Source: Ascaphus truei (Eukaryota > Chordata > Amphibia > Anura > Ascaphidae). From it: 64,000 nucleotides of DNA. Location: contig WSYH01001936.1 in the NCBI GenBank assembly GCA_036426205.1, positions 37,372 to 101,371 of the forward strand, in the 5' to 3' direction. The translations under genes and the position numbers were made by a program. The first letter of the stretch is position 1; the number at the start of each line of letters is the position of its first letter. This document shows positions 1 to 64,000 of this stretch, one piece after another. The notes under the pieces were generated by a model. It was not told the DNA's origin. It did no database searches and saw nothing but the letters and a program-made list of their open reading frames with translations.

Positions 1-1640
1 CCCCCCGTGAAGTAGGGAGCGCACATCTGCTTTGCGCTTTTTCCTGTCTGGTCATCGCCTTGGCCCTTTTGTGTGGATTTTTAATCTGTGTAGTTCACGG
101 CCTTGGTGCTATGTTTGGGTCCGGCAGCCTGCGCCGAAACATTCTTTAATAGCTTATTATTGCGCACGGGTAGTGGAGCCTCTGTCTTACACCTCTGCAC
201 CATACCCGCCGTGCATGCGCCTCAAATACTGAGATTTTTAAATAGATAATTACTTTTCGTAAGTAGGTATTTTTATTCTAATTCTATGCTGTGTTGTGTA
301 AACTGTATTTTTTTATTTTTCTATCCTAGTCAAAAACATACAACATTTTTTTCCAGTTCCCTCTGAGCATCAACATAAAGTTGACTGTGCAAAACATGGA
401 TTTTCTAAGTTCAGTCTAGCTACTTACAATCCGCCGAATTTGGTTAGAATACTTGCTGTTTTGAAAGATGTATTGTAAAGTTTAAATGTAACTCTTAAGG
501 AGTCCAATGTATTCAACCGGACAGAAAACCTGCTCCTTGACCCAGAACCATAAGGCAAAATTTTGTTTGATATCTTATGAGGTATTCAAATGCATAGCGA
601 ACAAACATTTCCAAAATATTCTGTATAGTAGATTACGTTATAACTGTTTCATTAATTTGTTATAACAATTGCAGACAGTGATGGTTAACATGAGAAAATT
701 ACTGAATAAGAATGTAAAGAAAAGACTCAAAACACATTTTCCCCTAATACTATCTCTGTGTGTATATACGTTGTAAGGTATATAAATTGCAAAAGGTCCA
801 GCAAACTTGGACATTTTCTCAAGGGTATTTTATTAAGTGATCGTTGTTTTCGGTACCTGCTGGGACCTTTATCAGTAGAAGTGTGTGAAGATTATATTTT
901 GGTCTATTGCTGATGAAGCCTCCCCTTGATCATCCAGGTCTGCGGTTACAACTTTACTACTCTTTCCTTACTTGTTCCAAAACATTTTCTGAGTTCCCTA
1001 TCCTACCATTACTTTTGGGTCGTTGTCTTTGACAACCCTTAAAATCCACCAATATATCTTTTGTTTAAATCGGTCCTGCCCACTGTCATAATTTTTTATA
1101 TGCTTAACTAAACACAGATTTCTATACTCAAAATGTCAAGTATTTGTGGGTCTCTAATATATATATTCAAATCTGACGGGTAACTCGACAGACGTACCAG
1201 CCGTGTGTTTTCAAGTGCTGGGGGAACCATGACTTTTAGCTTATCAATTTTCCAGACTTTCATTGATCTATACTGATACACTGATCTTTTTGAATAGGGG
1301 GTGGGGGGGATATCTCAGAAAGCATGTAGTGTGAAACACCTACAAAAATTAGCTAAGTGATTGTTGCTAGTACATGAAGACTGCATACACGGGAAGACAA
1401 TAGTAATTGCCCTTCTCTGCTATGCCCAATGAATTTGTAACAGGCTCAAGGTATGGCACAGAATACAGTGCACAGTAATAACAGATTAAAAAGTGGAATT
1501 TTGTGATAATTAGTGATTATCTCCGCGAGAGCTTTTACTCCATTTCTCCTATTTTAGTTTATTTATTTTTAGCTGAAGGGCACAAAAAAAAACCCCATGA
1601 AAGCTAAAAAAATATATATATTTATCTATCAAATAAAAAG
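1..1640. other. Unassigned AT-rich sequence
   Basis: I recognise no gene, RNA or repeat family here. The only ORF-like stretch, near the left edge, is short and resembles no family known to me. The sequence is AT-rich with homopolymer runs and a short purine run near 1300. It may be old transposon-derived or intergenic DNA. Confidence 0.5.
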
Positions 1641-1940
1641 ATCAATTGTGAGCACATTCAAATGCTTAGAAAGGTCTGCAAACCCTGCCATTCTCACCAT
1701 TATTCCCACATACAGTGCTTCCACTGCAGCAAGGGATTCTGGGAAATGACATGCAAATGAGCAACACTGTCCCTTTTGTCTGAAAATCCATTGTTACCTG
1801 GAGGGCCTATAAGCTAATGCTTGCTGTTAACACAGCTTTAAAAGCACAGCATGGGAATCAGATGCAAAGCCAGAAAACCATTCACAAACATGTTTCATAA
1901 CCTTAGGGTATCCTAAGTGTATGTGGTGTAACTGCTGGCT
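1641..1940 (-). repeat. Diverged hammerhead/snRNA-promoter unit
   Basis: Read on the minus strand this is a worn copy of the ~404-bp unit found at 8.2-9.6 kb and elsewhere. The octamer reads ATGCAAAT on the plus strand at 1751-1758, and the adjacent Staf/ZNF143-like site covers about 1731-1746. Toward 1876-1932 a relic of the hammerhead remains: GAAAC and the ACATGT stem III are kept, but the CTGATGA box has become CTTAGGA, so cleavage is not expected. It stands alone, outside the inverted dimers, and is more diverged than the other copies, which suggests an older insertion. Confidence 0.7.
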
Positions 1941-1986
1941 TTAATGTTCAAGACGGTAGGTTTACCATCACGTTTTAAGTTATGGT

Positions 1987-2065
1987 GCGCGCGCGCACAC
2001 ACGCACACCCACCACACACACACACCACACACACACTCTCACAATATATATATATATTGTGAGAG
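1987..2065. repeat. CA/TA microsatellite
   Basis: A (GC/CA)n tract changes into (TA)n and sits where the diverged unit meets the PLE arm. Similar CA plus TA tracts mark unit edges elsewhere in the window. Confidence 0.9.
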
Positions 2066-2366
2066 AGAAAAGAGCCCTGAACAAAAAGCACCTAGTATGC
2101 CTGGCAGTACAAATCACATAATTTTTATTAGAGGTTTGTCAAAGAAAAAAAGTTAAAAAACAAGCACAGAAAATTAAAATAGGGCATTGGATCCCTGTCC
2201 GTAGAACACATATATATCCCAATAGGAACATGCATTGCCAAAATTGACAAGATAATGCTCTAAAGTACCTGACAAGGTTAACACAGTGAGGCTGACAAAA
2301 GGCAAAAGAGGTGGCTAAGGCTACGTGGTCAATAAAAAAATAACAGCACACTTCTATCCCCCTTGA

Positions 2367-2374
2367 GTCTAGGG
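2367..2374. other. Empty hAT target site
   Basis: The octanucleotide gtctaggg (complement CCCTAGAC) occurs once here. In the other arm copies it is duplicated around a ~320-bp hAT-like insertion (6828-7172, 12439-12776, 27554-27889). This is a pre-insertion allele of the same sequence. Confidence 0.85.
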
Positions 2375-2579
2375 TATATAAAAAGTCACACGTATCAGGA
2401 AAATCATAAGGACACACAATATAAAGCCAGGAAAGCACACCTTAGCCTGCAGCAACAAATAAATGATACATCACCTAACGTCAGGTACATGGCAGAATGA
2501 GGGGAGGAAACAAGGAGCAAAGCTCATAGCATGATAACTGTCCCAAGGGGGGGACAAACCAGGGGATCCTGCCTACTAG

Positions 2580-2625
2580 ACCTGCTCCTACGCTGTTTCA
2601 GCCAAGAGCCTCTACTGGGAGTGGT
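2580..2625 (-). ncRNA. Hammerhead-like fold in PLE arm (degenerate)
   Basis: On the minus strand ACC..CTCC can pair with GGAG..GGT as stem I, a short GGC/GCC-like hairpin forms stem II, and GAAAC is followed by a short palindrome and GTA as stem III and cleavage triplet. The conserved CTGATGA box reads CAGTAGA, wrong at two core positions, so activity is unlikely. PLEs are known to carry hammerhead motifs in their terminal repeats, which is why I record it. Confidence 0.35.
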
Positions 2626-3399
2626 GAGTGTAGGCAGGGAGACATGCATGTTTTAAAAAGGGAATCTAATTGGGCTAGTGAGTGTATCACCCTGGTGAAT
2701 CAATCAAAAATCTGATATGCAAAGAGCAAACAGGTGTGTATGCTAAACTTATTATGGTGATCTGTGGGGTGTCACAGTTATAGACCAATGATGAGGCTGA
2801 TCATGAGGACGCCCTCTCCCTCAAAGAAGGGCAAAGCTGGCAACTGTACCTTCCTGATGCATCCTGGCGCATGTGTGTGATGTCATGAGAGTCATCTACT
2901 GCGCGGCTGTCTAAATCACTGCTGTAACAGATCAATATAATGAGCTGGCCGGCACCAGACTCAGGGCAGTTCGCGCCTCACGGATGCCAGTACGCATGTC
3001 CGTGACGTCATCAAGTGCCGTCCTATCAAAGGTTAGCGCCCCTATGCCGAGTCATAGCCAGGCAGTCATTCCCTAAGCTCACTCTACTGCGCACCGCGCT
3101 GTTCTCCAAGGAGCCCCGTGTAATCAGGAGACCAAAACCATCACTGCATCCACAGTACATATGCATAGTTAATCGGATTAAAACACATTTTGAAATAGAA
3201 CTACAGTTAGTGTGCACAGTGAAACAGTGCTTAGTACTACTGCCTTTCAGAGGGATCATGCAAACAAACAGTGGAGTGGTCAGCACCACTGTTGTAAGCA
3301 TAAAAGTAGGTAAATCACAGGCAGGCAAATTGAAGCTAGGACATGTGTGCAAATGACATAGAGGATGAAAATAAGGGTGATAATAGGGCAGAGGGTATA

Positions 3400-3462
3400 T
3401 ATATATAATATATATAATAATTATATTATATTATATATAATATATATATATTATATATATGT
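3400..3462. repeat. TA microsatellite in arm
   Basis: An alternating TA tract inside the arm. It corresponds to shorter TA tracts near 5745 and 11356 and to a pure TA run near 16016. Confidence 0.85.
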
Positions 3463-3573
3463 TCCTCGCACAACAGAGGAATATCTCAACAGTTACTACA
3501 ATTATTCGTGGTCACACACAAATGTGCAAATGATGATATCCATACATATACCTATGAATTTCCAACACCATAA

Positions 3574-5680
3574 ATATTCATGTAAAAGAGATATGATGGT
3601 GTCACACTTAAATCAATAACATAAGTCTTGTACATGTCATTGTACATGGATCAATCGTGACCTAGAGTTATATGGAGTCAAATTCCCTCTGATCCATTGA
3701 AAATAATCACAGCTTGGAATAATTGCATGATATATGATCGGCATGTTCCTTTTTTGGGAAGTTATGCCTGATGTTTTCTTACAGTTGTTTTCATCTCTGA
3801 ATGAGAGATCTGATGTTATAACTCTCCGTATCGGCATGTAGGCAGTAAGTCCTTTCAGTGGTGTCCAATCCGTGGATTATATGGATATGTTTCAATCTTT
3901 TGGGGACTCAGTGTATAAGTTCAGGACCCTGTAGACAGGCAAATCCACGCTTCTGTTGGTCTTGTGTTGTTTCAAACCCAGACTCTGTGGATAAACAGGG
4001 AGAAGTGGGAGAGGTAGAGAAGAGGGAGTGTATGAGATTCTCATCATATTAATCTGTGTATAAGCATAACTAGGTACAAGAAAAGTTAGTGAAGTAGTCA
4101 GATTGAGCGGTGGTTATCTCGCCTATAAGAACATGGAGAAGCCCAGGTAGTCGTTAAGGCCCCGTGGTATCATTGAGTCCATTTGGAACAATCCACCTGA
4201 CTCCCTACGTAAAAGTGCCCCTCTAAGTCACCACCTCTAAGCCCTAGGCTTACCTTCTCTATTGCGAAGGCCTGTAGGTGTTGAAGTCTGATGCATGTGT
4301 CAGAAAGAAGTGCCGGGCTACCGAGGTAATTTTTCTTGAAAGCCGGAGGTCTTTTGGTGCATTTTTAATGTTCCTCAACGTGTTCTGAGGACTATAAACC
4401 TTAGTTTCATGTGTGGTCCATCCAATATAGGGAAGCCCACAAGGACAAGTAAGCCAGTAGATAACGCCTTTGATTGCACCCAAGACATTCTTTTTGTTAA
4501 AAGTGTTAGATCTTGTTGAAATCAGTAAACACATCTGTCTTGGACATGTTCATCGACAGCGGAGCAGTTTTTACATTTAAAAAAGCCCTTCTTCTGGCTG
4601 TTGAGAGGAAGGTTTCATTGTGGGTAGGGACAAAATGACTGGTCACAAGTTTATCCCTAAGGTTGGGGATTTACGGCTGGTCATGGTGATTTTCTGACCC
4701 AGTATCTTCTTGAGATCGGGTCAGTCTTAGAATGTTCAAGTGACTTTGAGTGTTTGGCGTACAGATGCCACTGTTTGTTGTATGTTCCTTAAAACGGATT
4801 GGTGATCTGATGTATTTTTGCTTTAGGACACAAAAGTGTCTCTCTTGGGGTATCTAAGCTTTCCTATAACCCCTCTCCACACATCGTATTGCTGTACCCT
4901 CCTGACTGAATCTTTCCCTCATCTCTCCTGCTCTCTCTGCTTGCGATGAGCCTCTCTCTGTGGATACATTGCGTTTAAGAAGCAGAATTTCGCTTTTGGG
5001 GATCCCTTAATTTGGTGTTCCCGGGTAAAGCTGATGCATGAAGTATGGCGTTGTAGCTTGTTTTTTGCGGAAATGTCGGTGTGGATGTGCCGTCTGGCCC
5101 CAAATTAATTAAAGAGATCCAAAAACCAACTCCACCTGTGTTTTACTGCAAAAAGTAAGTTTTATATTCATGTCGTTGTATTGAGAGCATCGACGAAGCC
5201 CTTAACCCGCGCAGTTCCCTGCCAGAGGATCAGCACATTGTCGATGTATCTCAACACCAACAACACGTGTTTGAGTAAAGTCCTGCATCTTCCTCAAAAA
5301 CACATNNNCCCGTTCCCACCAGCCCAGGAAGAGGTTAGCATTGGAGGGTGCACACGTAGCACCCATTGCAGTACCTCTTTTCTGCAGATAGTACTTATTC
5401 CTGAAGATAAAGTAATTATGCGTGTGAGGATAAACCTCAATAGCTTCAGGATAAGGTCCATCATCCAGCGGAGACATTCTGCATAGACAAATAGAACTGT
5501 TGTGGCGCGCAGACCATCTTCATGATCTATACAAGTATAAAGAGACTCCACATCACAGGTCGCGAGAAGTGTATTTCATCGACCGTGATGTGGGCCAAGC
5601 GCGCCAACACATCCATTGTGTCTCTAATGTAAGATTTGGAAATTCATAGGTATATGTATGGATCATCATCATTTGCACAT
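3574..5680 (-). pseudogene. Penelope-like element RT and GIY-YIG remnant
   Basis: The coding body of a Penelope-like retroelement read on the minus strand, broken by several frameshifts. From about 5640 down to 5130 the reverse transcriptase shows DVESLYT (motif A), GTAMGATCAPSNANLFLGWWE (motif B, interrupted by a 3-base N gap) and RYIDNVLILWQG (motif C). The usual YIDD reads YIDN. A connector with Pro-Gly-Thr-Pro and IPKSEIL follows near 5040-4960. The GIY-YIG endonuclease lies at 4534-4259 (VIYWLTCPCGLPYIGWTT, then an RNIKNAP segment). RT followed by GIY-YIG is the diagnostic order for endonuclease-bearing PLEs, and the spacing suggests little is missing apart from small indels. The segment 3574-4258 is presumably its 3' non-coding part. 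It sits between inverted arms. Confidence 0.8.
5306..5308. other. Three-base N gap
   Basis: Unknown bases inside the RT region of the PLE; an assembly ambiguity. Confidence 0.98.
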
Positions 5681-6581
5681 TTGTGTGTGACCACGAAAAT
5701 TAATTGTAGTAACTGTTGAGATTTCCTCTGTTGTGCGGGAACCATATATATATTATATAATATTATACCCTCTGCCCATATTATCCCCTTATTTCATCCT
5801 TATGTCAGTTTGCACACATGTCCCAGCTTCAATTTGCCTGCCTGTGATTTACTCTACTTTTATGCTTACAACAGTGGTGCTGACCACTCCATGTTTGTTT
5901 GCATGATCCCTCTGAAAGGCAGTATGTATCGCTGCTGTAACTAAGCACTGTTTCACTGTGCACACTAACTGTAGTTCTATTTAAAATGTGTTTTAATACC
6001 GATGTAACTATGCATATGTACTGTGCGATTGCAGTGATGGTTTTGGTCTCCTGATTACACGGGGCTCCTTGGAGAACAGGCGCGCGTGCGCAGTAGAGTG
6101 AGCTTAGGGATATGACTGCGCCTGGCTATGACTCGGCATAGGGCGTGCTGACCTTTGATAGGACGGCACTTGATGACGTCACGGACATGCGTACTGGCAT
6201 CGTGAGGCGCGAACTGCCCTGAGTCTGAGTGCTCAGAGATAGAGCTCCCAAACTGCCGGCAGCTCATTATATTGATCTGTTACAGCAGTGATTTAGACAG
6301 CCGCGAGTAGATGACTCCTCATGACATCACACACATGCGCAGGATGCATCAGGAAGGTACAGTTGCCAGCTTTGCCCTTCTTTGAGGGTAGAGGGCGTCC
6401 TCATGATAAGCCTCATCATTGGTCTATTAACTGTGACACCCCACAGATCCACATAGTAAGTTTGGCATACACACACCTGTTTGCTCTTTGCATTTCAGAT
6501 TTTTTGATTGAGTTCACAGTGATTACATCACTAGCCCAATTAGATTCCCTTTTTAAACATGCATGTCCCCTGCCTACCATC

Positions 6582-6624
6582 ACCACTCCCAGTAGAAGGC
6601 TCTTGGGAAACGGTAGGAGCAGGT
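6582..6624 (+). ncRNA. Hammerhead-like fold in PLE arm (degenerate)
   Basis: Same position in the arm as 2580-2625. Stem I (ACC..CTCC with GGAG..GGT) is kept, but the box reads CAGTAGA and bases are lost before and after GAAAC. An inactive relic at best. Confidence 0.3.
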
Positions 6625-6835
6625 CAGTGGCAGGATCCCTGGTTTGTCCCCCCTTGGGACAGTTACCATGCTATGAGCTTTGCTCCTTGTTTCCTCCCTC
6701 ATTCTGCCGTGTGTACCTGACGTTAGGTGATGTATCATTATTGTTGCTGCAGGCTAAGGTGTGCTTTTCCTGGCTTATATTGGTGTGTCCTTCATGATTT
6801 TCCTTGATACTGTGTCACTTTTTTATACCCTAGAC

Positions 6836-7164
6836 CAGAGGTGGGCAACCTATTTTTCAATGTAGCCACAGGTGTGGCGAATGAGAATTGAAAATTGCCA
6901 CCCATGCTTTCGTTTACTTGCGTCACTACAAATTTTTAACTTCCCATAAAAAATAACGTTCAAGGTCGGGGTCTAGACCCCAGCTGAAGGCAGAGGGGAG
7001 TAGTATTGGATGGCTGTGTGCGTCATGACTCATTCCAAGAGGAAGCCAGACACGCCATCAGGAAAACGTTTATCTTACTGTGGGAGCTGGCAAGCTCAAA
7101 TTCGCCACACTTTCATGGCCAATTCGCCATTTGTGGCGATTGGCGACAGGGTTGCCCACCTTGG
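6836..7164. mobile_element. hAT-like non-autonomous element
   Basis: A 329-bp insertion with terminal inverted repeats: CAGAGGTGGGCAACC at the left, and GGTTGCCCACCTTGG at the right, its imperfect complement. Both sides carry the same 8-bp duplication, CCCTAGAC (6828-6835 and 7165-7172). Eight-base duplications and CAG-type ends are hAT hallmarks. There is no transposase, so it is a MITE moved in trans. The empty site at 2367-2374 confirms the boundaries. Confidence 0.88.
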
Positions 7165-7604
7165 CCCTAGACTCAAGGGGGATAGAAGTGTGCTGTTATT
7201 TTTTGTATTGACCACGTAGCCTTAGCCACCTCTGTTTGCCTGTTGTCAGCTCACTGTGTTAACCTTGTCAGGTACTTAGAGCCTTTATCTGTCAATTTGG
7301 CAATTGCATTGTTCCCATTGGGATATATTTGTTGGAGGATTATAAAGTTCTGCTAGGACATGGGATCCATGCCTATTTTAATTTTCTGTGCTTTGTTTTT
7401 TAACTTTTGTTCTGTGAAACAATTAAAAAAATTATGTGATTTTGTAGCTGCCAGCATATTAGAGTGCTTTTTGTTCAGGCTCTTTTTCTCTCACAATTTA
7501 CCTGCCCTTATAGCACCACCGACATATCACTGTGATAGATTAACTCTGTCGGAATTAGTTGCCATTATCTGTCTTGTGGATTGCGGGGTCCTCCTTCTCT
7601 CACA

Positions 7605-7611
7605 AAAATAA

Positions 7612-7656
<45 letters not shown>

Positions 7657-7690
7657 TATATATTATATATATATATATAATGTATGCTTT
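7605..7690. repeat. TA microsatellite
   Basis: A nearly uninterrupted TA tract joins the PLE arm to the first hammerhead unit. The same join with its own TA tract recurs near 13215-13295, 27035-27115 and 52376-52437. Confidence 0.92.
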
Positions 7691-7826
7691 ATGTGGAGGG
7701 TTTTTGGTCACTTTTTTACCACCATAACCTATGCAGTGGTGATTACCTAGTCTAGTCTCAAACCTGATAGCCATGAGACCAGCCTCACACTGATGATTAC
7801 CATAAGGTTGATAACAATGTACTGCT
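7691..7826 (+). repeat. PSE/hammerhead part of unit, split by MITE
   Basis: The promoter-proximal half of a ~404-bp unit. The PSE-like box (accataacct) is near 7719, and the hammerhead core CTGATGA is at 7790-7796 after ctcaca. The 3' part is disturbed (gataac instead of gaaac) and the unit is then interrupted by the MITE at 7826. Confidence 0.7.
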
Positions 7827-8218
7827 TGACACCACTTTATTCGAGCAAATACCCAGTATGTATCTGGCAGAACCTGGAATGCGCCGCTCCTCACCTCTGA
7901 CAAGCCTGTTGCATTTGCCTTCCCAGCCTGGTTATGCCTGGCTAATGGCGGCTGATCTGTTTTAAATGATAATGATTAGGATTTAATAGGCTGCAATGCT
8001 TCGCGTGTCTACCAGATGGCATAAATTCATGAATGTATGCAGTATATATATATTATATATATCTATATATACTGTGCAGTATTGCAGCCAGCAGAATAAA
8101 ATGCTCAACCTGCCTGGAAAATAACTCAAGTGCACTCGGGCAGAAAACAGTCACAAACCTCAATACCACCCGGTATACCCGAATTCGTGGGGACTAGCCG
8201 TCGATAAAGTGTGTCGCC
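7826..8218. mobile_element. MITE with CGACACACTTTATTCGAGC ends
   Basis: A ~390-bp insertion inside a hammerhead unit, ending in inverted repeats close to CGACACACTTTATTCGAGC and its complement. It has no coding capacity and holds a central TA tract near 8042-8072. Copies lie at 13440-13837, 26499-26893 (inverted), 42920-43303 (solo) and 52583-52980. The solo copy in unrelated flanks supports calling it an element in its own right. The family is not identified and I could not define a target duplication. Confidence 0.65.
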
Positions 8219-8350
8219 AGTGTCTGTGAGTAGGTCTAATGGCTTGCATCTCATCCCAGCCTCTTTTAAAGCTGGTTTAAAACAGATGCCTTGGCTTGGG
8301 ATTGGCTTGTTGTAATACGAGCTTGAGACAAAAGGTGGCACTGAGTGCTC

Positions 8351-8381
8351 ATTTGCATGTCATTTCCCAGAATCCCTTGCT
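8351..8381 (+). promoter_or_regulatory. snRNA-type DSE: octamer plus Staf-like site
   Basis: ATTTGCAT is a perfect Oct-1 octamer. The following 18 bases fit the known Staf/ZNF143 consensus at every position but the last. The pair is the composition of a vertebrate snRNA or selenocysteine-tRNA distal sequence element. Activity is inferred. Confidence 0.6.
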
Positions 8382-8519
8382 GCAGTGGAAGTGCGTATGC
8401 TGGTGGACAATGGGGAAAGACAGGGTTTGCAGAACTGTCTAAGACATGCAAATGAACATACAGTAATATTTACAGTTGCTTTATGCTTTACGTGGAGGGT
8501 TTTTGTCACTTTTTTTACC

Positions 8520-8537
8520 CACCTAACCTTAATGACA
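8520..8537 (+). promoter_or_regulatory. PSE-like box
   Basis: cacctaaccttaatgaca resembles the vertebrate snRNA PSE, of which the U6 version is ACCGTAACTTGAAAGT. Its distance to the octamer (169 bp) matches the DSE-PSE distance of snRNA genes. No TATA box follows, which would favour Pol II. Confidence 0.5.
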
Positions 8538-8578
8538 GTGTGTGATTACCTAGTCTAGTCTCAAACCTGCTAGCCATT

Positions 8579-8645
8579 AAGACCAGCCTCACATGATGAT
8601 ACCCATCAAGGTGAAATGAAACATGTATGTGAGTAGGTAATGGCT
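8579..8645 (+). ncRNA. Hammerhead ribozyme, damaged copy
   Basis: The stem I strands, TGATGATACCCATCAAGG and GAAACATGTATGTGAG are recognisable, but the C of the CTGATGA box is missing and extra bases (aaatg) precede GAAAC. Probably inactive, unless these are read errors. Confidence 0.5.
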
Positions 8646-8880
8646 TTGCATCTCATCCCAGCCTCTGTTTAAAACTGTGTTTAAAACAGCATGCATTGGC
8701 TTGAGGTTGGTTTGTGTAATACCAGCTTGAGACAAAAAGGGTGGCATGAGTGCTCATTTGCATGCATTTCCCAGAATCCCTTGCTGCAGTGGAATGCTGT
8801 ATGCTGGGTGACAATGGGGAAAGACAGGGTTGGAGACCGTCTAAGACATGCAAATGAACATACAGTAATATTTACAGTTG

Positions 8881-8945
8881 ATATATATATATATATAATA
8901 TAAATATATATGCAATATATGCAAATATATATATACTTATAGCAA
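8881..8945. repeat. TA-rich centre of inverted unit pair
   Basis: A TA/TGCAAATATA tract at the symmetry point between two plus-strand and two minus-strand units. Confidence 0.85.
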
Positions 8946-9596
8946 ATATAGCTGTATGCTCATCTGCATGTCTTAGCAGGTCTGCACACCCCGCCTTTCC
9001 CCATTATCACCCAGCAATACAGCACTTCCCTGCAGCAAGGGATTCTGGGAAATGACATGCAAATGAGCACACAGTGGTTCACTTTTGCCTCAATAACCAT
9101 TTTTAACATGGTTCCCCTATAGGCTAGCTTGCTGCATGGTCACAGCTTTGAGCACAGTCAGGGTTTAAGGTGCATACCCAGAAAACCACCACAGGACAGC
9201 TGTTTGACCTTGATGGGTCTCATCAGTGTGGGGTTGATTTTTAATGGGAATGCAAGAGAGGCTTATGGGATAGGCCAAACCATAATACTGAGTTAAGTTA
9301 TGGTGAGTAAAAAAGTGACAAAAACCCTCCACAGGAAAGCAAATATGCAAATATAGATGTATGCTCATCTGCATGTCTAGGCAGGTCTGCAACCCCGCCT
9401 TTCCCCATTGTCACCCAGCATACAGCGCTTCCACTGCAGCAAAGGATTCTGGGAAATGACATGCAAATGAGCACTCAGGTCACCTTTTGGTCTCAAGCTC
9501 GTTTACACAAGCCATCCTCAAGCCAATGATGCTTTTTAAACAAAGCTTTTTAGACCGGAGGCTGGGAGGATGATGGCAGATGGGATAAAATAAAAA
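8946..9596 (-). repeat. Two minus-strand hammerhead/snRNA-promoter units
   Basis: Two units in the opposite direction, period 404 bp (octamer complements at 9057-9064 and 9461-9468). These belong to a second sequence type (HHR-2), with a body beginning around agctgtcctgtggtgg on the minus strand. Their PSE-like box (caccataacttaactcag, minus strand near 9285-9305) is closer to the snRNA consensus than in the plus-strand units. The distal unit runs into a CA tract and then the Tigger terminus. Confidence 0.8.
9185..9241 (-). ncRNA. Hammerhead ribozyme type HHR-2, one-base deletion
   Basis: On the minus strand CTGATGA, stem II GACC/GGTC and the palindromic stem III ACAGCTGT with a GTC cleavage triplet are all present. 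GAAAC has lost its G, one of the invariant core bases. The same loss is seen in the duplicate at 14802-14858, as expected from the duplication. Confidence 0.6.
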
Positions 9597-9765
9597 ATAT
9601 ACACACCACACACACCAACACACACACACAGCACACACAACCACCCACACACAACACCACACACACACACACACACACACACATCGACATCACAGAGATA
9701 CACATATATATATATATAATATATATATATATATAGATTATATATATAATATATATATATACACA
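9597..9765. repeat. CA and TA microsatellites
   Basis: A (CA)n tract with interruptions is followed by (TA)n, directly abutting the Tigger terminus. ORFs across it are low-complexity artefacts. Confidence 0.9.
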
Positions 9766-10285
9766 CAGGTAAACCCCGTGTATAACGTGATCGATTGTTT
9801 TATAACGCGGTTTTTTCCGTGTCCCCGTTTTAAAAAAAAAAAAATTTAAATTTAAAAATTTTTTTTTTTTGCCACTCTGCACACACACTGCCTCATTGCT
9901 CACACTGACACACACTGCTTTGCTCACATCACACACTGACAACGCCTCCATTCTCACACTGCACACTGCACACCACCTCATTGACTCACACTTGCACACA
10001 CTTGCACACTGCTCATTGCTCACACTGCACACACTGACACACAGCACCACACCACTGCTCACATGCTCATGCCACACTGCTCACACTGCTCACACTGACA
10101 CACACTGTCATTGCTCAACACTGACACCACGGCCATTGCTCACACTGCACAACACTGCTCACACTGACACACTGCACACACTGCAAACACACACACACAC
10201 ACACACACCCTCCCAATACACATATACATATCAGCCTTACCTTGGGGATGCATTTGGTGAGGCATGTGCGGCCGTGCAGCGGGGG
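9766..10285 (+). mobile_element. Tigger 5' end, truncated
   Basis: It begins with the Tigger-type terminus CAGGTAAACCCCGTGTATAA, a subterminal copy of the motif (ttataacgcgg) and an A/T tract. Degenerate tandem repeats of cacactg/ctcattg follow (about 9880-10200), then the conserved segment ccttaccttggggatgcatttggtgagg. It breaks off after gcagcggggg, where the complete copies continue into a GC-rich leader. No transposase is left. Confidence 0.8.
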
Positions 10286-10675
10286 AGAAAACACAATTTC
10301 CCGTTCCCACCAGCCCAGGAAGAGGTTAGCATTGGAGGGTGCACACGTAGCACCCATTGCAGTACCTCTTTTCTGCAGATAGTACTTATTCCTGAAGATA
10401 AAGTAATTATGCGTGAGGATAAACCTCAATAGCTTCAGGATAAGGTCCATCAATCCAGCGGAGACATTCTGCATAGACAAATAGAACTGTGTGGCGCGCA
10501 GACCATCTTCATGATCTATACAAGTATAAAGAGACTCCACATCACAGGTCGCGAGAAGTGTATTCTCATCGACCGTGATGTGGGCCAAGCGCGCCAACAC
10601 ATCCATTGTGTCTCTAATGTAAGATTTGGAAATTCATAGGTATATGTATGGATCATCATCATTTGCACATTTATT
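10286..10675 (-). pseudogene. PLE reverse transcriptase fragment
   Basis: A minus-strand fragment equivalent to about 5309-5690. It reads TCDVESLYTCIDHEDGLRAT, then YYLQKRGTAMGATCAPSNAN and LFLGWWERE. This is the best-preserved stretch of the RT palm in the window, with motifs A and B in one frame. It is joined to the broken Tigger end at one side and to a second RT fragment at the other, with no arm sequence between. A rearrangement or misassembly is likely. Confidence 0.8.
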
Positions 10676-11243
10676 TTCTTGAAAATCCGTCGGCTTGTGG
10701 GGTGTGCCGTCTGCCCCAAATTAATAAAGAGATCCAAAAAAACTCCACGTGTGTTTTACTGCAACTAAAAGTAAGTTTTATATTCATGTCGTTTTGATTG
10801 AGAGCATCGACGAAGCCCTTGAACCCCGCGGCAGTTCCCTGCCAGAGGATCAGCACATTGTCGATGTATCTCAAACCAACAACAACGTGTGAGTAAAGTC
10901 TGCATTCTCCTCAAAACACAATTTTCCGTTCCCACCAGCCCAGAAGAGGTTAGCATTGGAGGGGTGCACACGTAGCACCCATTCAGTACCTCTTTTCTGC
11001 AGTAGTACTTATTCCTGGAGTAAAGTAATTATGCTGAGGATAAACCTCAATAGCTTCAGGATAAGGTCCTCAATCCAGCGGAGACATCTGCATAGAAAAT
11101 AGAACTGTGTGTGCGCCGCAACCATCTTCATGATCTATACAAGTTAAAAGAGACTCCACACACACAGTCGCGAGAAGTGTATTCCATCGACCGTGATGTG
11201 GGCCCGCCGCCAACACATCACATTGTGTCTCTAATGTACAGAT
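10676..11243 (-). pseudogene. Second PLE reverse transcriptase fragment
   Basis: It repeats the same RT region (equivalent to about 5080-5635) in the same orientation and includes motif C as RYIDNVLILWQGT. It has more frameshifts than the adjacent fragment and stops at the N gap. YIDN is shared by all RT copies here, so it was present before the copies separated. Confidence 0.75.
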
Positions 11244-11295
11244 NNNNNNNNNNNNNNNNNNNNNNNNNNNNNNNNNNNNNNNNNNNNNNNNNNNN
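11244..11295. other. Assembly gap (52 N)
   Basis: A run of N exactly at the left edge of the second copy of a ~4.6 kb duplicated block. Confidence 0.98.
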
Positions 11296-12192
11296 GTGTG
11301 TGACCACGAAAATTAATTGTAGTAACTGTTGAGATTTCCTCTGTTGTGCGGGAACCATATATATATTATATAATATTATACCCTCTGCCCATATTATCCC
11401 CTTATTTCATCCTTATGTCAGTTTGCACACATGTCCCAGCTTCAATTTGCCTGCCTGTGATTTACTCTACTTTTATGCTTACAACAGTGGTGCTGACCAC
11501 TCCAGTTTGTTTGCATGATCCCTCTGAAAGGCAGTATGTATCGCTGCTGTATACTAAGCACTGTTTCACTGTGCACACTAACTAGTTCTATTTAAAATGT
11601 GTTTTAATACCGATGTAACTATGCATATGTACTGTGCGATTGCAGTGATGGTTTTGGTCTCCTGATTACACGGGGCTCCTTGGAGAACAGGCGCGCGTGC
11701 GCAGTAGAGTGAGCTTAGGGATATGACTGCGCCTGGCTATGACTCGGCATAGGGCGTGCTGACCTTTGATAGGACGGCACTTGATGACGTCACGGACATG
11801 CGTACTGGCATCGTGAGGCGCGAACTGCCCTGAGTCTGAGTGCTCAGAGATAGAGCTCCCAAACTGCCGGCAGCTCATTATATTGATCTGTTACAGCAGT
11901 GATTTAGACAGCCGCGAGTAGATGACTCCTCATGACATCACACACATGCGCAGGATGCATCAGGAAGGTACAGTTGCCAGCTTTGCCCTTCTTTGAGGGT
12001 AGAGGGCGTCCTCATGATAAGCCTCATCATTGGTCTATTAACTGTGACACCCCACAGATCCACATAGTAAGTTTGGCATACACACACCTGTTTGCTCTTT
12101 GCATTTCAGATTTTTTGATTGAGTTCACAGTGATTACATCACTAGCCCAATTAGATTCCCTTTTTAAACATGCATGTCCCCTGCCTACCATC

Positions 12193-12235
12193 ACCACTCC
12201 CAGTAGAAGGCTCTTGGGAAACGGTAGGAGCAGGT
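12193..12235 (+). ncRNA. Hammerhead-like fold in PLE arm (degenerate)
   Basis: Duplicate of 6582-6624, with the same CAGTAGA box and damaged GAAAC region. Confidence 0.3.
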
Positions 12236-12446
12236 CAGTGGCAGGATCCCTGGTTTGTCCCCCCTTGGGACAGTTACCATGCTATGAGCTTTGCTCCTTG
12301 TTTCCTCCCTCATTCTGCCGTGTGTACCTGACGTTAGGTGATGTATCATTATTGTTGCTGCAGGCTAAGGTGTGCTTTTCCTGGCTTATATTGGTGTGTC
12401 CTTCATGATTTTCCTTGATACTGTGTCACTTTTTTATACCCTAGAC

Positions 12447-12768
12447 CAGAGGTGGGCAACCTATTTTTCAATGTAGCCACAGGTGTGGCGAATGAGAATT
12501 GAAAATTGCCACCCATGCTTTCGTTTACTTGCGTCACTACAAATTTAACTTCCCATAAAAAATAACGTTCAAGGTCGGGTCTAGACCCCAGCTGAAGGCA
12601 GAGGGGAGTAGTATTGGATGGCTGTGTGGCGTCAATGACTCATTCCAAGAGGAAGCCAGACACGCATCAGGAAAACGTTATCTTATGTGGGAGCTGGCAA
12701 GCTCAAAATTCGCCACACTTTCATGGCAATTCGCCATTGTGGCGATGGCGACAGGGTGCCCACCTTGG
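12447..12768. mobile_element. hAT-like element, second copy
   Basis: Same element and same 8-bp CCCTAGAC duplication (12439-12446, 12769-12776) as 6836-7164, carried along by the block duplication. Confidence 0.88.
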
Positions 12769-13235
12769 CCCTAGACTCAAGGGGGATAGAAGTGTGCTGT
12801 TATTTTTTGTATTGACCACGTAGCCTTAGCCACCTCTGTTTGGCCTGTTGTCAGCCTCACTGTGTTAACCTTGTCAGGTACTTAGAGCTTTATCTTGTCA
12901 ATTTTGGCAATTGCATTGTTCCCATTGGGATATATTTGTTGGAGGATTTATAAAGTTCTGCTAGGACATGGGATCCATGCCCTATTTTAATTTTCTTGCT
13001 TTGTTTTTTAACTTTTGTTCTGTGAAAACAACTTAATAAAAATTATGTGATTTTGTACTGCCAGCATATTAGAGTGCTTTTTGTTCAGGGCTCTTTTTCT
13101 CTCACAATATTTACTGCCCTTATAGCACCACCGACATATCACTGTGATAGATTAACTCTGTCGGAAATTAGTTGCCATTATCTGTCTGTGGATTGCGGGG
13201 TCCTCCTTCTCTCACAAAATATAAAATATATATAT

Positions 13236-13270
<35 letters not shown>

Positions 13271-13295
13271 TATATATTATATATATATATATAAT

Positions 13296-13440
13296 GTATG
13301 CTTACTGTGGAGGGTTTTTGGTCACTTTTTTACCACCATAACCTAATGCAGTGGTGATTACCTAGTCTAGTCTCAAACCTGACTAGCCATGAGACCAGCC
13401 TCACACTGATGATTACCCATAAGGTTGAGAACAATGTACT
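13296..13440 (+). repeat. PSE/hammerhead part of unit, split by MITE
   Basis: Duplicate of 7691-7826. The CTGATGA core is at 13406-13412 and the GAAAC position reads GAGAAC. It is followed by the MITE. Confidence 0.7.
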
Positions 13441-13837
13441 GCGTGACACCACTTTATTCGAGCAAATACCCAGTATGTATCTGGCAGATACCTGGAATGC
13501 GCCGCTCCTCACCTCTGACAAGCCTGTTGCATTTGCTTCCCAGCCTGGTTCATGCCTGGCTAATGGGCGGACTGATCTGTTTTAAATGATAATATTAGGA
13601 TTTAATAGGCTGCAATGTTGCGTGTCTACCAGATGGCATAAATTCATGAATGTAATGCAGTATATATATATTATATATACTATATATACTGTGCAGTATT
13701 GCAGCCAGCAGGAATAAAATGCTCAACCTGCTGGAAAATAACTCAAGTGCACTCGGGCAGAAAAACAGTCACAAACCTCAATACACACCCGGTATACCCG
13801 AATTCGTGGGACTAGCCGTCGATAAAGTGTGTCGGCC
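13440..13837. mobile_element. MITE with CGACACACTTTATTCGAGC ends
   Basis: Duplicate of 7826-8218, with a central TA tract near 13660-13690 and no coding capacity. Confidence 0.65.
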
Positions 13838-14500
13838 AGTGATGCGTGAGTAGGTCTAATGGTTGCATCTCATCCCAGCCTCTTTTAAAGCTGGTTTTAA
13901 AACAGCATGCCTTGGTTGGGGATTGGCTTGTTGTAATACGAGCTTGAGACAAAAGGTGGCACTGAGTGCTCATTTGCATGTCATTTCCCAGAATCCCTTG
14001 CTGCAGTGGAAGTGCGTATGCTGGGTGACAATGGGGAAAGACAGGGTTTGCAGAACTGTCTAAGACATGCAAATGAACATACAGTAATATTTACAGTTGC
14101 TTTATGCTTTACTGTGGAGGTTTTTGTCACTTTTTTTACCCACCTAACCTTAATGACAGTGGGATACCTAGTCTAGTCTCAAACCTGCTAGCCATTAAGA
14201 CCAGCCTCACATGATGATACCCATCAATGTGAATGAAACATGTATGTGAGTAGGTAATGGCTTTGCATCTCATCCCAGCCTCTGTTTAAAACTGTGTTTA
14301 AAACAGCATGCATTGGCTTGAGGTTGGTTTGTGTAATACCAGCTTGAGACAAAAAGGGTGGCATGAGTGCTCATTTGCATGCATTTCCCAGAATCCCTTG
14401 CTGCAGTGGAATGCTGTATGCTGGGTGACAATGGGGAAAGACAGGGTTGGAGACCGTCTAAGACATGCAAATGAACATACAGTAATATTTACAGTTGATA
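13838..14500 (+). repeat. Two plus-strand hammerhead/snRNA-promoter units
   Basis: Octamers at 13972-13979 and 14373-14380 (401-bp period), each with the Staf-like site. The hammerhead at 14196-14262 lacks the C of CTGATGA, as in the first block. Confidence 0.82.
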
Positions 14501-14559
14501 TATATATATATATAATATAAATATATATGCAATATATGCAAATATATATATACTTATAG

Positions 14560-15215
14560 CAAATATAGCTGTATGCTCATCTGCATGTCTTAGCAGGTCT
14601 GCACACCCCGCCTTTCCCCATTATCACCCAGCAATACAGCACTTCCCTGCAGCAAGGGATTCTGGGAAATGACATGCAAATGAGCACACAGTGGTTCACT
14701 TTTGCCTCAATAACCATTTTTAACATGGTTCCCCTATAGGCTAGCTTGCTGCATGGTCACAGCTTTGAGCACAGTCAGGGTTTAAGGTGCATACCCAGAA
14801 AACCACCACAGGACAGCTGTTTGACCTTGATGGGTCTCATCAGTGTGGGGTTGATTTTTAATGGGAATGCAAGAGAGGCTTATGGGATAGGCCAAACCAT
14901 AATACTGAGTTAAGTTATGGTGAGTAAAAAAGTGACAAAAACCCTCCACAGGAAAGCAAATATGCAAATATAGATGTATGCTCATCTGCATGTCTAGGCA
15001 GGTCTGCAACCCCGCCTTTCCCCATTGTCACCCAGCATACAGCGCTTCCACTGCAGCAAAGGATTCTGGGAAATGACATGCAAATGAGCACTCAGGTCAC
15101 CTTTTGGTCTCAAGCTCGTTTACACAAGCCATCCTCAAGCCAATGATGCTTTTTAAACAAAGCTTTTTAGACCGGAGGCTGGGAGGATGATGGCAGATGG
15201 GATAAAATAAAAAAT
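14560..15215 (-). repeat. Two minus-strand hammerhead/snRNA-promoter units
   Basis: Octamer complements at 14674-14681 and 15078-15085 (404-bp period). The HHR-2 hammerhead lies at 14802-14858 on the minus strand with the same missing G of GAAAC. CA and TA tracts follow to 15385. Confidence 0.8.
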
Positions 15216-15385
15216 ATATCACACCACACACACCAACACACACACACAGCACACACAACCACCCACACACAACACCACACACACACATCACACACACACA
15301 CATCGACATCACACGAGATACACATATATATATATATAATATATATATATATATAGATTATATATATAATATATATATATACACA

Positions 15386-15906
15386 CAGGTAAACCCCGTG
15401 TATAACGTGATCGATTGTTTTATAACGCGGTTTTTTCCGTTGTCCCCGTTTTAAAAAAAAAAAAATTTAAATTTAAAAATTTTTTTTTTTTGCCACTCTG
15501 CACACACACTGCCTCATTGCTCACACTGACACACACTGCTTTGCTCACATCACACACTGACAACGCCTCCATTCTCACACTGCACACTGCACACCACCTC
15601 ATTGACTCACACTTGCACACACTTGCACACTGCTCATTGCTCACACTGCTCACACTGACACACAGCACCACACCACTGCTCACATGCTCATGCTCACACT
15701 GCTCACACTGCTCACACTGACACACACTGTCATTGCTCAACACTGACACCACGGCCATTGCTCACACTGCACAACACTGCTCACACTGACACACTGCACA
15801 CACTGCAAACACACACACACACACACACACCCTCCCAATACACATATACATATCGCCTTACCTTGGGGATGCATTTGGTGAGGCATGTGCGGCCGTGCAG
15901 CGGGGG
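15386..15906 (+). mobile_element. Tigger 5' end, truncated (second copy)
   Basis: Same terminus, tandem cacactg repeats and breakpoint as 9766-10285. Here the break is joined directly to the inner edge of a PLE arm. Confidence 0.8.
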
Positions 15907-16903
15907 TTGGAAATTCATAGGTATATGTATGGATCATCATCATTTGCACATTTGTGTGTGACCACGAAAATTAATTGTAGTAACTGTTGAGATTTCCTCT
16001 GTTGTGCGAGGAACCATATATATATATATATATATATATACCCTCTGCCCATATTATCCCCTTATTTTCATCCTCTTATGTCAGTTTGCACACATGTCCC
16101 AGCTTCAATTTGCCTGCCTGTGATTTACCTACTTTTATGCTTACAACAGTGGTGCTGACCACTCCACTGTTTGTTTGCATGATCCCTCTGAAAGGCAGTA
16201 TGTATCTGCTGTAGTACTAAGCACTGTTTCACTGTGCACACTAACTGTAGTTCTATTTCAAAATGTGTTTTAATCCGATGTAACTATGCATATGTACTGT
16301 GCGATGCAGTGATGGTTTTGGTCTCCTGATTACACGGGGCTCCTTGGAGAACAGGCGCGCGTGCGCAGTAGAGTGAGCTTAGGGATATGACTGCCTGCCT
16401 GGCTATGACTCGGCATAGGGCGTGCTGACCTTTGATAGGACGGCACTTGATGACGTCACGGACATGCGTACTGGCATCCGTGAGGCGCGAACTGCCCTGA
16501 GTCTGAGTGCTCAGAGATAGAGCTCCCAAACTGCCGGCAGCTCATTATATTGATCTGTTACAGCAGTGATTTAGACAGCCGCGCAGTAGATGACTCCTCA
16601 TGACATCACACACATGCGCAGGATGCATCAGGAAGGTACAGTTGCCAGCTTTGCCCTTCTTTGAGGGAGAGGGCGTCCTCATGATACAGCCTCATCATTG
16701 GTCTATTAACTGTGACACCCACAGATCCACATAGTAAGTTTGGCATACACACACCTGTTTGCTCTTTGCATTTCAGATTTTTTGATTGATTTCACCAGGT
16801 GATTACACTCACTAGCCCAATTAGATTCCCTTTTTAAACATGCATGTCTCCCTGCCTACATCACCACTCCCAGTAGAAGGCTCTTGGCCGAAACGCGTAG
16901 GAG
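15907..16903 (+). repeat. Third, partial PLE arm
   Basis: It begins exactly at the arm inner edge (ttggaaattcatagg) and matches 5636-6620, without the indels shared by the other two plus copies. It ends within the hammerhead-like fold, four bases past the predicted cleavage point, and unrelated sequence follows. Confidence 0.8.
16862..16903 (+). ncRNA. Hammerhead-like fold, best arm copy
   Basis: accaCTCC, CAGTAGA, a GGC/GCC hairpin, then CGAAAC, GCGTA and GGAG. This copy keeps an intact GAAAC and a GTA triplet, with stem I CTCC/GGAG. The box still differs from CTGATGA at two core bases, so cleavage is doubtful. The repeat copy ends right here. Confidence 0.4.
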
Positions 16904-18099
16904 ATCTCCATGAATAACTCACTTGGTAAGTAAATGACCAAACAGAGCAAATGTACAATCAGGGCCCGTCCTGCTCGACAACAAAATATTTATCAACAAC
17001 CAGGACGGTCTGAAAACAATCCCTTAGCACAAAAAAATCACTTTCCTCACCAAAAACACAAAACCGTTAACGGACTTACCTTAGTCCCCTAACAACTCTT
17101 AACAACTCTTACACTTTAAAATGGAATACAGAACAGAGAAAATAAATTCACGTGAAACTGCCATAGGATTTTACTAGTCACATCAGAAACGACCACGTCA
17201 AAAATCAGCTCAACGCACCACCTCAAAACAATTTAATCAGGCTGTTTGTCTTAAAAAATGCAGGTAGCCTTACCTGATTCATATGTGAGCTCAGTTTAGT
17301 GCGGAGGAGTGATTAATCCGGGGTGCTCGATTCGATGATATGGGGCCCTATTCGGGCGCATTGTGGAAAAGCGTAAATAAAAAACACAGTGTGAGGTTAT
17401 TTGGAAACAAGAATAACACGTGAATTTCTTCAGTCAAGTGCACAACGAGACAGCTTCAAAACAAAAAAGCTATCTAAATAATCACACGATATATGCCATA
17501 TATTATACCCTAAATCTAAGCTCAACCCCTTTATGGGGGGGCTGCAGTCACTAAACATACCCATTTTGTAATACATAACAATATTAAGTGATGTCATTTT
17601 GTAATACATAACAATATTGTATAAATACCTGTCAGCTAGAAACCATTTGGGGTTAAATGGGATGTGCTATTCTGTCGCCTAGCACAATATGTTATGAGAA
17701 TAAAATTCTATACTTGCAAGAATCTAAACCTAAATTCATGGGTTATCATTAACTTAGCCTGGTTACACTTTTCAATTTGAAGCGGATTGGATGAGGAAGA
17801 GTCAAATAAATTTAGATAGGAGCAAGAAATTCCCATCCTATGCTTCACACATTTGTTATACAGAAATTTGAAACACAGGAAATTAGACTCACAAAGACCA
17901 AGACAAGATGGCGTTGAAATCTCACACAAAAATGGGCATTCATCCTAAATGCTGTTATGTTGTTATGCCCAGACCCCCTAAGTCTCAACTTCGTCAAGGG
18001 TTAATGAAAATGACAAGTATCTGAACCGGTGCGTCCGAGTTAACCTTAAAACCGTACCGATCCAGAGGCAAAAGAGGGAGGCTAGAAGTTTAGAGGTTT
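16904..18099. other. Unassigned sequence upstream of gypsy pol
   Basis: No ORF or family recognised. A ~24-bp sentence (cattttgtaatacataacaa...) occurs twice 36 bp apart near 17561 and 17597. The stretch may be the degraded 5' part of the gypsy element, but I see no matching LTR or gag motif. Confidence 0.45.
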
Positions 18100-19350
18100 A
18101 AAAAATGCTAAAACTAGGGTAATTTGGGAATCCCAAAGTGGGTGGAACGCCCCTAAGTCTTAGTCCCCAAGCCAGAGATTGGTACAACAAGGTTTTGGTT
18201 AATGGACTACGGAACTAACGCGGTGGTGTCCAATTTGATACTTACCCATGCCCAGGGAGATAACTTGTAGGAGATGGGCAAAGCCCCGATATTTCACACC
18301 TAGACCTAACAAAAGGGTACTGGCAGGTTCCCTTCACAGAAAGGGGCAAAAGAAAAGACGCCTTCCAAACCCCAGACGGCCTCTTTCAGTAAGGGTGTGC
18401 CTTTTGGATTACATGGAGCTCCCGCCACATTCAAAGAATGATGGATAAAATTTGAAAACCACATGCTCGGTATGCTGCCTGCCCTACCTGGATGAGATGT
18501 GGTAATCCATAGTGAAGATTGGCAATCCCACCTCCAAAGGTCCAAGCTTGCTCGACGCAGTTCGGTCTGCTGGACTAACTGCTAACCCGCTAAATGCACC
18601 ATTGGTCTGGAGGAGGGCCAATTATCTGGGTATTCTATTGGCAGAGGTTTACTCAACCCCCCACACTCAAAGGGAGGCGATTACAAGGTTGGCCAAGGCC
18701 AGTTACAAAAAAAACAAAGTAGTAAGGACCTTTTTGGGTTAATTGGGTACTATGAAGGTTATTCCCAATTTGCGAATAAGGCAACACCACTAACCGAACC
18801 TCACAAAAGCCAAGAGGACCATGATGAAAAGTGGTCCCCCGGAAAACGAACAGAGACCTTTAGAAGCCGAAAGAAGGCTCTCTGTGCCCAACCAGTTTGT
18901 TGGTCACACCTGATTCTCCAAAGAGTAGTAGTCCAACCCGACGCATGTGAGGTCGGGCTGGGGGGCGGTACTCTCCCAGGAGTCTCAAGGTGGGGAACAC
19001 CCTATCCTTAATTTAAGTAGCGACACAAATCCCCAGGAGAAAAAATACTCCATAGTAGAGAAAGCGTGTCTCGACAATAAGTGGCTGTGAGACGCTAAAA
19101 TACACCTGTTGGGAGAAAAAGAGGAGGAGAAAAATTCCCGTTGGTCACAGATCATGGCACCCATTACCTGATGGGTCAAAACAGGGAAAACGAATGCTAG
19201 AGGACCAGGTGGTTCCTAAGCCTACAACCCTTTAAATACTTGTGGAACACAGGTCAGGGCCCACAAACATGGGCAATGCTGCCGGGTTGCAAGGATGGGA
19301 TGCATCCCTAGATCCATGGTCGCTCATCCCTCTAGGTCTGAGTGGGGGGG
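18100..19350 (+). pseudogene. Ty3/gypsy pol remnant (RT-RNase H)
   Basis: Frame-broken pol of a Ty3/gypsy LTR retrotransposon. Successive frames show LVPKPE, then the RT core TKGYWQVPL near 18310, a degraded catalytic box PYLDE near 18490 (YLDD expected) and AVRSAGLTANP near 18560. FLG and GTMKVIPN follow near 18730-18770. The RNase H domain is traceable (DACEVGLGGGTL near 18943, a VTDHGTH-like segment near 19145, and a QPFKYL..HRSGP-like segment near 19230). Every domain is frameshifted and the active site is changed, so it cannot work. No integrase follows; the 3' LTR starts immediately after. Neighbours are unrelated repeats. Confidence 0.8.
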
Positions 19351-19353
19351 AGG

Positions 19354-19925
19354 ATATGTGACAGAAAACAGGGCGATGGTAATAAATTCCATAATAGGCT
19401 CCCAGGATATGACACATGTCTATCTGTCTGGCCTGGGAGTGAAGCCTATAATACATGCACTCCTCCCACAGTTTTGGGCAAGCGCTGGAACTGAGGGATT
19501 TCTGACCTGTAATGCCTAAGTTAGAATCAGGTATGTAAGACGATTCCTGGTTTGCTCTTGGGGCTCTTTCCAGAGCCTGGAAGGATGCTGAACACAGTGG
19601 GGAGAAGCCCGTCCCCACACAGGTTCAATTGTTCTAGTCATTGCTAACTCTGCAAAAGTACCTTGTTTTGTTGTTGAAAAGTGGAACCCAAGCCACTTCC
19701 ACACTTGAGGGTCGGCGAAAAGAAGTTAAGTATCGCTCAGGTGAGCAGTTTTGTTTTGATGTGTTTGTATGGCACTGTGGAGCTCATTGCCTGGGACTGA
19801 ATAAAACCAGGCACAGCCTGTTTAAAGGAACAGTAACGTTGGACGCCTCCTCATTTAACCACCCAAACGACCGTGTTCAACGTCCCGGACAAGACGCGGA
19901 AGCCCGGAGGTAAGCTGTTGTCAAC
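19354..19925 (+). repeat. 3' LTR of gypsy element
   Basis: A purine tract (gtgggggggagga, about 19341-19352) precedes TGTGACAG, a typical polypurine tract and LTR start. Inside lies AATAAA near 19799 as a poly(A) signal. The end is placed near ...CA at 19925, before a TG/TA microsatellite. No 5' LTR partner was found, so the right edge is approximate. Confidence 0.65.
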
Positions 19926-19973
19926 AATATATATTATGTGTGTGTGTGTGTGGTAATATATATATATATAATA

Positions 19974-20060
<87 letters not shown>
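19926..20060. repeat. TG/TA microsatellite
   Basis: Pure dinucleotide tracts following the LTR end. Confidence 0.92.
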
Positions 20061-20066
<6 letters not shown>

Positions 20067-20964
20067 CCCCTGAGGAAAGGTCCCATTCTGTATATGGATG
20101 TATTTTGCTTTCTCTAATACACTTTGATTTTCAACATGAGTGCTGTTCGTGTTACCAATCCTGGAACGGGTTAACGTATAACTATATAATATATATATAT
20201 ATAAGAAAAAAAGGAAGAGAGAAGCGGCACGCCCATATCGTGTAATAAGAGTCCTGGAAAGTGGCTCAGTTTGATAATGACAAGCCTCTGCAGCAATTCG
20301 GCGGATCAGTTCAATTCAGCGCCGCGGGTTTGTGGGTGATGGACGTAAGTGTCAAATGGGAGCACTTTCAGGACTCTATTACATTCTTACAGAGGATACC
20401 TGCCTGGACAACTTATTGGGACGTTATCCGATAACTGCAAGACCGGAATTACCCGAGACGCGCAAGATATTACCGGATGGTGGGTGATTAATCACGCAAT
20501 GCTTGATTTTATTGTACTTTGGAAGTTGCATCTTATCCCCTCCCCCCCTCCCCCTCATTAAATTCCTTTTTACGAATGGGCGTGTGCTCTCTCTCCTTTT
20601 TTCTTTGAGATTCCCTGTGGATGTGGTTTGTCCACTTTGAGAGCAGCAGGAGACCCCTCGACACCAGAGCCCACATCATCAAATTGGACTTTTTTGAGGA
20701 TGGTGTTTTTACATCTTTCCCTTGTTGGATAAACAATATTGTATTACCCTTGTTATTAATCTTAGGTTTACAGCCTTTATTATATTATTTGTGCTAGATA
20801 TGATTTGCCAATTTATCACCTTATAGGTTTATATAGTGTAGATTTTACTACATTACAGCCAGTTCCATTGTACATAACCGTAAGAAGAGGCGCAGCTTTT
20901 TCTTTGTTTGTATATATTATAATTTATCATATATCTATATATATATATTATAAATATATATATA
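20061..20964 (+). repeat. Flanking repeat X (inverted copy at 59304-60080)
   Basis: It contains an aagaaaaaaaggaagagagaa segment and a tccaatttgatgatgtggg region. It ends with gcgcagctttttctttgtttg plus TA just before a Tigger terminus. The same sequence lies inverted at the right of the other short Tigger, so both elements occupy the same target in the same repeat. No coding potential was recognised. Confidence 0.75.
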
Positions 20965-21959
20965 CAGTTAAACTCCGTTATAACGCGGTCCTCGGGGTCC
21001 CACCCACGACCACCGCGTTAGCGACGGGTCGCGGGGAAGAAAAAACAAAATGGCCGCCGCAGCAGCGCATATTCACCTTGCGGGACAGGAGATGGGAGGG
21101 GGATTGGCCCCTCCGGTCCCGGCTTCCCCCTGTCACCGCCCGTGACAGCCGCGGGACCGGAGATGGAGGGGATTGCCCCTCCGGTCCCCGCTTCACCTTC
21201 TCCCCACGCTTGTCCACGCTGCTCTGCGGGCAGGAGGAGGGGGGGGGGAGCGTGAGCGGTGTGGTTTGAGGTGTGTGTGTAGTGTGTGAGTGTGTGTGGT
21301 GATGATGTCTGTGAGTGTGTGAAAGTGTTGTGTAAGTATTTGTGTAATGGTATGATGTAAGTGTCTGGAGTGTGTGAAGTTGTGTGAAAGTAGTGTGAGT
21401 AGTGTGTTGAGAGTGTAGGGGAAGTGTGTGAGCATGTTGTCGTGCTGAGAGTGGGATGTAGTGTCGTGAGAGTGGGGTGTAAGTTGTGTGAGTGTTGTGT
21501 CACTGTGTAGGTGTGTGAGTGTGTGAGAGTGTGGTAAGGTGTGTAAGTGTATGGAGAGTGTCGTAAGTGTGTGGAGGAGTGTGTGTCGTGGTGTGTTTTT
21601 AAAAAATCAACAGTAGAATGGAAAAAAATACAAGAAAATGCCAATCGTACAGTATTAACACATTATTGACGCATTGAAAATAAAGTACTGTATTTAATAA
21701 ACCCACCATTGTCGTGTTCATTCTCTCATAATAACTGTACTGTAAATAAAGTACTGAAACACACAAAAACACACTATACTGTAGTATGCAACTGTAGTAT
21801 TACAGCATTACTGAAAAACCTTGTGTTGTTGTAAGCACCTGTGCTCTTGTGAACAACTGTACAAAGAAAAAAAAAACATGCGGTACTGACATTTTTTAAA
21901 ACTGTAATAACAACCAGGGAGATTACTAATGTTTCGCATATGGCTTAGTGATGCTACTC

Positions 21960-23450
21960 CGCCGGCGGATGTGCAGGCAGTATGTCAAGTAACAAACAAA
22001 GCTTTGTATCCAAGCCTTTGTTGACGTAGTTTTACGGACCTCTGATGTACAAACTGTTGATGAAACCACCTTTCGAAAAACTGCAGGTCATCCATGCATT
22101 CGTGCTAATCCTACGCAAAATGCATTACCGTACCCACCGTTTACATGGTGAAGACCGCGGCGACTTATGAAACTTGCCAATACCAAATGGCTTCATTGTG
22201 ATTTCGATTGGTTCACACAAAAAAAGACTCGTGTCACTCTGCGGCCTTATGCAAGAGGCATAGAATTTTAAATAAATGCGAATTCATAAAAAAGTAGCTT
22301 TTTTTGGAGAGTTTTATTCTCATTAGAAGCAGAAAAGTGCGAATTTCTGCTATGTTTAACATGGATCTGGGTGTGCGCGAGTTTAAATATGGCGCAGATG
22401 CGCGTCTTTCATAAGGTTGCTGTTAAAACAATTCGCGCCTTTTTCTTTCCCCTTACTATAGGCGGCGAGCGCCATTTGCCACTTTTCCTGGCGCGGCAAA
22501 ATGCATGAATCGCGTGCATTTTGTTTGGCGCGAACAGCCGTCTTTACTGCCGTTCGCAACCCTCTCTGCATTCGGAGAGTTTATTTAAAAATGGAGAGAT
22601 GGAGGTTCCTCGCCAGCCGTAGGCGAGTTTTAGCAATTGAAAAAACAAAATGGCTGCGGTTTTTTTCGGAAGCTCGCAATCTTCTGCTGCGGCGGTTTCT
22701 AGCCTTCCCGCCGGACGAAATTGCACAAAATGGCGAATTTCGAAATACGAAATGCTCTCGTGCATAGGCCTCTGTCTTTCATTTGTTTAAAGCCTTGTGC
22801 ATGCTGGTCTCATCACAGGGGCCAGAGTGAGTGTATTCGGTAGCATTTTGAAACCCCAGTCGCAGGGTCTCAGTCGCAGTTATGAAAACACCTGTTTTCT
22901 GCGGTATAGCCACCATCTTCAATTATCTCTTGGAAGTTGGGCAGGTGTACGTGCATGCAGCTATCATCGTCAGCTGACCGTATCTCTCCTGATATAGCGG
23001 TTTAACTTATCCATGTCGCTTTTTAAAGCGATCTAAGCACTCCACTACTGCCGGCGAAGGCGTGTTTAAGCATTGCGGTGAAGGTTAGGTGTGAAACTTT
23101 TTGAGCTTGCGTTTGCATATGGGGTCCAGACAGAGATGCCCTCGTCGGATCTTCTTGGAACAAACCACTGAAAAACAGCTTTATCCCAACTGGCTGCTGC
23201 CTTTTAGTGTCACGAAACGATTAAGCGCTTCTAGTCATTGTCTGTTCTATGGATTTTTACTGCATCACGAAGTTTTCGGTTCATTTCTTCCTTCTGTTTT
23301 CCATCCGCGTAACTGTAGACTCTTACAGTCCCAGGTCTCTAGGCCACTTTGGTTTGGCGTGCACTCGCAGTATTTTTTACTGTCAGAGCGCAGCAATATT
23401 TTCTTTGACCAGTAAACCTCTAACTTTTGGTTGAAGTTTCTCCGCCATTT
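21960..23450 (-). pseudogene. Tigger transposase remnant in element A
   Basis: Minus-strand remains of the transposase found intact at 29640-31328. The N-terminal HTH part is about 23450-23100, the central part 23100-22790, and the first half of the DDE domain 22240-21985. Frameshifts occur throughout. The first catalytic position reads Asp (GAC near 22885, followed by an extra base). The coding sequence jumps from the SLISRDGK-equivalent region straight to the 3' untranslated region, the same deletion as in element C. Confidence 0.8.
22242..22770 (-). mobile_element. MITE inserted in Tigger A transposase
   Basis: A ~530-bp insertion with inverted ends close to GCCTTATGCAGAGAGCATAG, flanked by an agag repeat at the point equivalent to residues 209-211 of the transposase. 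The interior is rich in CGAAATTCGCC-like motifs. Element C carries the same insertion at the same point. Confidence 0.75.
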
Positions 23451-24949
23451 CTACATGCCAGGGGATCTCATTTTTTCCTAGTGGGTTGTGAAAACCTGAG
23501 GCCTTTTAACAACAACTGATCTGGAGGGCCGTTGAAGTTACGTACAGAGTACAGTATGAGTTTTCCACCATCGCTCTCAGACAGCACGTGTGTTGTATGA
23601 TTAAAATGGCAGAGTGGGGTCAGAGTGGGTGGTACGTGTCACTTATTACCATGTTTTGATCTATTTATCACAGACACTATTTTTTTTAGTTATAACAGGG
23701 TCCAGTATATGTGATTCGCCTCATTGTGTTAATTTTTATCAAATCTTTAATTTTTAAACAACCTTTACTGTCATGTTTGTGCCAACTTTTACAACTGGGT
23801 AATATTAGACCCGCCGCGGGGGGGTTTTCACGTTGCATGCACGATACGTAACATGACCACCCGCTGGGGCCATTTACAAGACGAAACCGCCTAGAGGACA
23901 GAGGGACTGGCAGGCAAACATCCACACATACGAGACTCGCACGGCGCATGCCACGCGCCGGCGAACAGTGAGGGGTGCCTGAATCATCTTGGGAAACTTT
24001 CGCTCTGTCGGGATGTGCTGCTATCCCCCTTAATCATTCTCGCTTAGAGATAGGTAATAAAACCAGAAAAGTACAGTTTTCCGGAAGACCGCTCCACCCC
24101 CCCCACCCCGCCGAGCACAGGTCCCATCGCGCCGGCAGTACCGGGCCCCCTTGGCCCCGCCGTCGCGCGAGGGTACTTCCTGCCACTCCTGCTGCAGAGC
24201 CGTTGGGCCCCGTCACCCCCAGGCCATGACCCCTCAGGGGTCATTAAGTCCCCGCCCCTTCTACCTCCCTACCCCCACCTCCTGTCCCCCGCCGCTCTGT
24301 CACACGTGACCTATCCCCCACCCGCTCCCGCATCCTTACCGCTCCGTGGCTCCCCGGCGCAGCACATGGCCCCGCGCTCCACCGCGCCCCCCCCCCCACC
24401 AGGCACCATGCTGCCCCCCGCCACCCCCCCTGCGCCACAGTGCCTCACCAAGCATCCCCAAGGTAAGGCTGATATGTTATTATGTGTATTGGGAGGGTGT
24501 GTGTGTGTGTGTGTGTGTGCAGTGTGCAGTGTGTCAGTGTGAGCAGTGTGTGTGCAGTGTGAGCAATGAGCAGTGTGTCAGTGTGAGCAATGAGCAGTGT
24601 GTGTCAGTGTGAGCAGTGTGAGCAGTGTGAGCAATGAGCAGTGTGAGCAGTGTGTGTGCAGTGTGTGTCAGTGTGAGCAGTGTGAGCAATGAGCAGTGTG
24701 TCAGTGTGTGCAGTGTGAGCTGTGAGCAATGCAGGTGTGTGTGCAGTGTGGCAGTGTGAGCAATGAGCAGGGTTGTCAGTGTGTGAGGGTGTGAGCAAGA
24801 GCAGTGTGTGTCAGTGTGAGCAATCGAGCAGTGTGTGTGCAGTGCGCAAAAAAAAAAAATTTTTAATTTAAATGTTTTTTTAAAAACGGGGAAAAGGGAA
24901 AAAACGCGCTTATAAAACGAATCACGTTATACACGGGGTTTACCTGTTT

Positions 24950-24975
24950 GTGATAATATATATATATATATATAA

Positions 24976-25011
<36 letters not shown>

Positions 25012-25016
25012 ATATC

Positions 25017-25069
<53 letters not shown>

Positions 25070-25120
25070 GTTGTGTGTGTGTGTGTGTGTGGTGTGTGTG
25101 TGTGTATATATATATATATT
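24950..25120. repeat. TA and TG microsatellites
   Basis: TA, then a long (TG)n, then TA. This is the inverted counterpart of the CA/TA tract that precedes the Tigger terminus at 9766. Confidence 0.92.
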
Positions 25121-25401
25121 CTATCCACATCGCCATTCATCCCAGCCCTCGGTCTAAAAGACTGTGTTTAAAAAGCATGCATTGGCTTGAGGATGGCTTG
25201 TGTATACGAGTTTGAGACAAAAGGTGACCACTGAGTGCTCATTTGCATGTCATTTCCCAGAATCCTTTGCTGCAGTGGAAGCGCTGTATGCTGGGTGACA
25301 ATGGGGAAGGCGGGGTTGCAGACCTGCCTAGACATGCAGATGAGCATACAGCTATATTTGCATATTTGCTTTCCTGTGGAGGGTTTTGTCACTTTTTTAC
25401 T

Positions 25402-25419
25402 CACCATAACTTAACTCAG
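25402..25419 (+). promoter_or_regulatory. PSE-like box (best copy)
   Basis: caccataacttaactcag shares ACC-TAACTT-A with the U6 PSE (ACCGTAACTTGAAAGT). It lies 161 bp downstream of the octamer and ahead of an intact hammerhead, so a start about 50-60 bp downstream would fall just before the ribozyme. Inference from motif and spacing. Confidence 0.55.
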
Positions 25420-25470
25420 TATTATGGTTTGGCCTATCCCATAAGCCTCTCTTGCATTCCCAATAAAAAT

Positions 25471-25521
25471 CAACCCCACACTGATGAGACCCATCAAGGT
25501 CGAAACAGCTGTCGTGGTTGG
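25471..25521 (+). ncRNA. Hammerhead ribozyme type I (HHR-2), intact core
   Basis: All core elements are canonical. CTGATGA is at 25481-25487, stem II is GACC/GGTC with a CATCAA loop, and GAAAC is at 25502-25506. Stem III is the palindrome ACAGCTGT and ends in the preferred cleavage triplet GTC (25511-25513). Stem I pairs CCAC with GTGG and the outer CCAA with TTGG. Other copies read TGTGTGG or CTGTGG here, so this copy may have lost two or three stem I bases. The short palindromic stem III is typical of retroelement and satellite hammerheads, which may act as dimers. Cleavage is inferred. Confidence 0.75.
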
Positions 25522-25790
25522 TTTTCTGGGAATGCACCTTAAACCCTGACTGTGCTCAAAGCTGTGACCATGCAGCAAGCTGAAGCCTATAGGGGAACCA
25601 TGTTAAAAATGGTTATTGAGGCAAAAAGTGACCACTGTGTGCTCATTTGCATGTCATTTCCAGAATCCCTTGCTGCAGCCGGAAGTGCTGTAGTGCTGTG
25701 GGTGATAATGGGGAAAGGCGGGGTGTGCAGACCTGCTAAGACATGCAGATGAGCATACAGCTATATTGCTATAAGATATATAGATTTGCA

Positions 25791-25835
25791 TATATTTGCA
25801 TATATATTTATATATATATATATATTATATAACTG
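25791..25835. repeat. TA-rich centre of inverted unit pair
   Basis: The symmetry point between the plus and minus units of this block. Confidence 0.8.
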
Positions 25836-26498
25836 TAAATATTACTGTATGTTCATTTGCATGTCTTAGACAGGTCTGTCCAACCCTGTCTTTCCCCATT
25901 GTCACCCAGCATACAGCACTTCCACTGCAGCAAGGGATTCTGGGAAATGACATGCAAATGAGCACTCAGTGCCACCCTTTTGTCTCAAGCTCGTATTACA
26001 CAAACCAATCCTCAAGCCAATGCATGCTGTTTTAAACACAGCTTTTAAACAGAGGCTGGGATGAGATGCAAAGCCATTAGACCTACTAAATACATGTTTC
26101 ACCTTGATGGGTATCATCGTGTGAGGCTGGTCTTAATGGCTAGCAGGTTGAGACTAGACTAGGTAATCACCACTGTCATTAAGGTTAGGGTGGGAAAAAA
26201 AGTGACAAAAACCCTCCACAGTAAAGCATAAAGCAACTGTAAATATACTGTATGTTCATTTGCATGTCTTAGACAGGTTGCAAACCCTGTCTTTCCCCAT
26301 TGTCACCCAGCATACCGCACTTCCACTGCAGCAAGGGATTCTGGGAAATGACATGCAAATGAGCACTACAGTGCCACCTTTTGTCTCAACTCGTATTACA
26401 CAAGCCAATCCTCAAGCCAAGCATGCTGTTTTAAACACAGCTTTTAAAAACAGAGCTGGGAGTGAGATGCAAGCCATTAGACCTACTCACAGCACACT
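25836..26498 (-). repeat. Two minus-strand hammerhead/snRNA-promoter units
   Basis: Octamer complements at 25952-25959 and 26353-26360 (401-bp period), with Staf-like sites. They are the HHR-1 sequence type, like 8219-8880. Confidence 0.82.
26072..26140 (-). ncRNA. Hammerhead ribozyme (HHR-1), two one-base losses
   Basis: On the minus strand the long stem I (GCCATTAAGACC with GGTCTAATGGC) is well kept and GAAACATGTA is intact. The T of CTGATGA and one T in stem II are missing. If those are read errors it would match the good copy at 28302. Confidence 0.6.
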
Positions 26499-26893
26499 GG
26501 CGACACACTTTCTTCGAGCTCGGCTAGTCCCAGAATTCGGGTATACCGGGTGTATTGAGGTTTGTGACTGTTTTCTGCCGAGGTGCACTTGAGTTATTTT
26601 CAGGCAGGATTGAAGCCTTTTATTCCTGCTGGCTGCAATACTGCACAGTATATATAGATATATATATATAATATATACTGCCATACAATTCATGAATTAT
26701 GCCATCTGGTAGACACGCGACATTGCAGCCTATTAAATCCTAATCATTATCATTTAAACAGATCAGTCCGCCCATTAGCCAGGCATGAACCAGGCTGGGA
26801 AGCAAATGCAACAGGCTTGTCAGAGGTGAGGAGCGGCGCATCAGGTATCTGCCAGAACATACTGGGTATTTGCTAGAATAAAGTGGTGTCACA
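26499..26893. mobile_element. MITE with CGACACACTTTATTCGAGC ends (inverted)
   Basis: Inverted copy of 7826-8218, again splitting a hammerhead unit at the same point. Confidence 0.65.
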
Positions 26894-27034
26894 GCAGTAC
26901 ATTTTCAACCTTGATGGGTAATAATCAGTGTGAGGTGGTCTCAATGGCTAGCAGGTTTGAGACTAGGACTAGGTAATCACCACTGTATAAGGTTATGGTG
27001 GTAAAAAAAGTGACAAAAAACCCTCCACATTATA
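26894..27034 (-). repeat. PSE/hammerhead part of split unit
   Basis: The minus-strand counterpart of 7691-7826. The box reads CTGATTA (one core change) and GAAAC reads GAAAA. Inactive relic. Confidence 0.65.
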
Positions 27035-27115
27035 GCAACAATTATATATATATATATATATATAATATATATATATATATAATATTATATATATATATTA
27101 TATATTTATATTTTT
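27035..27115. repeat. TA microsatellite
   Basis: A TA tract between split unit and arm, as at 7605-7690. Confidence 0.9.
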
Positions 27116-28103
27116 GTGAGAGAACGGGGAGGACCCCGCATCCACAAGACAGATAATGGCAACTAATTACCGACAGAGTTAATCTATCACAGTGATATGT
27201 CGGTGGTTGCTATAAGGCATAAATTGTGAGAGAAAAAGAGCCCTGAACAAAAAGCACTCTAATAGCGGCAGCTACAAAAATCACATAATTTTTTATTAGA
27301 GGTTGTTTCACAGAACAAAAGTTAAAAAACAAAGCACAGAAAATTAAAATAGGCATGGATCCCATGTCTAGCAGAACTTTATAAATCCTCCAACAAATAT
27401 ATCCCAATGGAACAATGCAATTGCAAAATTGACAAGATAATGCTCTAAGTACCTGACAAGGTTAACACAGTGAGGCTGACAACAGGTCCAAACAGAGGTG
27501 GCTAAGGTACGTGGTCAATACAAAAAATAACACCACACTTCTATCCCCCTTGAGTCTAGGGCCAAGGTGGGCACCCTGTCGCCAATCGCCACAATGGCGA
27601 ATTGCAGAAAGTGTTGGCGATTTTGAGCTTGCCAGCTCCCACAAAGATAACGTTTCCTGATGGCGTGTGCTGGCTTCCTTCTGAATGAGTCATTGACGAA
27701 CACAGCCATCACAATAATCCCCTCTGCCTTCAGCTGGGTGTCTAGACCCGACCTTGAATGTTATTTTTTATGGGAATGTTAAATTGTAGTGACGCAAGTA
27801 AACGAAAAGCATGGTGTGGCAATTTTCAATTCTCATTCGCCACACCTGTGGCTACATTGAAAAATAGGTTGCCCACCTCTGGTCTAGGGTATATAAAAAG
27901 TGACACAGTATCAAGGAAAATCAATGAAGGACACACAATATAAGCCAGGAAAGCACACCTTAGCCTGCAGCAACAAATAATGATACATCACCTAACGTCA
28001 GGTCACACGGCAGAATGAGGGAGGAAAACAGGAGCAAAGTCATAGCATGGTAACGTGTCCCAAGGGGGGACAAACAGGGATCGCTGCCTACTGGACTGCC
28101 TAC
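27116..28103 (-). repeat. PLE arm, partial, inverted
   Basis: Matches the reverse of about 6610-7600 and includes the hAT element. It stops at cctac, next to the predicted cleavage point of the arm hammerhead-like fold, and is joined to a MITE fragment. Confidence 0.75.
27562..27881. mobile_element. hAT-like element, inverted copy
   Basis: A 320-bp element between duplicated gtctaggg sites (27554-27561, 27882-27889); same insertion as 6836-7164. Confidence 0.87.
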
Positions 28104-28301
28104 AAGCCCCGTTGCATTTGCCTTCCCAGCCTGGGTTCATGCCTGGCTAATGGGCGGCTGATCTGTTAAATGATAATGATTAGGATTTAATAGGCTGCAA
28201 TGCTTCGCGTGTCTACCAGATGGCATAAATTCATGAATTGTAATGCAGTATATATATATATATACTGTGCAGTATTGCAGCCAGCGGGAATAAAATGTCT
28301 A

Positions 28302-28372
28302 GCCATTAAGACCAGCCTCACACTGATGATACCCATCAAGGTTGAAACATGTATGTGAGTAGGTCTAATGGC
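28302..28372 (+). ncRNA. Hammerhead ribozyme type I (HHR-1), best stem I
   Basis: CTCACA before and TGTGAG after the core form a perfect 6-bp stem I. It is extended past an AGC/TA internal loop by GCCATTAAGACC against GGTCTAATGGC, with one bulge. CTGATGA is at 28323-28329, stem II is ACC/GGT with a CATCAA loop, and GAAAC is at 28344-28348. Stem III is the palindrome ACATGT and the cleavage triplet is GTA, after 28353. The first pair of stem II is T-T instead of the usual G-C, which may lower activity. Type I with short stem III matches newt satellite 2 and PLE hammerheads. Confidence 0.75.
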
Positions 28373-28484
28373 TTTGCATCTCATCCCAGCCTCTGTTTAA
28401 AAGCTGTGTTTAAAACAGCATGCATTGGCTTGAGGATTGGCTTGTGTAATACGAGCTTGAGACAAAAGGTGGCACTGAGTGCTC

Positions 28485-28515
28485 ATTTGCATGTCATTTC
28501 CCAGAATCCCTTGCT
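28485..28515 (+). promoter_or_regulatory. snRNA-type DSE: octamer plus Staf-like site
   Basis: ATTTGCAT followed by TTCCCAGAATCCCTTGCT, identical to the copy at 8351-8381. No PSE survives downstream because Tigger B interrupts the unit. Confidence 0.55.
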
Positions 28516-29639
28516 GCAGTGGAAGTGCTGTATGCTGGGTGACAATGGGGAAAGACAGGGTTGCAGACCTGTCTAAGACATGCAAATGAACATACAGTAA
28601 TATTTACAGTTGCTTTATCACACACTGCTCATTGCTCACACTGACACACACTGCACACTGCACACAGCACACACTCTCACTGCACACACAGCCCAAGACC
28701 CACACACACAGACCCAGCAGCTGCACTATACACACTAGTAATGGTATATCCCTGTGTGTCACGTTCTACAAAGTTAAATGCAAATCCATGGGTTCATGGG
28801 TATCTCTCCTCCTACAAAGCCCATATTTCAGGGTATATTCTTCTCTTACGAAATTTGAAAATGTAATTCAAAATTCTACATTTTGCTTTGACTTGTTAAC
28901 TCGATGAAACTCACAGTGTAATAAAATCAGATATGTGATCAGTTGCACATACTGTATATTTTTGTGCTGTGTGAAGCACAGAGTAAATTGGCAGCGCTCT
29001 ATAAAAGTAAGTACAGTACTGTACTGTACCGGCTCTTACCTGTCTTAAAACGAGCAGCCTTACTAAAGCCCTCCAGTCCCCCTCTTAGCAGGGGATGATG
29101 CAGCAGAATGATAAGGGGGATAACAGCACATCCCGACAGCGAACAGTCTTACACAGTGATTCAGGCACCCCTCATGTTCGTGCGGCTCGTGAGGTGTGGA
29201 TGTTGGCTGCCAGTTCCCTCTGCTCCTCTGCGGTTCGTCGTGTAATGACCCAGCGGGGTCATGTGACGTCACGGCATGGCAATGTGACCCTGCGGGGTCA
29301 TTTTACACCAGTTAAAGTGGCACAAACATGACATTAAAGTTTGTTAAAAAGATTAAAAATTGAATAAAAATTAACACAAATGAAGTGATCACATATACCC
29401 TGTATAATACAAAAAAAAATACTGTGTGTAAAATAGAATCAAACATTGTAATAAAGTGACACGTACACACACCTCTGACCCCTCTGCCATTTTAATCCTA
29501 CAACACACTGTGCTGTCTGAGAGCTGGTAAAATACATACTGTACTCAGGTACTGTACTTAAGCCCTCCAGATCAGTTGTTAAAAGCCTCAGGTTTTTAAC
29601 ACTAGGAAAAGGCATACTGAAGACCCCTGGCAGGTAGAA

Positions 29640-31328
29640 ATGACGGAAACTTCAACCAAACGTAAGAGGTTTACTGTCCAAGAAAAAATTGCTGCACTTG
29701 ACATAATAAAATCTGGAGTCACGCAAACCAAAGTGGCTAGAGACCTAGGACTGAATGAGTCTACAGTTCGCGGATGGAAAAAGGAGGAGGAGAAACTTCG
29801 TGATGCAGTAAAATCCATAGAAACAGACGATGGACTGAAGCGTAATCGTTTGCATGAACCTAATGACAGCCAGTTGGATAAAGCTGTTTTTCAGTGGTTT
29901 GTTCAAGAAAGATCCGAAAGCATACATCTGTCTGGACCCCATCTGCAAACACAAGCCAAAAAGTTTCACAGCCAACTTCACGGCAATGCTTCAACCTCCT
30001 TCGTGGCAAGTAGTAGATGGCTAGATCGCTTTAAAAGGCGATATGGAATAAGTAAAACCGCTATGTCAGGAGAGATACGGTCAGCTGACGATGAAGCTGC
30101 ATGCACGTACCTTGCCCAACTTAAAGAGGTAATTGAAGATGGTGGCTATACCGCAGAACAGGTTTATAACTGCAATGAGACCGGACTGTGTTTCAAAATG
30201 CTACTGAATACCACTCTGGCCTGTAAGAATGACGACCAGCGTACACAAGGATTTAAACAAATGAAAGACAGAGTGACTGTACTTTTTTGTGTGAACCAAT
30301 CTGGAAATCACAAACTGAAGCCACTTTGTATTGGCAAGTTTAAGTCGCCGCGGTGCTTCCACCATGTGAACATGGGTACTATGCCTTTTGCGTATGACTT
30401 TAGCAGAAATGCCTGGATGACTGCCAGTATTTTCGAAAGGTGGTTTCATCAACAGTTTGTACCAGAGGTCCGTAAAAACTTATGTCAACAAAGGCTGGAT
30501 ACAAAAGCTTTGTTGTTACTTGACAACTGCCCTGCACATCCCCCCGCCGATAGCCTAATAAGCCGAGATGGAAAAATAAGGGTCAGCTACTTGCCCAAGA
30601 ACACGACATCCAAAATACAGCCGCTTGATCAAGGCATTATTGCAACCTTTAAGATGAACTTTCAGAAAAAAATGATACATCGAATAATCACAAGTGAAGA
30701 TTCTGTTATGTCATTTTTAAAGAAAATGAATCTAAAAGAAGTTTTTTATATTGGTGGCGAAGCTTGGGAAGAGTTCACACAAATGTGCATTGCGAAATTT
30801 TGGCGAAACATAACAGGTGCACGTCCTGTGCCGGCTGACGCCGAACTCGCCAGTGACAGTGAGGACGATGCTGATTTTGAGGGGTTTACGGAGGAAGAAG
30901 TCGCTGCCGCAAATCTGTTACTTGCAAACTATGTGAACGAATGCCTCACAGAGCAGGAAATTGCCAATGCCGAACGAATCATGGAACCATTCCTTGATAC
31001 GGAAAGTGGGGCTACAATTGACTCTTGGGTCGATGGGGACAGCAGCTGTCCTACTCATGAACATATGACAGGCTCGGAAATCATTCAAAGCCTTACAAGT
31101 GAAAATACTGATCTGGATACTACAGAAGACGATGAGGATGAGGAACCAGAGCCGCCACCAAAGATCACAGAGGCGCTGGTGGGATTACAAACAGGACTTC
31201 AATTTCTAGAGTCAGAAAACGTCGATTCAATAACAATCCTACAATTAAAAAGAATCATTGAAATCGTCAAAAAGAAGAAAAGAGATGCACTGAAACAGAC
31301 AACACTTGATAGGTTTTTTAAAGTGTAA
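29640..31328 (+). CDS. Tigger/pogo family DDE transposase
   Basis: A 562-residue transposase for cut-and-paste movement at TA sites, acting in the nucleus on its own termini. Residues about 5-55 form a psq/CENP-B-type HTH (VARDLGLNESTVRGW), and 75-135 the Tc5/CENP-B DNA-binding region (ending RWLDRFKRRYGI). About 175-390 is the DDE domain, with LLLLDNCPAHP (D295) and LPKNTTSKIQPLDQG (D330). The C-terminal 395-560 is acidic, with a final basic segment. Length is normal for the family and the frame is unbroken. The first catalytic position is Asn179 (NCNETGL), where the family has Asp. Copies A and C both have Asp, so this copy is probably catalytically dead. The start ATG is supported by the conserved N-terminal start in elements A and C. 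Confidence 0.93.
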   Translation: MTETSTKRKRFTVQEKIAALDIIKSGVTQTKVARDLGLNESTVRGWKKEEEKLRDAVKSIETDDGLKRNRLHEPNDSQLDKAVFQWFVQERSESIHLSGPHLQTQAKKFHSQLHGNASTSFVASSRWLDRFKRRYGISKTAMSGEIRSADDEAACTYLAQLKEVIEDGGYTAEQVYNCNETGLCFKMLLNTTLACKNDDQRTQGFKQMKDRVTVLFCVNQSGNHKLKPLCIGKFKSPRCFHHVNMGTMPFAYDFSRNAWMTASIFERWFHQQFVPEVRKNLCQQRLDTKALLLLDNCPAHPPADSLISRDGKIRVSYLPKNTTSKIQPLDQGIIATFKMNFQKKMIHRIITSEDSVMSFLKKMNLKEVFYIGGEAWEEFTQMCIAKFWRNITGARPVPADAELASDSEDDADFEGFTEEEVAAANLLLANYVNECLTEQEIANAERIMEPFLDTESGATIDSWVDGDSSCPTHEHMTGSEIIQSLTSENTDLDTTEDDEDEEPEPPPKITEALVGLQTGLQFLESENVDSITILQLKRIIEIVKKKKRDALKQTTLDRFFKV

Positions 31329-31654
31329 TCTCCAGCTGGTTTTATTACAGTATGTTCAGTACAGTATGTTTTTTTGTTGTACAGTTGTTACATGAGCACA
31401 GAGTGCATTACACGGTTTTCAGTATGTGCTGTATCTACAGTGCATACTACAGTATATGTATTTTTTGTGTGTTGACCAAAAACTTATTTAACGTTCAGTA
31501 CTTTATTTACAGTACAGTATTTATGAGAAATGAACAACACGACAATTGGTGTTTTAAATACAGTACTTTATTGTTCAATGCATCAATAAATGTGTTAATA
31601 CTGTACGATTGTGCATTTTTTGTATTTTTCATTTTACTGGTGATGTTTTAAACA

Positions 31655-34260
31655 CACACCGACACACACTTACACACACTTACACACACTTACACACACT
31701 TACACACACTTACACACACTCACACATACTTTCAAACACTTACACACACTTACACACACTTACACACACTCACACATACTTTCAAACACTTACACACACT
31801 TACACACACTTACAATCACTTACACACACTCACACATACTTTCAAACAATTGCACACACTTACACATACGAAACACTTACACACGACCTTACACCATACA
31901 AATACTTTCAAACAATCGTACACAACCCTACACACACTTTCACACACTTCACAACACGCTGTCACACACGGACACACACGCACAAAACAAGGACACACAC
32001 CGACACACACTTACGACCAGGCACCATCATAAGGGAGAAACACGTACACACACGCACACACACGGTACAAAAAAGCCAAACACGGACAAATCACTTACCA
32101 CAACAGCAAAAAGACGGCAGAAACAACGGAACAGCAAGGCACACCCGTTCACACACGTGTCACACTACGGGCCACCTAAAACGGACACACACGCACACAA
32201 CCAGCGGACACACACGGTACACAAAAGTACACAAGACACTTACAAACACGGACACACACTACACAACTTTCAAAAAGGGACACGTACACAAAATACACCA
32301 CGTTCACACCAACTTTCACCACTTACACACACGTGACACACACTTACACACAGCTCACAAACACATTACACACACTCAGCACATACTTGTTTAAAGCACT
32401 TACACACACTACACACATTTACACACATTACAAAAGCTCGCACACACACTAGTACGGCACACTCACACATACTGTCAAACACTAAACACACTACACAAGC
32501 CTTTCACTACACTTCACCACACGGTACACACACGCACAAACACGACACCACACTTACACACACGTACAAGCACTGTCAACACGGACACCACACTTACACA
32601 CACTTACAAAACACTTACAAAACTTACACACACTACACCACTCACCCATTACTTCAAACCCTTGCACACAACTTACTCACACGTTCACACAATTTCACAC
32701 ACGTCAACAACACACTTACACACACACCACAACGCACCCACTCACAAAACAGACTTACACACACTTACCACCTCGCCACATACTTTCAAACCACTTACAC
32801 ACACGTACACACACACAAAAAACACGTTAACACATTACACACAACCTCACCAAAGACTTTCAATACACTACACACACTTACACACACGGGCACACACTTT
32901 CACACATTTCAGACACTACACACACTTCAACAAAACACTTACACAACACGACTCTCTACACACACGCACACATCTTCACCACGACACACCTTACACACAC
33001 AGTTACCACACTCACAACACTCCCAACTGACACACCTTAACACTAAAACACTTCACACATCTCCACACACAGCTCAAACACTTACACACACTTACACCAC
33101 ACTGTCACACACTTTCACCCACTTTCACAAACTTAAACACACCACAAGCACTTACACACATTACACACACTCACACATACGTTCAAACACTTACACACAC
33201 TAACCGACACACGTTACAAAACACTTACAAACCTTAACACACACTCAACATTACTTTACAAAAATGTGCACACACTGTCAAACACTCACAAACACGACGC
33301 GACACTACACACAACTGCCAAACAAGCTTACCACACACTTACACCACGACGTAACCACACACGCACACACACTTAGACACACTTACACAACTCACACATA
33401 CTTTAATACATGGACACACATTGCACACCACTGGCACACACTGGACAAATACTCACCAAAACCACTGACACCCACGTACACCACACGTACAAGACTTCAA
33501 ACACCGACACACACTCACACATACTTTCAACACTTAGTGCAGACACTTTCACACACTCACAAACACTTACACACACTACAAATACGGTCACACAGCGTGA
33601 CACACCACGGACACACACTGACCACACGCACAAACACGAGAGATCACAAGGGACACTACACGCACACAGACGGTCAAACACGGAACCACACGGACACCCA
33701 CGTGCACACACGTTGCACACACTGGACACCACACGCAAAACACGGACACACCACTGACACAACACGCACACAGAGGGCAAACACGGACATCACATAGGAC
33801 ACACACGGACAAAACACGGAACACACACTGAAACACTACGACACTTAGACGGGCAAACCCCCCGGACACACACGACGACCACACTTTGCACACAGTGAAC
33901 ACACTGTCACAACACGGACAAACACGACACAAACACACACACACGGACCACACACTCACACAGACTTGCAAACACGGACACACACGTGACACCACACTTA
34001 CAAATATCAATTACACCACTACACACACGCACACAACGTGCAAACACTACACACTACTTACCCCACACTTTCACAGACGTTTACACACATTACACACACT
34101 TACACACACTCACAAAAACACTTACCACGACAACTAACAACATACGTTTCAAACACGTTACAACATTACAAACACTTACACACACTTACACCAACACAGC
34201 ACCACATATAACCACGAAAGTTTCTCTCCCATATACTGTTACTGTACAGTACACACACAC
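31655..34260. repeat. 2.6-kb acacacttacac tandem array
   Basis: Degenerate tandem repeats of about 10-12 bp (ACACACTTACAC) fill the 3' untranslated part of Tigger B, regular at first and increasingly scrambled after about 31870. In elements A and C the same tract is only about 300 bp. ORFs up to 261 aa (31609-32394) are low-complexity Thr/His artefacts. Confidence 0.92.
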
Positions 34261-34804
34261 ACTCTCTCAATTTACACAGAACAAAGCGCGGTAGGTGGGG
34301 GGGGGGAGGAGTTGGGGAGGGGGGAGTTCAATTCAGAGGATAAGACCGCCAACCCGCCACCACCCACCCGCTCCCTACCTGCCTTCCCGCGAGGAAGCTG
34401 GGGACAATGGTGGCAGAGAAGTAAGCGGTGAACAGGGGGGAAAGCGGGGGGGTCTGGAGGGAATCAGTTTGCTACCCATCTTCCTATCACCGCGGGCTGT
34501 ATGCAGGTGAACGAGGGGGGAAAAGCGGGGTCCGGGGAAGGGACATAAGCGCACCCATCTCTTACCGCGGGCTTGTCACACAGGGTTGACAGGGGGAAGC
34601 AGGGGACACTGGAGACGGGCCTTCAAGACACATCACCGCTTACCCCATCTCCTGTCCCCGCGGGCGAGATGAGGGTGCTGCTGGGGGGAGAGGGTGGAAG
34701 AATGCGCGATGCGGCGGCCATTTTTTTTGCCGCCGGAACCCCGTACTAAGACGCGTGGTGTGGGGTGGGACCCCGAGGAACCGCGATTATAACGAGGTTA
34801 CCTG
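34261..34804 (+). repeat. GC-rich 3' end and terminus of Tigger B
   Basis: A GC-rich stretch with several ctgtccccgcggg-like repeats near 34480-34670, ending in the terminal inverted repeat. The equivalents are 20990-21250 and 59020-59303. Confidence 0.75.
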
Positions 34805-36180
34805 TATTATATGTTTTTAAAAACTTGAATAACTTCGAAATGAATGGAAGTTATACACACATGCGCATTATAATAATCAACTAGAGTCCCCACCCCAAAA
34901 ATTACAACAGAAAGAACAGATATTACAAACGATATACGTGATTCCCTGGCCATACCAGATATTAAACGCTGACAGAAGGGCTAGTCCCATAAATCGATTG
35001 ATGATATGAATGAGGATTCCACAGTCCCACAATTTGTACCGTTCTTTTAGATGAGACTTGTTCTGGAAATACAAATGACAACGAACCACCCCATTGCGCA
35101 AGTCCTATGGTCAGTGTTTTCACACCCCCACCGTTGCGTATGTATACTACTAAAAATAGACAGACTTTGGGCCTCAAAAGGTTTCTTTACTTATCCTCAC
35201 GGTTGGATCCAACGCTGATTCGCTACTGGTAACGAATTTTCAATCCAGCATCAGCAAACACTAAACCGATTGGAACAGAAAAGGGGCGCCAATAGGTGAT
35301 ACTAAAACATTAGAGGAAAAGTCCACCAAAGAGAATTGACACGGCAGGGCGCAGAAAGTGAGACCTGGCTCGGAAAGATTAAAAAAGAGCCACAAAGCCA
35401 ACATTGAAATATGAATGGTTGTGAGAGGCGTCGATTAAGAAGTGAAGATCCTTGAGCGCTTTGTTGTGGGCGGGGGGGAGGTGGGGAGAATCTGTATGAG
35501 AGTACGCTGTCGTTCAAAGAAATATTGTCAACAGGGTCTTCAAATGTTTTGATCCCCACACCCTCAAATAAAAATCACCCATACTATGCCACCCACCTCA
35601 TAAAAGAACATACAGAATAGGTAGAATTAACAAGCAACAGTACCGATTGCTTCTCGCTAAGATCCAGTCTTTTTTGTTGATGGTTATGCAAGCCGCATTG
35701 TCGGATAGATATCGAACAAAAATTATGAGTTTTAATTAAAACTTGATTTTCAAATATCCAGAATTGTTCTTCAAGCCCATGTCGCTAACCGAAAAAGAAT
35801 AGATATTTTTAAAACGGGATTCTCATAATATCCAGATTGTTATGCAAGCCCATGTCGATAACAACAAAATATATATATGATTTTTTAAAAGCTTAACTAA
35901 CTTCTAAATGAATGGGGAAGTCATACACCGCTTGCGCCGGATGTTAATGCCGACGCTCGGAAGAGTCAAAGCCAGAAAGACAATCCATCAGTACATTGAA
36001 TGGTGTGGGAAAGGTTAGATGTAGATAAGAAGTTTGAATATCCTTGAAGCCTTGTGTGTTGTGCGGGGGCGAGGGGGGAGAGCGCTGTATGGATGGATTA
36101 TCAGTCGCAAAGACATATTTTGAAAAACGTCATTCAGGATGTTAATGCGCCGAAGCTTGTTGATTTTTTTTAACTTTTTT
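34805..36180. repeat. Degenerate direct-repeat cluster
   Basis: A segment at about 35390-35560 is repeated in worn form at about 35975-36140. A sentence near 34815 (tttttaaaaactt..aacttc.aaatgaatgg) recurs near 35883. A ~75-bp unit with caagcccatgtcg is tandem at 35757-35855. No gene was recognised. Confidence 0.55.
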
Positions 36181-39100
36181 TTTTTGTAACACGCATATGC
36201 GGTTCACTAAGTTAAAATGAGACCACATGGATACAGACAACGCACTGCGCATAAAAGAAACAATGTGAAAAAGAAACAAGTAAAAATATTGATTACTAAA
36301 ATAATACATATACTATGAGAAATGTGATAATTTATCTTACGCGAAGACGAAGCAATGTCATATTTTTTGTAATACTGTCTAAATCTTCCAAATTTACAAT
36401 TACTGCACGCACACACACAGACATTGCCAGCGAAATGTATGAGCGGGCGTACTGTAGGTGATATTGGACTATTAGGACCTTTAAAGACACAGCTCACGAG
36501 TGCCGACCTGGAGTTTTTAGACGGCGGCCTATGTGCAGTAGTTGCAGAAACGCTAAAAAGTACAGGGGAGCGCTAACATATCGAAAAACACAGCTCTGGA
36601 AAAAAAAGAAAAAGAGAACGCGTCTTGGACCGCAGTGATCAGAGCGGCTCTGCTACGGCGCATTAGGAATAAGAGGCAGGCGGTCGAAGCTGTGCTGTAG
36701 CCTCTGTTGGTACACTCCCATATTTGATTTTGTAACTGCAATGCTTCATGTCTATTGTACTTATCATGTTTTATATTGTCCCTTTTATGTTTAAAGTGTT
36801 GCTGTATTATACAATTTCCTGTTTGTAAGGCTCTGGTACTGTTCTGTTCTTTTACTTTAAGTATGGAGTAGTCTCTCGATGTGGTAGATCAAAAATCGGG
36901 GTGATCTTTCCCACTAGGGGTTAAATCCCAATTATAAATCTAGGGGGATATAAAACCCCCATCTATTTAGGGAAAATGGATGGAATAACAAGGTACCTTT
37001 TTCCATTAAAGGGAAAAGGAGACCAAAAGAGAGCAGCACAACAACGCGGAGCAGAAGGACCCAAAACGAACAACATATATTTAAAGAGGGAACTTAATGT
37101 GACAAAAAGGACGCCAATCCAAACGAGTTTCGAAGTGCACAGCGTTTTTTTCAGAGGACACGTTTGTCCTTCCTGGATCCGTTTGTGCTGAGTGTGCGCA
37201 CTTTTGGTTCCTTTTCCCTTGATTGCATTTAGTAGCGTGCACCAGCGACTACCTACCCTACGAAGGATGTGAGTATTTGCATATTTCCCAGAGGAACCTG
37301 CATGAAGACTGATGGTAGTGGGCTTGGTCCAAATACCACCTGTCTTCAGGAGGATATAGATTAGTACCCCATACTAATCAAATTAGGGACTATATAAGGT
37401 GTTAGTACCCTGGTTTTATGGCTTGGCTTATGTTGGATCAAGATACCTGCATTTGTAGCGCTTCAGTAGACTATGTTTCTACTTTTTTAATTAAACAGGC
37501 AATGAAAACAACGCAGAATTCAATTAGGAATATCATTTATAAGCCACACTGGGGACACTTTAAAGTTAGAATGGATTTAAAAACTATTGTCAATGATGAG
37601 ACCGAAATTTGTGTGTTGAAAAAAGCAAAAGTCTCGGTTTGGAAGTTTTTTATGCACTAGTTTGTTCCACTCACATTGTCCAACAGCGTTATCTTACATA
37701 CCAATAGTTCGCTTTAAGTGCGGCCCATTGTGTTGTTGGCCAATAGCCCAATTCCGGGCTGGACGAGTATGTCAATCCTTAAAAACCACAGGAAAACAAA
37801 TAAAATATCCACATTTATCAAACTGCAATTCAAGTTTTTATTGTTTATAGACTTAATTGTGGCTTTGTGCAGACACTAAATTGGACGAACATAAAGACCA
37901 GTTGAAAGTTAAGGAATGATGGAGAATGTTAGAGCATTAAAAAATGTATACCCACGCTCACCCAGTGTCGACACTGCCCACTGTCGCACAGAGGCGGTTT
38001 ATCAGGATTTCTCTTTTTGGACTGTTGAGCATATTTCCCCCACAATTCGTGGAGTGATTAGATTTGAAGCAGGATCAACAGACGAGAGATGTTCTGGGAT
38101 TTTTAGTAGATGGATTATTTAGCTGAACCAAGTGGGATTAACAAGATGGGAAGTAATTCATTTTTTGTTATAAATACGTTATCCAGCTTGTCTGGATAGG
38201 TTGGATATGAGTTTTCAGATGATACATTAAATTATGTTAGTTTCATTATGTGATTTTTTTTCTTATGTTATTAGATATATTTTCTTCCGTTTATGTGTTT
38301 TCATTATGATATGATCATTATTATCATTTTGTTTATTCATTAGTTAGGATTACTGAGGATATTAAGATATAATTTTTCTAATATTTTCTCTTTATTAATG
38401 TTTAGCATTTATGATTATTGAGATCCAGCAATCTATATCCACATTGGGGGTATAGTTGGGTATTTTTAGTTTAATATCCATATACTGTATATGATGACCA
38501 CTTTCTTAACCTACAATATTATAGTAGTTTTCATGCTTTAGAAAGATAAAACTTGATTTCTTTTTATTACATCATAGAGTTATATATATCTAGTGAAATA
38601 TATTTTTTCATTTATATGTTACATATTAATTTGAGATGTGAGGGTGAAGTCACTTGAAGGTTTGAATGTGTTTCTCAATATGGTTTTCATTATATATTGT
38701 TAATGTAAGTTATAAGTTCATTTTATTATTTTATATTTCTCTTTTTTCTAGTTTTTAATGGATAGTTCTTTTATATGTCTTGATTGATAAATAGGTGTAT
38801 TCTTCTGTCATTACATTGGTTGCTTAAACATTTTGTTTGCACACAGTCATGTATGTGCCATTGTTAAATGTTTTTTTACGTTCCGTGGTTCCTGATCCCA
38901 TCGCAGAGTGTTTGTCCCCTGTGAGGTCTTCCGTCTAGTTAGCCTACGGGGACCCATACTAGTATAATTTTGATTGGCTGAGTTTGGCACGAATCACCCC
39001 CTGCATTGGAGTGGCTTATAAGGAAGCATTAATAGGACACGGGGACTCTTGATTAAAGCGCCATTTGAGTTGAAAGCGTTGAGGGGAACTCCTTTGGAGA

Positions 39101-42100
39101 TCTGCCTAATAGCACTTCAATAAAAGCATTTTTATTTTTGTAACAGCCTCCAGGAACTATCTATGCAGCACGTCACCATGTCATTTCTTCATCATATGGT
39201 TGATATGTTCTCATTCTGTTTTGAAGATGGGATAAGTTTAGTGCAGGTTAGGCTATTATGTATTAAGATTAATTGCTCTCACAGCTTATTATTGGTATTG
39301 ACTTTTTGAAATACAAAGACTGGTTTTTACAATTTTGTTGTGAAACCCGTTCGAGAAAGATTGCATCAACCCAGAAAATATGCAGTTAATCTAAGCCTGG
39401 TAGCTCAACTTGTGTTTCTCATCAGGTAGTAATTGTGCCCTTAGTGATTAGGTAGAAGTATACTTTTTTTTAGTAACTGTGAGATATATTCGTCCTATTA
39501 TTATACAATGAAATAGTAAAAAATGCAAAGACTGTAGGTTGCTACAACTGTTGTGACTGTGTCCAAGTGTGAATGTATATATCCTTTGAGCAAATTGTTT
39601 ACTGGTCCCTTGATCCCGATTCAATTTTTAAGTAATTCACTCATTTAAACATTATACATCTACTTTCTTTCGTTTAAAGTGGAAGAATTTTATTTCAGAA
39701 GTTAACTTTAATTAGTATCAATCCCCCAAACACGATTCCTTTCTCTGACGAAAATGCATCCCTTCTTGTACATACACTTATTTTTATGATTTAACTGAGA
39801 TGTTAAAGAATTGATTTGTTGCTCGGACGCAAAATATTTTTTTTTCAGATACATGATATATGGTAATTATTATTTATTATTAATGCGTCCGAGGTCCCCA
39901 AGAGGGGCAAACCATTATTGCCCACTATTCACTATGTTGACGCTGTATATTGAATAGTGACATCGGTCCAGATGATAACACATTAGTAAATACTAATTTC
40001 TTACTGACTGAGTAACGTTTTGCTGATGTTTCTCTAATCCTAACTGACAAAATAGTTTGACTGTGGCAGGGGAGAGTCTGAAGTGGGAGAAGAAGAAACA
40101 AGGCCATTGTAATGCCAGAATGTTCAAACAATATGAGAATAGGGAACTCAAAAGGTAATGTATTTCTTATTATTTTTATTCAATTTTAATTATATGTTTG
40201 CCCCTTGTTTCTGTAAACATGTATTTAAACACAAGCTGCAGTATTCAGTGAAAATTAAAAAAAACAACCTCGGTTTTTATTGGAAGTTCTAATTTGAATT
40301 AAGCGGCATATTCTGTAAAAAACTGTGATATTTAACAGAAAAATTGCTATTGCCTTTAATGGGCTGTTACATGCCCATAGCGCTAAGATTGGTCATCGGG
40401 GGCTTACAGAATATATGCACATGAGAGTAGAAAAGAAAAGATTATGCTATTGACATAAGAGTGGCACATTGAGCTTATTACCAGAATGCTAATAAAAAGG
40501 CACAAAAAAATGCTACTGTCAGTCTTCCAAATTTCATTGAAAGTTAGACATTATATAAAAGTTATAGAGAGGTCCCATATTACAGTAGTTGCTGCCTACA
40601 AGTCAAGGGAAGCTGCAAAAAAGCTTGGGTATACTGTTATGATCACAGGCCACCTCTGTGTACTGGATTTTATATCAAATAAGACATGATTGCAAAAAAT
40701 AAAAAGGTGTATAATTGAATAGCAATTTTCAAAGAAATAACTCTCGTATGATTTACATTTCAGATGTGTTAAATGTGTACTCTATGAGACAACCCAGTGA
40801 TTCAATTACACCACAACAATGTTAATGTTAGAATTTTCCACCCAACGCTTCTAGCACAGGACAGCACCTCTACCAGTAACCCAGATGTATATGAAGAAGG
40901 AGTGTCAGAAACTCAGAATCGTAGCAAATATGAATAGAAATCCAATCACAACAATCAAACAATAGTGTGGATTGATACAAATAAAGGCTGATTTATGTTA
41001 AATGCTGCCCAAAAAGGTGAGCACCGCATCCGTGGCTTTGCTGTGACCCTCGCCCGCATTGAGCCTGCATACTAAAGCCTGACCACTGAGTCTACAGCGA
41101 CCTCCATGTGTCGGTAAGCACGGAATTATAATTTGTATTGGTGCATCTTTCAGGCAATGTCCGGCAGGTGGGCACAATGAATATCTTTGCCTATTGATAC
41201 TCTGAATGATACAGTTCAGATAAGCCGGAGTCCTTGGACGATAAGATAAAATGCACCGGTCTCTTTGTCTAAGACCTGTACATTACATATAACTGTTGCA
41301 GTTTCACATTTTATTAAAAAACACTAAAGCATTTATGTGCGCTCTCTCATACGAAACGTTTTGAACTATGCCGTGCATGGCATGGACAAAGTTCACTTAT
41401 CCTTGCTCCACATGATGATCGGGTTGAAGTTATTTTTTGGGGGGGGGGGGGGGGGACTATATGGATTATATTGCACCATTTACGTCAGGAAAGATAAGAG
41501 TGGAATCTATATGAGAGATACATTGTTTGCAGCCATGAGGTATCGCTGGAACACTTGCCTGGAAAAGCCGTGGGGCAGATCTCCCCGTAATGCTGAACCT
41601 GTATGTGAATTTCTGCAGAGAGGAATTAATGGCCCATGCGGTATATGTCACAACGGGGGTCACTGCAGCCCATTCGTTTGAATGGACTGCAGGGGGACCC
41701 CCGCTTTCATGTGTTAATGCGAGGCGGCCATAGTCTGTCTTAGAATATGTCTGTAACAGACATGTTGAAGCATTATGTTTTAGGAATTGCCCCGATTTTC
41801 CAAGCAAATGTGTGGTACTCGTGGCGGCAAATCTGTGGAGTATATCGTTAACAAGTACAAATTCTACGCAAACAAAACACAGAAAAACCAAGAAGGGTTG
41901 ATGAAGGAATTCTATAGAGACATCTAAATTTGAATAATTAAGTATAAGAAACACCTCCTTCGTGTACTGTCACGAGGAGTGGGTGCTAGTGCACTGCACG
42001 CATCCGTGGATTAGTGTGTAGTTCGATAATGGCCAACTTTCAAAGGAGGAAAAATAATGTTCAGGGTTCCGAAGAGAGATTGAATAATAGACCTTCCTGA

Positions 42101-42919
42101 CCGCGTTTGCCTCTGAGAAACTGCCTCCACCTGACTACCTGCTCCAACCTAAGGCCTCCCCCCAATAACATACTGTAGGGAACACTTACCTGATATACAA
42201 AGTTGTAGGAACTGCTAAACACCAATGCCTATGTCTAGTAATGGGACCAAGGTTCATAGGACATAAATAAGATATGGACAGGTGGTAGGAAAGAATCCCT
42301 ACAAAAGAGCCCTTTCACTTGCCATTCAAAGTACATATTTCAGATATGAAGATTTTCAAGTTATCTGCAAAATACAATATTTTAACCAGAGGAAGTATTG
42401 TTATGATATAACTTCCCTCTTAGTGTACCACTAATCCAAAATAATAAACATTCTTAACCTATGAAGTCAGACGGCTTGTGTGTGAAAATATTATAAAGTG
42501 CCGTTAAAAAAAACCGTTAGAGGGCTGCTATGCTAGAGTAATATATCTTTTATCCACTTATAAATAGTGGGGGTAAACTATAGTCATCTCTATACAAAAA
42601 CACCGTTTGGGCTATATCTCATTGTTTACAACAAGTTGTCAAAATGAATGATAATAGTGCGGACAGTAATGCATACTCCTGGGAGAGGTATTGGAGTACC
42701 AGTCAGGATTAAAAATATTGTCTTTCCCCCACTAGATAGTATTATAATATGACAGGCAATATAGGTTGCTAGTGTAGGTACATGCGGATGTATTATAAAT
42801 ATCAAGTGTATACTCGATTTGTTGTTAGGAAACAGTTCTACAAAATGTGTCATTGCAACCTAGCAAGTGCGGTGGTAAAATAGGTGGTTAGACACAATGT
42901 TCTGGTTGCCTCATAACTG
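36181..42919. other. Unassigned AT-rich region
   Basis: No coding family recognised; all ORFs are under 165 codons and unsupported. Points noted: a repeat-like motif near 37120-37170 (cgagtttcgaagtgcac); a segment near 38985-39135 resembling widespread amphibian repeats with a gatgaagcgccatttg..gaaacgcgttg sentence, here decayed; and a G run at 41438-41456. The rest looks like neutral intergenic or old transposon DNA. Confidence 0.5.
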
Positions 42920-43303
42920 CTGTCAGAAACACTTTATTCGAGAATACCCAGAGATATCTGAGTCAGATTACCTGGAATGGCCCTCCTCACCTCTGACAAG
43001 CCCCGTTGCATTTGCCTTCCCAGCCGTATGCCTGGCTTATGGGCGGCCTGATCTGTTAAATGATAATGATTGGAGTTTAATAGGCTGCAATGCTTCGCGT
43101 GTCTCCAGATGGCATAAATTCATGAATTGTAATGCACAATATATATATATGTGCAGTATTGCAGGCCAGCCGAGGAATAAAATGTTCAATCCCTGCCTGG
43201 AAATAACCAATGCACTCGGGCAGAAAACCAGTCACAAACCTCACATACAACCGAGTATACCGAATTCGTGGGACTAGCCGAGCTAGAAATAAAGTGTGTC
43301 GCA
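42920..43303. mobile_element. Solo MITE (CGACACACTTTATTCGAGC family)
   Basis: The same ~385-bp element that splits the hammerhead units, here in unrelated flanking DNA. It runs from about cactttattcgag near 42930 to aataaagtgtgtcgc near 43302. It shows where the element's ends are, independently of the composite. Confidence 0.7.
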
Positions 43304-46300
43304 GTGTATCATAGCATATTAGTTTATGATAGCGGTGATATGAATGCATAACAGTGACGTTTGCTTAATAGCATGAAGTGGGCAGAATATAGCAGGTCTA
43401 CGACCCTGGTAATTCAACCACTCAGACTCACTTTGATAGAAGCAGTACACCGTTTTTAATGATAAATTAGTATGTTGATAGCATCAGGGAAGAAGAAACA
43501 GTGTTTAACAATCGAGATGAGTCTAGCCTAAAAAGTCAATTGAAAAGTGTCTAAAAAACCTCAGCGGGCAACAGGCGTGACCCACATGCTAAACGGAATG
43601 GCACTATATATATAAATAAATATCGTCACGCCACAACTGCGCACCCCTGGTAACTTATTTTCTGCCGAATCGTTTCGGTCAGCATTTATGGAAATTGATG
43701 TAAACCATTACAACCTGATCTATGGAGCCGGAAGTGTGATCACAGCAGCCTCTCATCTTGTCGCCCCACGTCGTGGGCGTCAGTAAAATTCCTATTGTAC
43801 ATTTTGTGTACACGCGTATGAAACTTCGTAAGGGTGTTTTAGAGGAGGAGCGTGGAATGACATGGTGACGGCTCAGCTGTTTATCCAGGATAGAGGTTTG
43901 CTCTCACCAATTACCGGGGAAAGGGGCGCTTTGGTGATGACTCATAAGGCTAAACGAGCAGCAAGTTGATATGAGTCTCTTTTAAAGGAGGCATTATTCA
44001 CCCTTTCAAGGCAAAAAAAAATGATATGACTATCATGAGTATAGGTATATCTGAATGAAAAAGCAAGACATTTAACTGATTAGCAGGCCTTTGAATGGTG
44101 AAATATAGATAACTTCATATCTGACTATGAGTGTTATTCCCATGGAAAGATTATATGGGTAAATTGTTCAGTGAGGATGATTCATAATCATTATAGTTTG
44201 TTACAGTATTGAGATCTAGAGAACTCATTAATAATTCCGGCATACTCCACATGATATAAGAATATAATAGTAGATTACTGTTGTCCACGGTCAAATGAGT
44301 TGGCAGTTAGGACAAGAAGCTACTGAGTGCTATAAATATATACATTGTATTGTGATACAAATTGATTATATGTTCAGTGATGTTGGAATTAGTCGCTATT
44401 GCAATTCAGACCCTCCTCTAAACCGTCAATACAGTCCACTAAAATAATCTTTTTTTAGACTAAAAAACTTAGTGCTTTTATTATATAACTTTTTCTGTGA
44501 TGTATCTTGACTTGTGATTAATAAGTGATGATTATAAATAAAAATGTGCTCGCAGTGGATTGTAGTGTGATATCTACTCGTAAATCGGGAACACCTGGAA
44601 TAGTCAAAAACGGCCCTCTAAATTTTACCTATTATAACAACTATACCTAAATCCCTTTATTAATATAAAGATAGACCCTTAATGTGTACATAATCATATT
44701 GTGTGATATTAGTGGTAAATATTATTAATAGCTATTTATACTAATAATCGATTATTCATGTGGAATATTTATAATAATGCAGGAATTATTGATAAAAATG
44801 AGAGTAAAATAATTCTTCATTGAGTCCATAGGTGCGCCAACAAGTGTAATTGTATGTATCCCCAGGAATTCTTTTTGTAAGGAGAAAAGCCCGGTCCCAA
44901 TTCCTTTTCTGATACCCCAGGGAATGGGTTAAAATGCCAGTGGTTTTGAAAACAATGATATTAAGGCCAACGGTGTTGTGATATAGAAGAGTGCTATATT
45001 TACCCAAGGATGGACCAACCCAACTATGAAAACGAGAAGACCTTACATCCCCCAACTCCTGCCTCCCACCGAGTACCCCTGCCCCAAACTGAAGTACTGC
45101 TGCCTCTATGTACACACCCCAAAACCATTACCAGTACAGATCAACGCAACTCCAAAAACGAGATGAGACCAAATCCCAACTCATGATCAAAGGAAAATCG
45201 TATGTACAGCACACTGCTCGCATAAACAATGGGCTCACTCCCACCCCCCCCCCCCCCCCATCAATGTTTAAGGTGTCTAATCAAGGGTAAATATAAATTA
45301 ACATGTTTAAATAACCGTATTTCCCTCGAATTTCTGAAGACAACCACCTTTTTTACATTTTGACATCGAAATTGGGATGCGGATGCATCTTTGAGAATCA
45401 AGGTTAGAAAAACTAGGTTAATTTAACTGGGTCCGTGTTACTGGATATGTTGGTGGCTATGCTGCTGCCACGTTCTGTTGCCCACGACTTTGGGCTCTTA
45501 ACTGCGGCTTCATCGTATGGGCGTTTAATTGGATGAAAACGCCGGACCTCTCACCCACTGTCCTGTTAATCCGTACATGCGTCACTATTCATTGCGGGTG
45601 GCCGAGGCCAGGAAAGGCAAGGGTGAAACAGACAGGTAACAAGAATCTATGCTCAGCAATGTCCTATGATATTGGTGAGCAATATAGGCTCGGGATCAAT
45701 CTACCACATGGGGGTGGAGCGCGGGGCACGGCCCAGGTGCAGCAGCATTGTGATAGGTTTTAGTGGCTCAACGAGAGTGTAGCTGTTTGAGTGCAGCTAC
45801 CGAATGTTGACAGGGAGCTTGTGGCTTGGCGCACTGTGCCACATTCACGAGCGCTGCGCACGGTAGTGTGCGGGGTGCGTGATATGGAGGAGGAGCCCTA
45901 AATCCGCGGCATCGGATGAGGCTCGCATACGGGTGCTGGCATGCGCGCTGTGCGGGGTCAGAAAGGGAGTGCGTCAGTTGGCACCCCCGCGCGTGGGCGG
46001 TGATGCTCAGGAGGGATGCGTGGGGTAGGGTTTGCCAAAAGTCCGTTGTCTTTAGACAGACACACAGGAAAAGGAAAACCACGCCCCCCCTCACTTGCCG
46101 ATCCACAAACTTCCAGCTTCCTCACAGAGGGTTACATCGGGGCACCAAGAAGGGGTTGATATACGTTGGACTCCAACCGCTTGATTGAAGCTTTTTTAAA
46201 CTGCTTGCGCTCCAAACTTCTGCCCGGACCAGCCTCATTTATTTCAAAGATCGATTTTAAGACACGATTCTGATAAGTTCACAAATGTTAAAATGTGACA

Positions 46301-48464
46301 AAAGGTGCCTTTAGAATAGGGGAAATACGGTATATTATTACAACTTTTAAGATAGGGGAGTTTTCACTAAATAAAGAAGTGGCTACCAAAAAGCTATTGT
46401 AAATACAAAGGAATGCATTTTGAATACCGGGATTCACTTTTGTTGTATATGTATATTTTAATCATAGTGGGACATTATACATACCACTTAACATTATGTT
46501 ACTGAGCTACACTCAACATCGAGTGAGTATTGGCTGTCGTGAGCGCTGCACTGGGGTTTGCGGGGGACACGAGTCATAGTTTTTTGTACTGCGTGAGATT
46601 AGGGAGATAATGGCATAGAGGTGATGCCTACCATATTAGGTGTGGACTCAGAGGTAAGGAAAAAAGGCATGTACTTCTGGGTAGGTCTACCCCGTCCAAA
46701 CTAGTGCTTTGCCCAATTTCAGTCAGAAGCGGTACATTTCTAGGACACGTCCCCAGGCATATATAAGATCACAATGGAGCATACCACCATGCTCTGCACA
46801 ATCCCAAGATGAAACACTTTGTGTACAAGAAACCAAGTCATCACCCATCGCCACTTAAGGAGCGGACTTCCCTACTACAAGTATTATGGGTAAAGAGGGA
46901 TCACAATTGTGAACAAACAGGGAAGTTGAGAGTGGTTACCCCAAAAATGGTAGACTGAGAAACGTTTCCGTGGAAGATGGCTACAGGTCCAGGAGATTGA
47001 GGAACACTACCCAACAGTAGATGGACTGACAGGACAGCATGAAAACATTCTGGACAAACAGCTTCAATGTCATCAGAACATACAGCACGGGCCAGCCAGT
47101 TGCTCCTTAGCGAATGTGTGCAGAAGAAATGGCCAGTGTACTGGTGAAAAAATGATAAAAAAAATTGGCAGATTTCATAGGAACCTTCTAGGTTATGCGT
47201 ACGGCGTGGACAGCAACCTGGGTGGAGGCTCCTAACCTGTCAGGACCCAGCCAACCACCTTATGCACCTTCGAAAAGCATGGATGGCAAGGAACCAGGGG
47301 CATTACAAGTGTTAAGCATGCACTAGAATTGCCAGTTCATGAAACAGGACCCATTTTCACATCCACATGAGTGGCATCAAATTAAGGTTAAACAGTACCT
47401 CAAACTGTGAGTCAAATATTAGTATATCTTATAAAAGATCATGTGGGCTATACTACAGAAATAGGGAAAAACAACTGAATGCTAATGGAGAAGAATAGGC
47501 AGTTATCGATCTACAATTAGGAAAGGCTTACAAAAGCATGGATGAGGGTTGATTGAGGACATGGAAAGCGTACAGTTACCGGGGCAGACACTTCAAACGC
47601 AAAGGCAAGCACAGTTTGGCTACCAGCATTGCAGGCATTACTTCAAGCACAAGCCCCAGCTCTAGGAGGAGACAGAAAATAAGCTCCTTCTAGAATTGAG
47701 CAAGCACTCATCTTGAGCTAAAAAACAGGGCATATATATTGGCTTAAAGATTAATGCTTGGTCCTTTTTGAAAGCAATTAAGTAAAGATGTCTTCGACAA
47801 ACATCCAGGAAGCCAAACTACCGGACCCAAAACCAACAGTCTGCTATAACCGTGTATATTACGGCACCGGGGGTTTTTTTTTTTTTTTTTTCAATCATGC
47901 ATCTTCGGTTGACCTGCTGCTATCAACTAACTTCTTCCATCAGGATGAGCTAGCAACCCACCTTCCCAAAACAAAGCTCCTCATCCTTTTAGTCACTCAC
48001 CACCCTTCACTTTGGGGTGTCACCCTGTGTCGTCTACTGCTTTTCCATGCTCACAGTGATTGAGGATGGTCAACGTACACACCTCGCATGGCTGTTGCTA
48101 GCTCCAATAGAAAAATATGTTTTGCCATGGCAAACACGATTGATGATGCCTTCAGAAAAGTCAGGTACCAGGCTCTCTCGGGAGGATAAAGCACCAAAAA
48201 AAACCCCCCAAGATGGTGGCCTATTTACCCATGCCACACGTGACTTTACACTTGACTACGTCATTGCTGATATATTAAAAATTGGGTCCGATGTTAAAGT
48301 ACTAATTTTGGTTGCTGGACGCAAATGCATCCACCAGCCCTGAGGTAATCCCGTTTGTGTGGACCAAAAAGCAAATTTATTTGTGCCTTTGCTAATCCGA
48401 ATCATCGATTGAATACTTATATCTTGTGCGGTCCCATATGTGGACCTAGCTTGGGTAACATATA
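43304..48464. other. Unassigned region
   Basis: No gene or element recognised with confidence. Noted are a C run near 45245-45260, a T run near 47873-47890, a slightly GC-richer patch at 45700-46100, and a motif gccgaatcgtttcggtcagc near 43664 of the kind common in retroelement ends. Confidence 0.5.
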
Positions 48465-48475
48465 TTATATATTAG

Positions 48476-48506
<31 letters not shown>

Positions 48507-49610
48507 CGTATATAATACATAATTATAGTCTAATATATTATATGATAATACAGAGGTTATCTGTACCGTGTTAGCCGAGCTTAATAATAAAAAATGCAAA
48601 ATAGACATACCGTTCTGTGGCGAATTGAAATTGCTTTATTTGTGCGAGCTTTCGAGATACACGATCATCTTCTTCCGGCCCCCCCTTGTTACAATGAATA
48701 AAGCGAAAGGAAAGGTTTAACTTACAAACAGTTGCATCTTAAAAAGTGTTATCGTGAGCTGAGAACCTATCCCCCCCCCCGGGGCAGTATGCGATTTATG
48801 ACTTGAGGTGTTTGAATGGTCATAATGTTAGTGATATTAAGAGTGTGTGGTCGGAACATATGGGTGTATGAGGTATGTAAATATACAGTTTTAAGCACCC
48901 ACAGTGTATACAGCACTTTACAACGGTGGTGGGTGGGGAGGTGGGAGTGTATTCCAAGGTGTGGGTAGTTGTAGAATGTAGGAGGTGGCGTGTTGGTAAT
49001 TACTATAAGTGTGGATACTCAAGTTGCCGGGTCCTATTGTTGTATATAGGGATGAATTAATTGAAGTAGTGTGTATGTGTAAGCCGACAGGCTGGCGTAT
49101 TTGGGTGTGTGAATCATATACACAGTATGTATAGACATGGCCTTTATCATCTGATGGAAGAGAGTTTCTTGATCTGTAGTGACTCCATGAAAGTGCCAGT
49201 CTCGTTTAGGCAACCGCTAAGGTATTCCCTAAACAGTTGCATTAAAAATTTGTATTATGCAACCGTTTTTCCTCGTTCGGTGAGTGTTTTCTAAACATAC
49301 CTGCTTGAGTATTGTAATTCAATTCTCTTGTTTAGCTACATGGGTCCGAGTCTCACCTATGTAATGTAGTAGCAGACCCTGGGCAGTTAATGGCACATGA
49401 TGAAGGTACAACGAGAATGCTTGAGGAACAGGTGAACCTTCTCGGTATTTTTGTACCGCCAGATTCCTGTGGATGGTATTTGTATTGTGGCCCGCTGTGT
49501 GGAGCAAGTTGCGCAGGATGTGCATCTTGCGTCCTCGCATGGTCCTGTCCTGCATTCCGGTGTAATGTTGTATACAGCTGCGCAGCATTATTCTAAAGCA
49601 CTGAGAAGCC
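48465..49610 (-). pseudogene. 3' part of a second PLE (GIY-YIG remnant)
   Basis: On the minus strand from about 49600 to 49340, two broken frames give a Cys-rich connector (RRCK, then TCSSS) and LLHYIGETRTH. These are the GIY-YIG start of a Penelope-like element from a lineage different from the one at 3.6-5.7 kb. Downstream on the same strand, near 48690-48600, lies gaagaagatgatcgtgtatctcgaaagctcgc, a sentence seen in vertebrate PLE tails, and then a TA tract (48465-48545). No intact frame. Based on motif memory, so moderate. Confidence 0.5.
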
Positions 49611-50865
49611 GATGACGCTCTAGAACGCGGCCAGATGCGCTTGTTTTCGCAAACCGTTTAGAAAATTCACCAATTTTTTGATCTGTTTTCGATATCTTTT
49701 TGCGATCGGTGTTTAGCTTGTCTGCCATACCGTTCTTTCTAGAAAACTCAAGTGGGCGATTTCGCGAGGTGTTTGTCTTCAAAGTCTAATAGCAATTCAA
49801 CACAGGAAGACAATTTCGGTAGATGTTCATAGACTGTTATGCAGTTATTATGTATGCAAGGAGGTATGAGGCTTCTTAGCCATTATATAAAAACATTATG
49901 AGGAAGGACACAAATCAGTATTGGTATACTAATCGAATTACTTTTGCTAGGCTTGCTCTTCTTTTCATTACTGTTTTTATATGTATGGATGGGGTATGTC
50001 ACTGTACAGCTTACAGTGCAGAAGACAGAAGGCTACAGCATGTGACTTGGGGCATTATGTTACCGCCAAAGATGAGATGGCATCACTGGTCCACGCCTAG
50101 CAGATGGCCCCAGCAGCACATTTGCAGGACTTCATGGGTGCTTTGGACGCGGCTCTAGAGGATATGCGTCCGGTTTTGGGGGAATCATAGTGGGAAAAGC
50201 TCGTCAGGGACAGTTGTGGACTCATCAGTAAAGATTTTAAATCAGAGACAAACATGATACACAGCAGAGCCCAGTGCTACATCCATTGACACAAATACAC
50301 GGCTACAGGTGCCTATATATATATAGATATTCTTTGAATAACAGGTCTTTTAGTTTAAACTCTTTGGGCCAAAGTGTCGTAAGCCATGAGCCCTCCAAAG
50401 CAGACCACGTCTCATGGGTTCCTCCAACACTAATTAAATTCATTATGTAACCTGTTCATTTACCGGGGAAGAATGATATTATAATAAAATATGTCAATAG
50501 TAGTTGCATAGTCTACGTCTGATTGAAGCTCTTAAGTTAACCTGTAACACTGACCTAGGGAAAAGCACTCTGTATAGATTTGTCACTCAAGGCAAACCAT
50601 AAAGGCATTGCAAGTTCCCATGAGTGTGGAAGGTGAATTGGAGTTGGGCTTTAACGCAGTTTAAAAGTGGGGGGTATGCGCTTTCAAATCTGGGGAAGGG
50701 GCCACCCCCAAATCAGTAGGGGAATAGCTGCACAAAAAATGCGATGGAAATGACTTTATTCCACCGTGTCCCTTGAAATCCTTACAACCTTGCGCTACAT
50801 TGTGATGGACGGTCCTACCTGGAATTTGGACACTCTGGTGTGACCAGGACCTACTAACAGTACAT
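49611..50865. other. Unassigned sequence
   Basis: No family recognised. The part nearest 50865 may belong to the PLE remnant that follows. Confidence 0.45.
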
Positions 50866-51645
50866 GAGAATTTCAAAACGTTCCACCCGACCATCAACCT
50901 CAAAATCACCAATTCCCCCGCGACGAATGTATATTTCGAGATAGGATACCACATTAATGTTAAAGAAGCAACAAACTACAGACTTCTGTAAACCGCCAAA
51001 CCTACGACAGAGCCAGCTATTTGAGGGCCAACAGTCCAAACTGACCAAAGCACTAAGCATGCAAATCGCATCGACAGTCAAGCCATACGATACCACCGGA
51101 TATGCGCCGACACAGGCAGACAGAGGAACCAGTGGATTACGGCCTTGAGAACCGGATTTCATAGCCATGGAGTAGACACCAGCAGAATGTAGACAGAAAT
51201 CCACCAAAAGCCACGAGTAATACCAAAGAAGTGATCTCCTTGATACAGAGAGAAAAGGACAGTGACAGGGATGCATTAAAACCACACCTACGATCCCTAC
51301 GCAAGATTGCCGGGAACTACAAACCAATTCTCCAAGAAGAACAAGGACCTGCAAAGGTCTTTCCTGAAACACTATATGAACAGTACAGGGACAAGACCCC
51401 AAAATCTCAAGAAAATTATGGTGAGAAGTAGAGAAGTCAATAGTACAATTAAATGTGGACAAGACCATGCAGGATGCAAGATTGCAAAACCGTGGTGTCA
51501 CAATGCTCCAACACAGAGGGGTACAATACAAATCCCCGACAGGAAATCTGGAGTACAAAATCAGAGGGAAGGTCACCTGTCCTCAAGCGATGTTAATGTA
51601 ATCATCATGTGCAGGAAATGCCTAGGGGGCTTTTACTAATAGGTG
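50866..51645 (+). pseudogene. Third PLE remnant (RT C-terminus and GIY-YIG start)
   Basis: Plus-strand frames give FHPTINLKITNSPATNVYFE, then SQAIRYHRICAD, followed by a connector (LRKIAGNYKPIL, FLKHYMNST, VRSREVNSTI). CGQDHAGCK, GTIQIPD, SSSDVNVIIMCRKCLGGFY complete it. This order, from the end of the RT through a CxxCK-type connector to the GIY-YIG start, is the usual PLE C-terminal half. Several frameshifts and stops make it non-functional. A 240-codon ORF on the opposite strand (50854-51576) is its antisense shadow. Confidence 0.65.
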
Positions 51646-51990
51646 AACGGGACAGGGGCTAAACAAACAGAATGAATTGCACACTAGAGCATAGACATGC
51701 GAACAAGATCAGACCTGTCAGTGAACATTCTTGGGAATCAGGGCCATAAGATGAACAAAATATATTCATGCGTGTGCTAAAGGCTGTAAAGCAGAACAAG
51801 TGATGTAGTATGATGATGATTATTCTGTGTGATGCCGGGAGATATATTCTTGAATAGGGGAGTTAGGGTACTGGGTGTGGGTTTTTATCCTGCTTGGTGA
51901 AACCAGCAAAAGCGGACACTCAATAAATCCAGGAACCAAAGTGCTAAATATCCACCCCAATGAATTACCCACATACCTTAGGAAACACAA
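51646..51990. other. Unassigned sequence
   Basis: Nothing recognised; probably the tail of the PLE remnant or intergenic DNA up to the arm fragment. Confidence 0.45.
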
Positions 51991-52375
51991 TAAACCCATG
52001 TAGCTGTCAGCCTCACTGTTTACCCTTGTCAGGTACTTTAGAGCATTTATCTTGTAATTTTGGCAAGCGAATTGTTCCCTTGGGATATATTTGTGGAGGA
52101 TTTATAAAGTTCTGCTATGGAAATGGGATCCATGCCCTATTTTAATTTTCTGTGCTTGTTTTTTAACTTTTGTTCTGTGACAACCCTCAAAAAAAATTGT
52201 GATTTTTGTACTGCCAGGCATATTAGAGTGCTTTTTGTCAGGCGCTATTTTTTCTCACAATATTTACCTGCCCTTATAGCACCACCGACATTCACTGTGT
52301 ATAGATTAACTCTGTCGTAATTAGTTGCCATTATCGTCTTGTGGATGCGGGGGTCTCCCGTTCTCTCACAAAAAT
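51991..52375 (+). repeat. Terminal part of PLE arm
   Basis: Matches about 7230-7604 (gtcagcctcactg.. to ctctcacaaaaataaata). Only the outer end of the arm is present, without the hAT element. Confidence 0.75.
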
Positions 52376-52437
52376 AAATATATATATATAACTATATATA
52401 TATATATCTATAATATATATATATATAAATATATAAT
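52376..52437. repeat. TA microsatellite
   Basis: A TA tract between arm and unit, as in the other blocks. Confidence 0.9.
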
Positions 52438-52582
52438 GTATGCTTTATGTGGAGGGTTTTGTCACTTTTTTTTAACACCATAAACCTTAATGACGTGGTG
52501 ATACCTAGTCTAGATCTCAAACCTGCTAGCCATTGAGACAGCCTCACACTGATGATACCCATCAGGTTGAAACAATGTACTG
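52438..52582 (+). repeat. PSE/hammerhead part of unit, split by MITE
   Basis: A hammerhead core with intact CTGATGA (52549-52555), stem II and GAAAC, but followed by AATGTACTGC before the stem I strand. It has one base less in the stem II loop. The unit is then interrupted by the MITE. Confidence 0.7.
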
Positions 52583-52980
52583 CTGTGACAACTTTATTCG
52601 AGCAACTACCCAGTATGTATCTGGCAGATACCTGGAATGCGCCGCTATCAACCTCTGAAAGCCCTGTTGCATTGCCTTCCCAGCCTGGTCATGCCTGGCT
52701 TAATGGGCGGCTGATCTGTTAAATGATAATGATTGGTTTAATAGGGCGGATGCTTCGCGTGTCTACCAGATGGCATAAATTTTTCATGAATGTAATGCAT
52801 CAGTATATATATATAATATATTATAATACTGTGCAGTATTGCCGCCGAGGAATAAAATGCTTTCAATCCCTGCTGGAAAAATACTCAATGCACTCGGGCA
52901 GAAAACAGTCACAACACCTCAATACAACCGGGTATACCGAATTCGTGGGACTAGCCGAGCTCGAATAAAGTGTTTCGACA
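52583..52980. mobile_element. MITE with CGACACACTTTATTCGAGC ends
   Basis: Fifth copy, in the same position of the unit as at 7826, 13440 and 26499. Confidence 0.65.
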
Positions 52981-53640
52981 GTGATGTGAGTAGGTCTAAT
53001 GGCTTTGCATCTCATCCCAGCCATCTGTTTTAAAAGCTGTTGTTTAAAACAGCATGCATTGGCTTGAGGATTGGCTTGTGTAATACGAGCTGAGACAAAG
53101 GTGGCACTGAGTGGCTCATTTGCATGTCATTCCCAGAATCCTTGCTGCAGTGGAAGTGCTGTATGCTGGGTGACAATGGGGAAAGACAGGGTTGCAGACC
53201 TGTCTAAGACATGCAAATGAACACAGTAATATTTACAGTGCTTTTATGCTTTACTTGTGGAGGGGTTTTTGCACTTTGTTTTACCCACCATAACCTAATG
53301 ACAGTGGTGATTACCTAGTCTAGTCTCAAACCTGCAGCCATTAAGACAGCCTCACCACTGATGAACCCATCAAGGTTGAAACAGTGATGTGAGTAGGTTC
53401 TAATGGCTTTGCCATCTCATCCCAGCCTCTGTTTAAAAGCGTGTTTAAAACAGCATGCATTGGCTTGAGGATTGGTTTGTGTAAACGAGCTTGGACAAAA
53501 GGTGGCACTGAGTGCTCATTTGCATGTCATTTCCAGAATCCCTTGCTGCAGTGGAAGTGCTGTATGCGGGTGACCAGGGGAAAGACAGGGTTGCAGACCT
53601 GTCTAAGACATGCAAATGAAATACAGTAATATTCTAGTTA
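52981..53640 (+). repeat. Two plus-strand hammerhead/snRNA-promoter units
   Basis: Octamers at 53118-53125 and 53518-53525 (400-bp period). The PSE-like caccataacctaatgaca is at 53286-53303 (168 bp from the octamer) and the hammerhead core is 72 bp downstream. Confidence 0.83.
53341..53402 (+). ncRNA. Hammerhead ribozyme (HHR-1), near-intact
   Basis: CTGATGA is at 53358-53364, stem II ACC/GGT with a CATCAA loop, and GAAAC at 53378-53382. Stem I is CTCAC against GTGAG with an extra C, and stem III reads ACAGTGAT instead of ACATGTAT. It is linked to an intact PSE and octamer upstream, so it is the most complete promoter-ribozyme pair of the HHR-1 type. Confidence 0.65.
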
Positions 53641-53706
53641 TATATATATTATATATTATAAAATATATGCAAATATATGAAGTATATATATATATATGCA
53701 AATATA
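53641..53706. repeat. TA-rich centre of inverted unit pair
   Basis: The symmetry point as at 8881-8945. Confidence 0.8.
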
Positions 53707-54345
53707 GCGTGATGCTCATCGCATGTCTTAGGCAGGTCTGCAACCCGCCTTCCCATTATAACCCAGCATACAGCACTTCCACTGCAGCAAGGGATTCTGG
53801 AGGAATGACATGCAATGAGCACACAGTGTCACTTTTTGCCTCAATAACCATTTTTAACATGGTTCCCTATAGTAGCTTTAAGCTGCTGCATGGTCACGCT
53901 TTGAGCACACGTCAGGGTAAGGTGCATACCCAGAAAACCACACAGACAGCTGGTTTCGACCTTGATGGTCTCCATCAGTGTGGGGTTTGATTTTACTTGG
54001 AATGCAAGAGAGCTTATGGGATAGGCCAAACCATAATACTGAGTTAAGTTATGGTGAGTAAAAAAAAGTGACAAAAAACCTCCACAGGAAAGCAAATATG
54101 CAAATATAGCTGTATGCTCTCGCTGTCTAGGCAGGTCGCAACCCCGCCTTTCCCATTGTCAACCAGCATACAGCGCTTCCACTGCAGCAAAGGATTTGGG
54201 AAATGACATGCAAAGAAGCACTCCAGTGTCACCTTTGGCTCAAGCTCGTATTACACAGCCAATCCTCAAGCCAATGCATGCTGTTTTTAAACACAGCTTT
54301 TAGACCGAGGCTGGGATGAGATGCAGATGGGATTATATAGTGTAT
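53707..54345 (-). repeat. Two minus-strand hammerhead/snRNA-promoter units
   Basis: HHR-2 type units. Both octamers are damaged (tgcaatga near 53811, atgcaaag near 54208). A PSE-like box is on the minus strand near 54040-54058. Confidence 0.75.
53939..53990 (-). ncRNA. Hammerhead ribozyme (HHR-2), one extra base
   Basis: On the minus strand: CTGATGGA (one inserted G), stem II GACC/GGTC, intact GAAAC, CAGCTGTC and a clean stem I (CACA against TGTG). Apart from the insertions it supports the HHR-2 consensus, including TGTG after the GTC triplet. Confidence 0.6.
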
Positions 54346-54508
54346 ATGATTAACACACACAACACACAACACACACACACACACCACCACACACCACACA
54401 CACACCAACACACACAAACACAACACACACACACACCACACATAGTATAACACTAGACTAGAGATATATATATATATATATATAACTATATATATATATA
54501 TAGTATAA
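54346..54508. repeat. CA and TA microsatellites
   Basis: As before the Tigger terminus at 9766. Confidence 0.9.
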
Positions 54509-55859
54509 CAACGGTAAACCCGTTATAACGTGATTCGGTTATAAGCGGTTTTCCGTGGCTCCCGTTAAAAAAACAAAATTTAAATTAAAATTTTTTTTTT
54601 TGCACCACTGCACACACTACTGGCTCATGCCTCACACTGCCACACTGCATCATCTCACCACACTGCACACTGCCATGTCACAATGCACACTGCCACCTGT
54701 CATGCTCACACTGCACACACTGACACACTGCTCATTGCTAACATGCTAAACTGAACACACTGCACACACCCCTGCTCACACTGCATCATGCACACTGCTC
54801 ACCATGCTCACACTGACACACACTGCCATTGCTCACAAGAACAACTGCTCAATTGCTCACACTGCACAAAACTGCTACACTGACACCACGCACACTGCAC
54901 CACACACCACACACACACACCCTCCCAATACACATATACATAAATCGCCTTACCTTGGGGTAGATTGGTGAGGATGTGGCTGCAGGGGGGGGGGTGGGGG
55001 GGGCGCTGCGTGTGGGGGGTGGTGTGCCTGCGGTGGAGGGGGGTGATGGCTGCGGGGGGCCTGATGCGGGGGGCTGTGGGATGGCCCGGCGTGCAGGGCG
55101 GGGGGGCAGGTGGTGGGGGTTAGGTTGGCGGTACGGCGGCCCGGGGCGGGACGTCATTGTGCTGTGGGGGGGTGGGGGCCCTGCGATGCAGAGTGAGTGG
55201 CAGGACGACCCTGCGCGACGGCGGGGCAAGGGGGCCCTGTACTGCGCCGCGAGGGCCTGTGCTGCGGAGGGGGGGGGGGGGTGAGCGGTCTTCCGGAAAC
55301 TGTACTTTTCTGGTTTATATATCTCTAAAGCAGAATGATTAAGGGGTGATAGCAGCAACATCCCGACAGCGAAACAGTTTCAAAAGTGATTAGGCACCCC
55401 TCACGTTCGCCGTGCGCGTGCTGCAGCGCCGTGCGGCTCGTAGGTTGTGGATGTGCTGCCAGTTCCCTCTGCTCCTCTGCGGTTCGGCGTGTAATGGCCC
55501 AGCGGGGTCATGTGACGTCACGGTGGCAACGTGACCCCCGCGGGTCATTTTACACCAGTAAAGTTGCACAAACATGACATTAAAGTTGTTAAAACATTAA
55601 AATTGAATAAAAATTAACACAAATGAAGCGATCACAATTACTGTACCCTGTATAATAAAAAAAAAATAGTGTACTGTGTGTAAAATAGAATCAAAATGGT
55701 AATACAGACAGTACACACACCTTGACCCCCTGCATTTTAATCATACAACACACTGTGCTGTTGGAGCTGGTAAAATACATACTGTACTCAGGTACTGTAC
55801 TTAAGCCCTCAGATCAGTTGTTAAAGCCTCAGGTTTTCAACACTAGGAAAAAACTGAAG

Positions 55860-56230
55860 ACCCCTGGCATGTAGAAATGGCGGAAACTTCAACCAACGTA
55901 GCTTGGGTTACTGTCAAAGAAAATATTGCTGCGCTGTGACAGAAAATAAAATCTGAGTCACGCAAACCAAAAGTGGACTAGAGACCTGAGGAGATGAGTC
56001 TAAGGTTCGCGGATGGAAAAAGAGGAGGAGAAACTGTTCGTGTTGCAGTAAAATCCATAGAAACGACGATGGAATGAGCGTAATGTTTTTGCTGTGAACC
56101 TCAAACAAAGACACGTTGGATAAGTGTTTTTCAGTGGTTTGTCCATAAAAGAACAATCCGAGGCATACCTCTGTTCTGGACCCACATCTGCAAACGCAAG
56201 CCAAAAAGTTTAAAAGACGAAATAAAAGAA
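55860..56230 (+). pseudogene. Tigger transposase N-terminal remnant (C)
   Basis: Follows the start of the intact transposase, beginning near 55878 (ATGGCGGAAACTTCAACC), with many indels. It breaks off in the region equal to residues ~105-115, where the G stretch begins. Confidence 0.75.
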
Positions 56231-56265
56231 ATGAATGAAAAATAATTAGATGGGATAAGTAGTCG

Positions 56266-56276
56266 GAGGGGGAGGG

Positions 56277-56311
<35 letters not shown>

Positions 56312-56385
56312 GGGGGGGGGGGAGGGTGGGGGGGGGGGGGGGGTGGGGGTGGGGGGGGGGGGGGGGGGGGGGGGTTGGGGGGGGG

Positions 56386-56419
<34 letters not shown>

Positions 56420-56463
56420 GGGTGTGGGGTGGGGGTGGGGTGGGGGGGGCGGGGGGGGGGGGG

Positions 56464-56499
<36 letters not shown>

Positions 56500-56501
56500 G
56501 T

Positions 56502-56546
<45 letters not shown>

Positions 56547-56691
56547 GGGGGGGGTGGGCCGTGGCGGGGGGCGGGGGCGTGGGGGGGGGGGGGGGGGGGG
56601 GGGGGGGTGGGGGGGGGCGGGGGGGGGTGGGGGGGGAGGGGGGGGGGGGGGGGGGGGGGGGCGGGGGGTGGGGGGTAGGGGGGGGGGGGGG

Positions 56692-56741
<50 letters not shown>

Positions 56742-56761
56742 GGGGGGGGGGGGGGGGGGGT

Positions 56762-56800
<39 letters not shown>

Positions 56801-56834
56801 CGGCGGGGTGGGCGGGGGGAGGGGGGGGGGGGGG

Positions 56835-56873
<39 letters not shown>

Positions 56874-56912
56874 GTTGAGGGGGGGGGGAGGGGGGGGGGG
56901 GGGGGTGGGGGT

Positions 56913-56957
<45 letters not shown>

Positions 56958-57186
56958 CGGGGGGGGGGGGAGGGGGGGTGAGGGGGGGGGGTGGGGGGTG
57001 GGGGTGTGGGGGGGAAAAAAACAAATTTTTTAAAAAAGGGCAGGGGGGGGGGGGGGGGGGGGGAGGGGGGGGGGGGGGGGAGGGGGGGGGGCGGGGGGGG
57101 GGGGGGGGGGGGGGGGGCGGGGGGGGGGGTGGGGGGGGGGGGGGGGGGTGGGGGGGGGGGGGGGGGGGGGGGGGTTTGGGTTGGGT

Positions 57187-57223
<37 letters not shown>

Positions 57224-57252
57224 GGGGAGGGGGGGTGGTTGGGGTGGGGGGT

Positions 57253-57283
<31 letters not shown>

Positions 57284-57342
57284 CGGGGGGTGTGGGTGGG
57301 GGGTGGGGGGGTGGGTGGGGGGGGGGGGAAGGGGGGTCGGGG
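56266..57342. other. Near-pure G stretch (likely artefact)
   Basis: About 1.08 kb of G with sparse T, C and A. In elements A and B the flanking transposase sequences are separated by only ~50-75 bp of ordinary coding sequence. A sequencing or assembly artefact is the likeliest reading. ORFs across it (poly-Pro or poly-Gly, up to 371 codons) are not genes. Confidence 0.85.
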
Positions 57343-57603
57343 ATCGCTTTAAAGGCGACATGGAATAAGTTAAAACCGCTTAGATCAGGAGAGATAAGGT
57401 CAGCTGACGATGAAAGCTGCAGCACGTACCCTGACCCAACTTCAAGAGATAAATTGCAGATCGGTGCTATTACCGCAGGAACAGGTTTATAACTGCAGAT
57501 GAGACCGGACTGTGTTTCAAAATGCTACCGAAACCACTCTGGCCTGTAAGAATGGACGACCAGCATGCACAAGGATTTAAACAATGAAAGAAGAGGGCTA
57601 GAG
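57343..57603 (+). pseudogene. Tigger transposase central remnant (C)
   Basis: Equivalent to residues about 129-210, with indels. The first catalytic position keeps a GAT (Asp) codon at 57498-57500 after one extra base. Confidence 0.8.
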
Positions 57604-58109
57604 GGCCTTGCCAGAGAGCATCGTTATTTCGAAATTGCCCTTTTGTACAAATTTCGGCGCAGAAGAAAGAAGAAACCGGCAGAAATGGCGGTTCCGAAAA
57701 ACGCCCATTTTTGTTTTTTCAATTGCATAAAACTCGCCTCGCGGGCTGGCGGAGAACCTCAATCTCGCCCATTTTTAAAACTCTCCGATATGCAGCGAGG
57801 TTGCGAACGGCATAAAGCGGCTGTTCGACGCCAAAAATGCCGCAGATCTCGCTTTGCCGACGCCAGGAAAAGATGGCAAGATGGCGCCGCATCCACAGCC
57901 TATAGTAAAGGGGAAAAAAAGGGGGGCGTGCGAATTTGTTTTTACCGGTTTCGAAGCGCGCATCTCGACATTTAAACTCGCCACACGCCATTCATGTTAA
58001 ACATCGCAGAATTCGCACTTTTCTGCATTTGGTGAATAAAACTCTCCCAAAAAAGCTACTTTTTATGAAATTCGCCAATTTTAAAATTCTATGCTCTCTG
58101 CATAAGGCC
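57604..58109 (+). mobile_element. MITE inserted in Tigger C transposase
   Basis: Same element and insertion point as 22242-22770. Its ends (gggccttgccagagagc and gctctctgcataaggccc) are inverted repeats and agag flanks the right side. The ORF running across it encodes nothing recognised. Confidence 0.75.
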
Positions 58110-58418
58110 CAGAGTGACAGTACTTTTTTGTGTGAACCAATCTGGAAATCACAAACTGAAGCCACTTTGTATTGGCAAGTTTAAGTCGCCGCGGTGCTTC
58201 CACCATGTAAACATGGGTACTATGCCTTTTGCGTATGACTTTAGCAAGAATGCCTGGATGACTGCCAGTATTTTCGAAAGGTGGTTTCATCAACAGTTTG
58301 TACCAGAGGTCCGTAAAAACTTACGTCAACAAAGGCTGGATACAAAAGCTTTGTTGTTACTTGACAACTGCCCTGCACATCCCCCGGCCGATAGCCTAAT
58401 AAGCCGAGATGGAAAAAT
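58110..58418 (+). pseudogene. Tigger transposase DDE remnant (C)
   Basis: An uninterrupted stretch equal to residues 211-312 (VTVLFCVNQSG to LLLLDNCPAHPPADSLISRD), including the second catalytic Asp. It runs directly into the 3' untranslated region after GKI, so the third Asp and the C-terminus are deleted. Confidence 0.88.
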
Positions 58419-58719
58419 TAGTAATCTCCACTGGTTTTATTACAGTATGTTCAGTACAGTATGTTTTTTTTTTTGTACAGTTGTTACAAGAGCACAGAGT
58501 GCATTACACGGTTTTCAGTATGCTGTATCTACAGTGCATACTACAGTATATGTGTTTTTTGTGTGTTCAGTACTTTATTTACAGTACAGTATTATGAGAA
58601 ATGAACACGACAATTGGTGTTTTAAATACAGTACTTTATTGTTCAATGCATCAATAAATGTGTTAATACTGTACGATTGTGCATTTTCTGTATTTTTCAT
58701 TCTACTGTTGATGTTTTAA

Positions 58720-59015
58720 ACACACACCGACACACACTCTCACACACTTACGCACACTCTCACACACTGACACACACTTACACACACTCTCACACACTCA
58801 CACACACTCACACACTGACACACACTCTCACACACTTACACACACTCTCACGCACACTCACTCTCACGCACACACATGCTCACACACTCTCACACTCTCA
58901 CACACTTTCACACAACTTTCACACACTCACAGACACTTACACACACTTACAAATACTTACACACACTTTCACACACTCACAGACACTCACACACACTCAC
59001 ACACTTACACACACA
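58720..59015. repeat. acacac tandem tract of Tigger C
   Basis: About 300 bp of CACACACTTA/CACTCT repeats in the same place as the 2.6-kb array in element B. Confidence 0.88.
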
Positions 59016-59303
59016 GCACCAACACCCGCTCCCCCCCCCCTCCTCCTGCGCAGGCAGCGGGGACAACGGTGGGGAGAAGGTGAAGCGGGGACCGGAGGGG
59101 CATCCCCCTCCCATCTCCTGTCCCGCGGGCTGTCACGCGGTGACAGGGGGAAGCCGGGACCGGAGGGGCATCCCCCCTCCCATCTCCTGTCCCGCAAGGT
59201 GAATATGCGCTGATGCGGCGGCCATTTTTTTCCCGCGACCCCGTTACTAACGCGGTGGTCTTGGGGTGGACCCCGAGGACCGCGTTATAACGGAGTTTAA
59301 CTG

Positions 59304-60044
59304 TATATATATATTTATAATATATATATATATATATATATATAACAAACAAAAGAAAAAAGCTGCGCCTCTGCTTACGGTTATGTACAATGGAACTGGC
59401 TGTAATGTAAAAATCTACACTATATAAACTAATAAGGTGATAAATTGCAAATAATATCTAGCACAAATAATAATAATAAAGGCTGTAAACCATAAGAATT
59501 AATAACAAGGGTAATACAATATATGTTATCCAAACAAGGGAAAGAGTGTAAAAACCAGTCCTCAAAAAAGTCCAATTTGATGATGTGGGCTCTGGTGTAG
59601 AGGGTCTCCGGCTGCTCTCAAAGTGGACAAACCACATCCACAGGGAATCTAAAAGAAAAAAGGAAGAGAGAGCACACGCCCATAGCGTAAAAAAGTAAAT
59701 TTAATGAGGGGGAGGGGGGGAAGGGGATAAGAAATGCACTTACAAAAGTACAATAAAATCAAGCATTGCGTGATATAATCACCACCATCCGGTTAATATC
59801 TGCAGCGTCTCGGGGTAATTCCGGTCTTGCAGTATCAGGATAAACGTCCCAATAAGTGTCCAGGGCAGGTATCCTCTGTAGAAATGTAATAGAGTCCTGG
59901 AAAGTGGCTCCCATTGACACTGACGTCATCACCGCGCGCTGGAATTGACTGATCCGCGCGATTGCTGCAGAGGCTTGTATTACACGGAGCCACTTTCCAG
60001 GACTCTATTACACGCTATGGGCGTGCGCTCTCTCTTCCTTTTTT

Positions 60045-60080
<36 letters not shown>
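59304..60080 (-). repeat. Flanking repeat X (inverted copy of 20061-20964)
   Basis: It runs from TA and caaacaaaagaaaaaagctgc through repeat X to a TA tract near 60050-60080. It contains its own inverted pair: ggaagagagagcacacgccc near 59662 and its complement near 60015-60040. That suggests a nested or hairpin repeat. Confidence 0.75.
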
Positions 60081-60082
<2 letters not shown>

Positions 60083-60706
60083 TTCATGGATATCTGGTTA
60101 GAATGTCTTATCTGTATCCATGTTATAAAAGTATAAGGTTTATCAGGACTGGGTTGGACCCGCTGAAGTGATTCAAGTTTTTCTTTGGTATAGTTATGGT
60201 GAGAAAATGTGATTGGGGAACAGTCTCGTGACAGGTTCTTATTTGCATATTTACACTATTCAGAACAATAACATGCCAAAAGAGTTGTACGTAATCAGCT
60301 TGCGCTGATTATTGTAACGCTAAATTTTACAGGTCAATTAACAGTTGATTGCTGTAGCAGAAGTATTGTACAGGTCAATTAAATTTGATTTCTGTAACCG
60401 AAGAAGTATTGTACAGGTCAATTAAATTTGATTTCTGTATCAGGGGAATAATGGGAAACCAAAAATTCTCAAAGGATTGTGTGTCTACAGACGAAAAAAT
60501 AATAAAGAATGAATACAGAGAACGAAAAGAGACAATATAAATATATTTTGTTGGCTAGTGAATGGCACTGTTTTGTTTGTACTATTATCAACTAATTGCG
60601 CAGATGTTTAAATGAAAGAGGGGTCTTTTTCTGTGGGATTGATAAGCTCAGGGAGCGCCGTCTCGTGTGTTTTTAAATCCCACAGGGAAACATACCTTAC
60701 GTTAAT
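60081..60706. other. Unassigned, short direct repeats
   Basis: The sentence tacaggtcaattaa..ttgatt.ctgta is repeated three times between 60330 and 60440. Position next to a gag remnant suggests retroviral leader or LTR sequence, but I cannot show an LTR pair. Confidence 0.4.
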
Positions 60707-60868
60707 ATGGGTCAAAAGAATTCTGTTGAGGGACAGAAGGGTCCCGCTGCATTTATTTTACCATTGCCAGGACAGAAAGTGTTTGGAAGGGACATAAAGT
60801 GTTATAAGTGTAAAAAGGTAGGACATGTTGCCAGTAATTGCAGAGCAGCCCTAACAGAGAGAGAGTAG
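60707..60868 (+). pseudogene. Retroviral gag nucleocapsid remnant
   Basis: A 53-codon frame beginning MGQ and containing one CCHC zinc knuckle, CYKCKKVGHVASNC (C-x2-C-x4-H-x4-C), the RNA-binding motif of Gag nucleocapsid. It ends at TAG soon after. Most of gag is absent. Together with the integrase-like remnant at 62.9-63.35 kb it indicates an old, deleted endogenous retrovirus. A gypsy-type gag is the alternative. Confidence 0.6.
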
Positions 60869-60999
60869 AAGAAAAAGGAATGGAATTTGAAAGGTTTGTT
60901 CGTACTGGCCACACGAATAGGTCTTTTAAACCAGAAAATATTATTTTTCCTTCTGTTCTAATGGCAACTAGAAAGAGAACTAGAATAATAGCAACACAG

Positions 61000-61125
61000 A
61001 CCGCGAAAAAAAAAAAAAAAAAAAACCTTTTTCTCCAAAACGAATGAGAAAAAAAAACGAAAAAATTACAAAAAAACCCCGAAAAAAAAAAAAAAAAAAA
61101 AACCTTTTTCTCCAAAACGAATGTG
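61000..61125. repeat. Duplicated A-tract segment
   Basis: An A run followed by cctttttctccaaaacgaatg occurs twice, about 75-80 bp apart. A local duplication or slippage. Confidence 0.75.
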
Positions 61126-61369
61126 CAAAAGATACGAAAAATTTACTCAAAAGCTCCGGAGGATAAAAAAATTAGTTTTAAAAGCAGGTTATTTATATGA
61201 GAAGCTGATTCGCTGTGTAGGAGAGAAGTTTGTGTCTATGTTCTTTGTGTGTCTGTATTGTGGTTTCTGTATTGTGTGTAAACCAGTAAAAACATGTCAA
61301 TTGCATTTCTATAGGATTAGGATATGTTGGAGAGATTTTAAGCTCACGCATATTGTTTAAATTATATAT

Positions 61370-61740
61370 GGTTTGTTCATAAGTTGATCTAACCTCAGTT
61401 TAGTTAATTGTCCCATTTTTATTTTTGAGAGGCCATATTTTTATTTTTGAAAGGTCATATTTTTATTTTTAAGAGGCCATATTTTTATTTTTTGAAAGGT
61501 CATATTTTTATTTTTAGAGAGGCCATAATTTTTTTCGGTTTTATTGCTGTGGAGAGAGCTCCATTTTTAACTTTGAGCTGAAGTTTCAATCCAGTAATTA
61601 ATATTTAGAAGACGGAGAAACTGTTTTGTTATCTGCTCTGCACCTCAAGGTCTTTTTTGGCGAAACGCCCGGGCTGGCAAATTGCCCAAAATAAACAAGC
61701 TCTGAAATTTTTCTCTGAGTGTCTTTAAAAAAAATAACGC
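61370..61740 (+). repeat. LTR-like segment with enhancer-type repeats
   Basis: Five copies of a ~26-bp repeat (ggccatatttttatttttga, alternating with aggtcatattt) lie at 61430-61530. They are followed by AATAAA near 61692 and ttttctctgagtgtc. This order resembles retroviral U3 repeats, R poly(A) signal and U5. No second LTR was found, so the boundaries are guesses. Confidence 0.4.
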
Positions 61741-62071
61741 TGTCAGTGTGTACGGCACTGTGCAAAGAGCTTATATTACAAGAAATTTAGTGTGAAGTCC
61801 TATACAAAAGCATTTGACTATTATCTGAATATGTGATATATTTTATAATTTTTAACCATTTATTTTTCCATAGGTGTTCTATTTTATTATAAGAAGTAGT
61901 TATTGTTAAAATATTTTTAGAATGTTTTGCCAAAGTGGTGCATTTGGAGTCACCTCTCGTTTTTGGATAAGTTCTAGGTATAGAGTTAAAGGACGGGTGA
62001 TACATAGTTACAAATACAGTTACAGAAGTGAGCAGGGTATACATTATATGCAAGGCATTTCACATTTTTAG

Positions 62072-62219
62072 CAGAATAGTTACAATGGAGTGTTTGGGGT
62101 GGATGCCAGACTGGAATTGGCTAGGGGCATTTGTCTTAGTATAGTCAGAATAGTTACAATGGAGTGTTTGGGGTGGAGGCCAGACTAGAATTGGCTAGGG
62201 GCATGTGTCTTAGTATAGT
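62072..62219. repeat. 74-bp tandem duplication
   Basis: cagaatagttacaatggagtg... occurs twice in tandem (from 62072 and 62146) with few differences. Confidence 0.88.
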
Positions 62220-62299
62220 AATTGTTTAATTGGGAGTGAACACATTTTTGACCATGACTTTGGATAGTATTGTAGTGTATTATGACTTTATTTATATAT

Positions 62300-62585
62300 A
62301 TATAGCATCAAAAATGTACTCAGCACTTCAGAAAGAATACAGTAGAGGGAATTATGATAGAATAGTAAGTGCAGCAAAATCAGACAATAGGAAAGGAAAT
62401 CCCTGCCCTTAAGAGCTTACAATCTAAGGTTTGAGGGGAATTTACAGAGGTAGTAGGTGAGGGAATAAGTGCTGTAGATAGCAGTGCTTGGCCACAATGG
62501 GTGGTAGGAGTGACTGTGTGTGGAATAATAGCCATGAGTGCAGGCTATTGGGATGCTTAATTTGTGGGGCAAGTTTTAAGGTTAG
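62300..62585. repeat. Interspersed repeat of LINE type
   Basis: It contains aatccctgcccttaagagcttacaatctaa, a sentence widespread in vertebrate interspersed repeats. It lies directly beside a LINE RT fragment and may be part of the same element. Confidence 0.45.
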
Positions 62586-62870
62586 TTAGTATTTTATGAA
62601 AAGGTTGATACCATTTGCATCGGAGGAGATGACAATGAGGCATGAATGAGAGCAGGTGTGTATTGGGAGAAGAGATATTGGTCTGTAGTTTGAGACAGTG
62701 TTTTTGTCCCCACTTTTGAAGATTGGGACAGCTCTGGTAGTTTTCCAGGTCTTAGAGATATGGCCTGCAGACAGGATAGAGTTGATTATGGAAGCAATTG
62801 GTTTGACAATGGCTGAGGCCCAAAGTCTTAGGAATTTAGATTGTAGTACAGTCAAGTCAACATTAGCTGC
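62586..62870 (-). pseudogene. L2-like LINE reverse transcriptase fragment
   Basis: Minus-strand frame reading SKFLRLWASAIVKPIASIIN, then GHISKTWKTTRAVPIFKSGD and SNYRPISLLPI. This is the N-terminal block of a non-LTR retrotransposon RT, closest in style to the L2/CR1 group. It lacks the catalytic boxes and is cut at both ends. Confidence 0.8.
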
Positions 62871-62914
62871 TTAGTTTTAAATGTGAGGAGCATTAATAGG
62901 AGATACCTCTGTCT

Positions 62915-63353
62915 ATATGCGGATGTTAAGACAGTAGTAAACACATTGATACAAGAATTTGTTCCTAGGTATAAATTATCTCCCTATGAGACACTAATGG
63001 GATGACTTATGACTATCAGTAGTTCAAAAGAACAAATTAAGGACCATCTATTGGTAATAAAACAATTAATAAGTATTGTATGCCACTAATATATTTTTTG
63101 AGTCTCGCTAGGCATAAGGTATGATAAAAGTGCACCTACACGAGACGGAGTTAAAGGTCAAGTAGTTCCTAAACAAGCATACTCTTCATCCCAGATAAAA
63201 GGGCCCATACTAACCACCAATACAGCAATTAAAGTGTCAGAGATTCCTGGATCCACATGGCTCACAGAAAACTCATTCCAGCTCCACCAAAGACCAAAGT
63301 CATCTAAAGCACAGCCACATCAAGTTAACGTTTTGACGAGACATAAACTTTGA
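62915..63353 (+). pseudogene. Retroviral integrase C-terminal remnant
   Basis: A first frame ends in RYKLSPYETLMG (62970-63005), the conserved segment after the integrase core. After a stop and frameshift a second frame (63103-63353) contains GPILTTNTAIKVSEIP and an H-rich end before TGA, as in the C-terminal domain of gamma/epsilon-type retroviral integrases. The catalytic core is not seen. With the gag remnant it marks the end of an old endogenous retrovirus disrupted by the LINE fragment. Confidence 0.6.
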
Positions 63354-64000
63354 CCATTAACCAACGAGAAAAAGAAGATACCAGGCAGAGGCCTGATCTT
63401 ATCAGGAACATTTCATTTTTTCAAAGACTCAAAACATTCTATTTTTTCAGAGACTCAATATTTCTGATTTCTATCAGAACATTTCATTTTCAGAGACTCA
63501 ATATTTTTAGTCTTTAGAGTGTGTTTAAGTTAGAAATTTAAGGTGTATGTACAATTGAGCCTTGATGGGAGGATTGGTTTCCTGGAAGCGTGGCTTGTGA
63601 AAGCTCTTGTATGTGTTTTGGCAATACTCATCACTCTCTATGTATGTGTCATATGCAGCAAAACTTTGATCCAGAAGTGTGTTGAACCCCCACCGAGAGG
63701 AGGGGGTCACCAATGGGCGTGTGTCAGCCACAAAGAAAGGATCATAAGTCAGCCATTTTGACCCATCGCAGACATCGTCTGTTCTGATATTCTGAGTGAA
63801 TGATGTATACAATGCGTGCAGGGGTGAGGATCATGCATTTCGCTTCCACAGATACCAAACCCCTTCAATTCTCAGTAATAGAATGTTGTGATGATTCTGA
63901 AAATATATGATGATAGAGATAGATGCTATTTCCTTTATCTAGCAACTGCATATCCAAAGAAAGGTTGCTTGCATAAAATAAGGTGTTTAGTATTATGTGT
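63354..64000. other. Unassigned, short direct repeats
   Basis: Three copies of ttcattttt.cagagactcaa lie at 63408-63500. A 95-codon minus ORF (63525-63812) has no recognisable domain. This could be retroviral env-region or LTR remnant, but I see no supporting motif. Confidence 0.4.

Follow-up and report, generated by a model that had tools for sequence, protein, structure and literature searches.

Why should units of about 400 bp that join what looks like the promoter of an snRNA gene to a self-cleaving ribozyme be repeated along an unplaced contig of the Ascaphus truei genome, and how did they get there? The stretch analysed here (called the window) is 64,000 bp long, and a first-pass annotation had counted about 18 units in it, all with the order octamer, Staf-like site, PSE-like box and type I hammerhead. 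We consider it likely that the units are metazoan retrozymes, that is, non-autonomous retroelements built of ~405-bp tandem units, with a type I hammerhead and an snRNA-type promoter in each complete unit and with a proposed cycle through circles. On this reading, the Ascaphus units are an RNA-borne small mobile element, recently active, of a kind already known from the axolotl and from newt satellite 2, which was reportedly studied by Epstein and Gall in 1987 and by Coats et al. in 1994. Here, we set out the evidence for this reading, weigh three alternatives and propose how the element may spread.

Units in the window

The sequence ATTTGCAT occurs 40 times in the window against 5.8 expected, a count reached by none of 100 shuffles. 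Edit-distance scans found 18 octamer+Staf blocks (at most 8 edits of 36 nt, with 0-1 edits in 15 of them), 13 sites resembling the hammerhead core (within 6 edits over 25 nt) and, in 12 copies, the box found ahead of the PSE-like motif. Pairs of octamers are spaced by 405, 401, 404 and 400 bp on the + strand and, by subtraction of the scan coordinates, by 404, 404, 401 and 400 bp on the - strand, which bears out the 400-405 bp claimed at first for pairs in all four blocks of units. The claimed order of elements also stands wherever a unit is complete, but the figure of 18 complete units does not: box and hammerhead follow on the same strand in only eight of the 18 blocks (8350, 9434-, 13971, 15051-, 25240, 26326-, 53117 and 54182-). 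Nine of the 18 sit in the last part-unit before the 3' end of a copy, and one (1724-) is part of an old relict. The features of the window are as follows.

7683-8880, + strand: U2-class retrozyme copy between TA tracts, from the nhmmer unit map (part unit 7683-7821, rest 8220-8880)
about 7822-8220: unrelated ~400-bp repeat that interrupts this copy
8350-8385, + strand: distal element, with octamer 8351-8358 and Staf/ZNF143-like site 8364-8380; identical in the three lineage consensuses
8494-8532, + strand: conserved box rich in T (8494-8519), with a PSE-like motif at about 8517-8532 that lacks one base of the consensus of its family
8583-8637, + strand: type I hammerhead of the U.U (HHR_Amex2-like) class, damaged by small indels; the predicted start lies at about its 5' edge
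8755-8789, + strand: another octamer+Staf block, within the part-unit that closes the copy at its 3' end (edit-distance scan)
8862-8880, + strand: 3' end of the element, ACAGTAATATTTACAGTTG and then the TA tract; putative start of reverse transcription
8881-8941, no strand: TA-rich tract separating the two facing copies; putative target
8942-9570, - strand: second retrozyme copy, a U1-class unit (8942-9342) preceded by a U2-like part unit (9346-9570)
9184-9237, - strand: HHR_Amex1-like (GACC/GGTC) type I hammerhead that lacks one base of the core
9290-9330, - strand: box and PSE-like motif (ACTCACCATAACTTAACTC)
9434-9469, - strand: octamer+Staf block upstream of the U1-class hammerhead (edit-distance scan)
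13299-14497, + strand: U2-class copy of the second block, a duplicate of the first block
14559-15187, - strand: U2-like part unit plus U1-class unit, second block
25121-25768, + strand: U2-like part unit plus U1-class unit, third block; hammerhead core intact at 25481-25505
25831-27037, - strand: U2-class copy, third block
28296-28613, + strand: partial U2-class copy; its hammerhead (28312-28365) is the common U2-class sequence, and its 3' end is not beside a TA tract
52439-53633, + strand: U2-class copy, fourth block
53696-54327, - strand: U2-like part unit plus U1-class unit, fourth block
1648-2016, - strand: old diverged copy, 67-68% identical to either reference unit

The four blocks are related by duplication and hence are not independent: segments 5083-10285 and 10700-15906 are 96% identical to each other, and the remaining two blocks are 92% and 86% copies. 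The two arms of each block, one to two units long, belong to different ribozyme classes and face each other across a TA-rich tract. Small indels are frequent in the contig, which also holds a 1-kb run of G, and they have left several of the window's ribozymes broken. The repeat that interrupts the first copy is absent from locus L029 and similar copies, which go straight from the homologue of the window's position 7821 to that of 8221.

A dispersed family

Beyond the window, retrozyme units form a dispersed family on several chromosomes of the 2.82-Gb genome. A DNA search with positions 8229-8886 gave at least 68 matches (40 scored of 4,914 candidates), and the best listed outside the window are 91-95% identical and lie on many contigs. 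Two sets of loci were read. The first comprises 20 ten-kb loci around the first 20 matches to the Rfam hammerhead model RF00163 (L009-L028), and the second 12 young loci, each of 3-4 kb and selected by hand near the top of the DNA match list (L029-L040, on contigs C1, C2, C3, C4, C18 and C13824), which are slightly biased towards the 3' end because the DNA query ran six bases into the TA tract. Mapping with nhmmer gave 110 unit matches, 60 of them long. The units are about 400-406 bp in length, tandem in short arrays and dispersed, at the upper edge of the retrozyme range (~170-400 bp).

Units of the U2 class, found in L029-L040, are 93-100% identical to one reference unit (gaps ignored), with a mean substitution distance of 2.2% between copies and 1.5% within copies. 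Those of the U1 class are mostly 91-97% identical to a reference of their own (two units of L014 are at 79-84%), and a third set, U0, is older. Consensuses of the three lineages were built from 28 (U2), 8 (U1) and 13 (U0) of the 60 long units, leaving out 10 window units and one poor match. Three-way identity between them is 0.69 overall, and it is very unevenly distributed: 1.00 in the octamer and Staf site, 0.95 in the box, 0.88 in an inverted octamer, 0.76 in both the PSE and the hammerhead, 0.44 in the spacer from hammerhead to octamer and 0.18 in that from PSE to hammerhead. The longest run of identical columns, 47, lies at the distal element (column shuffles gave a mean of 14.0 and a maximum of 31, with none of 2000 reaching it), and the box before the PSE holds another of 19. 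On the strength of the 47 columns, and of 1.00 for octamer and Staf site against 0.76 for the hammerhead, the distal element is more constrained than the ribozyme, and the PSE is not, in a comparison whose U0 and U1 loci were chosen by the hammerhead model.

The hammerhead ribozyme

The first-pass annotation had called the ribozyme a type I hammerhead and proposed a covariance search, which upheld the call in the genome and not in the window. No hammerhead in the window reaches the Rfam gathering score, the best RF00163 match there (25476-25517) having 24.5 bits against the 34 required. The genome holds at least 42 matches, and all 42 listed lie above the cut-off (74 scored of 344,898 first-look candidates); 14 control genomes gave none. 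U1-class ribozymes score 40.5 bits (L021), 40.5 bits (L022) and 38.8 bits (L028), above the gathering score, and the U2-class hammerheads of the four loci scanned (L029, L030, L036 and L039) were not listed by Rfam even at E<=1.

Structure and alignment point the same way. In 39 aligned segments of 58, the three-stem structure pairs in 93.1% of cells, as opposed to 22-38% when the structure is slid along the alignment; leaving out rows, mostly ones with indels, raises this figure, and the hammerhead model through which the loci of 18 of the 39 were selected is biased towards paired copies. The columns of the core are invariant or nearly so, and three stems and a conserved core are both present. 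Seven cells have changed on both sides of a pair, compared with 2.3 in shuffles (none of 500 reached seven). Other measures of covariation are less distinctive: the covariation score was reached by 36 of the 500 shuffles, the number of pairs changed on both sides by 23 and the number of further pair types by 472.

Both ribozyme classes agree with the published wording for the axolotl, where, in the portion of PMC7229834 available, HHR_Amex1 has a one-pair helix III and a palindromic tetraloop (our U1 class) and HHR_Amex2 a U.U at the base of helix II (our U2 class). The hammerhead begins at about unit position 104, with its predicted cut after position 145. Downstream of the hammerhead, a candidate 3' box was considered, which reads GTTTAAAACAG in U2-class units; with a three-way identity of 54%, it was dropped.

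A predicted snRNA-type promoter

The roles of the PSE, the octamer and the ZNF143 site are outlined in PMC3499247, and the position of the PSE in snRNA genes in PMC3544641. For comparison within the same genome, one U6 gene (L047) has an octamer-like ATTTGCA at -264 (also at -212 and -157), a Staf-like site at -251, the PSE-like CCCTAACGTAA at -59 and TATATTA at -28. The U2 snRNA gene of L042 has CCCTAAAGCG at -62, and the 7SK gene has the similar TCTCCCTA. Among the five U6 loci fetched, only L047 has an snRNA-type promoter; none was seen by eye at L049 and L050, and the gene start was not found by pattern at L048 and L051.

The distal element of the units, octamer plus Staf/ZNF143 site, is by its sequence that of an snRNA-type promoter. 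The Staf stretch of the L047 gene matches the units at the predicted place, and this match was reached by 0, 1 and 0 of 300 shuffles of the three consensuses; the whole 31-nt U6 distal element, aligned ungapped, has its best match in the consensuses elsewhere than at that place. The PSE is a harder case. A PSE-like motif lies 160-167 nt past the octamer in all three consensuses, and a matrix from the genome's U6, U2 and 7SK genes, aligned by hand, puts the predicted site at the top on the + strand in all three (on both strands it is first in the U2 and U1 classes and fourth in U0), with a score that the best site equalled or exceeded in 240, 226 and 497 of 500 shuffles. The U6 PSE alone also matches each of the three consensuses best at the predicted site, with scores reached in 172, 49 and 174 of 300 shuffles; the PSE of the U2 snRNA gene alone does not point to that site. 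The PSE match is thus only suggestive, favoured by position and orientation because it is in the right place and is the top site on the + strand, while its score alone is without support against shuffles. The promoter of octamer, Staf site and PSE-like box described at first therefore fares unevenly in the scan for distal element and PSE, which confirmed the former and placed the latter correctly without a score above shuffles.

Hand alignment puts the predicted transcription start at unit position 105 by the spacing of the U2 snRNA gene and at 102 by that of the U6 gene, so that the start (102-105) would abut the ribozyme (from about 104). Which polymerase would use it? Runs of T5/T6 and T7 lie between distal element and PSE in the consensuses, and a Pol III transcript should end at such T runs, before the second hammerhead. 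Considering these runs and the precedent of newt satellite 2, we favour transcription by Pol II and regard Pol III as the less suitable candidate. TATA-like letters are present in the U1-class consensus, however, some 25 and 37 bases ahead of the predicted start by hand count, and the choice of Pol II is therefore tentative.

Constraint on the distal element need not reflect promoter function, however, because the block is also self-complementary in RNA. The octamer and the inverted octamer are complementary and are predicted to form an RNA stem of 13-19 bp just before the 3' end, and for the last ~135 nt of the unit the three consensuses give folding energies of -59, -70 and -66 kcal/mol. In 31 of 43 rows (six too-short units and the window rows having been dropped beforehand), the hairpin pairs at 91.4%, as opposed to 33-49% when slid; its covariation, for which RNAalifold was also run, is not clearly above shuffles. 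A second, RNA role of the octamer/Staf block is therefore possible. At the extreme, the retrozyme might have no working promoter at all, being copied by read-through from neighbouring genes, with octamer and Staf site kept only as an RNA hairpin for reverse transcriptase. The stem, its place and its folding energy speak for this alternative, which we nonetheless think unlikely: the Staf site is kept letter for letter and covariation is weak, and the box before the PSE, with its 19-column run, is conserved outside the hairpin. Moreover, a citation ascribes a Pol II snRNA promoter to newt satellite 2 (in the part of PMC2220036 available), and the LTR of plant retrozymes is reported to hold a promoter (in excerpts of PMC9695139 and PMC12029980). 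An element with a promoter of its own remains the preferred reading.

3' ends, putative targets and templates

If the units move through RNA, where do new copies begin and end? Numbering of the unit starts here just after the common 3' end. Of 52 copies of more than 150 bp, the related ones of the window included, 40 end at position 380 or beyond of 406. A strict TA tract adjoins 17 of these 40 and 2 of the other 12, and such a context is found in 0.8% of random 30-mers from the same sources. In the loci selected by RF00163 alone, which have no 3'-end bias, 17 of 26 copies end at 380 or beyond, with a TA-rich flank in 6 of these 17 versus 1 of the other 9. Ends of old copies are uncertain because similarity fades there and some copies continue into a further unit. 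The 12 young loci give the sharpest picture: ten join a TA tract, nine of these ending at unit position 403-406 and the tenth, L037, at 55; L034 and L040 have no TA junction. The 5' ends of young copies are scattered, and L036 passes through the hammerhead three times. As a separate observation, five copies (L029, L030, L034, L036 and L039) start at unit positions 2-29, near whole laps from the 3' end.

The units within a copy also resemble each other in a telling way. In 11 young copies (L034, a palindrome that includes its flanks, and the window were left out), within-copy variants comprise 21 cases uniform across all units of a copy, 10 non-singleton cases that are mixed and 52 singletons. 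Over 24 long units there are 20 uniform cases, against a mean of 3.4 and a maximum of 12 in 2000 shuffles of the labels. Since variants tend to be uniform within copies and to differ between copies, the template appears to have been unit-length and was probably circular, although uniformity alone fits a circle, other unit-length bottlenecks or later homogenisation alike. L032 and L038 have two variants in common at equal unit rank, which suggests that dimeric templates also occur occasionally. A common 3' end, a TA flank and uniformity within copies are features of the copies read.

Relation to Penelope-like elements and to satellite DNA

Fragments of reverse transcriptase (RT) lie in the window, and the first-pass annotation had the units embedded in a transposon composite with PLE arms. 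Their motifs tentatively assign these fragments to a PLE. One (10118-10633, - strand) matches RVT_1 weakly, at an E of 0.009 that misses the cut-off, and three others have no Pfam match; the RT piece of the window has at least 150 matches in the genome (150 scored of 36,316 candidates). Could the units be pseudo-LTRs (pLTRs) of a PLE, the retrozyme being simply the terminal repeat of an autonomous element? PLE-like RT fragments do adjoin units in the window, close relatives of this RT are numerous in the genome, some with frames up to 852 aa, and pLTRs with minimal hammerheads are known from PLEs (sections of PMC11167929 and PMC7761336). Several observations speak against this origin. Along ~1.2 kb on each side of all 12, no match to the window flanks (PLE/Tigger) was found except for 62 bp in L037; RT/EN fragments of the window PLE family occur in 3 of the 20 ten-kb loci, at 1.6, 2.8 and 4.4 kb from the main unit copies; by eye, no unit is present in two 270-base PLE 3' stretches (L053 and L054); and none of the PLE sequence examined has the same 3' end as the unit. 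In the loci examined, units do not border an ORF of the window PLE family. We therefore reject a pLTR origin as improbable, and in these loci the PLE arms noted at first find no support as a property of the element.

The PLE-like family is of some interest in its own right. It is young, its best copies being 93-99% identical over about 113 RT residues, and among the matches listed are several frames of 806-852 aa and one odd frame of 5082 aa at C1:77787489. Copies lie on C2, C8318, C13423 and other contigs, with clusters on C13423, C11443 and C13949 and an inverted pair of 3' parts on C10.

A helper role for PLEs is another matter. In the text available, PLEs start reverse transcription internally, at AT-rich DNA (PMC11167929), and are the suspected helper of animal retrozymes (PMC7229834), a retrozyme paper leaving the identity of the reverse transcriptase open. 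An internal start at AT-rich DNA and this published suspicion would fit a PLE as helper of the Ascaphus units.

That the units are ordinary satellite DNA, amplified by unequal crossing-over and carried about in larger duplications, with hammerhead and promoter as relics, is very improbable. In its favour, window units do spread by segmental duplication, and newt satellite 2 was first described as satellite DNA (part of PMC7229834). Against it, copies of about two to three units are scattered over several chromosomes; they differ by about 2% substitutions, lack the window flanks and in most cases share their 3' end, set in TA tracts.

A proposed cycle and its precedents

How might a retrozyme of this kind keep a promoter that lies upstream of its own transcription start? 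We suggest that Oct-1 and Staf at the distal element, together with SNAPc at the PSE, would set off transcription by Pol II at the hammerhead's 5' boundary. RNA reading through at least one unit would reach the next hammerhead, and two cuts would free a unit-length RNA that keeps distal element and PSE and may then be ligated into a circle. A reverse transcriptase, perhaps that of a co-resident PLE, would start on the circle at one internal point, at a TA-rich target and just 3' of the stable predicted hairpin of the octamer and its inverted copy, and would make one to about three laps. The new tandem copy would again have a promoter upstream of a hammerhead, and passage through an RNA circle would thus preserve an upstream promoter of the kind that is lost from a linear transcript. 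Condensed to its core, our proposal is that the hammerhead at the start site cuts the leader from the unit, that rolling reverse transcription from one fixed, TA-primed point beside the hairpin restores the promoter in front, and that the distal element has two uses, one in DNA form for Oct-1/Staf and one in RNA form for the reverse transcriptase. We hold this last scheme tentatively, as one possibility among others. Even so, the genome yields a testable proposal, in which a distal promoter element is under stronger constraint than the ribozyme, and with it a proposed fixed point at which reverse transcription begins, a specified target and a pattern of variants that would mark unit-length templates. 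The young, near-identical copies are material for assaying each step.

Compared by description (PMC7229834, in the portion available), the Ascaphus units resemble the axolotl retrozymes Rtz_331 and Rtz_353 in their two ribozyme classes, their short dispersed tandem units and the presence of PLEs in the genome, and differ from them in unit length (400-406 bp versus 331 and 353). Circles have been published for the axolotl elements, as reported there, whereas the Ascaphus units, known from DNA alone, are described here with promoter elements, a common 3' end and a TA target. Newt satellite 2 is likewise a type I hammerhead repeat with an snRNA-type promoter (as cited in PMC7229834 and PMC2220036); its unit is shorter, at ~330 bp, and its promoter experimental as cited, in contrast to the predicted promoter of Ascaphus. 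This resemblance had been pointed out at first, and it has gained support from the constraint on the distal element, the covariance matches elsewhere in the genome and the two ribozyme classes. The PLEs with pLTR hammerheads, as described in part of PMC11167929, share the tandem organisation, the AT-rich target and the internal start of reverse transcription; unlike theirs, the Ascaphus hammerhead has a helix III, and no PLE-coding sequence was found beside the 12 young copies. According to a passage in one review, animal retrozymes seem to be without promoters. In the literature surveyed, the scope of which stopped at subscription papers and supplements, nothing in the accessible text describes, for animal retrozymes, either units that are uniform within a copy or a 3' end shared between copies and set in TA tracts.

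Inverted, hybrid and neighbouring sequences

Inverted neighbour copies were seen in 7 of 33 sources in all. Four loci have head-to-head copies (L012 4759-5365, L017 4800-5158, L033 2011-3157 and L038 1215-2007; the L033 case includes a poor match), which resemble 5' inversions by twin priming. Tail-to-tail copies occur in L027 (4568-5281), in L034 and in the blocks of the window. The palindrome in L034 takes in the flanks of the retrozyme copy and is either a true inverted duplication or an assembly artefact.

Four copies in the window (8942-9570, 14559-15187, 25121-25768 and 53696-54327) are hybrid in appearance, with a U2-like 5' part unit and then a U1-class unit. They look as if a template switch, perhaps in the octamer/Staf block common to both, had joined two retrozyme families, and all four are probably duplicates of one event.

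A separate dispersed repeat of ~390 bp lies at 7822-8220, 42930-43307 and 28102-28297 of the window and at 4395-4782 of L018, and is nested inside the first unit of the window's U2-class copies. About 1.07 kb at 56268-57336 is mostly G; with the small indels elsewhere in the contig, it is probably raw-read sequence or an artefact. Finally, 29583-31325 (+ strand) holds an open frame of 581 aa for a pogo/Tigger-like transposase with DDE_1 and HTH_Tnp_Tc5 domains, the best match of which is an Ascaphus truei protein (70%), and related stretches lie inside 20177-24040 and 55329-60074.
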